Source: Paramacrobiotus metropolitanus
Taxonomy: Eukaryota; Tardigrada; Eutardigrada; Parachela; Macrobiotidae
Assembly: GCF_019649055.1 (NCBI RefSeq)
Contig: NW_026570288.1
Coordinates: 124,001-188,000, forward strand
DNA: 64,000 nt
Direction: 5' to 3'
In this document: piece after piece, positions 1 to 64,000 of the stretch
Numbering within the stretch: position 1 is the stretch's first letter
Layout of the letters: every line of letters begins with the position of its first letter
The notes under the pieces: generated by a model
Seen by the model: only the letters and a program-made list of their open reading frames with translations
What the model was told of the DNA's origin: nothing
Databases searched by the model: none
Made by a program: the position numbers and the translations under genes

Positions 1-770
1 CCCTCCCACAGTTGCCGGATGTGATGCAAATATTACTGCAAACTGCAAACTCGTTAGAAAAAAGAGTATCAAAAACTATAGTGATACTATACTACTTTCA
101 AGTTTCAGGCTTCACTTCTCCTGATTGATTCGATTTTTTTTTGCTCAGAACTTTGCATCTCTTTCTCGGCGTTTTCCGTGTGCGATCACCGCGCGTCCGC
201 ATATTGTGTTGATGCGGTTCATCCTGCGCTGTACTGCAGCATGCATTCCCCGCACTGCAAAACCCCGTTGTAGAGCCGGCGCACGTTCTGTGACGACACG
301 CTCTTCCCATCCCCGATCGCGGACTTCCCTCGACACCATTCCCTCTGCCTCCGCTGGGCAAAAGGTAATGCCCGGTCTGACAAGTGACATGATTATCGTT
401 GTCAGTCGCACACTCACAGGCAGTTCACTGACTTGAGCCTTCTTCGACCGAAGTTGCTCCATGTCCGAGTTACCCAACAGCGACATCGACGTTGCTGCCC
501 ATCAGGCCATCACGTCAGTCACGGATTAATATTTTTACAAATAAAATTATGAAAATTATTTCTAAAAATATTAGTATATTTAACAAGTGGGAAAGAGAGT
601 AATCGATCCAAAATAAAATCAGAATAAATAAAAAAAATAATGCTGAATTCTGGGCCGTGCAGCTTGCTTCGTTCTTTCAGTGCCAGCAGCTCGTGGTAAT
701 TTTAGTTAATTATTTTGTTAAATTTTAATCTATCGCGTTAACAGGTACCCCTGCCCAGCCGGCTACCAGC
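1..770. other. Region upstream of the tRNase Z gene; no secure gene
   Basis: Bases 98-490 are GC-richer than the following AT-rich stretch and are open in several frames. The longest is a minus-strand frame of about 113 codons (145-486). It matches no family I recognise, has no clear splice partners, and overlaps equally long frames on both strands, so I do not call it a gene. Bases 530-720 are AT-rich. An acceptor-like AG at about 744 precedes the tRNase Z start, so a 5' UTR intron may end there. Confidence 0.4.
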
Positions 771-3167
771 ATGAACGACGAGATCGAGGTCCGCGTCCCC
801 GGGAGCCCCAAGCGCTTCCACCTCAACTGCTGGTCCGTGTCGGGTCTGGAGTCCTGCGTGACGGTGCGCGTGGACGATTCGGTGCGGTATGCCTTCGATA
901 TCGGGCATGCCACGCGCGCCTCCATCATGTGCGACCATGTCTTCGTCACGCACGGCCACATCGATCACTGCGGCGCCCTGCCCAAACATGTCTCGCAGCG
1001 GGAACTGCGCAGTCGGCCCCCGTCCACGTACTACTGTCCCCCGGACATTGAGGAGTCGCTGCTGACCATCTGCCAGGGATTCGCCGCCATGAATGAGGGG
1101 TACGTGGGGAATGAGAATTAATTAACAATACGCAAGGAGAATTACAAATTGGTTCAAGGCTTCAAGCGATTTTGTTGGCGCAACGTAACCGCAATCCTCT
1201 TGCTTGAATGTATTTTGACAAAATGATTTATTGAAATAATTCATTAACAAAATAATAAATAAATTCATTGTTTTATTTATTTAAATTTTTTTCAGTGCGT
1301 GATGTTTCGTTGTTGTATTCAGTGTAATGTGGCGTTCGGCTGAATTTGTGGATTTTCATTTTTCACTGTGTTTACCTTAGCAGTACTGTACTGATAGTTT
1401 TGTCCTTCTCTCGTTCGTGGTCGTACATGTATCGTAGTGTGTGGGATATATCTATATGAAGATATATGAAGTGTGTGGGATATATCTATATTGGTCGAAA
1501 TCATTGTTACAGTCCCCAATAATACCAGCTGATATTTGTTTATGGTCGGTCGAATTTTTTATATTTTACATACACCAAAGAATTGAGCAAAATTAAAGAG
1601 ACATTTTTGTTATTATTTGTTCAGGGAGAGCAGATCAGAGCAGAGCAGATTTATTTCGGGGTGATTTCTATTTTTTAATAAACATGTTTATTTCTTCCGG
1701 TGATATGTGCCTTCACGAAATTGAAACAAATGAATTGACGGTACTAAGAATGGCGCATTTATGTTGAGCTCAACTGGCTGCACCGTTTGCAGAGATAAAC
1801 AAGCCTCTCTCACCCAGCCGCAAATCCGTGGCGTCCCCCGTGGGCCAGGACATTCCCTTATCCCATGGGCGTGTCGCGCGCCCCTTCCGCACCTACCACC
1901 GTGTGGCCAGCCAGGGCTACCTCATCTACGCCCACACCCGCACCCGCATCACGGAGTACATGCACCTGTCCGGACCGGAAATCGGCGAGTACATGGCGCA
2001 GGGCATCCAGGTGTGGGAGAACAAACACCTACCGGAAATCGCCTACACCGGTGACACCACCTTCGACACCTTCCTTGATCCCGACAACGCTGATCTCCTG
2101 CGCTCCAGTGTAAGTGTAGCGCATGCAGAGTGCAGACTAATTAGTGCAACGAAAGAAGTTCAATAACCAACCCGGATAATTCAATATTGAAAATAAGATG
2201 TAAAAGTAGTGTTCCCCTGTTGTATACTGTGTAGTGTGTACTTATTTAAATAATGTACATTTAATTCAGAACAATGAATGGTTTAGTCATTAATTTAAAA
2301 TGTATGTAATTAAATGAGTTTGGAGTAATATTTTATTTTGTTCCTCTGTTTGAGATAACTTTTATAATGTTGAAACTTATTATGCGAAATGACTGTGCCC
2401 GACAACCCGTTATCGTTAATGATTGCGTCGTAGTGTATGGGATGCAGATACAGTATTTTAGGCAACATCGGTTTCTGTTCTGCGATGTGAAAATATACGT
2501 AACAAGAGAGTGCTGTTGTCCTGTTTGTGGTTTGATTAAAGTTTTTTTGTATGTGTAGTTTTTCTCAAATATATTTTTAAAAATGCAACGGTGGAAAGAG
2601 AATTGCAGAATATAATTAAATATTTAATAATATTTACAAATTACCGACTAATAATTAACAGTTAAATATTTACTAATCTCTCCGTATTTGAAAAACGGTA
2701 AAGTGGTTTGTCCGCGTCTGCCTTCCATTATTTAATCATAGTTCTGATATAATCCAGTTATGATTCCAGTATACTTCTATAATTAAATATTAAATATGAG
2801 TCTTCTATGTTGAGTGTATTTTTTAAAATTATTTTCGGTGGCTGTAGTTGCTGAATTGGTGATAGGTTTGTCGATAAAAGCAGCTCATGGAAAAATATTA
2901 TAGATTTTGATAACCGAAGCTACGTACATTGACGACCGGCAGCCGGCGGAGAAGGCCCGCCAGCGCGGCCACATCCATCTGCAGGACATAGCTAAGAACG
3001 CCGAACTATTCCGCCATATTGGCGCGCTGGTGCTGGTGCATCTGTCGGACCGGTACACCAGCGGCCAGGCGCAGCACTGGGTGCGCCGTCTGCTGCCGCA
3101 GTGGTTGCTGAATAAAACCTGGGTCCCCATGTTGATGAAGGATATGGAGGGCGGTTATACGTACTGA
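771..3167 (+). CDS. Short-form tRNase Z (ribonuclease Z), 3 exons, 294 aa
   Basis: This is a metallo-beta-lactamase-fold endonuclease expected to cleave 3' trailers from precursor tRNAs. Exons 771-1099, 1818-2109 and 2904-3167 join in frame through GT-AG introns (885 nt). Visible motifs: the zinc-binding HGHIDH in VFVTHGHIDHCGALP near residue 60, a TYH histidine in exon 2, the AYTGDTTFD aspartate block at the end of exon 2, then EATYIDD, RGHIHL and LVHLSDRY in exon 3. The layout and motif spacing resemble the short plant-type TRZ proteins more than metazoan ELAC1, and it is far shorter than ELAC2. No long exosite arm is visible. The start is the only in-frame ATG before the fold; an acceptor-like AG just upstream suggests a 5' UTR intron. 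All metal ligands I expect are present, so it is probably active. Subcellular location cannot be read from the sequence. Confidence 0.85.
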
Positions 3168-4306
3168 ATTACCCGGACCAGTTTGTGTCATGATTTCATT
3201 CGAAGGATTCTTCCACAGTGATGATGGCTCATGGATATTTGACGGAAGTACTTGACGTTTTTGTACCACATTGTTATTTACAGTGTGAGTATCTGGGATG
3301 ACGGTCCGGTGGTTTTTTTTTTGGACCTTTTATATAAAAAATCCAGAGATTTTGTTTGCGGTGAAATGAAGTTAGTGGAATGGTTGTGACTTCTGTAAAA
3401 AAAACTGTGAATAGATTTTTGTAGAATTAAAACTGCCTGATTCATTCTGTGAAACTTTTGCCTGTCGCCTTTTCGCAAAGAACTAATGGCTTGAAAATGC
3501 AGCAGATTAAACTGGTCTTCATTGCTGCGTTGTTTATCTACGAATTATGCTTGGCGAAGACGCTTTTTTATTGGTGCCATTTCTTTTATTATTATAATTA
3601 GAGGTCTGTCGTATTCCGGCCGCTTTTTTCAATATATCTTCGTATTCCAAACACCAGAAACGCGGAATTTTCCGCGATGTTCCACATAAAAAATTGGTTC
3701 TAAAAGCCTATAAATCATATTTTTGTCGTAAATACTAGTGCAAACTTATGCACAAGGTTCATAAAGAATTATCAAGTTTCTCATTTTAGAGAAAAGACAT
3801 AATGAGTAACGGCGTCCGGAATGAGAAAAACATGGAAGTGTGCATTTAACCGTACTCGTGTACTATAGATATTATCATACAGTACATATTACATAGTACA
3901 TTGCAATAGGTACAGTATCTATATCTATAGTAGGCATACTTGTGCTACAGACAAGTAGCCGGAAGTTGTGACTATCTGCAGGATGCATTTTTTTAGAAGC
4001 ATGTGCTTATGTTAAACGTTAGCACACTGCAGAAATATCTTATTAGTATACAATTAAAATTCGAATGCATTTTAATAACCCACGTTGAGGCAAGGAACAC
4101 AAAAGCCAGTTGCTATTTAACATCAGGAAACATCAGTGTATCACAACAAATCCATACCCGGTAGTCAACAATGGCATGCTCCAAAATACGAGTTTTTGCG
4201 GCTGACGGACATTCGGTTCTACTTCAGATAACGGCGTTGTACGACGTACAGATCACCAGCAATAAAAAGTGTATTGAAAGTTGAACGGCGATGATCCTGC
4301 CGCCGG
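3168..4306. other. Intergenic, AT-rich; nothing recognised
   Basis: This lies between the convergent tRNase Z (+) and GLTP-family (-) genes and holds both 3' flanks. I see AT-rich low-complexity sequence and short GTAC/TACAGTA-rich stretches around 3860-3920, with no supportable ORF or RNA gene. Confidence 0.5.
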
Positions 4307-5429
4307 CTAAAACGGTAGCTTGTGGAGATCATGTTCCGTGAAGATTTTATCCGTGACCTCGTAGACCCTCTGCATAGCTTCCCCGGCACTCCGCGTAATC
4401 CTGATGGTATCCTCGTAGTTGTACTTGGATGTTTTCTCGCACAACTGCACCTTCGTCGGCAGTGTACTGATAGCGAAACCGGCAGCGGCGCTGAGCAGCC
4501 AGGAATGATATTTACCCAACGAGGCTTTATATACCGGCTGACATACCGTCGACATTTTGTCATCATCCCCAATGTTTTCCAATTGGCCAAGGAAGCGAAT
4601 GAAGAAATCCAGCATCCTGTTGAGATGTAGCACGGTGCGGCTGCCGGACTGGCTGGGATCTTTGGCGCGGCGCTGCGGCTCCAGTCGCCGGTCATCCGCC
4701 GCCTCGAAGGCAACCAGGCGCTCAATGGTCGTGTAGTGCTCGCGCTCACCAGATTGCAGGTAACGCTCCAGGATGCGAATCTGCTCCCGGATGTCGGCGG
4801 CCATTGTGGCGAATAGAACGCCCATCATTTCGAAAAATCTACAATACATGTTTTTTATTACACGGTATGTTGCTCCTATGTTGGAGTGACAAGATAGCCT
4901 GTGGCGTAAAATGGTTGTATACAGGTATAACAAAAGAAGTTAAAAAAACCGGTGCAAAAAAACTTTACCAGCTTTCAGCAGAGCCTGCAGAGGTCGTAAT
5001 TGTTTTCCTACTTTTACTTAGATGACGATTATGTCCAATCTACAACGCACTAATGCTACCGGTATGCTCAGTAGTTTATATGCGCAGCGCATTAAGGTCA
5101 TTATTTCTGGTAATTTAGCAACAATTAATTTGCCACCGAAATTGTTTAGCTTCTTCTGACCGGCAGTAACTTTTTTCGCCACAATGAATTTGTTGGCAAG
5201 AAAACGTGTACTAGATTTCTTTCAAAAATGGCAAAATTATTACTATAAATGGGATCCGCGAACATCGTCCGCATGATGTCATGCAGGTATACCTCGCCAG
5301 CTCTTGAAACGCCTCAATATAGCTGGTGATTTCCACGCCCGCATCCTTTTCCAAGGCGGCATCAAAGCTGTCAGCAATCAGTTGATTGTCGATGCCATCC
5401 TCGCGCGGAATATAATTAACAAGGGCCAT
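4307..5429 (-). CDS. CPTP: Ceramide-1-phosphate transfer protein (GLTP fold), 2 exons, 222 aa
   Basis: Exon 1 (5429-5293) and exon 2 (4838-4307) join in frame (669 nt) through a GTATAC donor and a TGTAG acceptor. The product reads as a complete GLTP-superfamily protein. The N-terminal helix carries the DAALEKDAGVEITSYIEAF block. It is followed by FFEMMGVLFATMAADIREQI, the SGSRTVLHLNRMLDFF region that holds the headgroup-recognition Arg, and YKASLGKYHSWLLSAAAGFA with the conserved His-Trp, then STLPT. The C-terminus RVYEVTDKIFTEHDLHKLPF is typical of the ceramide-1-phosphate branch rather than glycosphingolipid GLTP. CPTP proteins shuttle ceramide-1-phosphate between Golgi and other membranes as soluble cytosolic carriers. 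Length (about 214 aa in vertebrates) and key residues look normal. A longer upstream frame in exon 2 is intronic. Confidence 0.88.
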
Positions 5430-7389
5430 CCCTCCCGTGATTATAACAGTTTTTTATTAATTCGAAGCAACTTGCTGGCAACACACTCAGTGTACAGTCA
5501 GGACAATGCAGCGAAAAACTCCGCGGAAAGATGCCGATAGTTATGAGTAAATAAATTCCAGAATAGTACGTGACTTCCAGCCGACAGTGATGAGTAAATA
5601 AAATTCCAGAATAGTACAGTACGTACGGGCGCACATGACTTCCAGTACCAATAATTATAATTCAGTGCGGCAGTAAAAGATTAAAGAGCCGCGCGTTTCA
5701 AGCCAGTGGCCGTGCAGTACGTACACTCACAGTACACCGCATGCGACATATATCGGATCTTTTGTTTAACTCCAGAAAACACTCATTCCGAAACCGGTTT
5801 CCATTCTCACCCCGTTTATTACGGCGGTTTGTTCACACTTGACTGATAGACTTGTTATACTTCGATGGAGGTACATGCACCAGTATCAAAGGTTTTATCG
5901 CGCAATGTGTGCTCTGCAATGCAGTGGGTGATATCATTCTTGGATGTTGAATGATATCAAAGTGGATTGCTCATTTATCGAAGAATTCTGTCAGTAATAA
6001 GTGTAGCCATTTCAAAGTCAAGTACTCGGGTATATTCCGAGTATACATGTACCGTGGTGGTGATAACGGATATGATTTACGGCGTTCGACTGGAGTAATG
6101 TCCAATGGGCGTCCGATTGTCCAGCTTGTTACATAATGAACACTGTTACACAATGATCTCGTACACGAGCTGCAGATGACAGACACAGCAATACATGATA
6201 TTATACCTACATCTGCAGTTGTGCCAGAACTCAGCGTTATAAATCTCACTTACAATTGTTATCGTTAGTTTGATTTTGCAATCACACTCACATACGATTC
6301 TACGAGTATACCTAATTGCCACCTTTTTAGAACTTAACATTTCCGTCACATTTACCAAATCGTTGGAAATTTATACTGATATCGAATTTTTATTGAATCA
6401 TATTCCGCCATCACCAGTACCGACCTTATGAATTCAGCGATGTGACGAAATGTTTCAGGATACACCGTACTGCGCCGACAGTGCTGGCGCTCAGTGCGCT
6501 CTGCTGTGGGCCGGGTGTCTTCTTGCAGTTTTGCTAACTGGAAAATAGGCACGGCGTATCCTTTCGGCTTCAGTTTTTCAGGCAGAAAACAAGATAATAC
6601 GATTAGTACTCGTATTAACTATTAAGTATAAACACTGCATGCACTCTTCAAACCAAGCCGCCTTAAAAATTCGGAAAAGTCTCGGAACTTTAGCTCTTCC
6701 GTGTCCCCGCACTATGATTTTCTTAATTTCGAAGAGGGTTTGTAATAATGTACTACGCAAAAGTACTGTAAATGTGTGAAAATGATGGTGACCTACCGTT
6801 GGATGTCATCACTCTCGGAAGGGCGGCTGCCATGGTGACAGTTGGACAGACATGAGTTTTTGTCTGCTTTCTCAGCAGATCCCTTTTCTTTTCTATGTCT
6901 AGCCTCCCAGAAATGAGTTTCTGCATTCAGTAATATGATCCATAATACTGCACAGTTATAGTAAGTTCTTGATACAAGTATTATCATTTTTAATAATTTT
7001 GAAGTCAAAGCCACAGTGCCTTTAAACCTTTACGAACAAACGCAGTCCCTAGGAGGCTGGCTTACCACCTGAATCCACCACCCTGGCGCGGCGTGTACAT
7101 TATGCTAGGGTAGGGTTTTAAAATGCTGTACACAGTGTACAGCACTCTGTAACTATCGATGTCTTGTTGGTGTTTTTGTTTATATTTATTTTTTTGAAAG
7201 TTGTCTTCTTAATTTGGATGTATCAGAATTTTTAAGATATAAATCATATAACTGTGTTTCGCATTGTAGCATCATCATCATCAGCTGTCATCATTGTGTT
7301 TTCCTTCATATCTTTGCAGTCTTTGCATGCTGCGTGATAAAGAGTAAAGACCATAAAGTGCCACTGTGCAGTTCTTCGTTTGCCCAACG
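5430..7389. other. Intergenic; imperfect duplication near 5.55 kb and a tentative minus-strand gene
   Basis: Two imperfect copies of a unit of about 45 bp (GATGAGTAAATAAA-TTCCAGAATAGTAC, then TGACTTCCAG) lie at about 5540-5645. On the minus strand, 7014-6797 encodes a peptide with a hydrophobic start and a small Cys-rich stretch (SCLSNCHHG), ending at a GTAGGT donor. Bases 6590-6420 contain another open segment (KPKGYAVPIFQLAKLQ, then HIAEFIR). I could not join the two in frame, so a small secreted-protein gene is only a possibility. Confidence 0.3.
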
Positions 7390-9115
7390 ATGTCTTCAAA
7401 TGCAGTTTCCTCGTCCCCTAAGGCACCAGAGTGCCAAGAGTCTGGCTGTGACTTCATGAAACTGCTGAAGCAGACATTTGCGAGCGGAGAACTCAGCGAT
7501 GTGTGTTTCGCAGTGGGACGCGACTTTGGTAATGCACAGAACTTTCCCGCACACAAGTAAGACTCCGTCTCTCCCTGCCGAGTTCTTGTACGACGTGCTG
7601 GCTTCCGTTCCTTGATTACGTGCCTAGGTGCCTTGACATTGATCATCGCATGTATCTGTAGACTTATCTTGAGCATCCGCAGCGCAGTGTTTCGAACGAT
7701 GTTCTACGGAAGCCTGCCAGAAAACTGTGACAAGGCTATCAGCATTCCCGATATTCATCCAGATGCGTTTGCCAATATGCTCAGGTGCGGGGGGATTTTT
7801 ACTGTATCGTGTCAAGTACTTTAACAAAGCTCGATGTGTTGTACCTTCAGCAAAGTACGGTTGTATTCACACCCAGGCTCGAGGAATCAGTTTTTTTCTT
7901 TATGCTCCTTATTTTGTGGATAATGCGTTTAACGTTGTCTTTTTCTCGGTCTTGCAGTTTCGTGTACACGGAAGCAGTTGAGAATCTCACGTCTGACAAC
8001 GTTTTCGCCACCATGAGCTGTGCGGACAAATACGATCTACCGCAGCTGGTGCGGATTTGTTCTGACTTCATCGGGAGCCATTTAAATGCCGAGACCTGCC
8101 TAGCCACTTTGCAACAGGCACGTGAGTCTTGTGTTTACATTGACTTTGTACTGCATCACATGCGGGGTGCCTGAGATTTGTCTGTTTTGCAGGCTGTTTC
8201 TTGGCATGCTGACAGCATCGTGGAGAAATGCATGGGTGTCCTGGAGGCGAACACTGTGGCGATTCTGCAGTCGGATCAATTCACCGCCATCTCACAGGAT
8301 ACATTGAAAAGCATATTACAGAGCGACACACTGTCTGCGAAGGAGCACGCTGTCTACTTAGCCGTTGAACGGTACGCGAGACGTACACAAAAAACGCAAC
8401 ATTATCGTCTGAATTCCGGTGCCCGAATTTTCTGGCTGCTGGCACAGTATAGATATGCCGTGATCGTTGTTACAGGTGGGCATCAGCAGCCTGTGCGCGC
8501 AACGCTCTGGATGCGCTAATCGTCGCCAGGTACTGGGTGACGCTTTGTTTCTTGTACGCTTTCCGCTCTTGACTGGCGCCCAACTGGCTGATGGTCCCTG
8601 TAAGGTTGGTTGGCCTTCAGTTTGTCATTTTGACCGGTCGATATTTTCATGCTGCGTTATGGTAGAGCGGTCTGCTAACTGAGCTGGAGCTGTGGAGCCT
8701 GTTCATGTATCAGAATGCCGCGGTGAAGCCACCAAATCTAGCGTTTCCGACGGAGCGCCGAACAGGAGTCGGTAAAGCCTTTGCGGTGGGAGACGCAGTG
8801 TTTGTGCTTCAGAATAGCACGTGGTGGATTCCAGCCACCATAAATCAGGTCCAGTCGGAACGTATTTCGTTTACTTGTTATAATAACGGCGGCGAGAAAA
8901 ATTATGCAAGGGCAGACCAGGTAATTGCTGTTAAGGACATTCTGAAGACAGGCCAGGTGGTGTATGTGCGTTCGGCGGGGCAATATGGAAAATACGACCA
9001 TGCAGTGGGGGATGACCATCGGATTACTGTGAATGGAAGTCTGGTTGTGGGAATCACGGATTTGCTGCTGCGGCAAGGTGATGTAGTGTCATGGAAGGCG
9101 AAGAATAGGAATTGA
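7390..9115 (+). CDS. BTB-BACK domain protein with Tudor/Agenet-like C-terminus, 6 exons, 398 aa
   Basis: Exons 7390-7556, 7662-7784, 7958-8117, 8193-8371, 8487-8604 and 8666-9115 give an unbroken frame (1197 nt). The BTB/POZ fold is clear: LSDVCFAVG, AHKLILSIRSAVFRTMFYG, PDAFANMLSFVYTEAVENL, then CADKYDLPQLVRIC. The BACK-like part follows (LSAKEHAVYLAVERY and NRRQVLGDALFLVRFPLL). The last exon adds VGDAVFVLQNSTWWIPATI and WKAKNRN, a small beta-rich region resembling Tudor/Agenet modules that I cannot assign firmly. BTB-BACK proteins are usually substrate adaptors for cullin-3 ubiquitin ligases; that role is inferred. Kelch repeats are absent. Two oddities: intron 3 appears to be GC-AG (CAG|GCACGT), because the nearby GT site breaks frame, and exon 5 keeps frame only if it starts at 8487 rather than at the better-looking acceptor before 8476. 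Confidence 0.75.
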
Positions 9116-9995
9116 TGTTTACAAGTTGTGTTTAAAGTTTTAACTGTTTCTCCACGTTTTATGACTGAAAGTTTGATTTCCTTAGTTTCGTATTTTGCAA
9201 AAATCGTGACTTTTGTGTTCTGATCGAGTTTAACATTCCTAGTGTGTAAATAACCGCTTTTTAATAAAACTCTGCGCGCTTTTTGCATGGCATTTGCGTT
9301 ATTAGCGTTCTCAGTTGAATCCCAGATGCATTGTGCAGTGCAGTCCAGAGCAATGGCGTGGTGACATTAAGGATGAAGCTCATTTTTCGGATTTGCTGTC
9401 TAAAGTTAAAGGAAGATGCGAAGTAATCGTGTTAGTACTAGGCTAGTACTAGCACTTATGCTCACCATTTATGGTGATAATTTACTCGTGGTTAACAATG
9501 CTTTATGTTAAACACTTCGCAGGCAGCAGCTTCTAATTAGTGTTGTAATTTGTAGGAGCCGGGGTCGAACCGCTTTCATTATGTTGACAGTTGACAGTTT
9601 TATAACATCATCTTCGTTAAATATTTACAACACTTCGATATCCGAAAACTGGAAGGAAGGTTCAAACAAGCAACGTGAAACCTTAGTACAAATATTTGAA
9701 ACTACGCCCCAAAATATGATGCGTAGTAAATATCTGCATGGCATCGACAACAGTCGTCAGTACTGTACTCACAGGATATGTGCTATAATACAGTACTATA
9801 ATACTTTTCGATCTGTCGAATCGAGCATTGCAACTTGCAAGTGCTCCGCGCGTACGTCTCCAATCACCATAAATGCGTTCCTTACAGTTAGTGACATTCC
9901 TTCCCCAATACGTATGTACTGTATGAAGTGACTTAGTGAATCACTTCAATCCTGTCATTTGCAGTAAAAACCGGAATCCCAGTTAAACTATCAAC
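9116..9995. other. Intergenic; nothing recognised
   Basis: This is the 3' flank of the BTB gene, with an AATAAA at 9262-9267 that could be its polyadenylation signal, followed by the upstream flank of the chemoreceptor gene. An open frame at 9581-9931 has no recognisable features and Ser/Thr/Ile-rich random-like composition. Confidence 0.4.
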
Positions 9996-11436
9996 ATGCG
10001 CTTGGTCTTTGGTCAACGCAGCTGCCGCCGCCTTCACCCGGCAACAGATAAAATAATGCTCCACAAACGTATCAGTAACGTCTTTGACGTCTGGTTAAGT
10101 TTATGGATGTTCTTTACAAAGATCAGCGGACAATGCCCTTTATTAACGCGTCGCGCCGGCTCATCCACATTCTCAACCATTATTTCCCATTTTTGGATCG
10201 TGACCTTCACCATTCTTCGCTGCGTCTATCTGTGTCTCATAACTGCTCCGTTATTTTTCAGAGATTTAACCGGCACTCTGGACAGTTTCATCGAGAATAT
10301 GTGTGCAAAGCTAGGCGATGTCGTGGGATTCGTCTCCGCCCTCTTTATCGCGCTGGAATGGAGGGGCATCAGTATATGCATCCAGCGGATACGGAGCTAC
10401 GAAGACGAATACTTTGCACACCGCGAGACCAGTCTACTCGTCACAGTGACAGCTGTTTTACTGTCGGCGTTATGTACATTGGCGTACCAAGCGGCTACTT
10501 GGTTCCGCCTCTCACTGCAACGTTCCGCGACAATCGAAGCGGATTTCTGGGCGCTACACTACGGGGTCACCGTCTTCCGGACATCCAGTTTTATTAACTA
10601 CGCTTGCGCCTTCCTCCATGTGATCCGTATATCCTCCGTATACTGCATCCTTGCCATTTGTTTTCTGATGTGTTTAACTGCCGGGCGGTTATGCCGTCGC
10701 ATGAAGCAACGTCTCGGCGTTGTTAAAAACACCGAGCTTCTGGATAAAATTACACAGGACCATGTCGGGATATGCCGGTGTATTAAGAAGCTGTCCGGGC
10801 ATCTTGATGTGTTTCTGCTGCTGTTCTATCTGCACGCCACCATGTGGATTGTGTGGATTATTAACAGTGTAGCGGGGAGCAGTTCAACGGTGTATGCATC
10901 GGCCGGTGTGCAAATACAGGGCGGAATTGCGGTGTTGCTGGTTATGCTGATTATAACATTCGCTATGATTTACGTGCACGAGCAGGTAAGTTCCCAGCAC
11001 CGCATACTTGCAAGTTAAATCAGTTTTTGGATCACCAACTTTGTGAAGTTTACTACAAGTTCGTACTCGTAGTTTGCACTTTGTAGGCGGACATTTCTGA
11101 TGAAATTCAAGAAAGGATAGCTCAAGAAGCCGACGATAGCAAAGTCACCAGGTTATTGGCTGGTCTCCATCGAATAACGACCAAACCTACCGGTTTCTCA
11201 ATTGCTGGAATCATCCTAATAAACCGACCCTTCATTGCTACGGTAGGGAAGACAAACAACTTCATAAACTTGTATGTTTGAACGTAATTTATAACGCTCT
11301 GTGATTTTGGTAAAATTTGTAGATGATGGGCATTTTGTTCTCTTATGGAACGTTCGTCCTTCAGCTTAAAGAATCCCGCAACGAAGGCGCCAGAAGAGAT
11401 ATGGTGCAGCCGGTCTCCGCCAACTTCACGGCATAA
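9996..11436 (+). CDS. Gustatory-receptor-like 7TM chemoreceptor, 3 exons, 419 aa
   Basis: One large exon (9996-10985) and two small ones (11087-11242, 11323-11436), all phase 0, total 1260 nt. The protein has several long hydrophobic segments, for example FWIVTFTILRCVYLCLITAP, VTVTAVLLSALCTLAYQA, YCILAICFLMCLTAG, FLLLFYLHATMWIVWII and IAVLLVMLIITFAMIYV. The tail of exon 3 reads SYGTFVLQL, which fits the insect gustatory receptor signature TYxxxxxQF at the end of TM7. A large first exon with small phase-0 terminal exons is also typical of arthropod Gr genes. Family knowledge: these are inverted-topology ligand-gated cation channels. Ligand and expression are unknown. It could be a more distant member of the Gr-like (GRL) superfamily. 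No internal lesion seen. Confidence 0.75.
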
Positions 11437-12006
11437 GATCCTTGTATTATATCAAATCGATCCAGCTTTGAATCTTCCTTTAGTGTGTACACAATGCTAA
11501 TGTTCCAGTTTGAAAGCAGTTGTGCAAAATGTGCCTTTCGCTGCTTTTAATTCATAATCTGACATAGCACGCCACATGTATTGAACGTTATACTGTATTA
11601 ACTTGTACGCTATTGGACTAGTACGCTATTGGCTTGTATTGTAGTTATTGGACTTCGATCTAGTGCTGTAATTAAAAAACATGCTAATTGAACTGATTCT
11701 ATGTGCGACTTGGTTTTTATTTAGTACTTCTAAAAAATAATTTCTTTTCGCATTATTTTGTGATAAATATAGCTGTACGAGGGAGCCAATAACTTTCCAA
11801 ACGTACCCTATTATTCTGCGGCACTGTTTACAGAAGTATAGCTGAACTCCAATATGTTAATTTTGTAAGTGACAAATCTCTAGGGCATAACAAATGGACA
11901 AAAAATATATATCTTCTTTGGTTTATTCCTTCTTAGATCACACAAGGCCAAATGAAACTAAATCACACAGATGTGCCTCGGCGAGCTCTATATACACTTT
12001 TACTTT
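11437..12006. other. Intergenic between chemoreceptor (+) and cyclase A (-) 3' ends
   Basis: AT-rich, with a short duplicated stretch (GTACGCTATTGGACTAGTACGCTATTGG in two adjacent copies, near 11605-11635). No gene seen. Confidence 0.4.
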
Positions 12007-15000
12007 CTATCCAATCCAGAACGTTTCGACCAATCCCTTACCCTGCAACAGTGAAATAACCCTTTATCGTCTCACTGTTCACTGTTTTAGATCTGTTTTC
12101 AATGGTACTGCAGGCAGGTGCGTTAATAACACTGGTACGAGTACCTTCACTTGCACTTGACCCCGCGGTAGAAGCTTTAGGCGGGAAGCAGCTTTAATTT
12201 CTTCCAATTTCAGCTTCGTACTGTCGCTGATGTGAATTCTTGATGCTGAAGTAGACCGTGAATATACGTAAAGAAGGCGTTGTTGTACTTGGATATTATT
12301 CAGGATATGTAAACTGTATAACGGCTCTTGCTCGGTACACCCGGCCCATTAGAAAACAAGACTAACGCACCTTCTCCATGACTTTCCATTCGGCTGGCTG
12401 TATTCATCGTGTCGCCAAACCTGAACCAAAGTAAGGCGATTCAGTTAGTTCTCATTCAGGGTGCTCCCAGTAAAGGAATAATGTATGTAGCTTACAAACA
12501 ATATCGTGGCATTATCACACCGATGATTCCCGCCGCAATGGGACCTGAGCAACAGTTTAACCGTGTACGCAATACGAACAGTAATTCAGAATTTAACAGA
12601 AATCGATTGGCATTACCAGTATGGATGCCTATTCGGATTTTTAGCGGAATCTTTTTCTGCCGTTCCAACTCCAGCAAGATATATTGTGCGAGCGACACGA
12701 CTTCGTACGCGTGCCGCTCTCCATTACGCAACGGGACACCGCTCGCGACCTGGGAATCACAGGAGCGGTTAATTAATACGTACCGCAATTCGTAGCATCA
12801 AATCAGGTTGAAAAGTATTTTAAAAGGAATACCGTAAATAAAATGATACCTTTCAAAATAGTTTAGTGGTGCTGCTTACCACGTAGCCATCTTTGACCGT
12901 CTCCACTTTATACACATCGTACATGTGGAGGGTGCTGTCCACGAAGGTGTACAACTCGTTGAGGAAGCTGCTGACTTGCATGGGTGTCACCGTATTGCAG
13001 AACACATCGAAACCCACCATACTACTGAACAGGATCGTCACGGATTCGAAGGCTTCCGGTGGAACAACGACTTTGTCCCGCAGTTTCTTAATAAGAGATC
13101 TGTGAACATACCACACGATCGTCAACCTTTAGATCAAGTACGCACAATCGATGTATAGTACGCATTGACTGCAATCGTGTAAATGCTGTTGTACTACAGC
13201 AAATATCCGTAACAACTTTCAGTGAAAGTAGTCATTGATTTTCCCATGGTTTAAATTAATGTCTTGCAGGTATGCTGTATTTCCTTACGGTGGTATTATT
13301 TCCGCAAGTAAGTTATCGACTTTATTCTGCTCCGTGACCAACTCGGCGGAACGAGCCATCACGATTAATTCCAGATTCTCCGCGTGCTCTTCCAACCGTT
13401 TGATCAAACTGGCAATGACGGTCAATCGAGGTCGATAGTCAGCTAAACGATTCTGTATGGATTTTACACTGGGACGGGCTTCTTTTTTCTCGTAAAGGCA
13501 CGCTTCGATCACGCCGCTGATTAGGCGGATAAAGGGCGCTTCATGCAGCTGCTCTATAGAAAAACAGTAAACATTTATTAACCAAAAGCTGTTTTTATAA
13601 AGCACACAAATGTATGGTGACCTTACTGGTTTTGCTCGTTTGCTGGTTTCTAACAGCGTCGCCTAGTATCTCCTGCATGATTACTCCCAGAGAGTATATA
13701 TCGCTTTCCTGCGTAAGGAAGTTGCTGGGATCAGTTACGCATTCGGGTGCAAAGCTGGTTTCTGTATCGAGCGTCAGAAACTTTCTCGATAATGCTTGGA
13801 ATATCCGTATTGAGCCGATATCACAGATCTTGGCCGTGTAACGATTATCTACGATGACGCTTAAACTTGACAAACTTCCGTGGCAGCGTAACGGTGACGC
13901 ATGGATAAATTGCAAACCCTGGAAATAACAAATCCATCTTAATATTGCTAAGTTTTACAGTAAATCTAAAACACATTAATCGAAAGCACATCAGCGTCAT
14001 TCTTGTAAGTCAAACCTTATGGCCAGAAATAATGAGCGCGTGAATTGTGAAAGGTCATGCAGTCATATAGCGTGCAAAAACGACTTCTCGATAATTGGCC
14101 ATTAAAAACACCCTTAATGCTGTTTTTGCTGGCTGTTGCGTCACTTTGTTCGTAATTCTTACCGTCAGGATATTGTAAGTGAGCGTTTTCTGGAGAATCA
14201 CGTCGGCGATGATGGTCTCGTTAGCGAATAGGCAGCGTAACGGTCCGCGCCCGTATTCCCACACCACACCGACATACTGCTCCATCCGTGCCACACCGTA
14301 AAAGCGTCCCAACGTATCGTGGCGAGGTATATTGCGAATCTGACCAAATTATTCTACTTAAAGAGACTTTAGCGTCAACTTTCTAAAGGTCACCCATACT
14401 GTACCTGCATCAACACGCTACGCAGAGCTTTTTTGCTCAATACTTCCGCTTCCGTGATCGCTACGGTCTCCGTTCGAATCCACACTCGATCCTGGCCGTA
14501 ATAGCACTGCATGGTGCTGCCACCTGTCTGGAAGACGCTGTACCCTGGTTTGTAATCATCGCCGTGTAGAAGCGTCGCATCCAGCAGCCACCAGTTGGAA
14601 CTGTCTGTCAGTGACGCGGTTTTTCTGTAAACCGAAAATAACCATTAATTTTCTACCTCAGCTAATTTGGTTACGTAATAATTCGACGGTTAGTTTACGC
14701 GATTTATAAACGTACATGTAGATGATAATTGCGATGCCAATAATTACTACCGCTCCACACCCGCCACACACCGCCGCGATAATAATAGTCCTCCCTGTGA
14801 ATTTAGCCTCAAATGAACAGGTGACGTTATTGTTCAAAACTATACATACCATCATTGGCCGTCGCACACCGATCGCTGCGGAAGCCGCAAATTGGCTCAT
14901 TTAACGGAGGCGTCGATCGTCCGTTCCAGTCTCCCTCCAGTTGCGGATTGAGAACGGATAATTTGGCTTTTGGGAAGTCGTAGTACCAAGTCGGCTAATC

Positions 15001-17894
15001 AATGACAACGCTATATAAACGCAAAACTATACAAAGCGTTTGATACATACCTCAAATTTCCGGCTGGTGCTGTTTAGTCGGTACAATATACTATCCGACA
15101 TGCGCATCCCATTGGGCCCAATGCGCACGCGCCGTACCGGTGTGTAGAACGTGCGATTGAGAAACTGCTGACGGAATGTTGCCGTGGTCAGGTTCTCCAG
15201 GGGGACGGTGCTTTCATTTAGCACCTACACGTTGCCAACACGCGATGAAAAGTGCCGATTATGACATACTTTTACGAAATCATGTTTTTGCAACATCTCT
15301 AAAGAGCACCGTGTCGGATAACATCACGCACCCTGCCAATGGCGAACATGATCTCCGGAATGGACAAGGCAATCTCGTTTTCCTGTCAAAGCGAACAAAT
15401 CTGTTAAAATATTAAATGAATCGTGTCTTGTGTTATTTATATGTTTACCCGCTCGTCTTGCTGGTAGGTGTGGTTGTATTTCGTCCGCGCCAAATCAGTC
15501 GTCATGTTAATCCAGCCGGCTAGTTCGGTGTAGTTCGGATTGACAAAGTTAATGGGCACCAGTGGTTTGTAAGCTTGAGCAATTATCTAAAAAAAGGTTA
15601 AGCAATAAAAATGTTTGGTTCTAACAATCGGATGCGTAGTCGTGATGCAGCGGAACCGGCTAAAGTGTAACGTCTCTGCTCACGGTTTTTGCAGCGTCAT
15701 TACTGAGCGATTGAAGTAGTTACTCGGTGCACACTCACATCATCCAGGCCGTCGTTGCGATCCACTTGCAGTTCGATAAATTCCGGACCCTGACATGGCT
15801 TCGGATTAATGTAGACCTGCAATCACAAATATCTGGAATTTTACAGATTCCTTCAGTGTTTTATACAAGCGTACATTTATCGACCGTTAAAGTTGTCCTG
15901 ATACAATTATTTTAGTTTTGCTGTTATTGAATATTATGTATCATTCTGGTCGTTCTGTTTTAAGCCATATAATTATGAAAAGTTATCTCACGTACGTATT
16001 CATCGCCAGTCATGTTCAATCGATAGGCAACAAGCTGCAACAATAAATCGTTCAAATCTGTATCACGACACCGGAAACATTGCCGGTGTAGAAGTATACA
16101 CTTAGCATTTTACCATGAACTTGCGCACTTCATCCCCATTGGCAAGAAATATTATGACTGAAAATAAAAATTTGATGTTCAAAATTCCAATAACCGGAAT
16201 GGAATACATGGAATACTGCGAAGTAAATTAAAGGATATTCTGGTACATTTCAACTATTGAGATATTGACGATGAAAATCTAGTTACCACCTGACGTATGC
16301 AAATCGGGCAACACGTGGTGAATTGATTACTGTATTGAGGTACGTAACTCGATATACTGTACTCGTATTAGAGGGATACAATAGGTATCCGTCGCATCGT
16401 GAGTAAATTAATTAAAATTGTGCATACTTCGGCTGTTTTGCCGCGCTCGCAGGAGCATCGCATCGTAATGCGGATCAGCCAGCGTGGAATCAAACACTTC
16501 CGAATACAAATCGAATTCCGCCGCGGACCCGAATGTCGTCTTGAAGGCCCGGCACGTGATGCCCAGGGAACTGGCTGCACTGGTGAACTTGGAGTAGTTA
16601 TCACAGAATAAGGTCACCGTGCGCCAACCGTACTGCTTGACGAATGCGCGTGCAGCCGAGGAATGACTTCCTTGACCTCTAAAATATACATTACGTTAAT
16701 AATCATCTTTTTATAAAACGTTGAAAAAAACGTACAGTGGTCCGAACGTAATTATCGTTGGGAAGCGTTTGGCGTTGGCGAACATCAGATCAGCAGATGT
16801 ACTGTAAATGAAAATGAAATAAACAAGCGGTAAACAATAAGGTCATGTTAGTAAAACGCTCATGGTGTTGCGTATACCTGGCCATCAATGGAAGGTTGAC
16901 TTCTGTAAGAGAAATGTTTTATGAAGATAAAGTGTTTGTTTACTGTCAGCACTAAAGGAAAGAAGTACCACGTGCAAAGTCTCCCAGCGGCATCAGTTCC
17001 AGGCTACATCCTGCAACACAATCAACGACTGTCTGGCGTTCATGGCCCAAGTGGGATTCAAGTAGGCGCTAGAGTGTGTGCTCTTCAGAAACCGAATTAG
17101 TTCGACGGATCAGCGCTGTTAAATAAATATTAAAATATGCGGAAAAAGTACAAAAGGGTTGTAGAGAATCGTTTTTTAGTAGCATTGTGCTACCAGTTTG
17201 CCTCGTCTCGCTTACGAGAGAGTAAATAATTTCGTTACACAGCACTTTTTTCAACAGGTACCGTATTTCTAAGAGGAGCTAACAGGGGCTTACGTAATAA
17301 CTGTTAGCCATTTAAAATTTTTTAGTTTAACTAAATTCAGTTACACTTAATTACGAGATCATGCATGAACAAAAATTGTCGCAGTAACTGGTGTCGAAAA
17401 GGAAATTGTGAAGAAATTATTTAGAAGAGCACAAACTGGGACAAAATATTCATAATCAGACTTTTACAGATTTCGCAGTTAACATTAAAATTTTCCATTT
17501 TTGGCAATCTATATAATTATGTAAATCTGTTGGTTAATTCGTACAGCTTTATACAGTGCTTTATCGATCAAAGCTTACCTGATGATAAAAGAATCGTAAA
17601 TCCGCTAATTTTCGATATAACGTCGTATATTTCCCCCGTTACACCGAACATGTAATCACCGGCATCGTTACAAGACGGTATATTGGGTTTATAGAAAACC
17701 TTCCGGGTGGCATTGGCGAAGACATTAGGATACAGTTTGGTCATGGCGTCAAAGGCCACATCATTAAACGGTCCGGCAGCATAATATCCATACAACAAAT
17801 TATCCCCGATAATCACTTGTACAAAATTAAGACTAAACCCATTTGTTAACAATAACCTGGTCAACAAGACGAAAGCTGCACCGGCAAGATTCAT
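12007..17894 (-). CDS. Receptor guanylyl cyclase A (first metal-binding Asp replaced), multi-exon
   Basis: A full single-pass receptor guanylyl cyclase layout on the minus strand. The start at 17894 is followed by a hydrophobic signal peptide (MNLAGAAFVLLTRLLL) and a ligand-binding (ANF-receptor-like) ectodomain: YGYYAAGPFNDVAFDA, CSLELMPLGDFAR, EVNLPLMAR, MFANAKRFPTIITFGP, then a large exon at 16612-16410. A transmembrane segment (GGCGAVVIIGIAIIIYMYVY) lies near 14.75 kb. The kinase-homology domain (HGSLSSLSVIVDNRYTAKICD) is at 14.3-13.6 kb, and the signalling helix (HAENLELIVMARSAELVTEQ) leads into LLAEIIPP. The cyclase exons start at 13125 and end with GKGLVETFWIG and a stop at 12007-12009. 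The cyclase domain keeps KVETVKDGY, PRYCL and FGDTMNTASRMES, so guanine-specificity and transition-state residues are present. It reads FSSMVGFD where active enzymes have FSDIVGFT, so one metal-binding Asp is lost. Exon ends inside the ectodomain are approximate. Confidence 0.8.
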
Positions 17895-19458
17895 GGCATA
17901 TTTATTCGGATTATTCCCTTCCCGACCGTAAAAACTAATGGCAACTGCATGGCGTGGGAAATGAAATTGTCACGAAAGGATGCTGCGGTCACCGGCGCAG
18001 CCGGTAAGTGGTGTATTGATTAAAACAGTCACCACCTACCGTCGTCAAGTAGATACTTCGGCGCCTATGTGTGGAAGACAAGGGGCTGTATTTGATCTTT
18101 CGATTTTATCGACAAACAGCGTGTGTAAGGTTATTGCAAATTTTTGTGGAGAGGCAATTTTAATATGCGGCTGTAGCGGCGAAAATAACAACTGACAAGA
18201 GTGTGGTGCACTGCCAAGTGTGTCGGCATACACGTCATAACGGGCGTTTAGGTACGTCATTAAGCGCGTCGCTGCTTATGATCGGTGGTACAAAGTAATG
18301 CGAATGTCAACTTAGCTAACCAGTAAAATTAAGATTAAAAAATGCGGATGCGGACCGGCTCTTAGTTTTTGAATGTAGCCTCACAGGTACACTTTGCATC
18401 GTGGTCTACCGGAAATAATCAGGAAGCTGACAGATCAGTTATTATGTATTTGACTACGAGCCTAGGTCGGAAATAATTATTTACGGTCTCATATATATCC
18501 TTATTGGCGGTGTATAGCAGACTTAAAAAAAGTAACTTCCGGAAAGTGTTTTTATAAATCCGGAAACGACGTAGTGGGACACGAACGGAATGAGGCATAT
18601 ATACGTAGCTTAAGCTTATTACCCTGCTTGTTATCCGAACGACCATGCGCCAGCAAAATTAAGAAGCCTGTGCTTTTATAAAAAATGCATCGGGAAACTG
18701 TCAAGGCACGTTCGATCATCTCGTGACGGGCTGTATAATCCCACAGGTGCTAACTCACAATTCTGATATGATAAGCATCCGTTTTGGGTTTGCAGTCCTT
18801 CGTCCAAAAATGATGTAGACACAAAATGGGCAAGAATACGTATGGAAGTGGGCTTTACATTGTTAAGCGCTGGTACGTATAAATTATACGTACGGTATAA
18901 TTACATAAATATATATAATTACATTACATAAAATTATATAATTGCATTATATAATTATAATTATACGGTATAATTACATAAATTGCGTAAGCTAGACGCA
19001 AGAAGGTTTTTGTTAATAGTTGTGCGAACAGTAAATACGAGTAGCTGGTAACATTTCCTATATTTAGGAGAGTATCCATACGAGAAGCTGCATTAACAAC
19101 GTAGATTTTCAAGTTTTGCCAGCCTCATGCACCGTCCCGCAAACTTAATTCTGAGCCGATTTTCCATAAATAAATCGCTAATGTTGTATGCCCCTAAATC
19201 CAATTTACAACATACGGAGTATAACAAACATATGTATTTGTTAGTCCAAATATTTGCACCAGCCGTATTCTGAGCAAATTGCCAAGAAAGTTATTCGCTT
19301 TGTAAAATTGCTGAGAGTTGCGGAAAGCGTCCACACCGGGCGCACAACGTACAGACAGTGTGCAGCAAACATGTACAGTCTGTACATTAAAAAAGTGATA
19401 TGGTTATCAATGGCAATGATGCGCATTCCGTGGCAAGAAAGTGTTTTTCCGGAAGCAG
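17895..19458. other. Intergenic between cyclases A and B; AT-rich palindromic block
   Basis: Upstream region of cyclase A and 3' flank of cyclase B. At 18885-18985 a run of repeated TACGGTATAATTACATAAAT and TTATATAATT-type words forms local direct and inverted repeats. No supportable ORF. Confidence 0.45.
18885..18985. repeat. AT-rich direct/inverted short repeat block
   Basis: The word TACGGTATAATTACATAAAT occurs at both ends of the block, with ATTACATAAAATTATATAAT-type palindromic sequence between them. It is probably simple-sequence expansion or a decayed palindrome. Confidence 0.55.
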
Positions 19459-22400
19459 TTAGGTAGCGCCGCTTAGCCAGAAGGTTTCGATCAAGCCCTT
19501 GCCCTTAAAAAACGACGCCTTATCACCCGAAGCTTTTTCAATGGAAATTCACGGAACGCATACCTTTATCATGATAGATCCACGACACTGGAGGTTAAAA
19601 CGTTTATCCGCGGCTAAGTATTCCTTGGCAGCTGGGCTCACGTGGATTTTCGACTCTAGAGAAGAATCCATGCGTGAAGCATTGTTCGGACATCTTATAC
19701 CTGTTTGCGGGACAAAGTTCACCTTCTCCATGGCTTTCCATACGGCTTGCTGTATTCATTGTGTCTCCGAACCTTCACCACAAATACAATAACCGTGAGT
19801 GTAAGTTATGTAACCGTTAATAGGCCCTCTCGCCGCGCACCTTATCACTGTAGGTACAAAGTGGGCCAAGTCTTAAAACTTTTAAAACTTTTAAAACCTT
19901 TAAAAGTTTTAAAAGTTTTAAAACTTGGCCCACTTTGTACCTACCCTCTCGCACTTTAACTTACAGAGAAATTTAAGGTGCGCAGCGAGAGGGCCTGATA
20001 CACGTCCGTGTGCGTATAAAGCTGTTGACAAAATAATAAATTAACCCTACGTTTCCACTCACAAGCAGTATCGCGGCATCACGGACCCGACAACGCCGGC
20101 AGCTATCGGACCTACAGAAACATTTGTACTGGTTCCCTGATGTTCGGGAAGTGTTAGCTGTCTGATCGATGTGCAGATAGGGACACATAATACCTGTATG
20201 TATTCCTATCCTTATTGGCAGATGATGCTTCAGGTTGTCCGGTGTACAATTGCCAAGTACCAGCAGCGCAAACTGGGCGATCTCTTTGGCGTGCTCGTCA
20301 CCGTTCCTGATTGGTACGCCGCTCGCCACCTAACGATTGTTAAAAAGGCCTTGATGAACTTTGTAAGACAGAAGACGCGATCGACGTACAACATAACCGT
20401 CCTTGATGGTCTCGACTTTGTACACATTAAACGACGCCAAATACCCATCGATGAATGTGTAGAGTTCGTTGAGAAAGACGCCGACTTCCAGCGGAGATTT
20501 GGCTTTGCAGTAAAGGTCAAAACCGACCATACTGCTGAACAGAATGGTCACGGCTTCAAAGCGTTCTGGCGGAACGATGATTTTATTCCGTAGTTTTGAA
20601 ACGATTGACCTAACAATAAGATCCACGGTTCAAAAAGTAGGTTTGTGATAACCTTGCATATCTTACGGTGGAATTATTTCCGCTAGTAATACGTCCACTT
20701 TTTGTCGTTCTAGCAGCAACTCTTGCGTTCGATGGGCAACGGTGTGTTCTAAATGTTCTGCGTGTCGTTCCAGCCGCTCCAGTATACTGGCCACCACGTT
20801 GCCCTTTGGCTGGAACGAGCTCAGACGTTCTATCACTTGTTTAATGGTTGGTCGCGCTAGTCGATCGGCTGCTGTACACTGAGAAATCACAGAAGTTACG
20901 GCGAGTTGGAAAGGCATATTTTCATACTTTATGGCATCTACAAAAATACGCCCATTTTTTAAACGATTATTGTAGAAGACTCCATAAAGAAGCCGTATCT
21001 ACTAATATCAAGGGTTTCGCTGGGTGATATTTTTGATCCACGCAGTATTTCATAAATTATGACCCCCAGGGCAAAGATGTCCATTTCTGGAGAACCGGCA
21101 ACCTTCCGTTCCGGACCAACCATGACATCTTGTTCCGTAATGATGAAAGGCGATTTGTACAAAATCTGGTAGAAACTCTTTGATGCGATATCACATAATT
21201 TGGCCGTAAACCGGCTGTCGAGGATCACAGACATGCTGGATAGGCTCCCATGGAACCGAAACGGTGTTTGTAAGTGTACATATTGTAAACCCTGTTCAAC
21301 AGAAAAAACATGGTATACAAGTATGTTTCCTTAGACTGCAGTATAGACTGTATAGATGCAGTTTATGTATCTTGAGTAAAACTTAAATTATTTATTTTAA
21401 TTTTATATGCTGCAAAGCTACTATTAATTTTATTTTTTGCTCGTACGTTTGCTATTTTTTGGCAGTACACCTTTGTATTTATTCTCTAAACCGAAAGACA
21501 TAATTTAAAGAGTGTTTGTACACTCGTCTTAAGTAATCCTAGCGAAATCAAATAAAAGTTTCTTGAGGTACCGAAATTATGTTGAAAACAAGATGGAGCT
21601 GCACAATCGCATCCGATATAATCGCCTCCTTGGACAGAAATAACCGCAGCGTTCCCCGGCCGCCATCCCATACTACGGATGTTGTACTAGGTGTCAGTAT
21701 GATGATGCCGCGAAAGTGGGAAATATTTTGATGCCGCACCTGTCGAAGCTGAAAATAACCATATTACCGCATAGGGTCATGCTGCGTTCGATAGATCAAT
21801 GCGTACTTGAGAGAAAAGAACGCGAATCGAAGGCATCAACAAAATATCACCGTCTCGCGTATTGATGCTCTCCGTGCGCAGCCACAGGCACTCGCTATTA
21901 ATCTGCATAGTTTGGACGCCGACATTAACCGTGGGTTTGTTGCCATCCGTGACAAACGACTGTGGTTCGAGCATCCACCAACCACTCTGATCGAATTTGG
22001 TCGATTTTTTTCTGTAACATAAATACCCAACTTACAATATTTTGCGGAAGGCAATGACAGTAGGATACATATACCAGCTGAACGTACATGAAATAGTAAA
22101 ATCCAGAAAAGATTATAGCGGCGGCTGAGACAATACCGCAAACCGATCCGGCAATAACTGCTGTGATGTCTAAAACGTTATTTTCTTACGTTTACTAATC
22201 TGAAAACAAAAGAAAGTAAATGCAGAAAATGCGTACTGTCACTTAAGAGACAGCGGTCACCACGGTATCCACACATTGGTTCGTTTAGCGGAGGCACACC
22301 GGCACCGTTCCAGTCATCCGCCAATAGCGAGGTTTTTTGCAATGTGGTTGAGGCGAAGTTGTAATACCATGCCGACTGAAAATTGTCTTATTTATCGGTG

Positions 22401-24377
22401 TCGCAACTAGCAATTTTTCTGAACAACATCACCGTCAAACCTCAAATTTTCTAGTTGTCACATTCAGCCGGGAGAAAACCGAGTCACACAGCCGCATTCC
22501 CAGGCCACCCATTATCAAGGGTCGGACGTTGGTCCGGAAGTAACGGTTAAGAAAGGCCTTGCGGAATGTTGTTGTGTCAAGTGGCGCAAGGTTTTTGTCG
22601 AATTCATTCAAAACCTGCGACACATATGCCACACATGTAATTGGATCCGGAAATGTGTATCGCACAGCGGGTACGTATATCGTCCTGCACGTGTGTAACG
22701 AAGCACTTGTAGTCACCGGATCCGCTTACAGTACCTCTCCAACGGCTGTCATCATCTCCGGTATCGCGAGAGTTATTTCATTGTTCTGCAAGATGCAAAG
22801 TAAAGTTTGTCGTAAGTGTTTAGCGTAACGTTGGGAAAGACCTTAAGAAACAAAATAAACGAGGAAGGCTGACCTTTTCATCGATTGTGTAATTATGATG
22901 AAAATTTAACTGCGAGTTGAGCGCCACAGAATCCGTGAAGGGTGCCAGTTCGACGTAGTCGGGGAGTGGAAAATTCAACGTTATTAGGCTTTTATACGCT
23001 TCGAAGATGTCCTGGGAATAAACGGAAATCCAGTAGGAAATTCCCAGTTTTGCCTGACAGATAAAGCTGACCTTATCATGAACGGTGCCGGTATCGATTT
23101 GTATGGGAACATAATCAGGGCCTTGCACCGGAATACAGTGGAGAAAAACCTGTCATTAAGAATTGATTTCTGGTCATCCGATATCGATAGCAGTCACCTG
23201 CTTGTGTTACAAATTCGCTGTTTGTCATGTTCAGGGTGTGCGCCAAAACCTGTCAACATTGCGGCTTTTGATCGATCTTCACACGTGTAATACGACAAAA
23301 ACGGCAATTATGTACCATAATTTTCTGCAGTTCATCCGCTCTTGCGAGGATAATAACGACTGTAGAAATAGATTGCATTAAGCGAAACGCTATAAAGCCA
23401 AAAGATCAAGATAATTTACTTCGGCTCTGGCGTTTGGCTCGCAGCAAGCGTGCTTCGTAATCCCGACCGAACTTGGAGTCGTACGATTCCAAGTAGAAAC
23501 TGTATTTTCCCGCCACATTTAAAATGAACGTTATCGATCGGCAATGGGCTCCCAAAAATGCCGCTACCGTCGGAAATGCGGAGAACGCATCGCAGAACAA
23601 CGTAACGGTCGTCCAGTTGTAGTAATCCAGAAAGGCTTTAATCGCCGCGGCATGGCCGCCTTGACCCGTGGATCCAAAGGAGAGAAAAGTCGAGTATCGT
23701 TTTACATTGGCAAACATGGCATCTGTGGAGGTGCTAAACGAAAAATCCGAGTAAAAATATTTGCAGTTCAAATTGTGCCTTATAGGTTTTAATGTTTCGT
23801 ATCACAATAAAGTATCTGCTTTAACTAGGATACTAACCTTGCCAACAGCGGAACGTTAACCTCTACAAAAAATCTGGCATAAAAACAGAACACTTTTCTG
23901 TTTACAAATATTCTGTTTACAATTTACGTACCTCTCGCAAAATCTCCCAAAGGAACTAGTTCTAAACTGCAACCTTGAAGAAAATGAAAATATGATTGCC
24001 TAATACCAGTAATAATTTTCGGATGATAAGGTAATTCCGTTAGTACGTACGGTTTTACCTGGTGCCAGAATCACATTAAAAGATTGTGATTGTTTAATAA
24101 TTTGGTAAATTTCCCCGACTAGAATGTTCATAGCCGCCGCGGCATCCGGACAGGCAGAATTTCCCGGCTTGTACAGTACTCTTCGTGTGGTGTTGGCGAA
24201 CGCCGTTGGGTACGTTTTTGCTACCTCGGCAAAAGAACTCTCGAAATACGGCAACGCTGCATAATAGCCATATAACGGGTTCTCTCCAATAACCACTATG
24301 ATGAAAGTCACGTTAACACTTCTAACTCGCGATTGCATTGATATCAAAATTAAAATACAAAGTGTATTTTTAAACAT
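19459..24377 (-). CDS. Receptor guanylyl cyclase B (first metal-binding Asp replaced), multi-exon
   Basis: Same architecture as its neighbours and the most complete-looking of the three. The start is taken at 24377 because it opens a signal peptide (MFKNTLCILILISMQ); a longer frame upstream to 24458 lacks that property. Ectodomain exons include YGYYAALPYFESSFAEVAK, GCSLELVPLGDFAR (about 23.95 kb), EVNVPLLAR (about 23.86 kb), the large exon at 23.77-23.41 kb, then 23.12-22.86 and 22.72-22.43 kb. A TM segment lies near 22.15 kb. The kinase-homology domain at 22.0-20.96 kb reads LCDIAS where a kinase would have DFG, so the Gly is lost. Then come the helix RLERHAEHLEHTVAHRTQEL and the cyclase exons from 20626. 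FGDTMNTASRMESHGEG, ESKIHVSPAAKEYLAADKRF and GKGLIETFWLSGAT end at the stop 19459-19461. The cyclase domain has FSSMVGFD instead of FSDIVGFT but keeps VETIKDGY, MPRYC and NTASR. A palindromic element sits in one late intron. Confidence 0.82.
19822..19996. mobile_element. 175-bp foldback (MITE-like) element inside an intron of cyclase B
   Basis: The ends AGGCCCTCTCGCCGCGCACC (19822 onward) and their reverse complement (19975-19996) match over 22 bp with one mismatch. Inside, GGTACAAAGTGGGCCAAG at 19853-19870 is mirrored at 19925-19942, and the centre is a near-perfect palindrome of AAAACTTTT-type units. The whole element could fold into one long hairpin. I see no clear target-site duplication and no coding capacity. 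It lies between the exon ending PRYC and the exon starting FGDTMNT, so splicing should remove it. Confidence 0.75.
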
Positions 24378-25862
24378 TTTGCTTGTTGTCAAAGAGCGTT
24401 TATTCGCGGTAAAAGAGTGCAAGACGTCCACATCACGGTAGCTACAACTTGTGTTCAACGCTTCGGGAAGATTTGTATACGATAAGCCGGCAGTGGATTT
24501 GGTAGTATTGTATTGATCAGGGTTAAAGTGTAAAGGCTGCTGTATCTTTAGTAAACGACCGCCTGAAAAGTATTATACAGATACAACGGAATGACACGAG
24601 TATGTGTACAATGCTCGTATCTATCGAAGGGATCAGTGTGGGCGAGCAGCTGCCTGGCATTTCCGGAAGGTAATAGGCGGGGAAGACGTCATATTTGTCG
24701 AGCGATGGCGTAATTAGCGGGCGTGCAAAGTCTGCAGACGAGTATGACGTAATTTGCGTAAAGGCTTTTAGCTGGTTTATGGACACGTGCAGGATTACAC
24801 TAATTTTTGACATGGCGAGAACTCTTTCATTAGGCTTAAATCTTTCATTAGACATGCACTGTTTCATTAGGTTTACGCAGAAAGTTTACGTATTTGTAAG
24901 TAGATTCAAAATGTCAAAACAGTGCGAGTTTGACGATAATCTGGGCACCGTGTACCGTATCGACAAAGGTCACTCAAAAGCGAACGTTGTATTTAACTTG
25001 CTTGAGATATGGAGGCTGCAGCGACGAGTATTTGATACTAAAGTTAGCAAATTGCCTCGAACTCTTTGACTCTTACGTCAACCGCGTAATGCTGTATAGC
25101 GTAATCAGTTATACGACTCCATCAGAAGGATTAAAACTGAAAACGGTGAGATGGATTTGCAACCGGTACCTGGTGGCAGCGCTAAGATTTAATCCAGGTA
25201 AGAATACTGTGTCGCTTGTCATCAAACTCTGGAACGGCACTAATTAACTGAATGTCATGGTTAATTCCTTGTCAAGTCATAGTCAGTTCCTCGCCACACC
25301 GCTGTAAAGCCATCCATGACTGTAAACACCTTAGAGTCTTAAACAGTTAGACACCAAACTTTTAATTTATTACGCTGTTTTTGCGAGATTGCGGAATTTT
25401 CTTATTAAATCACCTAGTTTCTGGCCCACTCATACAGTATCACAGTGCTGCTTTTGACAGTGGTTGTAACACTTGTATGTGGGTCACCCTAAAGCGATTT
25501 CCGTATTGAAACGTACGTGCGTTTTTCTTTGTTGTACAGTATGTGCGAGAAATGTTATTTGCTTGTCAAATCACGGTAACTGTTACGAACAGCAGCTGTT
25601 TGTCTTCTTATTCGCGTGAAAAATAACAGCAAATGTAGCGAGAAAAGCTGGTCATACAGACTCATACTCGTAAATGAGCGGATGTTTACAAAAGTTACAC
25701 TTAAGGTGTCGCGAATGCACCTGAGCGCTAGCTAAGGCGAGTCGCCGCTATATTATAACACGGCGCGCGCATAATGTTTAGCTCGTAGGAATCAATTTTC
25801 GCATTTGAAAATTTTAATTTGTTTGCGAACTCCAAGGGTTTTGATAAAGATTTAACACCGTA
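24378..25862. other. Divergent upstream region between cyclase B (-) and the small gene (+)
   Basis: No supportable coding sequence. A plus-strand frame at 24695-25069 has no recognisable domain, and its composition matches non-coding flanks. This interval must hold promoters for both divergent genes; no specific element is identifiable. Confidence 0.4.
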
Positions 25863-26756
25863 ATGCCATTGTGGCAAAATAACCCGCCAGGAAATGCCGG
25901 TTATAATCCGGCTGCTGGCAATGCGGATTGGTTGTACGGAAACAATGGGAACGGGAGATCTGGATTGAGGTTTAACAATTTTGATGCCAATGAGACGACG
26001 CGGAAATGGTCGTGGTTCTATGAATCGCCACGCGTATCGTTCGAGCGCAACGGATATCCTCCACCTACAGCACGACGCAGTGCTCCATGCCTTACTGGCG
26101 AGAACGTCGACAAGCAACAGTCTAGTATCGACAGTGTTAACTGGGAAAAACGTATGGTTAAACGGGTTGACCAGTACGGAATGGAGGGGCGTGGGGGATA
26201 CGGTTATACGACCTCTTCGGAATTTTTAGCGCGGAAACCCAATTTTCTTGCAGAAATGCGCCAGTTTTGTGCGTATTATCCTACGTAGTCAGTTGCCCTT
26301 AATCAGGGTTTCCTCAATATTGTACATCCCCTCGCTGTATAGAGCCAGTTACTGTAGTTGTACTGAGACATCAATAACTCTTGGGACGCCTTAAAATTAT
26401 TTCATATTGTGGTATTTGAATACGTCCACACGGAATTGAGTTTTTCGTTGAGTAAAAGTTAGTTTATGGCAAATTGCTTATTGCATTTTGCGGTCGGGTA
26501 ATCCGTTTTCGGCTTTCGGAGAGGAATTTTTCAGCTTACCGACTGTTTATTGTTGCATTTTTCTCACAACTCCCAAAACTACATTACTTTTGATTTCCTA
26601 GGCAATGCAGAAGATTCTCATGCCAGAGGAGATCATCCCAACAAAGAATACATAAATATCCACAATGCTGAAACCAGCCAACCTGTGACGTATGGGCATC
26701 GTTTTGTCGGCTATGGTTACCCCGGCAAGAATGCTGCCAAGAAAACCAGTGATTGA
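25863..26756 (+). CDS. Small two-exon protein of unknown function, 147 aa
   Basis: Exon 1 (25863-26151) ends at a GTATGG donor in phase 1 and joins exon 2 (26602-26756) after a TTTCCTAG acceptor, giving 444 nt in frame. The product is Asn/Gly/Pro-rich at the N-terminus (NNPPGNAGYNPAAGNADWLY), then WSWFYESPRVSFERNGYPPP, then DSHARGDHPNKEYINIHNAE and SQPVTYGHRFVGYGYPGK. There is no signal peptide, membrane segment or catalytic motif. The spacing of the His/Asn-rich and Pro-Val/Tyr-Gly parts faintly recalls small axonemal proteins such as the CFAP90 family, but this is a weak impression from memory. An unspliced 141-codon alternative runs through the donor to 26288. It sits on the strand opposite the flanking cyclases. 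Confidence 0.45.
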
Positions 26757-27167
26757 CTACACTTTTTGATTTTTTTGTTCTTTCTATTCTTCGACAAATC
26801 TTTATGCTATACTACTCTGCAGTTTATATATATTGCACATGTAGATACAAATGCAACAAAGCCACGTCTTTGGGCGCCAAATCCTTATGTATGATTACAA
26901 GAGCTTCTTTTATTTCCGTGCAACAATCATTGTCTTTCATTTTGTTTTGCAAGTAATGTTGGAAACTGAAAGTGCCGGGAGCGCCGCTTACGCATTATTT
27001 CGCGATATTTACGGTTCAACGTATGACACTAAAAAAAGAAGCAAATGGCCGGTTATCGTTATGATGCACGTTGCCGCCAAGCTGCATCGTTCGTGCACTC
27101 AGCAAAACTAATAATTGTAGAAGAGTTTCAATGATAAATGCACCGGCAAGCTGTCATTAGTTAATGA

Positions 27168-30100
27168 CTATGCTGTATTGCCTTGATTCAACCAGAAAGT
27201 TTCAATCATTCCTTTGCCCTGTTGAAAATGAAAATAAATAAATTGCGCATTGTCAACCAAACAGTTAGAGAGATAATGCAGCAGGGTCTTACCTTGACAG
27301 TTATAAGCCCACGTGATTCGATATTGAAGCGATTGTCACCAGTTAGAAATTCTTTTGTGCTAGGACTGATGTGAATCTTCGATTCTATACAGAAAGTTGG
27401 TTACTAAAATGATAAAACATTAAATCGGTGCCGTACGCTGCCACTCTCACCATAACCATGGCTTTCCATTCTACTAGCCGTGTTCATCGTGTCTCCAAAT
27501 CTGGAACATGAGGTGTGTCAGAAATTCACGTTACGAAATTTCAGCGCAAAGCTGTACAGTACTGTAGTCATAAGTACTGCAAACTGCAAACTCGCATTTG
27601 CAGTCATAAGAAACAAGTCGATCCTTACAAGCAGTAACGCGGCATAACGGAACCGACAACCCCGGCAGCAATCGTCCCTAAAAAAGGCAGAATCTCTTGG
27701 GCGTTTTGCACCGAGCCAGTATAAAGCAGTTAGGGCAATGTCAATTTACCTGTGTGTATTCCTATCCTGATCGGGAGATAGTTCTTCAGTTTGTCTTTTG
27801 TGCAGTTGCGCAGCACCAATAAAGCAAACGATGCGATCTCCTTGGCATGTCGTTCCTCGTTACGGATAGGTACTCCGCTTGCTACCTGAACCGTGTGCGT
27901 TGCGTGTGTTGCAACGAATTAGTAGGCAAACAAAATAGAACTGCAAGTATCAATTTTGCAAGTTACTTACGACGTAACCATCTTTGATTGTTTCCACTTT
28001 GTAGACATCGAAAGAAGCCAGGTACCCGTCGATGAACAAATACAGTTCATTCAAAAATATGCCCACTTCAAAGGGCGACCTGGCTTTGCAATAAAGGTCA
28101 AACCCAACCATACTGCTGAAGAGGATGGTTACCGCTTCGAAACTCTCCGGAGGAATCACAACTTTGTTGCGGAGTTTCGTGACTATCGATCTACATACAA
28201 ACCGGTTAAACGCTCAGCTGAAGTACTCTAACATCAAACGTAGTCTATGTTTATCTTACGGAGGAATGATTTCGCCCAACAGCAAATCCACTTTATGCTG
28301 CTCCGATAACAATTCCTGAGTTCGGTGAGAAACGATATGCTCTAAGTGTTCCGCGTGCTTTCCTAGCCGATGCAGTATATTAGCTACAACGCTTCCCTTT
28401 GGCCGGAATTTATTCAGACGATCCGCGACTTCCCTAATAGACGGTCGGCGTGCTGGGTCCGCAACGATGCATTTCGCTATCATGTCGATTGAAGCCGTTT
28501 GGAAATCAGCGTTTGCATGTTTGACTGAACCTAAAAACCGATCGGAAGATTTTAAACCGAGTTTTGTAGTAAACCCATCCAAACGTACTGGTGTTAATGG
28601 TGCTGCTGGGAAATACCGGCATGCCCTTTAGGATCTCGTACATAACGATACCAAGAGCGAATATATCCTTCGACTGCGAACCGTCAGTCTGTCTATCCGG
28701 CGGAAGCATAACATCCTGATCAGCTAGAGTAAAGCTAGAAGACTTGCTAAGAATCTGGTAGATCTTTCGAGATCCGGCATCACATAGTTTGGCAGTGAAA
28801 CGACTATCGAGAGCTACTGACAAACTGGATAAACTTCCGTGGTACCGAACCGAAGTTTGGAGGTGAAGGTAGTGAAGACCCTGAAAAACTGTTCAGTGCC
28901 GCTTTGACCGTTTCGTTGTATGTTGATTTTAATACCTGGATTACGTTGCAGACGAAATGCAGTTGAATCACTGCGTCGCACATGATGATTTCTTTTGATA
29001 AGAAGGAGCGCAGCGTTCCTTGTCCGCCTTCCCAGACTATAGATGTCGTTTTGGGTGTGGATAAAAATATACCACGAAAATGGGAGATATTTTCGTGGTG
29101 AATGTGACGAATCTAGAACGCCAAGTGGTAATGTACGATGTTCATTCAATCACATGAAACATGCCTGTACCTGAGAACACACGGTACGAATTGGACGCAT
29201 CGCCAAGATATCTTCTTCGCTAATGCCAATAACCTCAGTTCGCAGCCACAGCGAATCGTGGCCAAGCGGCATAATCTGGACGCCGAGACTGGGAGACACA
29301 GCCATGACCTTTGGCACAAGAAGCCACCAGTTGCTGCGATCCGCCGTTAGTGAGTGTTTCCTGCAGAAGATTCTGGATAACACATATAACTGTTAGTCTA
29401 GTCCAAAACTTACATGTAGTAGAAAACTCCTAGCAAACTAGCAATCAGGATAACAACAATTCCGCCGATCGATCCAGCTATGATAGCGATTGTATCTACG
29501 ATAAATTGTGTATACTTAAACCGTTGCTGTGGACGTTGAAATATTAACCATACTTATCAGCAAGCAATAGCTTACTATCAGTTTCTGCGCATCGGTCTCC
29601 TCGAAAACCACAAATGGGCTCATTAAGAGGAGGAGCATAAGCGCCGTTCCAATCGTCCGCCAGGGCCGAAGTTTTGGTCAGTGTTTTCAGTGTGAAATTA
29701 AAATACCAGGCTGCCTGCACCAAAGAATATTTTTGCTGTACCCGTATTGCGCGCTGAAATTACATTGCATTACTTGAAACGTTTGTGTCGTCGTGTTGAG
29801 CCTGGAGAAGACTGAATCAACCAATCGCATTCCAAGTCCACCCATCACTACCGGTCGCATATTTGTTTGGAAGCGCCGCTTGAGAAAAGCTTTACGGAAT
29901 TCCTGTGTGCTCAGCGGAAAGCCAATGTCCTCAAACTCGCTCAAAACCTGCAGTACAAGGGACCTGGATACCGGTGCACAAAAGTTTCGATCAGTGAACC
30001 AATGCAAAAATATACCTGGCCAATAGTAATCATCATTTCTGGTATAGACAGTGTGATCTCGTTAGTCTGTACGAAAAGAACGGATTATGTATATTACGCT

Positions 30101-32281
30101 CTGCTGCCTGACCACCTGTAATAACGCTACCTTCTCATCGTCGCTGTAGTTGTAATGAAACAGTGTCTCCGCAGTACGTGCTACAGCGTTCCCCAAAGAT
30201 AATCGGGCGGCATAGTCTGGCAGGGGAAAATTTAAGGTCACCACCTGTTTATAGAGTTCCACTGAATCCTGAAAACAGCAGGCCTATTCCAGTTTGACAG
30301 GGTACACACTTTAGCGGAGCACCAAGTCATCGTGTGTAGCCGGCAGAAAGGTGGACGCGTGGATGGTGGATGTTCAATGAAATCGCATCCACCAATCTGC
30401 CGACCTTCGGCAGATTGGTGGATGAGCCGTCCACCTTTCTGCCGGATCACATCCACCTTTCTGCCGAAGGTCGGCAGATTGGTGGATGCGATTTCATTGA
30501 ACATCCACCATCCACCCGTCCACCTTTCTGCCGGCTACAATCGTGCACATGCAACCTTCATGCGCATGCTTTCTAGGTTTCAATTTTATATATGAATGGG
30601 ATGTGTTTGCAAACCTTGTCGTTTGCATTTATTTGTATCGGTAAGGAATCTGGTCCTTGAACTGGAATTGGATATATGAAAACCTATAAGATGAGAAATG
30701 AAATTGGAACGGTATAATTGTAAGGTTGAACAAAAATTTTGCGGTTCGTCAGTTGTATATGTCTTACGTATTCGTTGCTGGTCATGTTGAGCGAGCGAGC
30801 CAAAATCTAGCGCAATTATCTGTATATCATGCATCAGAATGCTATCAATCTCCGTATTGCTCCATTCGCATGCCATCTTCGCATCTGTCTGTCTGATTGA
30901 AAATTGTACGTTGTTCTGTGAACAGCAAGTGGCGTATCTCCAGGAAGCACGCACCTGACTCTGAATTGGCTCGGCGCAGACGTCGCCGTGGGCGGAATCG
31001 TATTCCTGGAGACGTTTACTCCATTTGATATCGATCGACGGATCCAGGAATGCCGCTACGTGGAAGGCGGAGGCATCACAGGACGGTTGTCTGTAGTACT
31101 AGAAATCTGACGTCGCGCCACCCTGGCCGTGGATGCAAGGATAAATCCGGTGTTGGCAAACATACATCCGTGCTGAGAATAGGCTCAGACTGTTGGCGTG
31201 TAAATATCTGGGTCGTTACAACAATAATTTTGCATTTTCGCTTACCTTGCAAGCAACGGCACATCAGTTTCTGTAAATAAGACAAAAACGTTATCCGACA
31301 TATTGAATGCTGTTGCAGGATAGGCATATAACTCTACACCAATAGGAACTACTACGAATGCATAATGTATCCAAAGACCAAAGATAAATGGCAATGAAAC
31401 GGTTTGGCGGACTGAAAGTATCTGTGCAAAACATATTAGTGCATACTGTACGCACCTCGGGCAAGATCTCCCAAGGGAACCATTTCCAAACTGCATCCTG
31501 TAAAACAGAAACTCGTTATAGAAAATATGTACGGATGCCAAAGCAGTCGAAAGCGTTTTCGTCGTATAAACAAAAAATGTGAATTATCAAGTGGAAGAAT
31601 TTTTGTTTCCAATATCATAGAAGCTTAACGAAAACCAGACGTGTATGTCTATCTTGCGATATGTTAAGTTGTTAACCATACAATTTGTTGCACATGCAGA
31701 TGCCAGCATTTCATGACAATGATTTTTATTAGCGATTTGTGCTGGGAAATGTAAGCATTTCATTGTACATAGTACGATTACCATAACTGATAACACAATA
31801 TAAAAAAATTACCAGCAACAACCAAATCTTTTGCCAAAGAGTTTTCCCCGGCAAACTGCCGAGAAATGGCTGCGACCGAGAACACTTAAGAAAACATAAG
31901 ATAATACAAGAACAAGCTTTAACAGAACCGTTGCACATTATTACAGTCTAGCTAGAAAGCCATACCTGGAGCCAAAATGATATTAAATGACGTTGATTTG
32001 GCAAGAATTTGGAAGACCTCCCCGAACAGTTCTGGCATGGCAGCCACTCCATCCGCGCACGTTGAACTGCCTTTTTTGTACAATATTTGCCGTGTTACAT
32101 TAGCAAACACCTTGGGATACAGCAGAGCAACTTCTCGAAAGGCCGTTTCGAAGTAGGGCATGGCTGCATAATATCCGTACAACGGGTTTTCGCCAATGGT
32201 TATTATTATGAAGTTAACTTTGAAGGCATTACATTTCAGATAAGCAGCTGCCAATAATAAAATCACTAAGAGAAAATTCAT
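27168..32281 (-). CDS. Receptor guanylyl cyclase C, ectodomain exon damaged (possible pseudogene)
   Basis: Third tandem paralogue. It starts at 32281 with a signal peptide (MNFLLVILLLAAAYLKC), then YGYYAAMPYFETAFREVAL, CSLEMVPLGDLAR (31.49-31.45 kb) and ETDVPLLAR (31.27-31.24 kb). The intracellular half looks intact: kinase-homology SVALDSRFTAKLCDAGS, helix RLGKHAEHLEHIVSHRTQEL, LLGEIIPP, then cyclase exons with SFEAVTILFSSMVGFD, VETIKDGYVV, FGDTMNTASRMESHG, ESKIHISPSTKEFLTGDNRF and a final GKGMIETFWLNQGNTA before the stop at 27168-27170. As in A and B the first catalytic Asp is Ser. Unlike them, the large ectodomain exon (about 31.17-30.95 kb) aligns to B only with a lost base near the STGQGG site, further deletions and an in-frame TAG. 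A 205-bp foldback element lies in a nearby intron. Confidence 0.75.
30335..30539. mobile_element. 205-bp foldback MITE with 6-bp target-site duplication
   Basis: The ends TGTAGCCGGCAGAAAGGTGG and the mirrored CCACCTTTCTGCCGGCTACA are exact inverted copies, and the arms continue inward (GGATGGTGGATGTTCAATGA and its complement) for about 80 bp each. The six bases ATCGTG flank both sides (30329-30334 and 30540-30545), a clean target-site duplication. The interior repeats the short blocks CCACCTTTCTGCCG and CGGCAGATTGGTGG. No ORF belongs to it. It lies in the cyclase C intron between the exon reading QGPDSLPIQINANDK and the exon starting DSVELYKQVV. Confidence 0.88.
30950..31175 (-). pseudogene. 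Degenerate ectodomain exon of cyclase C
   Basis: Compared with the homologous exon of cyclase B (23.71-23.41 kb), both begin with ATGTTTGCCAA and both retain a GATCCACGG/CATCCACGG-like block. C then reads GGCCAGGGTGG where B has GGGTCAAGGCGG, a net one-base loss that shifts the frame. Further on C has TCTAGTACTAC where B has TGGATTACTAC, creating a stop in the homologous frame, and several codons before TGTGATGC are missing. Islands such as VAAFLDPS and LQEYDSAHGD still resemble B (VAAFLGAH and LESYDSKFGRD). Either the gene is decaying or the exon is skipped. Confidence 0.65.
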
Positions 32282-34376
32282 TTCTGGATGTCAGCTGTGT
32301 TACCGCTGAAAACAGATTATGACGCGGGGGACATAATGACGAGACGACCTTTAGAACTGCAGAAATACTAAAGGCTCACGAATGCTTCTCGCATCAAAAA
32401 TAATTATGGCTCGTAGGAACCGGAAAAGCGCCAACTTTGTTCGCGGAAGGGCGGATATTTTTCAGTAAGGTCAGCAATTTATAAGCAATTATCCCGCATT
32501 TTACTCCCAGTTACAACTGCGCTACGGTTATACGCGCAGGTTTGTTAACTTCACAAACTCGGTAAATAGAGATTCTGAACGTGGTATCAAACAAAACTGG
32601 TCGCCTCCAATGGAACGATCAGCGCCGTTTAGGTCTTGCATGTTTACTTATGGTGTTAACACCAGAGATCGGCTAGGAACTGATGCAACAGCCATTGTTA
32701 ATTATGCTGCGTGAGTGCTTGTACAGACGATATTGTACATACACTGTACAATACGTATTTTACACACACATACACCACACTTATCTTCACTTTCATGAGC
32801 CATCAGACTTTTAAACCAGCTGTGTGATCAGCCGATCCATGATGTTGTATGATACTCCAATTATTTCTTAAGTGCCCAGTGCTCACATTACAGATAATTG
32901 CGCAAGCCAGCCTATAAAGTACCGCACAATACAAAGGTATTTTGGTGCCGTTCAATATTGCAGCATTAGTAACTACAGAGAGATTACGTTAAGTTCCAGA
33001 ATCCAGATGCTGCCAGTAACTAGAATGCTTATAATTTTAAGTGATCACATGCCGGCGCTCCTTGCTCGACTATAAGTGTTGATGAATACCAGGGGTTTAT
33101 GCATAAAACGTGAAACACGGCATAAGCCTGATTATGAGTTTCATCTAGAACGAAGGGCAATCACTTTGCGTAACCTTTCACGCTGACGTGCTAGACCGGG
33201 GGAACGTATGTCATGTCAGCTGTACCACCTGCCTGTTATCTGCTATACTGTTCCCAACCGCTCAAGTTGAACCACAGACTCCTTTTAGGGTTGAGGGAAA
33301 AAATCGCACGCTCTGCTCGATGCAATGTGTGCGACGCCTGGCAAGGCTACTGGCCGGGCTTGGCAGTGGCGTAACTGAAGTCACTGGGTTCGGTGTAACA
33401 ACAAAATAACTTTAAATGGTGTACAATAAAAGCCCGCTCAAAAGAACTGAGATAATGTATACACATTTTAGGTAACAGCCACCTCGTGCGGTTAAGCAAC
33501 CGTACCAAAGCTATTTGTTGCAGTGCAGTGAAGTGTTGCAGTGTTTTCACAACACTGTAAGCACGAATTTGATTTTAAGAAAAAAACATTTTAAAGGAAA
33601 CGTGTGAAGCGTTTGTAATGATAAATGCTTGTGCGTCCTTGTGAAAACGAAAAGAAAAAACTACTTCCGGTGCCAGTATGATTGTTATGGATTTTCATGC
33701 CAGGTACAATACAAAATCAATACGATAGTTATTGTTATTTACGATTATTAATCAAAGCACTGGCATGCGGGACTTATAACATTTCTACAGTACGTACTTG
33801 AATCGTCCGCCAAAATTCAATGTAAACGGTTCAATGAGATTCTGTCATTGTATGTTTCTTTTCCGACCGGAGAGGCATAAGAAAACCTCAACGACTTACC
33901 ATGCTTCTTGGAAAGAGGATTTATTCAAAGCGAACAGCAAAAATTTCTATTCAAAGTGAATATGAACGTTTACATAATACTTGTCAAAAATGTACGAATG
34001 CATCTAGCTGACACTTGTTACCCCATATAATTAAAATAACAGCATACAATAATAAAAGACGAACAAAACATGTAACATATTACAAAAGGCAAATTAAGGC
34101 CGCGACAGGGGTGCATAATGTCAAAGAGCCGGAAAGAATTAATATGAGGAAAAAAGAGATAAAATGAAGTTAATCGTCTACACAGGGAACAATGACATCC
34201 GTCAAATTACTTAACCGATCGACCACAAACAACAGTCGCTTATCTGCTACACTAAACAGGGACTCCGCGGCATAACAAGCTCATATATCGATGCTGTACT
34301 GCGCCGGACCGCTACATGCAGCTGCACTATATCTTGCAAACAGTGCCAGCAAAAGGTCAGCAACGTCATCTGGCGG
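32282..34376. other. Intergenic; nothing recognised
   Basis: About 2.1 kb between the start of cyclase C and the 3' end of the F-box gene. I see AT-rich sequence, GTACAATACGTA-like short palindromic words at 32730-32760, and no frame with recognisable protein character. Confidence 0.45.
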
Positions 34377-36456
34377 TTACTCGTTCCACTCATCGGACTG
34401 CGGATCGCGGTACACTTTGGTCAGAAAGGCGGTCGACAGCTTATTCAGTTTGCGCACATCCACATCGGCCATGGTCTCCAGCGTCCAGTCCCAGTCGCGG
34501 TAGTGCGTGGTGGTCGGGCGTGGATCATCCGCCTGGTATCCCTGCTCCTTGTCGAGACCCTGTAGGAATACAGGAATTCAGTACAGTACATCAGTGTGCA
34601 TCAATGTGTGTGCGAGGTGTCGCCCGTTTAAACAATCGGTATTAGAACATCAACGTACATCTGGCCACGTATATAATAATACAGAACCTATCTGTACCTG
34701 CCAGAGGATGTTGACGCGGCGGTTACTCAACTGGCATTCACCCGTGCCGCTCGGACGATGGGCGGCAGCGATCATGGCCTGCAGGGCCGGCAAATCCAGC
34801 GGCGTCTCCAGTACGAGATTCTCCTCGAAGAGCCCCCACAGCTGCAGCTCCATGGTCTGTCGCGAGGCTCGGGACTGCACGCTGAACTCATGATGAGCAA
34901 TGTCAGCCTGCAGAAATCCGTCCTCCATGCGGCAATCCTTCCACACTAGCCGCTCGCACGGATACTCGACGGCCACGCCAGCCTCCAGCTCGATAACGTC
35001 CCGGAAACTTAGTCGGTCGCAGCCGAAATCGCACTTGTAGAAAACCAGCAGCGGCAGACGGCCGTTGTTCAGTTTGAGCTTAATAGCCGGAAAGAGCGCC
35101 TCCACGCTGCCCAGCTGCCGGTGCGTGATGACCAGCAGCTTCGTGCGACGACTGAGAGCCTTGAGGATGCCGGCCATCGCCCAGTACATGCTGGCCTCAC
35201 CGAACACCCCCTGGTCCCCGTAATCATCGATTTCCGCCGACACCCGCACATCCGGGAAGGGGGCCGCCAGGGTGAGCAGGTCGTTCCACCGCGCGCAGAG
35301 CAGCCGCGCGCGGACGCGCTCGATGGAGTCCAGCGAGCGGAACAGCTCCAGCAGCACGAGATCCGGCAAATGCAGACACCCGGCGCTACTGTCCAGCACC
35401 TTGCGCCGTTTGCGGCCAGCGGGCCCGCTCCCGCTGCTGACCATCATTGCCATCACCGGCTGCGCTTGTCCCGCCAGGGAACGAGATGTGATGCAACTGT
35501 CTTCCGCTGTCGCCAGCTGGCATACCTTTTCCTGCAAGACAACTTCACTTATTTCACTGCATGCGCCCGGGCATCATTACATTACACTTGTACGTTGCTC
35601 GATTTAATTCCTATCGCAATCCTGCAGCCCTACATCTGTACAGTACCCGACACCGTAATATTAATAATAAAATAATTAATAATTAACGCGAAACACACGT
35701 CAGAACAGGTGCTTACTAGTTCCTGCTACATGTAGTGTCTGTCTGGCAGAAGCCGTGAGAATTATAAGTAAACTGAAATAATCTAGACAGTTCAGTGAAT
35801 GCAGATTGTACGTACGCGCTGACTGTATCTGTATTTACCAGTCTATCAGCGTCCAGTTGGCCTCTGTAATGGGCCTTCTGCAGATAAAGCAGAGTCTGGT
35901 TGAGCCGAGCGACGAACAATACACTGTGCCGCTGGCCAAATTCCCTGTTGAAGACCCTGCCGAGCTGCGGCATACCGGCTGACCAGTAGGCGGCCGGCAG
36001 CGGGCAGCAGCGCACCACGAAATCATTCTTCTTCACGCGCCGATTGGTGAGATGGGCGTCCGCGGGCGGCACGCGCACTTGCCGCTCCGGGACCAGTTCC
36101 TGGACGGGGCCGTGCGGCAGCTGCACCTCCACGAAGCGAGCATCATCGCTGGAGTACGGGCAAACGTTGGGAACGATGTGGCCCCCGTACCACACCCATG
36201 GCTCGTCAGCTTTTAGCTGCCGTCGCAGCAGCACCTGCACATCGGCTGTCCCGCTCTGCACTGGCGCGCGCTCGTGCTCGCTGTAGCGAAAAATGCGCTC
36301 ATACTCCACAAACTGCGAGCGCTGGCTGGCGCAATGGAAATCCACGATCAGGCCGTCCTCCACCACGCCGATGACGTTGCCGTGCTGCAGCGGACCGTCG
36401 TCCACACAGACATCCACGGCGTTCCACGCTGCGACAGCGTCTCTGTAAATCAGCAT
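34377..36456 (-). CDS. F-box protein with a long unrecognised N-terminal region, 3 exons, 544 aa
   Basis: Exons 36456-35839, 35531-34698 and 34559-34377 (618, 834 and 183 nt) are all phase 0 with GT-AG borders and form one open frame. Exon 1 encodes a conserved-looking region I cannot name: MLIYRDAVAAWNAVDVCVDD, GNVIGVVEDGLIVDFHC, then VQVLLRR and CCPLPAAYWSAGM. Exon 2 carries an F-box-like motif, LHLPDLVLLELFRSLDSIER followed by RVRARLLCARWNDLL, and then a long region (YWAMAGILKALSRRTKLLVI, LPLLVFYKCDFGCDRLSF, FSVQSRASRQTMELQLWGLF). F-box proteins bind SKP1 and recruit substrates to SCF ubiquitin ligases, so a role as a substrate receptor is inferred. No WD40 or LRR repeats are visible. The exons are GC-richer than their flanks. 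A longer first frame (to 36549) would add 31 codons; an acceptor-like TTTACAG just inside exon 1 leaves the true start open. Confidence 0.75.
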
Positions 36457-37885
36457 GGCGCAAATACAGTTAGGGCTGCAGTCGAACGCGGCAGCACAGA
36501 GAGTCTCGGTAGTCGTGGCTGGAGACGCACCAGCAAAAACGCAGACCAACGCTGATCGATCAAGCTAACGCAAATACTATCACAGATTGACAGAAACAGA
36601 AATACTGCGATTGTGTCTCCTCAGAGTAACAGACAGAACTACAAGGGAAAAGCGAAAACAGAAAGTAGTTCAAGCGCCAACCAACAAAAAGTCAAATCTA
36701 CAGTTTCCAAGTACTGTACGCCAGCGGATCATGTTCTGGTCAGCGGCTTTGTAGTGTAAGTACAGTACAGCACTCACAGAAACACACAGAAGCATGTTTG
36801 AACGGCAGTGGTAACCGCCAGCTCGTGCGGGCTGACAACATTGCCATTACTCAGGAGCGCATCGTCCACGTTATTTGCTGCTTTCGTTTGTAACAATTCT
36901 TCGATGCGTAATTTCTGCATTCGTGCAGGAAATACAGCATCCACAGGACAATATTTAGGTGGAATTCAGTCGAACCTTTGGTTCTGTTGGACAGTAACTG
37001 GCTCATGGCTGCAGCTGAATCGCTGGCGGTGGACGACTGTGTCTGCATTAATGCCCAGATCGATTACTTAATGATGAGATGGGGATCATCAAAATGTCGT
37101 CCTTCGCAACAATCGCAAGTGCATGGGCACTGGGCAGTGTCGTAGATCTAACAAGTAAATTATTACATTATCTAAAAATATCTAAATCCGTGCCTTTGCG
37201 TTTAAACATTAACCTGACTCGGTAGCGCCCTGTCTGCTACTTCTATTCCTACGAATGAGAATAAATTCATGCTGATAAAAATATTGCAGCACTGCGCTAA
37301 TATCTATATTAATAATTGTATTCGTCCAGTTGACTTCTGTAAAATATAAAATGCATGCTGGGATCCGGTATCCCAGAGTTTTAAAAGCCGGAGATCGTAT
37401 TCGTCCTACCACAGATGTGATACGCGTTTTGCTGATTGTAATTACCCGGGTAATTGGTAAGGCAACGCCACGCCGGTCGGTATGAACCTTTGGCGGTACT
37501 TTTGAATAGTTTTGATTCACAGTCTGTGTACAGCTACATGCGCGTAAGCACGTATACATTTCTTCATTGTGCGTGCATTGGAAGGTATCTTAAAATTATG
37601 TCGTAAATCAGAGCATGAACAAAGAAAATGGCTTGGAAAAAAGGCAGCGATAAAAGTGATAACTGCAGCTACAGTAAATCGAAATTTAAGGCAGACGCCT
37701 TATTGCATAACACCTGCATATTCTGCTGAGATTGTGCAGAATTATCGGTGAGTACCGTATTATCTGTCGACTGCAAACAACGAAAATTTTAGCGAGTAAC
37801 ATAATTATAGCTTACCCATGATCGTTACTGACATAAATTGTCAATAACGTTTTCCCCATCCGTGTACTTCTTTTATGATGCAAAA
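36457..37885. other. Intergenic; nothing firm
   Basis: Several frames of 60-116 codons on both strands have no recognisable domains. GTAC-rich words cluster at 36705-36770. One minus-strand frame around 37048-36860 has Ser/Thr then hydrophobic composition (LNIVLWMLYFL) but no partner exons that I can join. Confidence 0.35.
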
Positions 37886-39163
37886 ATGCGACAAACTGTA
37901 ACATTAACCTTAACCTTATGGCTAATTTGGAATGCCTGCGTCGGTAATACAAACACAAAATTGTAAAATTATAATATGCGTACTTTTAATGCAGTATTAT
38001 CTGGGCCTTTTTAGATTGTCAGACGACGACGTCGCGACCGCCGTACACTATACCGCAAGGATTAGGATGTGACCGTTGGAGCCATCTAATAGGTGATTCG
38101 TGCTTCTACTTTGGACAAGATCCCGGCTCTACCTCGGGTGAGCGTATTCGCTATAATTTCACCGAAGCGCGAAAATTTTGCCAGACAAAATTCTGGTATG
38201 GAGATTTGGCTTCCATTACGTCTTACGAAGAACAAAGCTCCATAAACGACATACTTCTTGGGTATGGCGCAGACTTTTGGATTGGTTTACGGTAAGTACT
38301 AGTATAACTTCCATGCGTTATTTACGGGTACTCAAAATCTCCGGTAAACTGACAGAGAAGTATGGAGTGCATATAATAACTGGATAGATGGAACGCCGGT
38401 GACCTACTCAAACTGGGGAGCTCCTGGGGTGCCTGCGCCCAGTCCTGCGAACCCCCGATGCATTGGAATCCGAGGAATGTTGGCCAATAATCACACTCGC
38501 GGCATGTGGTATCCCGATTACTGCAGTATTGAACGACCCGCTCTCTGCAAAGGTCCGGCTTTCCTAACCACAACCAGTGCGCCGCCGCCAACCTTTACAA
38601 CCACACGAACTACCTCCACAACCTCACGGCAAAGCAGCCCTTGGACGTTTGCTTCGACCACCCGGACTCCAGTGTCAACACGTCCGACCACGCCCAACTG
38701 GCCGTACACCGTGCCACCACCCACTACCAGACGGCCAGCAGACATTACAACAACTCGCCCAACAGTACCGCCCACCGAAATTTCCTTTGAGGTTCCGTCG
38801 TACCTGCTGAAAACGTTAAACGTTACTTGCCGGTTGGGACGAGTGACCCTGCCCGAAGAGGATCTGGATCTGGTGGACTCGCTGACGACGGTGTTTGACG
38901 GTGATAATACACTCAACTGTCGTGTGATCCTCCACGATCTGCATTCATGGATCGTGGCTAAGACTGGCGAAACCAGACAGAAACGGGCGTCGTTTTATGA
39001 ACCGATTAAAGTCGAATGCACCCGGGGAAATTTAACCGTATCCAACGTCGACCCGGGGACATCAGAATCCACGGGGTTGGTCTTCCGCACCGGCGGATCC
39101 AACAGATGTATGGAGACGTACAGAGAGTTTTTGAGCTATGTTACCGGCTTTCGCCACTTTTGA
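37886..39163 (+). CDS. Secreted C-type lectin-like protein 1 with mucin-like linker, 3 exons, 380 aa
   Basis: Exons 37886-37943, 38015-38291 and 38356-39163 sum to 1143 nt in frame. Exon 1 is a signal peptide (MRQTVTLTLTLWLIWNACV). Exons 2 and 3 encode one C-type lectin-like domain: CDRW, SCFYFGQ, NFTEARKFCQTKF, GADFWIGLR, YNNWIDGTPVTYSNWG and the closing CSIERPALC. The calcium/sugar motifs EPN/QPD and WND are absent (MWYPDYC sits where WND would be), so classical carbohydrate binding is doubtful. A Thr/Pro-rich, probably O-glycosylated linker follows. The C-terminal module (VPSYLLKTLN, DLVDSLTTVFDGDNTLNCRV, KTGETRQKRASFYEPIKVEC, GGSNRCMETYREFL) is shared with the next gene and is otherwise unknown to me. 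An internal RQKR could be a furin-type cleavage site. Confidence 0.82.
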
Positions 39164-39352
39164 GTTGTTTAGCAATTTGTTTTTACCCGCTGACAACCGA
39201 AGCAACAATAATTGCAAATACCGTTGCACTGAAGTAGTTCCTCGAGACATATACGAGTTTTATTAGCGGCCATAAAATTGGCAGCTTTCATCCGTTGTAC
39301 TGTCGCAGAGCGAGTCACCGACACTTTGTCGACGAACACTGCGTCTAACGTC

Positions 39353-39992
39353 AAAAGCTCGCTCGTCACGACATTAAGTAAAACTATAAAAATAAAAAAA
39401 CCTGAGAATGCATAAGAAAACTAAAACTGTTCAGCCAAGTATTAGCTCAAATTGAGGACGTGACGGGCCGGCATCGTGTCATTCTACTTAAAGCCGGTCG
39501 ACAAAATGGTGGGTCACCGTCGCAACGCACAAACTCACACGATATGTTGCCCAATTCCCATCGCTCTGAATAAGGAAGAGCAAACGCATGTGTTCGCGCA
39601 TCAGTATACAGCATCACTTTGCTGGAGAAAAGACCACGAATCAGACATTACTGAACCACCTGTAGGTAATGGCCTGCAGGCTTTTTAGCACAGAGCGAGC
39701 TGAAAAGGCCTGCAAATAATCAGGTTTGGCCAATAACGTACGGTGGGTAGTCATCAAAAAGTATGCGCTATCAATGAACCCAAATACTACAACCCGCAAA
39801 CTGCATTACAGTAAGTAATACGTTGCGCTTTGTCTATGTTGCGATAACGCGTTAATACTGCACAATACTGCATGATATATTGATGATAATATATGGAATT
39901 TTCCCCTTTTGTCTACCGAATAATTAAAACAGAGCTGAGCGAGTTGCAACTGCCGACTGCAGATCAGGTTATCATGTCCACGTAGTTCCATC
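39353..39992 (+). repeat. Left arm of a 0.63-kb inverted repeat
   Basis: Nearly identical, in reverse orientation, to 43744-44367. The outer edges are AAAAGCTCGCTCGTCACG and the inner edges CATGTCCACGTAGTTCCATC. A 70-codon open frame (39476-39688) is identical in both arms, which shows the copies are recent rather than that it is a gene. Differences are small indels, for example around 39385 and 39745. A diverged partial copy of the middle of the arm lies at about 41698-41905 downstream of lectin gene 2, so the sequence was originally the 3' flank of the lectin unit. Confidence 0.88.
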
Positions 39993-40136
39993 TGCAGAAG
40001 TAAATACATGTGCTACTTTGCAGGTTCAATGTAGGTATATCAATATTCAGATTCCCGCTACGTTAGTCCGTGAACACAGTAGAATTCTTTATGGTATTTT
40101 GGTTATTTTGAAACGTTAGTTCGTTCTCTGGAAAAG

Positions 40137-41441
40137 ATGAAAACTCTGATTAAGGTTGTAGCTTTAGGGCTTATTTGGATGCGCGGCGCAGGTATCTACT
40201 AAATATTATTGAACAGCGCCGGTACAGCTTTGGTACAATGGATATTACTCATTGTAGAATGTGACATCAGATCGGCATCGAAAATAGACATTCCACATCC
40301 AGATGGATGTGATCCTTGGGGAGTACGGTTTAATAGTTCATGCTTCTACTTTGGGGACAACCCGAGCGACGGATCCGAATGGGTTCCCCGTCCTTATCAC
40401 AATTTCGATAATGCACGACAATTTTGCCAGACAAAATTCACCAACGCCGATCTAGCCACCATCGGCAGCATGCAGGAGCAGCAACTGATGTCGAACGTAA
40501 TTTCGCGCATTGGTGCAGAATTCTGGATTGGTTTGAGGTATGTATAGCGCAAAACGGCAAACGGTGCTGGTACCGTTTTGCTAATATCCGGTACCATCTG
40601 AGCGTGGAAAGGATTAGCCGCGAATAATTATTATTATTAACACTTATTCAACTGTAGCTTTACATATGCATGGATACATACATATTTCCGTGCACTTGTA
40701 CAGCATTCCACCTTCCACAGGGAAAACAGTGATCCATGGACTGCCTTCAACTACTGGGTAGACGGCAGCCGAGTAAAGGTTAGTAATTGGGGATATGGAC
40801 AGCCAGCCATTTCTCCATCTGTTGTAAACAGCTGTGTGGGTTTGCGAGGATCATATGGTAAAGAGCATTTACCCGGCGACTGGTTCGTGGATAATTGTAG
40901 CGTACGGAGATATGCCCTGTGCAGAGCTCCAGTTTCTGACCGGGTCACCACCACAAGCCGCCCACAACCTACGTACACTACTCCTCAACCTCCTACTACG
41001 GATCCAGCGTATATAGATACAACCAGCACATGGCCTTCCGCAGGCCCGGTGTCGCCGGTTGATGTTCCATCCTATCTGCTTGAACCGTTGAACATTTCTC
41101 GCAGTCTTGGACGAATGCAGTTTCCCGAAGGTGATCTGGATCTGATGGACTCGCTGACGACGGTGTTTGACGGTGACAACACCCTTGACTGCCGTGTGAT
41201 ACTGCACGATCAGCATTCGTGGATCTTGGCTAAAGCCGGCGAAGCCAGACAGAAGCGTTCATCGTATTACGAACCGATTACAGTGCAGTGTACATGTACG
41301 CGGGGGAATTTAACTGTTTCCAGCCTGGATCCCGGGAACTCGGAATCCATTGGTTTGGTTTTCCGCAGCGGTGGATCCAAGAAATGCATGGAGACATATA
41401 GAGAGTTTTTGACCTATTTGAATGGATTTTACAAAGTATAA
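40137..41441 (+). CDS. Secreted C-type lectin-like protein 2 (paralogue), 3 exons, 351 aa
   Basis: Exons 40137-40191, 40258-40537 and 40721-41441 sum to 1056 nt. Intron phases match those of lectin gene 1 (phases 1 and 2), and exons 1+2 total 335 nt in both, so this is a tandem duplicate. Exon 1 is a signal peptide (MKTLIKVVALGLIWMRGA). The lectin-like domain reads SCFYFGDN, NFDNARQFCQTKF, GAEFWIGLR, FNYWVDGSRVKVSNWG, CVGLRG and CSVRRYALC, again without EPN/QPD or WND. The Thr/Pro linker is shorter than in gene 1. The shared C-terminal module follows (VPSYLLEPLN, DLMDSLTTVFDGDNTLDCRV, RQKRSSYYEPITVQC, GGSKKCMETYREFL). It is likely an extracellular recognition or mucus/cuticle-associated protein; ligand unknown. 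Confidence 0.82.
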
Positions 41442-41697
41442 GTTATGTTGTTGATTTGACGGTGTTTGGCAGTGCGCGTGAGCCAACATGCAGAAGATCT
41501 CTATCAACGAAAATGGTTATTCTGAAGCCAGTTTGCGATAACTGTTGACTCTGCATTGTTTAATTTTGCTTGCAACGTACAGATTTTTTATTGGACTGGC
41601 TAGCGGCTATCGTTCGTAATGTAGTGGAACTTTCTACCAGCTGAGCTCTAACCGGTGCTGCGAATTCCAGTCGTTACTTCCAGTCGTTTCCAGTCGT

Positions 41698-41905
41698 GAC
41701 GGGCCGACATCGTGTCGTTCGACTTAGTGCTGGTCGACAAATGGAGGGTCACCGTCGCACAGCACAACTTCACACGATATGTTGCCCGATTCTCATCGCT
41801 CTGGAATTAGGAAGTGCAAACGCATGCGTTCGTGCACCAGTATACAGAGTCACTTTATATACTGGATAAATGACCACGAATCAGACATTATTGAGCCACC
41901 TGTAC
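41698..41905 (+). repeat. Diverged third copy of the inverted-repeat sequence
   Basis: GTGACGGGCCGACATCGTGT and ACACGATATGTTGCCCGATT match, with substitutions, the sequence at 39461 onward. It stands in the same place relative to lectin gene 2 as the left arm stands to gene 1. It marks the older tandem duplication of the whole lectin unit. Confidence 0.75.
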
Positions 41906-42570
41906 GTAATTATGCGTCGCGGAAATGGGAATCAATATGCAACGACTTACAAAGTAGCAGATGTATTAAACTTTCTGTTAATTATTTCCGTACGCCACCG
42001 TATTTCTGCAATATTCTTATGTATCCCGCATGTATTTCACTATAAAGAAGCCTAAGGGCCAAGGGAATTGAAGGGAAGCCTAACAGGATACATCGAAGGT
42101 GCAAAAATTAAGAATACAGCTCGTACTGTGCGAAGATTATACCCATATAAAGAAAAAATCAATGGTGCATTCAATTTAATCGCAGCGGCATAATTCTTCC
42201 CGCCACATTAAATTTCCTGTTAATTTCTTCAGAAGTGCAATTCAAGTACACTGCCAGTACACTGGAATTAAGCAGTTGTGCAAGAATGCATGGGTGTTTA
42301 TAGCGCTGCAAAGTGCATACTGAAGTACGTCTAATATTGTATTCCTTCTTGTATTTCAATTGTCCTTAAGAAAATCATTGTTTCTAGTTCGTTAGCGATA
42401 TTGACTGGATGATTATGATGAATACTTGATGTGCATTCGATTCTGTGGTTGTTGATTGCGGGCTGAGGGGCTACTTCCGGTTGCTGCCTTGCCGCGGCTC
42501 GTACTGAACCAGTGTAACGGTATATGCGGTTGGCGTTGTTCGTAGATGGTTGCCTGATGACGAGCAGCTG

Positions 42571-43160
42571 GCGTGATATTACTGCTGTTGCCCTTAAACA
42601 ACGCGACCAGCAACCAGTGCACGCACTACGTACCGGCTGGACCGCTATTCGGAGCCCAACCTGGCGTGCTGCTCGTGGTTCGCCGGGAACGCCTGCTGCA
42701 AGCGCACGGAGGTGACCAGCGTCTTCGCCGACATGTTCCAATTATTCGGCGCCACGTAGGACTGTCTGAACCGCATCAGCTACCTTATGTGCTACTTCTG
42801 CAGTCCCGACCAGTACATCTGGACCCTGGTTACGCGAGTGTGTATGCGACTCCTCCGTACTGCTCAGTTAACTGAACCGCAAGTAACCACCGGTGTTGTG
42901 TTGTACGTTTTAGGAACAAGAAGGCCAGCATCTGCCGGTCGTTCTGCGAGTCCATCTACGAGTCGAGCGCCGACGACAGCTTCAAGTCCGAGGGCGAGAC
43001 GCAGACGCTCTTGCTGAAGGATCCCTTCGCCCAGAAGGGCGAGCGTGAACACCGACGACGGCGGCTTCGGTCGCAACAACTTATTCGACGTCGTCGAGGG
43101 CGATAAGGACGGCTACCGCTTCGACTCCACGTCCTTCAGCCAAGCCCACGCCCAGTGAGC
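42571..43160 (+). pseudogene. Folate-receptor-like cysteine-rich pseudogene
   Basis: Scattered across frames are hallmark pieces of a folate-receptor-like cysteine-rich domain: ATSNQCTHYV, YSEPNLACCSWFAGNACC, DCLNRISYLMCYFCSPDQ, ICRSFCESIYESSADDSF and KDPFAQKG. The first piece is in a different frame from the second, a TAG interrupts between FQLFGAT and DCLN, and a further frameshift follows KDPFAQKG, where the acidic tail (GFGRNNLFDVVEGDKDGYRF) continues in another frame. An intron seems to separate PDQYIW from the piece starting NKKASIC (acceptor TTTTAG near 42912). At least three lesions make it non-functional. Family members bind folate or other small ligands at the cell surface or in secretions. 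It is GC-richer than its flanks. Confidence 0.65.
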
Positions 43161-43356
43161 ACCTTCGCCACCCTCCTACCGACCGCGCTCGGCGTCCTTC
43201 TTCTCTTCCGCTCATGACTATCATTCGCGCTTCATTCGACCAAGGCAACAACAATTAGTAATTGCTAATCTGCATCCAGTTAAATTAACAAAATGTGTGA
43301 TAAAAACAGACTGTCATGTACCGGGTAAAGTTAACGTGAATTAAACAGCAGCAAAT

Positions 43357-43456
43357 TACAGTGGACTTCATAAATGTGGTTACACATATGACATAGCCAC
43401 CCGTATGCATAGCGCTATCGGCTTTAAGTGTAACCACATTTATGAAGTCCATTGTA
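43357..43456. mobile_element. Tc1/mariner-like MITE, about 96 bp with TA flanks
   Basis: CAGTGGACTTCATAAATGTG starts at 43359 and its near-exact reverse complement (CACATTTATGAAGTCCATTG) ends at 43454, with one mismatch. Both ends are flanked by TA, the target duplication of Tc1/mariner elements. The interior is too short to encode anything. Confidence 0.7.
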
Positions 43457-43743
43457 ACAGGTCGGGCTAAAGGCTAAAAAACACAACAAACATCCAGACA
43501 AGAGGTAGAGCAATCAATTACAAAAACTTAAGGCAGACAAATCATGGCACGCAGACCGCGCAATGAATAGTGTCGTGTTTCTGTCCGCGGAATTCCTCGT
43601 GCGAGATGTATCCATCCTGCCACGAAACGGTCGTACAGAACCATCGATTGTTTCCAAACCTCCCTGGATTCCATCAAGTGGAAAGATCTTAAGTGGACTA
43701 AACGTTTCTGCATACTGAACTACGGAACTACGTGAACTGAACT

Positions 43744-44367
43744 GATGGAACTACGTGGACATGATAAACTGATCTGCAGTCGGCAGTTGCAACTCGCTCA
43801 GCTCTGTTTTAATTATTCGGTAGACAAAAGGGGAAAATTCCATATTATCATCAATATATCATGCAGTATTGTGCAGTATTAACGCGTTATCGCAACATAG
43901 ACAAAGAACTATTACTACAATGCAGTTTGCGGGTTGTAGTATTTGGGTTCATTGATAGCGCATACTTTTTGATGACCGTACGTTATTGGCCAAACCTGAT
44001 TTATTTGGAGGCCTTTTCAGCTCGCCTCTGTGCTAAAAAGCCTGCAGGCCATTACCTACAGGTGGTTCAGTAATGTCTGATTCGTGGTCTTTTCTCCAGC
44101 AAAGTGATGCTGTATACTGATGCGCGAACACATGCGTTTGCTCTTCCTTATTCAGAGCGATGGGAATTGGGCAACATATCGTGTGAGTTTGTGCGTTGCG
44201 ACGGTGACCCACCATTTTGTCGACCGGCTTTAAGTAGAATGACACGATGCCGGCCCGTCACGTCCTCAATTTGAGCTAATACTTGGCTGAACAGTTTTAG
44301 TTTTCTTATGCATTCTCAGGTTTTCTTATTTTATAGTTTTACTTAATGTCGTGACGAGCGAGCTTTT
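43744..44367 (-). repeat. Right arm of the 0.63-kb inverted repeat
   Basis: Reverse-complement copy of 39353-39992, slightly shorter because of small indels. It lies just upstream of the transposase gene and closes the segment holding lectin gene 2, the folate-receptor-like pseudogene and a mariner-type MITE. High identity over the full arm indicates a recent inverted duplication, an inversion, or gene conversion. Confidence 0.88.
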
Positions 44368-44974
44368 TTCTTTTTGAGATATCACTATAAAAAAGGCTAC
44401 TTAATTAGCTTTTTAATGAATACTAGCACTTGTAGAACGATTCAGAGGAAAGTGCGCAGCGAATTCCCAAAGTTGTCATAAATATACGCATGCTATAAAC
44501 AATTACCTCCCGTTAAGAGCTTTTACTACGAAGGATTGATCGCTGTGCATCCTTAATTGCGCGAAGTGTCTCCGGGCAACGGTTTTTCTTGGAAATGTAA
44601 TTCGTTAATGGAAGTCCTAATTAATGGAATTTTAATTTGTTAAGGGATTATTTAACCGTAAATTGAACTAGTATAGGTTGTTTTTTTTTACCTTTCCTGA
44701 AATATTTATGGCCCCCCGGGGGGTCGGGGGCGTCTTCACTATAGTTAAGCGTAGTTTGAAATTTCGCTTTAAATCAATGGTAAACTAATTCTTGTCAATA
44801 AATTTCATATGTGCACTGGAGGCTGCTATCGCTTTTCCAGCAAATGAAAGTGTTGCCATGAAACAATAATAAAGGTCAGTCGGATATCACGAAATTATTG
44901 ACAGATTGATGTAGCATAAGTTCAGTTTATTGATGTCAACAATAATCAAAGCTACATTCAGCAAAAGATGAAAA
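44368..44974. other. Region upstream of the transposase gene; GC palindrome
   Basis: Contains a perfect CCCCCCGGGGGG palindrome at about 44711-44722 followed by TCGGGGGCG, which is striking in otherwise AT-rich sequence. If the transposase belongs to an intact element, its left terminal inverted repeat should lie here. I could not match any stretch to a candidate right end. Confidence 0.35.
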
Positions 44975-47525
44975 ATGTTGAAAGTCGGCGACACTTTTGA
45001 CGATTACGAAAGCGCTATAAATTCTTTAAAAGAGTACGAAAAAGCGACTTTCCAGTTATTCGTAAAAAGTCGAAGTTTTGAAAGGCTTTCAATAAATCAT
45101 CCGTGTTACAATGACTTAAAATTTAGCTCGATAAAGTTTGTATGTAAACATCATGGGAAATGGCGCAGTCATCGGAAAGACTATGCAGTTGAATGCAGGA
45201 AGGTTCAAACAACGGTAAAACTTGACTGTCCGGCATTTGTCAAGTTCAAGCTAATCAAGAATGTCGTCCACGCAGTAACCGTTGCTGGGGCATCGGATCA
45301 CAATCATGCAGTCGAAGAATCTGTGTGGAATTTTTATCCGGAAAACAGAAAACTGGCGGACGAAGAGAAAAAAGTGATAGATGGTCTTCTCAACTGTGGT
45401 GTCCAACGGGCGACTGTTTGCAAAAAAATAAATGAACAGTGTTGGAAGTCTGGTGTAAATGGCCAGTTGAGAACTAAAGATATTCATAATTATGCTGCAG
45501 TAACGCAAAGGAAAGTCAAAGGTAACAAACCGGAAGGGCAAATACTGGAAGAATATCTCCAAAAAGTTGTGGAAGAGAATCCCCATACCGACATCTTCAC
45601 AGTTACTCATCAAACAAATTCCACTGACCGGACTTTGGACATTCTGTACATTCAAACTGGTGAAATGAAGATTTTCTGCAAGCACGGTCAAGCTCTTTTC
45701 ATGGATAGCACCTACCGGCTCAATTGTGAGCATTTTTGTTTGTATTGGTAAGTCCCCTTCCACTTTGTAGTTGCACATACCAAAATACCATTGCCTTAAT
45801 TTGGAAATGTAGTACAGAGTGTACAGAGTTCGGGCACAATTTTGTAACTATTTCTGTAAACATAAAAAGTGGAAGTACTGTATGTGACCGTGTATGTGAC
45901 AGACCCAACATACCAGGTTCAGACTTTTCTCAAAAACTAATAATGGCAATGCAACTGGGTATTTACTCTTCTGGGTATTTACCTAAATGATAGAAACACG
46001 TAAAGTGTGCAGTAGTGTGAATTACAGGAACGGCGGCAATAGTAGAAGATTTCATTTTTATTTCAAACCATTGTATATAACTTTCGATTTTCTATTTCTA
46101 AGTTTGGCTACCCTTGTATGTTTCAGTATACTGGTGGAAGACGAAAACGGTTTCGGGCAACCTGTAGCGATGGCATTTCTACGCGATGAAAAGAAAAACA
46201 CGTTGGAAAGGCTGTTCGAAATATTCAAGGAAAGAAATAATGACAGTGTCGAGGGTATTCAATGTATCTTTGTGGATAAAGACTTTGCACAAATTGCCGC
46301 GCTGGAAAAATCGTTTCCTGCATCGCCTGTATTATTGTGTGCTTTTCACACCATGAAAGCTTGGAAGACAAAAATAGCAACGCAAAAACTGTCACAGACC
46401 GAGAAACAGGAGCTACTCGCTCAATTTAAGCGTGTGCTGCATGCCGACAGCATGAACCGGTTGGAGGAAGAAGAGCGCAAATTGGAGATACTCCTGCCAG
46501 ACGCAATGGCAGAATATTACTCAAAACACTGGAAGTCTAGGATAAACATGTGGGCATTTGCTTATCAAAAAAGTATTTTGGCTTTTGGTAACCGTACAAC
46601 AAATCGTATCGAACGCTTTTTCCTCATGGTTAAGTCAGCGTTTCGGAATACCGGAAGATCGGTGTGGACGCGCTACCATTTAAAAGATTGTGTGGAGATT
46701 ATTCTACGAGTAGTCTCGCATAAACTTGAAATTGCCAAGTACGAAGGATATGTGAACAAGGGAAAGGCCCTTGTGTTGCATGGTTTTCCTTCGATTCAGT
46801 ATGCCGAAAGCGTTGGGCGTTCGCTTACAAAAATTGCAGCCCTTATCGTGCAAAAGCAATTCATGCTAATGGGAGCCGAGACGTACGAAGTCTTGCCGAG
46901 TACTGCCGATGAGTGGAGTGTTACAAACACTACCAGGATAGAGCATCGTACATACGATCTAATACGAATGGACGAAAGGTATACGTGCTCGTGTTATACA
47001 AACTGCTCATTTGGTTTGCCTTGCCGCCATATTCTTTATTTACGAAAGAGCAATGGTGAGGACATATTTTCATTGAATGACGTTATAACTAAATGGCATC
47101 GCGGAAGTAATGCTTCTGAACTGGAACGTATCCCCGAAAAATTTCTTGACGCGGCGCTGGAAGGTGTGCCAGATGAGGTTCTGGAATGCGAGCGCACGGA
47201 AATTTCCAATCAAAACTTTCCGACAATTGGCAAGCGGTTCAGTGCAGCAAAGGATATATGCAACAGAATTGCTTCGATGGCTGCTAATTTTGGTGGTAAC
47301 CAGTTTAAGGAAGTACTTACCGTTTTAACTTCAGTAGAAGAATCGCTGACAAGCGGCTGCATACCTACTGTAAGAGGAAGTGACACCTCCAGTAAGTCTC
47401 CGCTGGCCTGTCCGTTGTTAGCGACTGGGGAATTAGTGCTTCGATCGAGCAACACTTCTAAACCAAAAGGTCGGCCAAATGAGGGAGGTCGGTTTAAAAA
47501 ATTTAACAAAAAGAACTTAAAGTGA
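44975..47525 (+). CDS. MULE-family transposase-like protein (FAR1/WRKY-like zinc finger, DDE core, SWIM finger), 2 exons, 723 aa
   Basis: Exon 1 (44975-45747, GTAAGT donor) joins exon 2 (46127-47525, TTTCAG acceptor) in frame (2172 nt). The N-terminus has a FAR1/WRKY-GCM1-like zinc finger: VCKHHGKWRSH, DCPAFVKF and the HNH of DHNHAV. The MULE catalytic core follows: Asp in ALFMDSTYRLN, Asp in FVDKDFAQIAAL, the CAFHTMKAW motif, and Glu in TTNRIERFFLMVK. A SWIM zinc finger closes the core (CSCYTNCSFGLPCRH). The architecture matches Mutator-like transposases and their domesticated ZSWIM1/3 relatives. The frame is intact with all expected acidic residues, so it is either an active element or a domesticated gene. 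I could not find terminal inverted repeats. Upstream is the right arm of an inverted repeat; downstream is a primase gene on the same strand. Confidence 0.82.
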
Positions 47526-48603
47526 CTGCAAAAAATTGTGAGTACTGCAATGTCGAGTAGATTGGATTCTGAATATTGTAATTTTCCCGTACTCTGGATA
47601 TTCCGAAGCTAAATTAACAATAAAACTACGTCAATTTTGCGCAAAAAAAGATTTGTTTATGTCGGCGCTGTTTGTTTACTGGAATGATAGTCGCTCAAAG
47701 TGGCCACCGTTAATTAAGAATTTTACGAAACGATTTTTTTCCGGTTGTTTTCTGTACTTAGTTCAGAATAACGAACTCTATACGAAATACGGGGAATTTT
47801 TAATGCTGGTACGTATGCATAGTACTTAGTGTGTACTAGTACGTAGTAAACAACATAAGCATTAATCAACATCACTTAAAGGAGGTTACAGTAAAAGTAT
47901 TTCATCAGTTCTTATGTTAATTTGTATTGCATTGCTTTTTTAAATCTAAACATGTGAAAGCTGTCCTTAAGGTTCCAGACTGCATTCACAAAAAAGGTGA
48001 CAAAAGTTTTCTGAGAACGGATTCGGAATTAGTGAGTCCGATTTACCTAATAAAAATAGTTTAAAAGCGAAAAGTTGATTCCCCCTTGCTTGAATACGAC
48101 TGCCCGTGCTTGGAACGGCGGGTCCATTTTACTTTACCACGTCTCGCTTTTTTAAAAGTTGACAAAGTTCTTAACTAATTACAAAACCTATTTTTTAAAA
48201 GTTGACAACGCTAGTATTTCACTTATGTTTAAAAAGCCAGTAAAACAAAAAAGGGAAAGAAAAACTCATTGGCGACGCGGGAAACGGAGTGTCTCATTAC
48301 TCGGAATATTGCCTTGTTACTCAACATATTGTCCCACTTTTCTGCCTTTGCGAGTAGTAATCGTAAGTTGGTATGTAAAATAAAAATTGGAGAACACAGT
48401 AATGTGGAAGAAAATAAAACATAGAAAACAGAATAAAAAAAAGGTATGAGAGTTGTCACACGAACGAAGAAGGGGCTACCCGAAGAAAATAAATGTAGCC
48501 CAAATCTAACGCAGTCAAAGTAATCAACCAAGTAACTGTTTTGCTGCGTATGAAAGTGTGTAATTAATATTACTTACAATACTGCACGATATAATGAGAA
48601 AAA
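47526..48603. other. Gap between transposase and PrimPol genes
   Basis: AT-rich, with a repeated TTTTTTAAAAGTTGACAA word at about 48150 and 48193. No ORF with protein character. It must hold the promoter of the PrimPol gene if that gene is expressed. Confidence 0.4.
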
Positions 48604-49641
48604 ATGGCAAAATGGTTCCTTAAACTTGACGAAGCTTTACAATACTGCGTGTCAAAGTGTCCCAACACGTTAAGAGTCTTCTCTTTTGAACAGTCTGAAT
48701 CGGGGTCACGAAAGTTTATTGTGGCTGAATGCGAGCAAATTTGGCGGCTTGTAAATGTTGATTATAAACAACGCCCGTATTTTTTTGAGGTGGTTCTAGA
48801 GAGTTGGAAACAAAAGTTATATTTTGACTTAGAATGGAAAATGCACTCAGTTTCTCCAGCGACAAATCTGATATCAAAATTTAGCAGTTTTGCTTTGGCT
48901 GAACTAAATACTGAAGAAATTATTGTTTTTGACTGCTCTCGAAATGAAAAGTGTAGTTTTCACGTGGTATTTCCGGGAGTCATTTTTGGCAATCTGAAGC
49001 ACCTTAAAGCAACTGTGGTAAAGATCGCGCAGAAATTCCATCAACTAGAAACGGTTCCTTTGGTTGATCTTACACCTTACACTAGGAACCAGCAATTCCG
49101 AATGTACCGATGCGCGAAATTTGGACAAAGTGCGGTTTTCGAAAAACATTCACTGACAAATGTCCACACTTCAAGCGAGTACAATTTTTTCCTTCTAACA
49201 TTGCTTAACACTGTGCACTGCCATGAAAAACTAAATGATAATTTCACACCCGTCTCTTTAGCGCGCAATAACGCTTACCCTGCCCGCCTGACTTTGACTT
49301 GTTCGGTTATCAAAAATTTGCTTAGCCGGTTTTTTGGTTTTACCTTAAGCAACACGTCTTTTTTCGCCAAAGTGGAGAAAGACATTGCTATTTTTTACGG
49401 CTCGAAGCTGACCTTCTGCAAAATTGTGAATCGCTTTCACCGCTCTAACAACGTATACTTTGTGCATGCCTTGGGATCATCGATTATGCAACAACGTTGC
49501 CACTCTGTCGCATGCAAAACTAGCAACTACCCAGAACTTAATGTGCTGCCTGCAGAAGCTGCCGCGCTCAGAGCACTAGTCGAAGGTATGCGATGTTGCC
49601 AAGAAACCTGTAAAAAATTTAACACGCGGCGAACCGGCTAG
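48604..49641 (+). CDS. PrimPol-type primase-polymerase (archaeo-eukaryotic primase with UL52-type zinc knuckle), 345 aa
   Basis: A single uninterrupted exon. All archaeo-eukaryotic primase motifs are visible: the metal-binding DxE in KLYFDLEWK (about residue 78), the SxH motif in CSFHVVFPG, and motif III in PYTRNQQFRMYRCAKFG. A C-terminal zinc knuckle of the PrimPol/UL52 type follows: Cys in FCKIVNRFHRSNNVYFVHAL, its His, then the Cys pair in QQRCHSVAC. Such enzymes start DNA chains de novo and can re-prime stalled forks. At 345 aa it is much shorter than vertebrate PrimPol (about 560), lacks introns and lacks an obvious acidic RPA-binding tail. A separate small acidic ORF follows at once. 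Its neighbours (transposase, RPA-like, DUF3987) suggest it belongs to a mobile element rather than being the host PRIMPOL, but that is inference. Confidence 0.85.
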   Translation: MAKWFLKLDEALQYCVSKCPNTLRVFSFEQSESGSRKFIVAECEQIWRLVNVDYKQRPYFFEVVLESWKQKLYFDLEWKMHSVSPATNLISKFSSFALAELNTEEIIVFDCSRNEKCSFHVVFPGVIFGNLKHLKATVVKIAQKFHQLETVPLVDLTPYTRNQQFRMYRCAKFGQSAVFEKHSLTNVHTSSEYNFFLLTLLNTVHCHEKLNDNFTPVSLARNNAYPARLTLTCSVIKNLLSRFFGFTLSNTSFFAKVEKDIAIFYGSKLTFCKIVNRFHRSNNVYFVHALGSSIMQQRCHSVACKTSNYPELNVLPAEAAALRALVEGMRCCQETCKKFNTRRTG

Positions 49642-49793
49642 AAGTGCAGGCTTTGCAAAGTCTATTTAGATTTGATGAATTTCGGAGTTTTGGTCAAAAG
49701 ACTTAAGTATCTATATATATTTAAATAAATCCAAGTTTCACATTTATCCAGTCACATTCACATTTACTTTTTTATTTATTTCTATTAGAAAAA

Positions 49794-50033
49794 ATGAATA
49801 CTGGAAAGGTTGTGAAAAAAACACGTGGTAATGGAAGAAACACCAAAGTCGTGCAGCTGGACACTTCTGATGAATGCGAAGACGAGCAATCAGCTGACCT
49901 TCCTGCGTTTACTATCACGAAAGTTACCGTGACTAAACCAAACCAAGAAGACGAACTGGACCATCTTGACAAAGCCTTCGCTGTTCCCGTTTTGCAGGCA
50001 AGTCCAGTGATGCAGAAAAAAACGGGATTATAA
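49794..50033 (+). CDS. Small acidic ORF downstream of PrimPol, 79 aa, unknown
   Basis: A 79-codon frame with a basic start (MNTGKVVKKTRGNGRNTKVV), then acidic patches (DTSDECEDEQSADL and QEDELDHLDKAF). No family recognised. Vertebrate PrimPol carries acidic RPA-binding motifs in its C-terminal tail, and this ORF could supply such a function separately or as a spliced last exon, but no clear splice sites join it to the primase frame. It may be spurious. Confidence 0.35.
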   Translation: MNTGKVVKKTRGNGRNTKVVQLDTSDECEDEQSADLPAFTITKVTVTKPNQEDELDHLDKAFAVPVLQASPVMQKKTGL

Positions 50034-50460
50034 AAACGAATTAATTTCCCTAATTAACTATTAATTAATTTTTTTATTAATTAACTAAATTGTTTATTTT
50101 CCTGACGTATAACTAGTCCTTAATATTACTCAACTAAAGCAAGTGTGGGAGAACGTTTGGTAATGTAGGTAAACGCGCGCGCATCCAAAATACTGCCTAT
50201 CGGGGCATCCGAGATAAAAATCTTCCCTCAGTATTAAGCGCTAACCTGCCTGTAACAGTAGTCACGTTACCGAGTAAAAAAATACTGCAACAGTGCAACC
50301 CATACTGCAACTAGCGCCTAAAGATTGGTTTGTCGTCTAAAAAGATCGGCATTTTTAATGTACACGCGCTTACGCCACCTAACATTCTCCCATTCTTACT
50401 TAGCTCAGCATTATAAAAAAAATTTAACGGAAAATTTATAATTTATTATAAGTAATATAC

Positions 50461-52000
50461 GGGGAAGGCTCCGCACACCACGTTTTGTTATTTTTCAATT
50501 TTTTTGAAAAAACCACCTAAATCTCCTAACACCACCAGGAGCGTAGTGCACACCACCAGAGTCTCTGCACACCACTATTTTGGAAGAAAATTAAGCAGTT
50601 GTTATTACGGGCGGAAAAACAATAGCTCTTTTCGTCTCGCGGTCTGGCTCCCCTTTTTTGATACCACTCGCTGGCCTCCGCTTCCGTTATAGTTAGCGAT
50701 TTTTTTCGGTTTTACTCGCTCGGCCGCCCTGCCAGGACGGTGTTTGAGTTTTTGCACACGCTTAGCTTCGAATGGTGTTATAATCCACTCCCTCAAGGTT
50801 TTTTCAGAAAAGGATCAATTTCACAAAAAAAGGTCAATCCTGTGGGTCAATTCCATTGAACAGCTCGTGCGCAAACGCTAAAGCGTAAAGGAGACAATCG
50901 ATTCCGTTTCCTTGGTTTTGGACAGCCTTGTGGCTAACCGTAATCTGCTTTTCCGGCAGTGACGTCCCATAAAGCAGCCATATTTCTTCTTTAACATGCC
51001 AGTTAAGCTCCATCGCCAAACTATCATACACCAGGTCACGCAACAGCAAACACATGGCATCCGTAATGTTCGGAGAAACGGTCTGGTTGTTTCGCACCCT
51101 GGCACTATCAACATCCAGCACACTTAGTCCATTAATAATGTATCGAACGACACGGTCACCCAAAGTGACATTTACGGTGGATGTGGACGCAGGCACCAAA
51201 GGGCCCGTTTGCGCCGCTGGTAATGTTTGTCTATTTTGGCTTGAGGGCGACGATGCTTCTCCAACACGCTCGTTAAATTGCGAGTGGGTTTTGTCTCCTT
51301 TCTGGACCACTGGTCGCCCATGTTTTCTGCCTGGCACCGGAAATGCCAAAGAGCCGGAAGCAGTGGACGAAGGAAGTTTATCGCCGCCGGTTTTTGCCTT
51401 TTCCGTACCATGAGCGTCCGCATTTCCCACCGGCTCCAGACCTTCAAGTCGTGTTACGAAGTCTTGCACAAGGTTCAGATACGCAGCGAGCTCAACGCGG
51501 AAGAGGCTTGGTGGCAGCTGTGCCAGCTTGCTTTCGGCAAGTTTGCTGACTTTTCGACCAGCATTCCAACGCTCCTGTTGTCCCATTTTTGCATTGTACG
51601 GCTCGTCGTCGTTTTCCTCTTCTATGCTCCCTATTTCGGTGACCTTTTCGATCAGTCCCTTAAAATTATGCGCAGTGTAACTCGTTTTTCTGTTCCAGCG
51701 GGCTAGACAATCCCGGGCGCCCGCTACTGGTCAGGAAGGACCTAAAATGTCTTGTTGTTTTTGAAAGTAATTACATAGCCCATAGTAGTCGTATATACGA
51801 CCGACTACTGCATATCTTCGAAACTACGAGTAAAATGTGGTGTCCCAAGACTACCGACGTTTCAAATATATGTAGTGGTGGCGTAAAAATGGTGGCCCGA
51901 GTCAAAACGTGGTGCGAATAGTGGTGTGCGCAGCCTGGTGGTGGTAAAAGGTGGTGTGCGGAGACTTTGGTGGTAAAACGTGATGTGTGCAGCTTTCTCC
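50461..52000. mobile_element. About 1.54-kb insert with inverted ends and GCACACCAC subterminal repeats
   Basis: The left end GGGGAAGGCTCCGCACACCACG (50461 onward) resembles the reverse complement of the right end (CGTGATGTGTGCAGCTTTCTCC, ending about 52000). The 9-mer GCACACCAC occurs at 50473, 50548 and 50567, and its reverse complement at 51921 and 51951, with a one-base variant near 51982. So the subterminal repeats face inward from both sides, as in hAT- or P-like transposon ends. A target-site duplication is not clear. The insert contains the Ulp1-like ORF on the minus strand and separates the PrimPol gene from the RPA-like gene. Confidence 0.6.
50834..51586 (-). CDS. Ulp1/C48-like cysteine protease remnant, 250 aa
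   Basis: A 250-codon minus-strand frame. The C-terminus carries VQNQGNGIDCLLYALAFAHE, which matches the catalytic-Cys region of Ulp1-like (C48) peptidases (Q-x-NGxDCGxFALAFA), here with Leu after the Cys instead of Gly. Upstream, LNWHVKEEIWLLYGTSLPE resembles the region around the catalytic His. The N-terminal 150 residues are low-complexity (Ser/Pro/Gly) with a short helical start. The frame stops soon after FNGIDPQD, so the last helices of a complete domain are missing and activity is doubtful. Ulp1-like proteases occur as cargo in several transposon groups, including plant Kaonashi-type MULEs. It lies within inverted ends of its own, so it may belong to a nested element rather than to the primase locus. 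Confidence 0.5.
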   Translation of the reverse strand: MGQQERWNAGRKVSKLAESKLAQLPPSLFRVELAAYLNLVQDFVTRLEGLEPVGNADAHGTEKAKTGGDKLPSSTASGSLAFPVPGRKHGRPVVQKGDKTHSQFNERVGEASSPSSQNRQTLPAAQTGPLVPASTSTVNVTLGDRVVRYIINGLSVLDVDSARVRNNQTVSPNITDAMCLLLRDLVYDSLAMELNWHVKEEIWLLYGTSLPEKQITVSHKAVQNQGNGIDCLLYALAFAHELFNGIDPQD

Positions 52001-52348
52001 ACAATATATACTATTTATTTAATTTTACAAGGCGATATTCGTCTCATATTTTGGTGAATATGCGCTGATTTTAACTATACTGTTTAATTCTGTTGTGGTT
52101 CGCGATTACAATTGAAATTATCAGGCCTAAGCAAATTACCCATGCAAATCGTGTACCGACCAATATAAAGCTCGAGTGCTTGTGTCCGTGATCGGTTTGT
52201 TTTTTTGAATTTTGGTTGCGACATAAAATACGTTTCAGAGTTCCTGAGAATTCAATAATTCTGCAATAAAGCGTTAAATAATAATAATTAATTTCTTGTT
52301 TTAAAGCATTTAATTAAATATGAAAAAACTCGTGTCTATTGCCATAAT

Positions 52349-53248
52349 TTGTTAAGGATGTTTTGCTTGGAAACGCCCCGCCAATGTTTCCGCTTATCAT
52401 CACAAACAAACGTGGAAGCAATACCGAGACTACCATTCTTGGACGTGACCGAATTCACGCGTCGTCCGGTAATTAGGCTTCTGGTCCGTGAGTGTATTAC
52501 AAAACTAACGTCTGATTTTTTAGCTTTCGTGTTGTCGAAAAAGGCAGTGAAAGCGATGCAGTCAATGAATTTGCCGACTGCGGTCAACATCACCAAATAT
52601 TCTTTGAACTCCGAGTACGAACGTGGCATGAACGATTCCCTTTAAAATTAAAATCTCCAATAACCTGTATAATTTCACAATTTTCAATTAACTTGTAGTG
52701 GCGCCATTCACATTGATGACTTGGTTCCAATAAAAACCGGCTGTACGATGGGAGACTACATTGCCTCCAGACTGCCTGTGCCACAGTTTGTGACTGTCCA
52801 GTCCGTTGGTTGTACCAAGGCAGTGAAGATGGATATCTTTGATTTGGACAAAGAGACAGATCGGTACGAAAAGCACACCATACGAACTCGCAATGTGTAC
52901 ACAAACGTGGTATCAACACAAACTTGTGCATACTGTATGTACAAAAACAAAAACTTGCATTTCAGAGCGGAGCTTGTGGTTCAGATCACTAATGTTGCGG
53001 TGAAACACAAATCGAAAGGCACAGGGCGCTGCCTCCTATTTGAAGCAACGGACGCAACTGGGAACATGAGTGGCCGCCTTTGGGATAACGTTGAAAAATT
53101 CGAAGATCTGCTACTAAATGGCGCGCATGTCTCTATCAAGTTTCCAAAAATCGCCTACGCAAAGACTGAATTTAATAAGCCCTACAGTTCGCCTTTTCAA
53201 TTAACCATCATTCGTGACCGCACTCAAATTACCACTATAAATAAGTGA
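52349..53248 (+). CDS. RPA1-like single-strand DNA-binding protein (OB fold), exon structure partly unresolved
   Basis: The secure part is 52721-53248, possibly from an acceptor at about 52698 (CTTGTAG, then GAIHIDDLVPIKTGC). It reads FRAELVVQITNVAVKHK, CLLFEATDATGNMSGRLWDN, KFEDLLLNGAHVSIKFPKI, then YSSPFQLTIIRDRTQI. This follows the RPA70 DNA-binding domain pattern: DATG strand, trailing KF---LLxGxxxxI, and the SPFxLTxxRDxxI end. A 98-codon frame at 52349-52645 (TEFTRRPVIRLLVRECITKL) just upstream may encode the N-terminal part, but the junction is not settled and the opposite strand is also open there. The protein would coat single-stranded DNA during replication. It lies between the PrimPol and DUF3987 genes on the same strand. 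Confidence 0.6.
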
Positions 53249-54934
53249 CCTTTCTGTTTTTCTTCAAAGCTGTTTTCAGTAATCGTTTTTCATTTATATT
53301 ATTATTGTTTCATAGTAACGCGTGACTAACGTTACACTTGACGTGACTTTTTCATTTGCTTAACAATTATACGAGTATATACCTTCTTTACTTTATTTTT
53401 TACTTTGTGACAACTGACTTCCTTTATTACCGACTTTGTGAGGTCTGATTTGCATTTATCGCTATTTGTTGCCTTTTTTTCGCATGATTATTATTTCTTG
53501 AAGCTTGAGTAACGTTAAACTCTAATTGACAGTAGCTAACGATTGATTAAACTTGTCTCAAAAGCAGTTTTGGTCAAAAAATTCAAACTAAATGTACATG
53601 AAATGTTCATTTTTCTGGAGGTTTGCAACATACGTAGTGCAATCCGAACTGAGGTACATATGTAGTAGTATACGTACCATTTTTCTGGTCTTTAAACAGC
53701 GCGGTCTTTATAAGGTTTTGCAGACGGTCGTGTTTTAACCATAGACTTACAGGTGCCTGCAAACTACTAGTTACATTTTTGCGCTTAGGCTTTTTCCACT
53801 TGAATTCCCCATCGTTTCCATGACGATTGTCGTCAAACATATGGTATTGAGTGTCCACAGTCTTGTGACATACTTTAAATTTGATGAGGCATCAAAACGA
53901 ATACAACACAACTATCTATATACCCGTCCCGTTACAAGCCGAGCACAGGTAAATATCGGACGACGACTTCTAGAAACTTGATAATATTTCGAGGATGTTT
54001 CTTACCGCATACTTATATACTGTCATAACACAAAGTACTAAATACGTTTTTTTAGTACAGTAAAACCTCTGTAATTCGAACACCAACGGTTAAAACAAAT
54101 TTGTTCAACGTAATATGCTACTGTTCAATATGCTACTGCTACTGTTCAATATTCGCAGTATCTCACGCAGTATATTAGACGCGCCGATTCCTGTCCGGGA
54201 GTATATCAGTACAAGCTTGTCCAATAATTTCTGCCGGTTCGAAACAACGAAATACACAAATTCGCGTATTACGCCAAACGTAGTGTAGTGGCAATCCTAT
54301 AGCGCGAACTTCGCGCTAAATATGTGCTATCTGTACCTTTACGACAGAAATTACCGGACAAGCTTGTACAGTTCGTTTTACTGCATAGTACGGACTGCAG
54401 GCATGTACGGACTGCCGACAAGCTTAGTGCTTAGTTAATGCTTACGCACAGTCGCACATTAATTTCAAGAGTAAGTTTGTTCTCCTTCACGTTCGCCAAA
54501 ATGGTGGGCATAAACTTAGAAGCAATTTCTTGCACTTATAAAAAACAGGAGGTTTCCAAAAGCAGTTTCTTGCACTTAACAAACCGTAACTGAACTGCAA
54601 TACTGCCTACTACAGAAATCACCAAAAATAAATACAATCACTAAAACGCGGAGGCTAAAGTGCAGCTAGTAATAATATCTTATAAATGGTATTGTCACAA
54701 TATTGTCATGTGACTTATTGGGATTACTTTATTACTCTACGGACAAAGTTTTTCACGACAGTACAGTTCACACAAAATGCTTATTGCTTAGTCAAGTCCG
54801 TCGCGCCATACCTGTAGGTACAGGGACCTTGCTAAGTAACCTTGATGTTCTCGCTAACTAGAAAACTTTAAACGTAGCCACGCTGTGACTTAAACGAGTA
54901 AAATTACCGAAACGGGTTTTGCATCCTCAAAAAA
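53249..54934. other. Gap between RPA-like and DUF3987-like genes; decayed repeats
   Basis: An 83-codon minus-strand frame (53858-53607; WKKPKRKNVTSSLQAPVSLW, then YVPQFGLHYVCC) is unrecognised. From 54057, ACAGTAAAACCTCTGTAATT recalls pogo/Tigger ends, and a partial mirror (CGTTTTACTG) lies at about 54373. Within it, ACAAGCTTGTCC-AATAATTTCTG at 54211 is mirrored at 54345-54370, and TAGCGCGAACTTCGCGCTA at 54300 is palindromic. Confidence 0.4.
54057..54385. mobile_element. Possible pogo/Tigger-like MITE remnant
   Basis: The left end TACAGTAAAACCTCTG matches the general look of pogo-type ends. A shorter reverse copy of CAGTAAAAC occurs at the right, and an internal inverted pair (GTACAAGCTTGTCC / GGACAAGCTTGTAC) supports a foldback structure. 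The terminal match is only about 9 bp and the right TA flank is missing, so this is tentative. Confidence 0.35.
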
Positions 54935-57900
54935 ATGAAACCATCTACCAGTAAATCTGGAAATGCTAACGTGACTGAAGAACAAGCGGCTCAAGTTTTC
55001 GAAAGAGCCCTACAGCTTGCATTTCATGACCTTACCGAAGTTGCTTCTCCCGAATTGTGCAAGGCTTTGTCCTGGTTTGCCGTTGACGGCAAAACAAAGG
55101 AATCTGCAGTGCTGATGTCTTTGATGGCCCTGACAGCCACCATTGCCAGTGGGAATCTTGCACTGAAACCGGACGAGGCAATAGACCATCACATCGTACC
55201 TGCTTTACTCATGCTAGCAATTGCAGCTCCAGGAAGCGGGAATTCACCGGCAATTGAGCGCTACTGCTTAGGACCGCTGTCTGTCATTGAGTCACTATTC
55301 CAAAAGAAATTCCACGACCGGCCTTCGAATAGCGCCAGTAAATATGCAGATAGTCATTAACGAGTTTGCTATAAAAGTTTAGGAACACACGTCTTTTGTA
55401 TGCTTGTTTAATTTGAAAAAAAATTTTACCGCTACTTTACATGCATTACCGTTAGCTAATTTGGCTATACCGCTGCTCTATACATTTCAGAGGAATATTT
55501 TTTATGCAAAACTATTTCTTTTTGTTTTATGGAATACATTTTAATCTCTTTATTTCTAACATAACAGTATGTAATTGTGCAGTGTGTAATACTAAAGCCA
55601 AAAATTATGCTAACTTGCAGGCTTTCGGAAATTAATAAAAGAAACCGATGGAAAAGTTTCGATCATTGGAGACGAGTTTTCCAAATTCTTACACGACTTG
55701 ACCCAGGGCCCAGCAGCGCAGGAGACAATTGCATTCATTAACACAGGCTGGAGTGGCGGGCGCCTCTGTGCAACCTACGCAAAAGCGTGCAGCGTGAAAA
55801 CGCAGGACTCCTGTGTTTCTTTATACGGCACAATACACCCTCCTACCCTAGCGAATACCATTCGAAATTGGACCGGTGGGGAAGGTTTGAAGGTGTGTAC
55901 CGCAATTCATAGGTGCCTGTAATGCAGTACGCTTATAATACAACACACCATTTCATTTTCTGCTGCTTCTGTAATCGCATATGAGAATTCTGATTACGAA
56001 CAGTTAGTATTCGTTTTTTGCTTAAAATACGTTTGGAAAAACTATTTCCACTGTTTGGAAAAACTCTGCCGCTCAAGAACTATTTCATGGCTACAGAGAA
56101 CGTTTTTCCAGATGTGTGATTGAAAAAATTTATTGTCCGCAAAACCAAGATAAAACTGCCTGGTTGTTAATTCCAGTCCAACACGGTACTATTATACCAC
56201 TGCCGCTCATGTTGGTACAGTTATCTTCAAAAATTACCATGAATCTCCCGTCGGCAAAGATAAACTTAACTACTATTTAAAAATCTGTCCGACTTCTTTT
56301 GCGTTTGAGGTTTTCATGCCGAACTAAAGCTAAAAAGTCATTCGACCCATCGAAATTGTTAGGCATTTGCCAAAAGAGAATCTTTCGAGGTGTTTGCCAA
56401 ACTCACAACTGGTCGGCGTGGTCGCTATCGACTGTACTCTCTGTGCCACCCGATTATAGTTAGGCTTGAGTAGGGTTATTATCGGTACGATTTTGCACCG
56501 GTACACCGGTGAAATTCGAGAAAATCACGGTGAAATATCGGGGAAGATTCGCGTAGTCCACTGGTGTAAGGAAAAAATCACAACGTCCATAACCGGTGAA
56601 AACAGCGGTTCACCGGTGTCAAAAATACTAGAAAAAAAAAGGAAAAATGTGTATAAAAAAACTTTTACGAATAACTTCTCGTATTTTTTTAGCTGTTTTC
56701 AACTACTTTTCAGCTGGTGCGCATATGATGAGTGAAGAAATTATTGTTTTGGCTGTCGTTTTTCGTTCCTTTTGGCGTTTTGGAGAAATCATCACTAGAG
56801 TCGGTGCGATAACAAAATCGCAAAATTAACACCATCGACTATGAAAGGCTTAATTTACGCACCAAATTGCACCGTTAACAACCCTAGGCTTGACTGACCG
56901 TAGTCATGTAAACAGAGAACTGGAAACTGGCCTCTTCTGCCTGATCGCCGCTGGCCTCTTCTGCCTGATCGCCGTATAGTCACCCGGTACCGTATTAAAA
57001 GTCTCGTGGTGCTAGTCACCCTATTCTTACTGTGCAATGGCAATAAAAATTTTTTCGAAGTGCATATTAATGCCGCTTTCCACGAAGTATTCAAGAAAAG
57101 CATTACATATGTAAATCACTCTTCCCTAATGATGAGCACGACTAGGCAGTGGCCATTTAGTGGAGGTTGCGAGCCAACCCAGATCATATTACGAGGTACT
57201 CGTGAGTTGTGGTCATATTAACGTAATTTCGATACATGTACTGTGCGCATGACGGCGATTGTCATGGAAACTAATAGTGCAGCACAATCACATTTCCAAT
57301 ATTGACTGACTTGTTCTGCTCTTATTTATTTAACAGGAACGCTGGCTATTCACAGTTATTGAAGATGACACAGGCAATGCGAGAAAATTCCGAATGCACA
57401 AACAATCCAATACATCACAACCTTACAACATTCAAGCTACCTTTACGGCCCTGTACAGATTTTTAACTGATCAACCCGAACTATTCGAAATATCATTGTC
57501 AGACGAAGCCCTCGAACGATATTTCCAACTTTCCGAAGAGATGGAGCAGTTAAAAAAAGACCGACATGTCAAAATTCGCGAAAAAAAGATGACCTCGTTT
57601 ACTCAGAGTTATGCGAAGCTGAAAGAAATGGTGTTAAAACTTGCTTTGATACTACATGTGCTAGAACGCGCTCTTCAAAGTTTCAATGAAACCGGAACCA
57701 TCGATATTCCACAGCAGATCTCCTTAAGTACTTTCGAACACGCCATCAAGTATGCGCAAACAAGTCAGCAGGTTTTGAAAATATTTTCCAACGAAAATGT
57801 CCCAACAACTGCAGAAGGTGACATGCTTCTGCTGTATGGCAACCTACTAACAACTCAACTGGTGTCGGAAGCAACACGCTACAGGAACTGCTACCCTTTT

Positions 57901-58428
57901 GCAGAAAATGAGAAATTCGTTCAGTTTGCAACAACACTTCAACAGCAAGGCTTAGGTCATCTTGAGAAAGTCCAGTACAAAAAAGGAAATGCTACCTTCA
58001 TGACATCTGTTGATGTTTTCTTCAAAGCACCGCCTTCAGATTCCATTGCTTCACTTCTTGCTACTCATAGCATTACATTAAATGACTATGCAGAAGCCTA
58101 CAACGCTAAGCACAAAATGCGACCATCAAAAAGGAAATACCTGAACCACCTCATACAGGCATTAGATGAATTTGATCCATACGTCACACGTGTCACCATA
58201 CTGCGGAATTCCGAAGAGGTGGAAGAACAACACGAAACCGAAGATGACCGTTTTCTTTGTAACGAAGCCGATACTGACAGCATCACCTCAGAAACGAAAA
58301 GCGACGGCTTGGAAACAATCATTCAGGATTTTGAAAAAGACGAGTTCCTTCCAACCTGCGATTTTGAAGATGTACATGAACGAAATACCGAACCAGCGAC
58401 GCCGGCGAAGAAAGCGAAGCTCGTGTGA
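54935..58428 (+). CDS. DUF3987-like primase/helicase-accessory protein, 3 exons, 588 aa
   Basis: Exons 54935-55337, 55621-55892 and 57337-58428 join in frame (1767 nt). The fold reads like the DUF3987 family of P-loop-type proteins found beside primases in phages and mobile elements. A helical start (LCKALSWFAVDGKTKESAVL) is followed by a Walker A position IAAPGSGNSPAIERYCLGPL and a Walker B-like VSIIGDEFSKFL in exon 2. Then come SLYGTIHPPTL and GGEGLKERWLFTVIEDD across the second intron, and a long helical C-terminal half ending in an acidic tail and KKAKLV. The Walker A lysine is replaced by Asn (GSGNS), so ATP binding may be impaired. Intron 2 (1.44 kb) contains a hAT-type MITE. I infer a role in replication of the proposed element together with PrimPol and the RPA-like protein. 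A host gene derived from a mobile element is the alternative. Confidence 0.7.
56471..56886. mobile_element. 416-bp hAT-type MITE in intron 2 of the DUF3987-like gene
   Basis: The left end TAGGGTTATTATCGGTACGA is mirrored by the right end, whose reverse complement reads TAGGGTTGTTAACGGTGCAA. The flanks are GGCTTGAG (56463-56470) and GGCTTGAC (56887-56894), an 8-bp target-site duplication with one mismatch, as expected for hAT elements. The interior has repeated ACCGGTGAAA and CACCGGTG words. No transposase is encoded. Confidence 0.8.
56924..56976. repeat. 24-bp direct repeat, two copies
   Basis: CTGGCCTCTTCTGCCTGATC followed by GCCG occurs twice in a row within the intron downstream of the hAT-type MITE. 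Confidence 0.75.
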
Positions 58429-58841
58429 ATTTTCACTTTTTTACTACTAAATCTTCAGAATTTTTACAGGTTTACTCCTGATTTTCTCTTATTCCTAAAG
58501 ATTTTTCACACGTTTCAGTTATTCAGCGTTACTCCTCATTTCAGATACTTTTGGTTTCGTATTAGTTTTTGCAGTTTTGTTCATTTTTAGGGACATTTCT
58601 TTTAATCTAGACTTCAACGAAGATAAAAGGACTTTAAAATATTGCAGAAGCTTTACATATGCGTTTTTTAGTTTAAGTTTATTTTTATGTTGGCTGGCTG
58701 GTGGGCTAAATTTAGCTCCGCCAAGCCAGCGGAGTTTCTTTAACTTTTTCCTTTCAAAATGTAACAGAAGCAACTTTTTTCTGTAGTAGAATGTTCAGTA
58801 ATTTTTTCTGAGTCTTGCAACTGTAAGTTTGTACGGATTGG
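58429..58841. other. Boundary between the DUF3987-like gene and the LINE
   Basis: Contains the hairpin-prone GGGCTAAATTTAGC (58703-58716) flanked by GGCTGGCTGG and GCCAAGCCAGC. This could be the 5' part of the LINE or the outer end of the upstream element. The exact borders are not visible. Confidence 0.35.
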
Positions 58842-61836
58842 TTGTATATAATCGATATGGGGACCAAAAAACGCTGCAGCTTATCTTCAGTGGCTTATTA
58901 CCATCTAAATATACAGGGCATTAATAATCGCAATTCGACCAAGCATAATTTGGTTGAAAGTATTCTTCTCTCTGATGATAACATTTCTAAAATTTTCTGT
59001 ATTTCGGAATCTCATCTTTCATCTTCGGATCCTGATCAATTATATGAAGTCCCTGGATATAAGCTGTTTCGTAAAGATCGCAGTAAAGACCACTGTAAAG
59101 TTCGCGGCGGAGGTCTCCTGCTGTATGTGCCCAATTATATCACCAGTAAACTCGTTGATAGCAAAGAAACGTATGCTCATTGTGAAAGTTGGTGGGTTTT
59201 ATTACAAATCGGTAAGCGAAAAGTATTGGTGGGTTTGATTTACCGTGCTCCGGATTCCAACGCTTCAGATACAAAATATTTGTTTGCGCATATCGATAAT
59301 CCTGTCTCGGTTCCCTGATTGTGATTACGTGCTTACGGGAGACTTGAATATCGATACTTCCATCAGTAGTACTCCGTACCACCGCTATTACCATGATCTG
59401 CAAACAAATTTTAATCTCGACGAAAAGGTGATAGGTTATACTCGCGTGGCCACCAGGAAAATGAAGAAGGATAACATGAATTCTATCAGCTGCACCAAAA
59501 TCGATACTATGCTGTGCTCCCCGCCTTCCCTGTATGCCAGTATGCCTGCTACCGATGTCAGTTTTTCGGATCACCGCCTGTGTCGTACTGTTGCACAGTA
59601 CAAAACTATAATTCCAGTTCACAAAACAATTCAATTTCGATTGTGGAGCCATACGGACGATAACAAGTTTTTGGATGAAATCGGCGAAACAGTGAAGCGC
59701 TACGAACAGTATGATGAACAACGTGACGTAAATGAAGTTGTGGAGAATTTCGTGCAAGACCTCTCAGCTGTGGTTGACAAATGTTTTCCTACACGCTCCC
59801 GACGTGTAAAGCGTGCATCTCCACCGTGGATGAACGATGATTTAAAAGCTATGCTAAAGATCAAAGACCAACTGTACGAAGAGAAATGCAGATCACGTGG
59901 GACACCGATGTACGATCAGCAAGCCTGAGAGTATAAGCGAGTGAAGCTAGAAGTGACCACGGCTATTTTAAATGCTAAAGAGGCGTTTTTCAAAGAAAAT
60001 CAGCGCAGGAGTGACGTAGTGTGGAAAGAAATCGGCAGAACAATGAAAAAAGATGCGAAACCTAGTGCGGTTGCAGTTAATTTAAATGCGATTAATCAAC
60101 ATTTCGTGACAATGGGCCAACACGGGGCTCCGCACGATCCCCCACAGCGACCGCCACTGGGGGACGATAGTAACGCTTTGTTTTCTAGGTTTGCGCATGT
60201 TGATACAGCAGTGGTGGCTGGGATACTTCATCGAATGGCCGCGAAGAAAAAAAGCCCCGGACCAAACGGGATGCCACCAAAACTGCTACAGAAAATCACG
60301 CCGCTCATCGCTCCAGTCCTTACGCAAATGGTGAATCAGTCGCTGAAGGAGGGAGTGTTTCCTTCCGTCTTCAAAAAAGCCGAAGTTTACCCCTTGCCAA
60401 AAAGTGTTTCCCCGCAGTGTGTTGATGACTTCCGCCCCATTTCGCTACTTTGTAATTTCTCGAAGGTGTTTGAGAAATGCGTCCAATTGCAGTTAGTGCG
60501 TTTTTTGAAAGAACAACAGATCTTATCCCCAAATCAGTCTGGATTCAGAGACGGTCATTCTTGTGAAACGCTATTGTTAAAAACAACGGAGAAATGGAAA
60601 AAGGCATTGGATAGCAGGAATGTGACAGCAGTGTGTTTTTTAGACCTCAAGAAAGCATTTGACAGTGTAAGCCATTCGCGACTACTGGACAAGATGAAGA
60701 AAATCGGAGCCGGGGATATCGTAGTAAAATGGCTACATAGTTACCTTACCGGCAGAGTCCAAAGAGTACGAGATGGGAAACGAACATCCGACTGGCTGCC
60801 ATTAACATCTGGCGTCCCGCAGGGCACAGTGCTAGGACCAATCCTGTTCACCATCTACATTAATGATGTACTTACTGTTAACGCAGAAGATTGTGAGGTT
60901 GATTGTTTTGCAGACGACACAATTGTCCATGCAACTGGAAAAACGAAAAGTATTGCTGCCGCTAAACTGAATGCTGGACTGGTGCGTGTCGGCCAGGTTA
61001 TGGAAGAAAATCTCTTGCACGTAAATGGAAAGAAATGCCAAGCCATTTACTTATGTTCTGACCGAAACAAACAACCGGATCCGGAAGTCGTCATCAACGG
61101 GTCGGTTGTCAGCATTGCAAAATGTGTACGGTATCTCGGCGTTGAGATCGATAACCACTTGAAGTGGAGTGAACAGTTCAGAAAGGTGCAACGGAAGGGG
61201 AATTTCGGCATTGCCATGATTAAGCGAGCACAACAAGGGCTCAGCATGTCACAGCGCAAAGGTCTTTACCACGCTTGCTTTGGATGCCATATCGGACACC
61301 AGTCGCCGGTATGGTCTGCAGCGTCTTCGACTGAGCGCGACAAGCTGGACGGACTGCAACGTAAAGCTCTGAAAACCATCAGTGATTACAAGATGCCGGT
61401 TACTCCGGAACTGTATCAGAAGTTGGGTATTCCTCACATATTCGACCGATGGCGTCAGAGCGATGCGGTGTGGTTGTTCAAGTTCTGGAACAGAAATCAG
61501 TTCTCACTTCCGGCCTACCTCCTGGACATGATCCAAGTAAAAGATAACACCGCGCACTACAACTTGCGGAAGCCGGCCCGGATCGATGTTACGCGGGCAA
61601 AGAAAGTTATCGGAGGGTCGACTATGGAAATGCGACTAAAGCGTCTTCTTGATAAAATTCTTGCTGTTATCCTAAAATTCTCGAAGCTAGTTCTGTACCT
61701 TCTTTTAAATTTCTACTCAGATCTGTTAATCTCTCCTAAATGTTTTGTTAACAGAAAATTGTTTTGTTCGACCAGACTTGAAGTCCCTTGGGGGTTGTCT
61801 GCTCTTGTGCCGTAATAATAATAATAATAATAATAT
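58842..61836 (+). mobile_element. Disabled non-LTR retrotransposon (CR1/Jockey-like LINE) with (TAA)n tail
   Basis: The apurinic-type endonuclease comes first: HLNIQGINN, ISESHLSSSD, LIYRAPDSN, TGDLNID and SFSDHRL. A reverse transcriptase follows with KKSPGPNGMPPKLL, VDDFRPISLLCNFSKVFEK, CFLDLKKAFDSVSHSRLL, SGVPQGTVLGPILFTIYIND and the catalytic FADDT. The 3' end is a short TAA microsatellite (61813-61834), typical of CR1/L2/Jockey-group elements. The element is broken: the frame shifts near 59300-59320 inside the endonuclease, a TGA follows MYDQQA near 59927, and no ORF1 is seen, so it is probably 5' truncated as well. The stretch from 59941 to 61815 is one open frame of 624 codons containing the RT. 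It lies on the same strand as, and next to, the DUF3987-like gene. Confidence 0.85.
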
Positions 61837-63000
61837 GATCCTAAGTAACATTAGCCAGTACGATGACCAGGTGTGCTCGTCTCTAGTTTCCCTCTGCTAA
61901 ACAATGCCGCGATGCGCACTATAACCAGCCGCCACAATTGACCAATTTAGGTGTGTACCGGGCATTATGTGCCGGCATGGAACAGATAATCATGACACAA
62001 TCAGTCGACCCGATCTTCGGTGTCCCCTTCTCAAAGTGTCCCGCAGCGGACACTTTTCCGCCTGACTGACCAGTAAACACGGTCAGGCCTGGACTCGAAA
62101 CAACGTTCGCTGGATCCGGAATAAATCGACACTTTGGACACGTCGAAAAAATAGGAGACATTGGCCTTTCCACACTTACAACCAAAAACACTGCCTGCTG
62201 TTTACTTATTTTACTGCTGTTTGCTGCTCCGCTCCGCTTGCCTAATAAAATAATTTACAGTATATGCTGTATAAATAACTTACAGTATATTTTGCCCATT
62301 AAAATAATATACAGTATATGCTGCCAGGAAGGTTTGTGTATATTTACAAAATAATTATTAGCTAGGTATAATTATTTGCCTATTAAATAATTTTGTATCA
62401 ATAGAAATGAGTTTAAATTTCTGCTGCCAAGAAACATTTGCATTTACTTAAAAATAATTATTCGCTTTATTAATTTGCTCATTAAAATTGTCTGTAAGTA
62501 CTCGTAGAAACAGCCTACATTTAATCCTGGCCTTTCTTTAAATAGTCATTAATAAAACTACATTTAATCCTCGCCTTTCTTTAAATAGTCATTCATAAAA
62601 TGATCGTATTATAGTTCCGTTTTTTTCTTTAAGGTTTGATTCAGACGTTTATTCCCTTTTAAAAGGTTTCAAGTTTTTAATAAGTAGGAATAGGTTTTTT
62701 GTAAATACTATAATGCACTAATATACTGCACTGCTATATTAATTAGTAAGTACGAGTATGTTACAAATAGCTGTTTATCTGTAAGATAGACATGTTACGT
62801 AATATCAGAAGGCCACCATGCTCCACCATAGGCTAAAACAGTAGGTTACTGTACCACCATTACAATGGTAGCCGAAGCCTTCACTCTATGGCCTAAAGAA
62901 CATAAAAAGCATGGACGATGTGAAACCGAGCGTCATCATAATAATGACCTTATAAAACCTTTGATATGAACCTCAACAACCTAACCATAATAATATTTTA
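61837..63000. other. Intergenic; short tandem duplications
   Basis: Two copies of a unit of about 46 bp (CTACATTTAATCCT, then CCTTTCTTTAAATAGTCATT) lie at 62513-62603. ACAGTATATGCTG-type words recur at 62255-62325. No gene seen. Confidence 0.5.
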
Positions 63001-63001
63001 G

Positions 63002-63343
63002 TGACGTAACTTAAGTAGGCGGGGCTGTCACACTGTCACCAAAATTCGACCACAAAAGGAAAATAATAATTTTTAAATAAATTTAAAAAATTATTATTTT
63101 AATGACGTAACTGAAGTAGGCGGGGCTGTCACACTGTCACCAAAATTCGACCACAAAAGGAAAATAATAATTTTTAAATAAATTTAAAAAATTATTATTT
63201 TAATGACGTAACTTAAGTAGGCGGGGCTGTCACACTGTCACCAAAATTCGACCACAAAAGGAAAATAATAATTCTTAAATAAATTTAAAAAATTATTATT
63301 TTAATGACGTAACTGAAGTAGGCGGGGCTGTCACACTGTGACA
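63002..63343. repeat. 101-bp tandem repeat, about 3.4 copies
   Basis: TGACGTAACTTAAGTAGGCG starts at 63002, 63103, 63204 and 63305, giving a strict 101-bp period. Each unit has a CRE/ATF-like TGACGTAA followed by GGCGGGGC, then CACACTGTCACC, then an AT-rich half (AAATAAATTTAAAAAATTAT). Copies differ by only a few bases (CTTAAG/CTGAAG alternating), so the array is young. The last copy breaks off after CACACTGTGACAG. Confidence 0.92.
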
Positions 63344-64000
63344 GCTGGCGAACAAAGGCTCACGATAGTGAGAGAAGGCTTTATTGTGGATAGCAATAAA
63401 GTACAGAGAACCAAAAACACAAAGGCTCGATGTGAGCTGTGGAATGAAAATCACCGAATGTCAGCTAGTGAATGAAAATGAACGGCACATCGAGCCGAAA
63501 GCATGGGAAAAAGCCTAATGCGGCACTGGGCAGATCCAACACGAGCGAACGAACGCTGATAGGACGAGATGTGGAAAGGGGGCGTGGCTCCGCCTACATC
63601 GAGGCCGATGATTGGCCGAGACGAAAGGCTGGGCGGAAAGCTGCCTGAGTCGAGGCCGATCTAGCGCTCGACAGCGAGTGCGACTCGGTGTGAGTCAGCA
63701 CACCGGAAGCGGGAGACTGTCGCTGGCTGCCTACTCGTAGGCTGCCATAGCGACTGGCCCAACATGCCTCTGGGCGGGAGTCCGAGCCCCTGCGAAGGAC
63801 CGGCCTCATACCGCTCAGTGCCCGCTCCGCACACGACCCTATTGGGGTCGGTGGCTGCGCCTCGGGGGTGTCCGATGACGAAGGTCTCTCGGTGCCGCGT
63901 TCTCCTCCGGACCCGTGGTGGCGATACAACTCACGGCCGAAATCCGAAGGTCGGTCGGTGGTGTTGTTGGACCGGTGTAGGCATCTGTTGGTCGTGTCCG
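63344..64000. other. GC-rich block with nested hairpins; possible repeat element end
   Basis: Composition changes abruptly from AT-rich to GC-rich. Hairpins are dense: CTCACGATAGTGAG, CTTTATTG-tggatag-CAATAAAG, and GGCTCGATGTG (63424) mirrored by CACATCGAGCC at 63485-63496. A 111-codon minus-strand frame (63929-63594) is Ser/Arg-rich and unrecognised. It may be the edge of a larger transposable element or LTR extending beyond the window. Confidence 0.4.

Follow-up and report, generated by a model that had tools for sequence, protein, structure and literature searches.

Four genes on the forward strand of a contig of the tardigrade Paramacrobiotus metropolitanus, encoding a MULE transposase, a PrimPol, an RPA-like protein and a protein of the DUF3987 family, raise the question of whether a single animal transposon carries them all and, if so, whether it could copy its own DNA. 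The window, that is, the whole stretch of 64,000 nucleotides that was analyzed (C68:124001-188000), contains the following features, given in window coordinates.

44553..44561, no strand: left target-site duplication (TSD) TTAATTGCG; the right copy is at C68:220828-220836, beyond the window
44562..44738, +: left terminal region CGAAGTGTCTCCGGGC..., containing a short and imperfect inverted match to the right end
44975..45747, +: MULE transposase, exon 1, with a ZSWIM3_N/FAR1-like N-terminus (Pfam; frame; GT-AG intron)
46127..47525, +: MULE transposase, exon 2, with the RNaseH-like/MULE domain and a weak SWIM finger (Pfam; open frame)
48604..49641, +: PrimPol (archaeo-eukaryotic primase-polymerase), 345 aa, single exon (Pfam; human PRIMPOL)
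49794..50011, +: RPA-like gene, probable exon 1, whose end is an estimate (C139 and C91 matches)
50461..52002, no strand: nested insert with inverted ends, in an intron of the RPA-like gene and outside the module
52673..53248, +: RPA1-like OB-fold protein, C-terminal part (profile match to RPA1/RPA70 structures)
54935..55337, +: DUF3987, exon 1, with the Walker A motif GSGNS
55621..55892, +: DUF3987, exon 2, with an acidic Walker B-like motif
57337..58428, +: DUF3987, exon 3 (Pfam, 30 bits, cut-off 27)
58842..61815, +: nested LINE-like endonuclease/reverse-transcriptase ORFs in several frames (Pfam)
62994..63338, +: right subterminal tandem array, 101-bp unit, 3.4 copies, 97%, with an AT-rich palindrome
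63339..64000, no strand: first part of an LTR-type insertion of ~33 kb with termini TG...CA and the duplication ACACTG (direct repeats, junctions)

The initial annotation had described a full MULE-type transposase, a PrimPol with every catalytic motif, an RPA1-like OB-fold protein and a DUF3987-like protein, and these descriptions held up. In the transposase, the Pfam MULE domain (45.1 bits, cut-off 27.6) and the ZSWIM1-3 RNaseH-like domain (66.7 bits) were both detected on 45987-47522, and ZSWIM3_N (31.5 bits, cut-off 27.8) on 44975-45748; one GT-AG intron joins the two ORFs into an open frame of 723 aa, and candidate catalytic D, D and E residues were located by eye in MDSTYR, VDKDF and NRIER. 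The PrimPol contains a Herpes_UL52 zinc domain (22.5 bits, Pfam cut-off 21) and matches human PRIMPOL structures (phmmer, E 3e-10). D75/E77, S118/H120, D155 and a C-H-C-C motif, all present on inspection by eye, are what we take to be its catalytic and UL52-type zinc motifs; S118, H120 and D155 are invariant in a seven-row alignment. As a single sequence, the RPA-like protein yielded weak OB-fold matches (Pfam tRNA_anti-codon, E 0.02) and nothing relevant among solved structures, whereas a profile built from four sequences, this domain and relatives of it, matched yeast RPA1 (1ynx, E 3e-7), with nine of the ten best chains named RPA or replication factor A; the RPA1-type OB fold is assigned from the profile only. 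The three DUF3987 exons, when joined, form an open frame of 588 aa, in which exon 3, unlike exons 1 and 2, exceeds the Pfam cut-off. The Walker A lysine is absent from the window protein; it is present, within GSGKS or GGGKS, in C139, C74, C32, C59 and C7 (GSGKS in C139 and C74). A single-sequence structure prediction for this protein (P0003) had a mean pLDDT of 34, too low to use, and comparison of the sequence with solved structures returned nothing relevant; by family, the domain is a predicted replicative ATPase.

The ends of the element, previously reported as not found, were both located. The left border lies at window position 44562 (CGAAG...) and the right border outside the window, at C68:220827 (...CTTGAGC), with a perfect 9-bp target duplication at both. 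The extent first assigned, from the transposase to the last DUF3987 exon, is valid for the gene-bearing core and not for the whole element, which runs from the left border past the end of the window. The left terminal region has 28 matches in the genome, at 20 loci, mostly with the same starting base, and CGAAGTGTCTC is the start of the 11 left ends that were read. The terminal inverted repeats are short and imperfect: the left end in the window and the inverted right end of a related copy, C91, align with a score of 42 over ~33 bases, whereas 100 shuffles reached at most 29. Among the four elements with both flanks available, the 9-bp TSD is perfect in the window element and C153, a near match in C41, and absent in C91. 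The array of 101-bp units is also found near the right ends of related elements. The MULE-superfamily features found are the open frame with the MULE domain, the 9-bp TSD and the terminal inverted repeats.

Up to the LTR-type insertion, the element covers 18.8 kb of the window, a figure that counts several smaller nested inserts; about 285 bp more lie beyond that insertion. The LTR-type insertion, with direct repeats 95% identical across 428 bp, splits the right arm and extends to C68:220536; from there the element continues to its right border. The LINE-like insert (RVT_1, 128 bits on 59929-61812, Pfam) falls within a stretch that is absent from C91. The second TIR-bounded insert of the initial annotation is real (about 50461-52002); copies of it are present in C91 and, at a different place, in C139.

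C91 is a second copy that has in common with the window both ends, the MULE transposase, the PrimPol (92% identical) and the first RPA exon (89%), the remainder being deleted; it is the only copy with both of the shared borders, and these enclose more than one gene. C139 is a distant relative that retains all four genes in the same order and on the same strand, with 31-49% amino-acid identity (31-40% for the RPA-like protein, 41% for DUF3987 exon 3); the first RPA exon has a match there at the same place (E 6e-6). DUF3987 exon 2 was not found in C139, its PrimPol and RPA contain stops, two pieces are missing, and no right end was detected by inverted match, TSD or tandem arrays in the stretch examined. 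The window and C139 agree in gene order and strand although half of the residues differ, which makes the union of these genes old. In the relic at C31, DUF3987 exon 1 directly follows RPA. Across the host genome, where co-occurrence within 15 kb had been proposed as a check, PrimPol and DUF3987 are less than 10 kb apart at 9 of the 10 PrimPol loci, and a chance neighborhood of the genes is therefore rejected. A wider protein search with PrimPol retrieved one relative, and with a PrimPol profile, five, one of them named P. metropolitanus; a DUF3987 profile retrieved three proteins (two P. metropolitanus, one the window's own).

The replication genes could be passengers with no role in movement, picked up by a MULE as happens in Pack-MULEs. 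MULEs capture host sequence (PMC6431247, PMC6446971). Among the 15 elements whose ends were paired, PrimPol matches are confined to C68 and C91, leaving 13 with none; mobility of the ends, now or in the past, thus does not require the module in cis. Lone single-copy genes, of the kind that the initial annotation had named as refuting evidence, are not the rule. Against capture, the genes are whole and open rather than fragments, the set is kept in C139 despite its divergence and is also paired with a second type of transposase, and the element PrimPols form one group separate from three other PrimPols. Furthermore, between the window and C91, dN/dS is below 1 for PrimPol (0.43); it is 0.45 and 0.26 for two pieces of the MULE transposase and 1.3 for a third, and replacement changes are depleted when pooled (Fisher p 0.0004). 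On balance, we consider capture without function unlikely.

The second type of transposase is encoded at all seven PrimPol loci without a MULE (C74, C32, C154, C59, C81, C94 and C65), where an IS1595/ISXO2-type gene (domain score 68.6 bits) adjoins PrimPol. Five of these loci also encode a deoxynucleoside kinase, which acts in dNTP supply. Four are about 99.4-100% identical and have different flanks, indicating that the IS1595-type family moved recently; in each of these four copies, as assembled, the reading frame of PrimPol or of DUF3987 exon 1 is interrupted, possibly through sequencing error. C74 is one locus whose frames are naturally open. It seems to us an even bet that PrimPol, the RPA-like protein and DUF3987, with or without the deoxynucleoside kinase, constitute a portable cassette for the replication of DNA transposons in animals, one that is paired with two unrelated DDE transposases and would render cut-and-paste elements self-replicating, a primase-based class parallel to Polintons.

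That IS1595-type elements also carry the module, and that A-type relics of RPA, at C41 and C31, are found ~2.3 kb or less from IS1595 relics, would fit a composite, in which a separate module element, for example of the IS1595 type, landed in a MULE and lost the transposase it came with, the four genes never having been one working unit. Although the union may have originated in this way, a mere composite appears decidedly unlikely, given that no IS1595 match was detected on C68, C91 or C139, that the window and C139 share the order and strand of the four genes, and that this order differs from that at the IS1595-type loci. Derivation from a DNA virus that had integrated and relied on a MULE-type transposase is highly improbable: the element PrimPols bear weak similarity to two models of viral primases, Herpes_UL52 and AEP_C962R, but no viral structural domain was found among the ORFs scanned, a subset of all ORFs, two profile scans of viral contigs gave no relative, and the ends and TSD are of the MULE type.

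Taken together, the matching ends, the C91 borders, the gene order in C139 and the recurrence of the module make the initial proposal that the genes are parts of one element well supported, and a single mobile element very probably holds all four; that the module replicates element DNA is, for its part, something we only infer. The reading we favor, with a probability of roughly 55% for the mechanism as a whole, is that of a MULE-superfamily DNA transposon whose replication module would copy the DNA of the element. The MULE transposase would cut and join the element ends, DUF3987 would unwind the element DNA, the RPA-like protein would coat single strands, and PrimPol would prime, and perhaps extend, synthesis. 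An excised or gapped intermediate might thus be copied before or during re-insertion, and transposition would raise the copy number without waiting for host replication. The presence of the same toolkit with a second, unrelated jumping gene suggests that such elements may self-copy, beyond cut and paste.

Alternatively, transposition could be ordinary cut-and-paste, with PrimPol, RPA and DUF3987 serving in repair, where they would re-prime synthesis and close gaps at stalled forks or at the donor or target site and so restore the donor copy. This is possible but doubtful. Human PRIMPOL and RPA are established to act in re-priming at stalled forks, circular forms are not known, and the ORFs scanned include no separate, element-coded DNA polymerase; the helicase-like ATPase and the deoxynucleoside kinase at five loci favor bulk synthesis over gap filling, albeit not decisively.

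The copy number of cut-and-paste DNA transposons is believed to rise by way of host replication and repair. If self-copying by the MULE element is borne out, an own primase, ssDNA binder and helicase-like ATPase would represent a further route beside rolling-circle transposition and protein-primed self-synthesis, and self-replication of a DDE transposon would become testable in an animal, with the module on two transposase types and the four near-identical recent copies as concrete test material.

In the open-licence literature searched, no title or abstract describes such elements. Among the closest known systems are the MULE/MuDR elements, including Phantom and Ghost of animals, which resemble the window element in the MULE-domain DDE transposase, weak SWIM finger, 9-bp TSD and short inverted ends; the window element differs by PrimPol, the RPA-like protein, DUF3987 and its larger size. 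In a paper on MULEs, TSDs of 8-11 bp and TIRs of 14-500 bp, or none in non-TIR MULEs, are given, subterminal minisatellites are listed for some groups, the additional ORFs listed are mudrB, MutB, VanB/VanC, OTU, SET and others, and the word 'primase' is absent (PMC6446971). Merlin, or IS1595-type, transposons resemble the second group of loci in their transposase and differ from the C68, C91 and C139 elements, which have no IS1595 match; in the text of a survey of Merlin in eukaryotes, 'primase' and 'DUF' do not occur (PMC8101967).

Polintons/Mavericks likewise combine an integrase or transposase with an own DNA-replication gene in an animal transposon. Their polymerase is a protein-primed enzyme of family B and their integrase is of the RVE type (PMC6431247), whereas the window element has PrimPol, RPA and DUF3987 with a MULE transposase, and PolB had no match among the ORFs scanned, a subset of all ORFs. 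Helitrons and Teratorn are eukaryotic transposons with replication proteins: RPA is encoded in some Helitrons, and a herpesviral primase in Teratorn, a piggyBac joined to a herpesvirus (PMC6431247). Helitrons rely on a rolling-circle Rep/helicase and Teratorn contains a whole herpesvirus genome; neither is described there with a combination of MULE, PrimPol and DUF3987.

In prokaryotic mobile elements, an archaeo-eukaryotic primase and a DUF3987 ATPase, either fused or adjacent, form a replication module, and DUF3987 domains joined to primases are predicted replicative helicases (PMC5862659). These bacterial and archaeal elements mostly encode tyrosine or serine integrases, and their primases belong to the PrimPol-PV1 supergroup, unlike the PrimPol in the window, which resembles eukaryotic PRIMPOL. 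A review of giant transposons raised the prospect of new elements in which a primase and a nucleic-acid-primed polymerase are joined to an integrase or recombinase (PMC6431247).

All four gene identities proposed for the transposon that starts at window position 44562 were upheld. Pfam supports the MULE transposase, PrimPol and DUF3987 ORFs of the window, and the PrimPol matches human PRIMPOL structures (E 3e-10). The three frames are open in the window: 723 aa with one GT-AG intron for the MULE transposase, 345 aa without introns for PrimPol, and 588 aa with two GT-AG introns for DUF3987. The RPA-like sequence by itself yields weak OB-fold signals in Pfam and no relevant match to solved structures. 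An OB-domain profile built from four relatives (window and contigs C139, C59 and C32 of the same genome) matches yeast RPA1 (1ynx, E 3.2e-7), with chains named RPA or replication factor A accounting for 9 of the 10 best matches.

The initial annotation lacked the ends of the element, which are now located. Within the 169.8 Mb searched (533 contigs), C91 holds a second copy, whose alignment with the window starts at position 44561, crosses MULE and PrimPol to 51096, leaps to 61998 and continues to the right-hand array, so that the borders shared by the two copies enclose both genes; the C91 MULE gene is broken up by other DNA. The left terminus has at least 28 matches at no fewer than 20 loci, and the C91 right end at least 97, mainly array units, which points to a family with fixed ends. 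All 11 readable left ends start with CGAAGTGTCTC, and 10 of the 12 right ends read terminate in CTTGAGC, the other two in CATGAGC; the terminal inverted repeats are short and imperfect. The right end of the window element lies at C68:220827, on the contig of the window, because an LTR-type insertion (window 63339 to C68:220536; direct repeats 95% identical; duplication ACACTG) splits the right array. At ~33 kb, this insertion, of which the ends alone were compared, is unusually long and perhaps nested. Nine bases, TTAATTGCG, are common to both flanks of the element. Among the four elements with two flanks read, the 9-bp target-site duplication (TSD) is perfect in two (window and C153), a near match in C41 and absent in C91.

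The 101-bp units adjoining the right end (window 62994-63338) hold a 41-base near-palindrome, a structure reminiscent of origin iterons or of binding sites. Relatives without a PrimPol match have these units too. A separate element of ~2.5 kb, with 65-base inverted ends (89%), lies immediately to the left of the transposon (window 41739-44217). The nested insert reported in the middle of the element (window 50461-52002) does have inverted ends, and related copies occur in C91 and C139. Its minus-strand ORF ends in an Ulp1-like motif identified by eye, with no match in the Pfam scan.

The window genes are very probably parts of one element, as originally proposed, rather than neighbours. The locus on C139 retains the order and strand of the window (MULE, PrimPol, first RPA exon, later RPA exons, DUF3987 exon 1, DUF3987 exon 3) at 31-49% amino-acid identity by piece. 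It is damaged, with one stop each in PrimPol and RPA; DUF3987 exon 2, a putative middle RPA piece and the right end were searched for at C139 and not found. In the C31 relic, RPA is directly followed by DUF3987 exon 1. Between the window and C91, dN/dS, which takes in neutral time after insertion, is 0.43 for PrimPol and 0.45, 0.26 and 1.3 for three pieces of MULE, which has indels in C91; a pooled test shows fewer replacement changes than expected (Fisher p 0.0004).

Elements with the same ends and no PrimPol count against a simple story of module carriage. When ends were paired by eye from the genome-search matches, 15 of the 20 left-end loci among the matches listed had a same-strand right-end or array match, 2.8-52 kb from the left end (the inverted duplication at C41:1147-1161k was entered as two). 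PrimPol matches are present in two of these 15, C68 and C91; the other 13 are shorter, non-autonomous or MULE-only, one of them, on C41, containing a MULE remnant (ZSWIM1-3, 30.3 bits). The duplication at C41:1146922-1161200 comprises 6.7-kb arms (98.5%), each with a short relative of the element.

PrimPol is matched at 10 loci in the genome and DUF3987 at 11, with both within 10 kb at nine; C91 has PrimPol without DUF3987, and C7 and C40 the reverse. At C74, the gene for an IS1595/ISXO2-type transposase (68.6 bits) has an open frame and points away from DUF3987 and PrimPol. Of the 26 genome matches to this transposase, those within 4 kb of the module involve seven loci, every PrimPol locus besides those of C68, C91 and C139, contigs on which this search gave no match. 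The seven are listed here, followed by two relics:

C59:342056-350548, IS1595-type element; PrimPol, DUF3987, RPA-like exon, deoxynucleoside kinase
C65:780043-788628, IS1595-type element; same genes as C59
C154:50039-58506, IS1595-type element; same genes as C59
C94:542998-553399, IS1595-type element; same genes as C59
C32:806444-814341, IS1595-type element; same genes as C59
C74:355655-361094, IS1595-type element; PrimPol, DUF3987
C81:117121-122545, IS1595-type element; PrimPol, DUF3987
C31:1226012-1229188 (L035), relic of A-type RPA and DUF3987 exon 1 near an IS1595-type relic
C41:986835-989975 (L034), relic of A-type RPA near an IS1595-type relic

The sole further match to the kinase found in five of the seven, on C5 (40-47% identical), is probably a host gene. 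The OB-fold/RPA exon adjoins PrimPol at C59, C94, C154 and C65, and at C32 it belongs to the annotated protein P0005; C74 has a 25-residue match to the RPA portion of that protein. C65, C94 and C154 are 99.4-100% identical to C59 (about 5.9-6.5 kb aligned across about 7 kb), C94 with one duplicated piece at 99.0%; the four share the border GGCATCAG, and flanks differ among the three loci read. This near-identity in different flanks indicates recent movement of the family. As assembled, each of the four copies has frame breaks in PrimPol or DUF3987 exon 1, possibly sequencing errors in short runs.

In the PrimPol tree (midpoint root, three outgroup rows, C81 row only 32% filled), the element PrimPols group together (100/99) versus the three other PrimPols, P0001, P0006 and P0007, and comprise a MULE-type side (100/99) and an IS1595-type side (91/92, below the starred level). 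Such a topology is compatible with a single module combined with two transposases. At C41 and C31, IS1595 relics occur no more than about 2.3 kb from the A-type RPA relics, which hints at a transfer of the module from IS1595-type elements to MULE; L034 and L035 are possible intermediates between the two types.

PRIMPOL primes and extends DNA, and RPA binds single strands. The sequence directly shows the ends, the TSD, the gene set and its co-occurrence; by inference, the module would copy an excised or gapped element. Primase-linked DUF3987 domains are predicted helicases, according to the available text of one study (PMC5862659). The window copy is probably not fully competent because the Walker A motif of its DUF3987 reads GSGNS, versus GSGKS or GGGKS in C139, C74, C32, C59 and C7.

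No description of a MULE or IS1595-type element with such a module was found by title and abstract among the open-licence papers searched. In the available text of a Merlin survey (PMC8101967), the word primase is absent. The corresponding text of a eukaryote-wide MULE survey lists extra ORFs and likewise does not mention primase (PMC6446971), whereas the window element combines MULE with PrimPol. As suggested in the accessible part of a giant-transposon review, a primase and a nucleic-acid-primed polymerase, on gaining an integrase or recombinase, could yield novel elements (PMC6431247).
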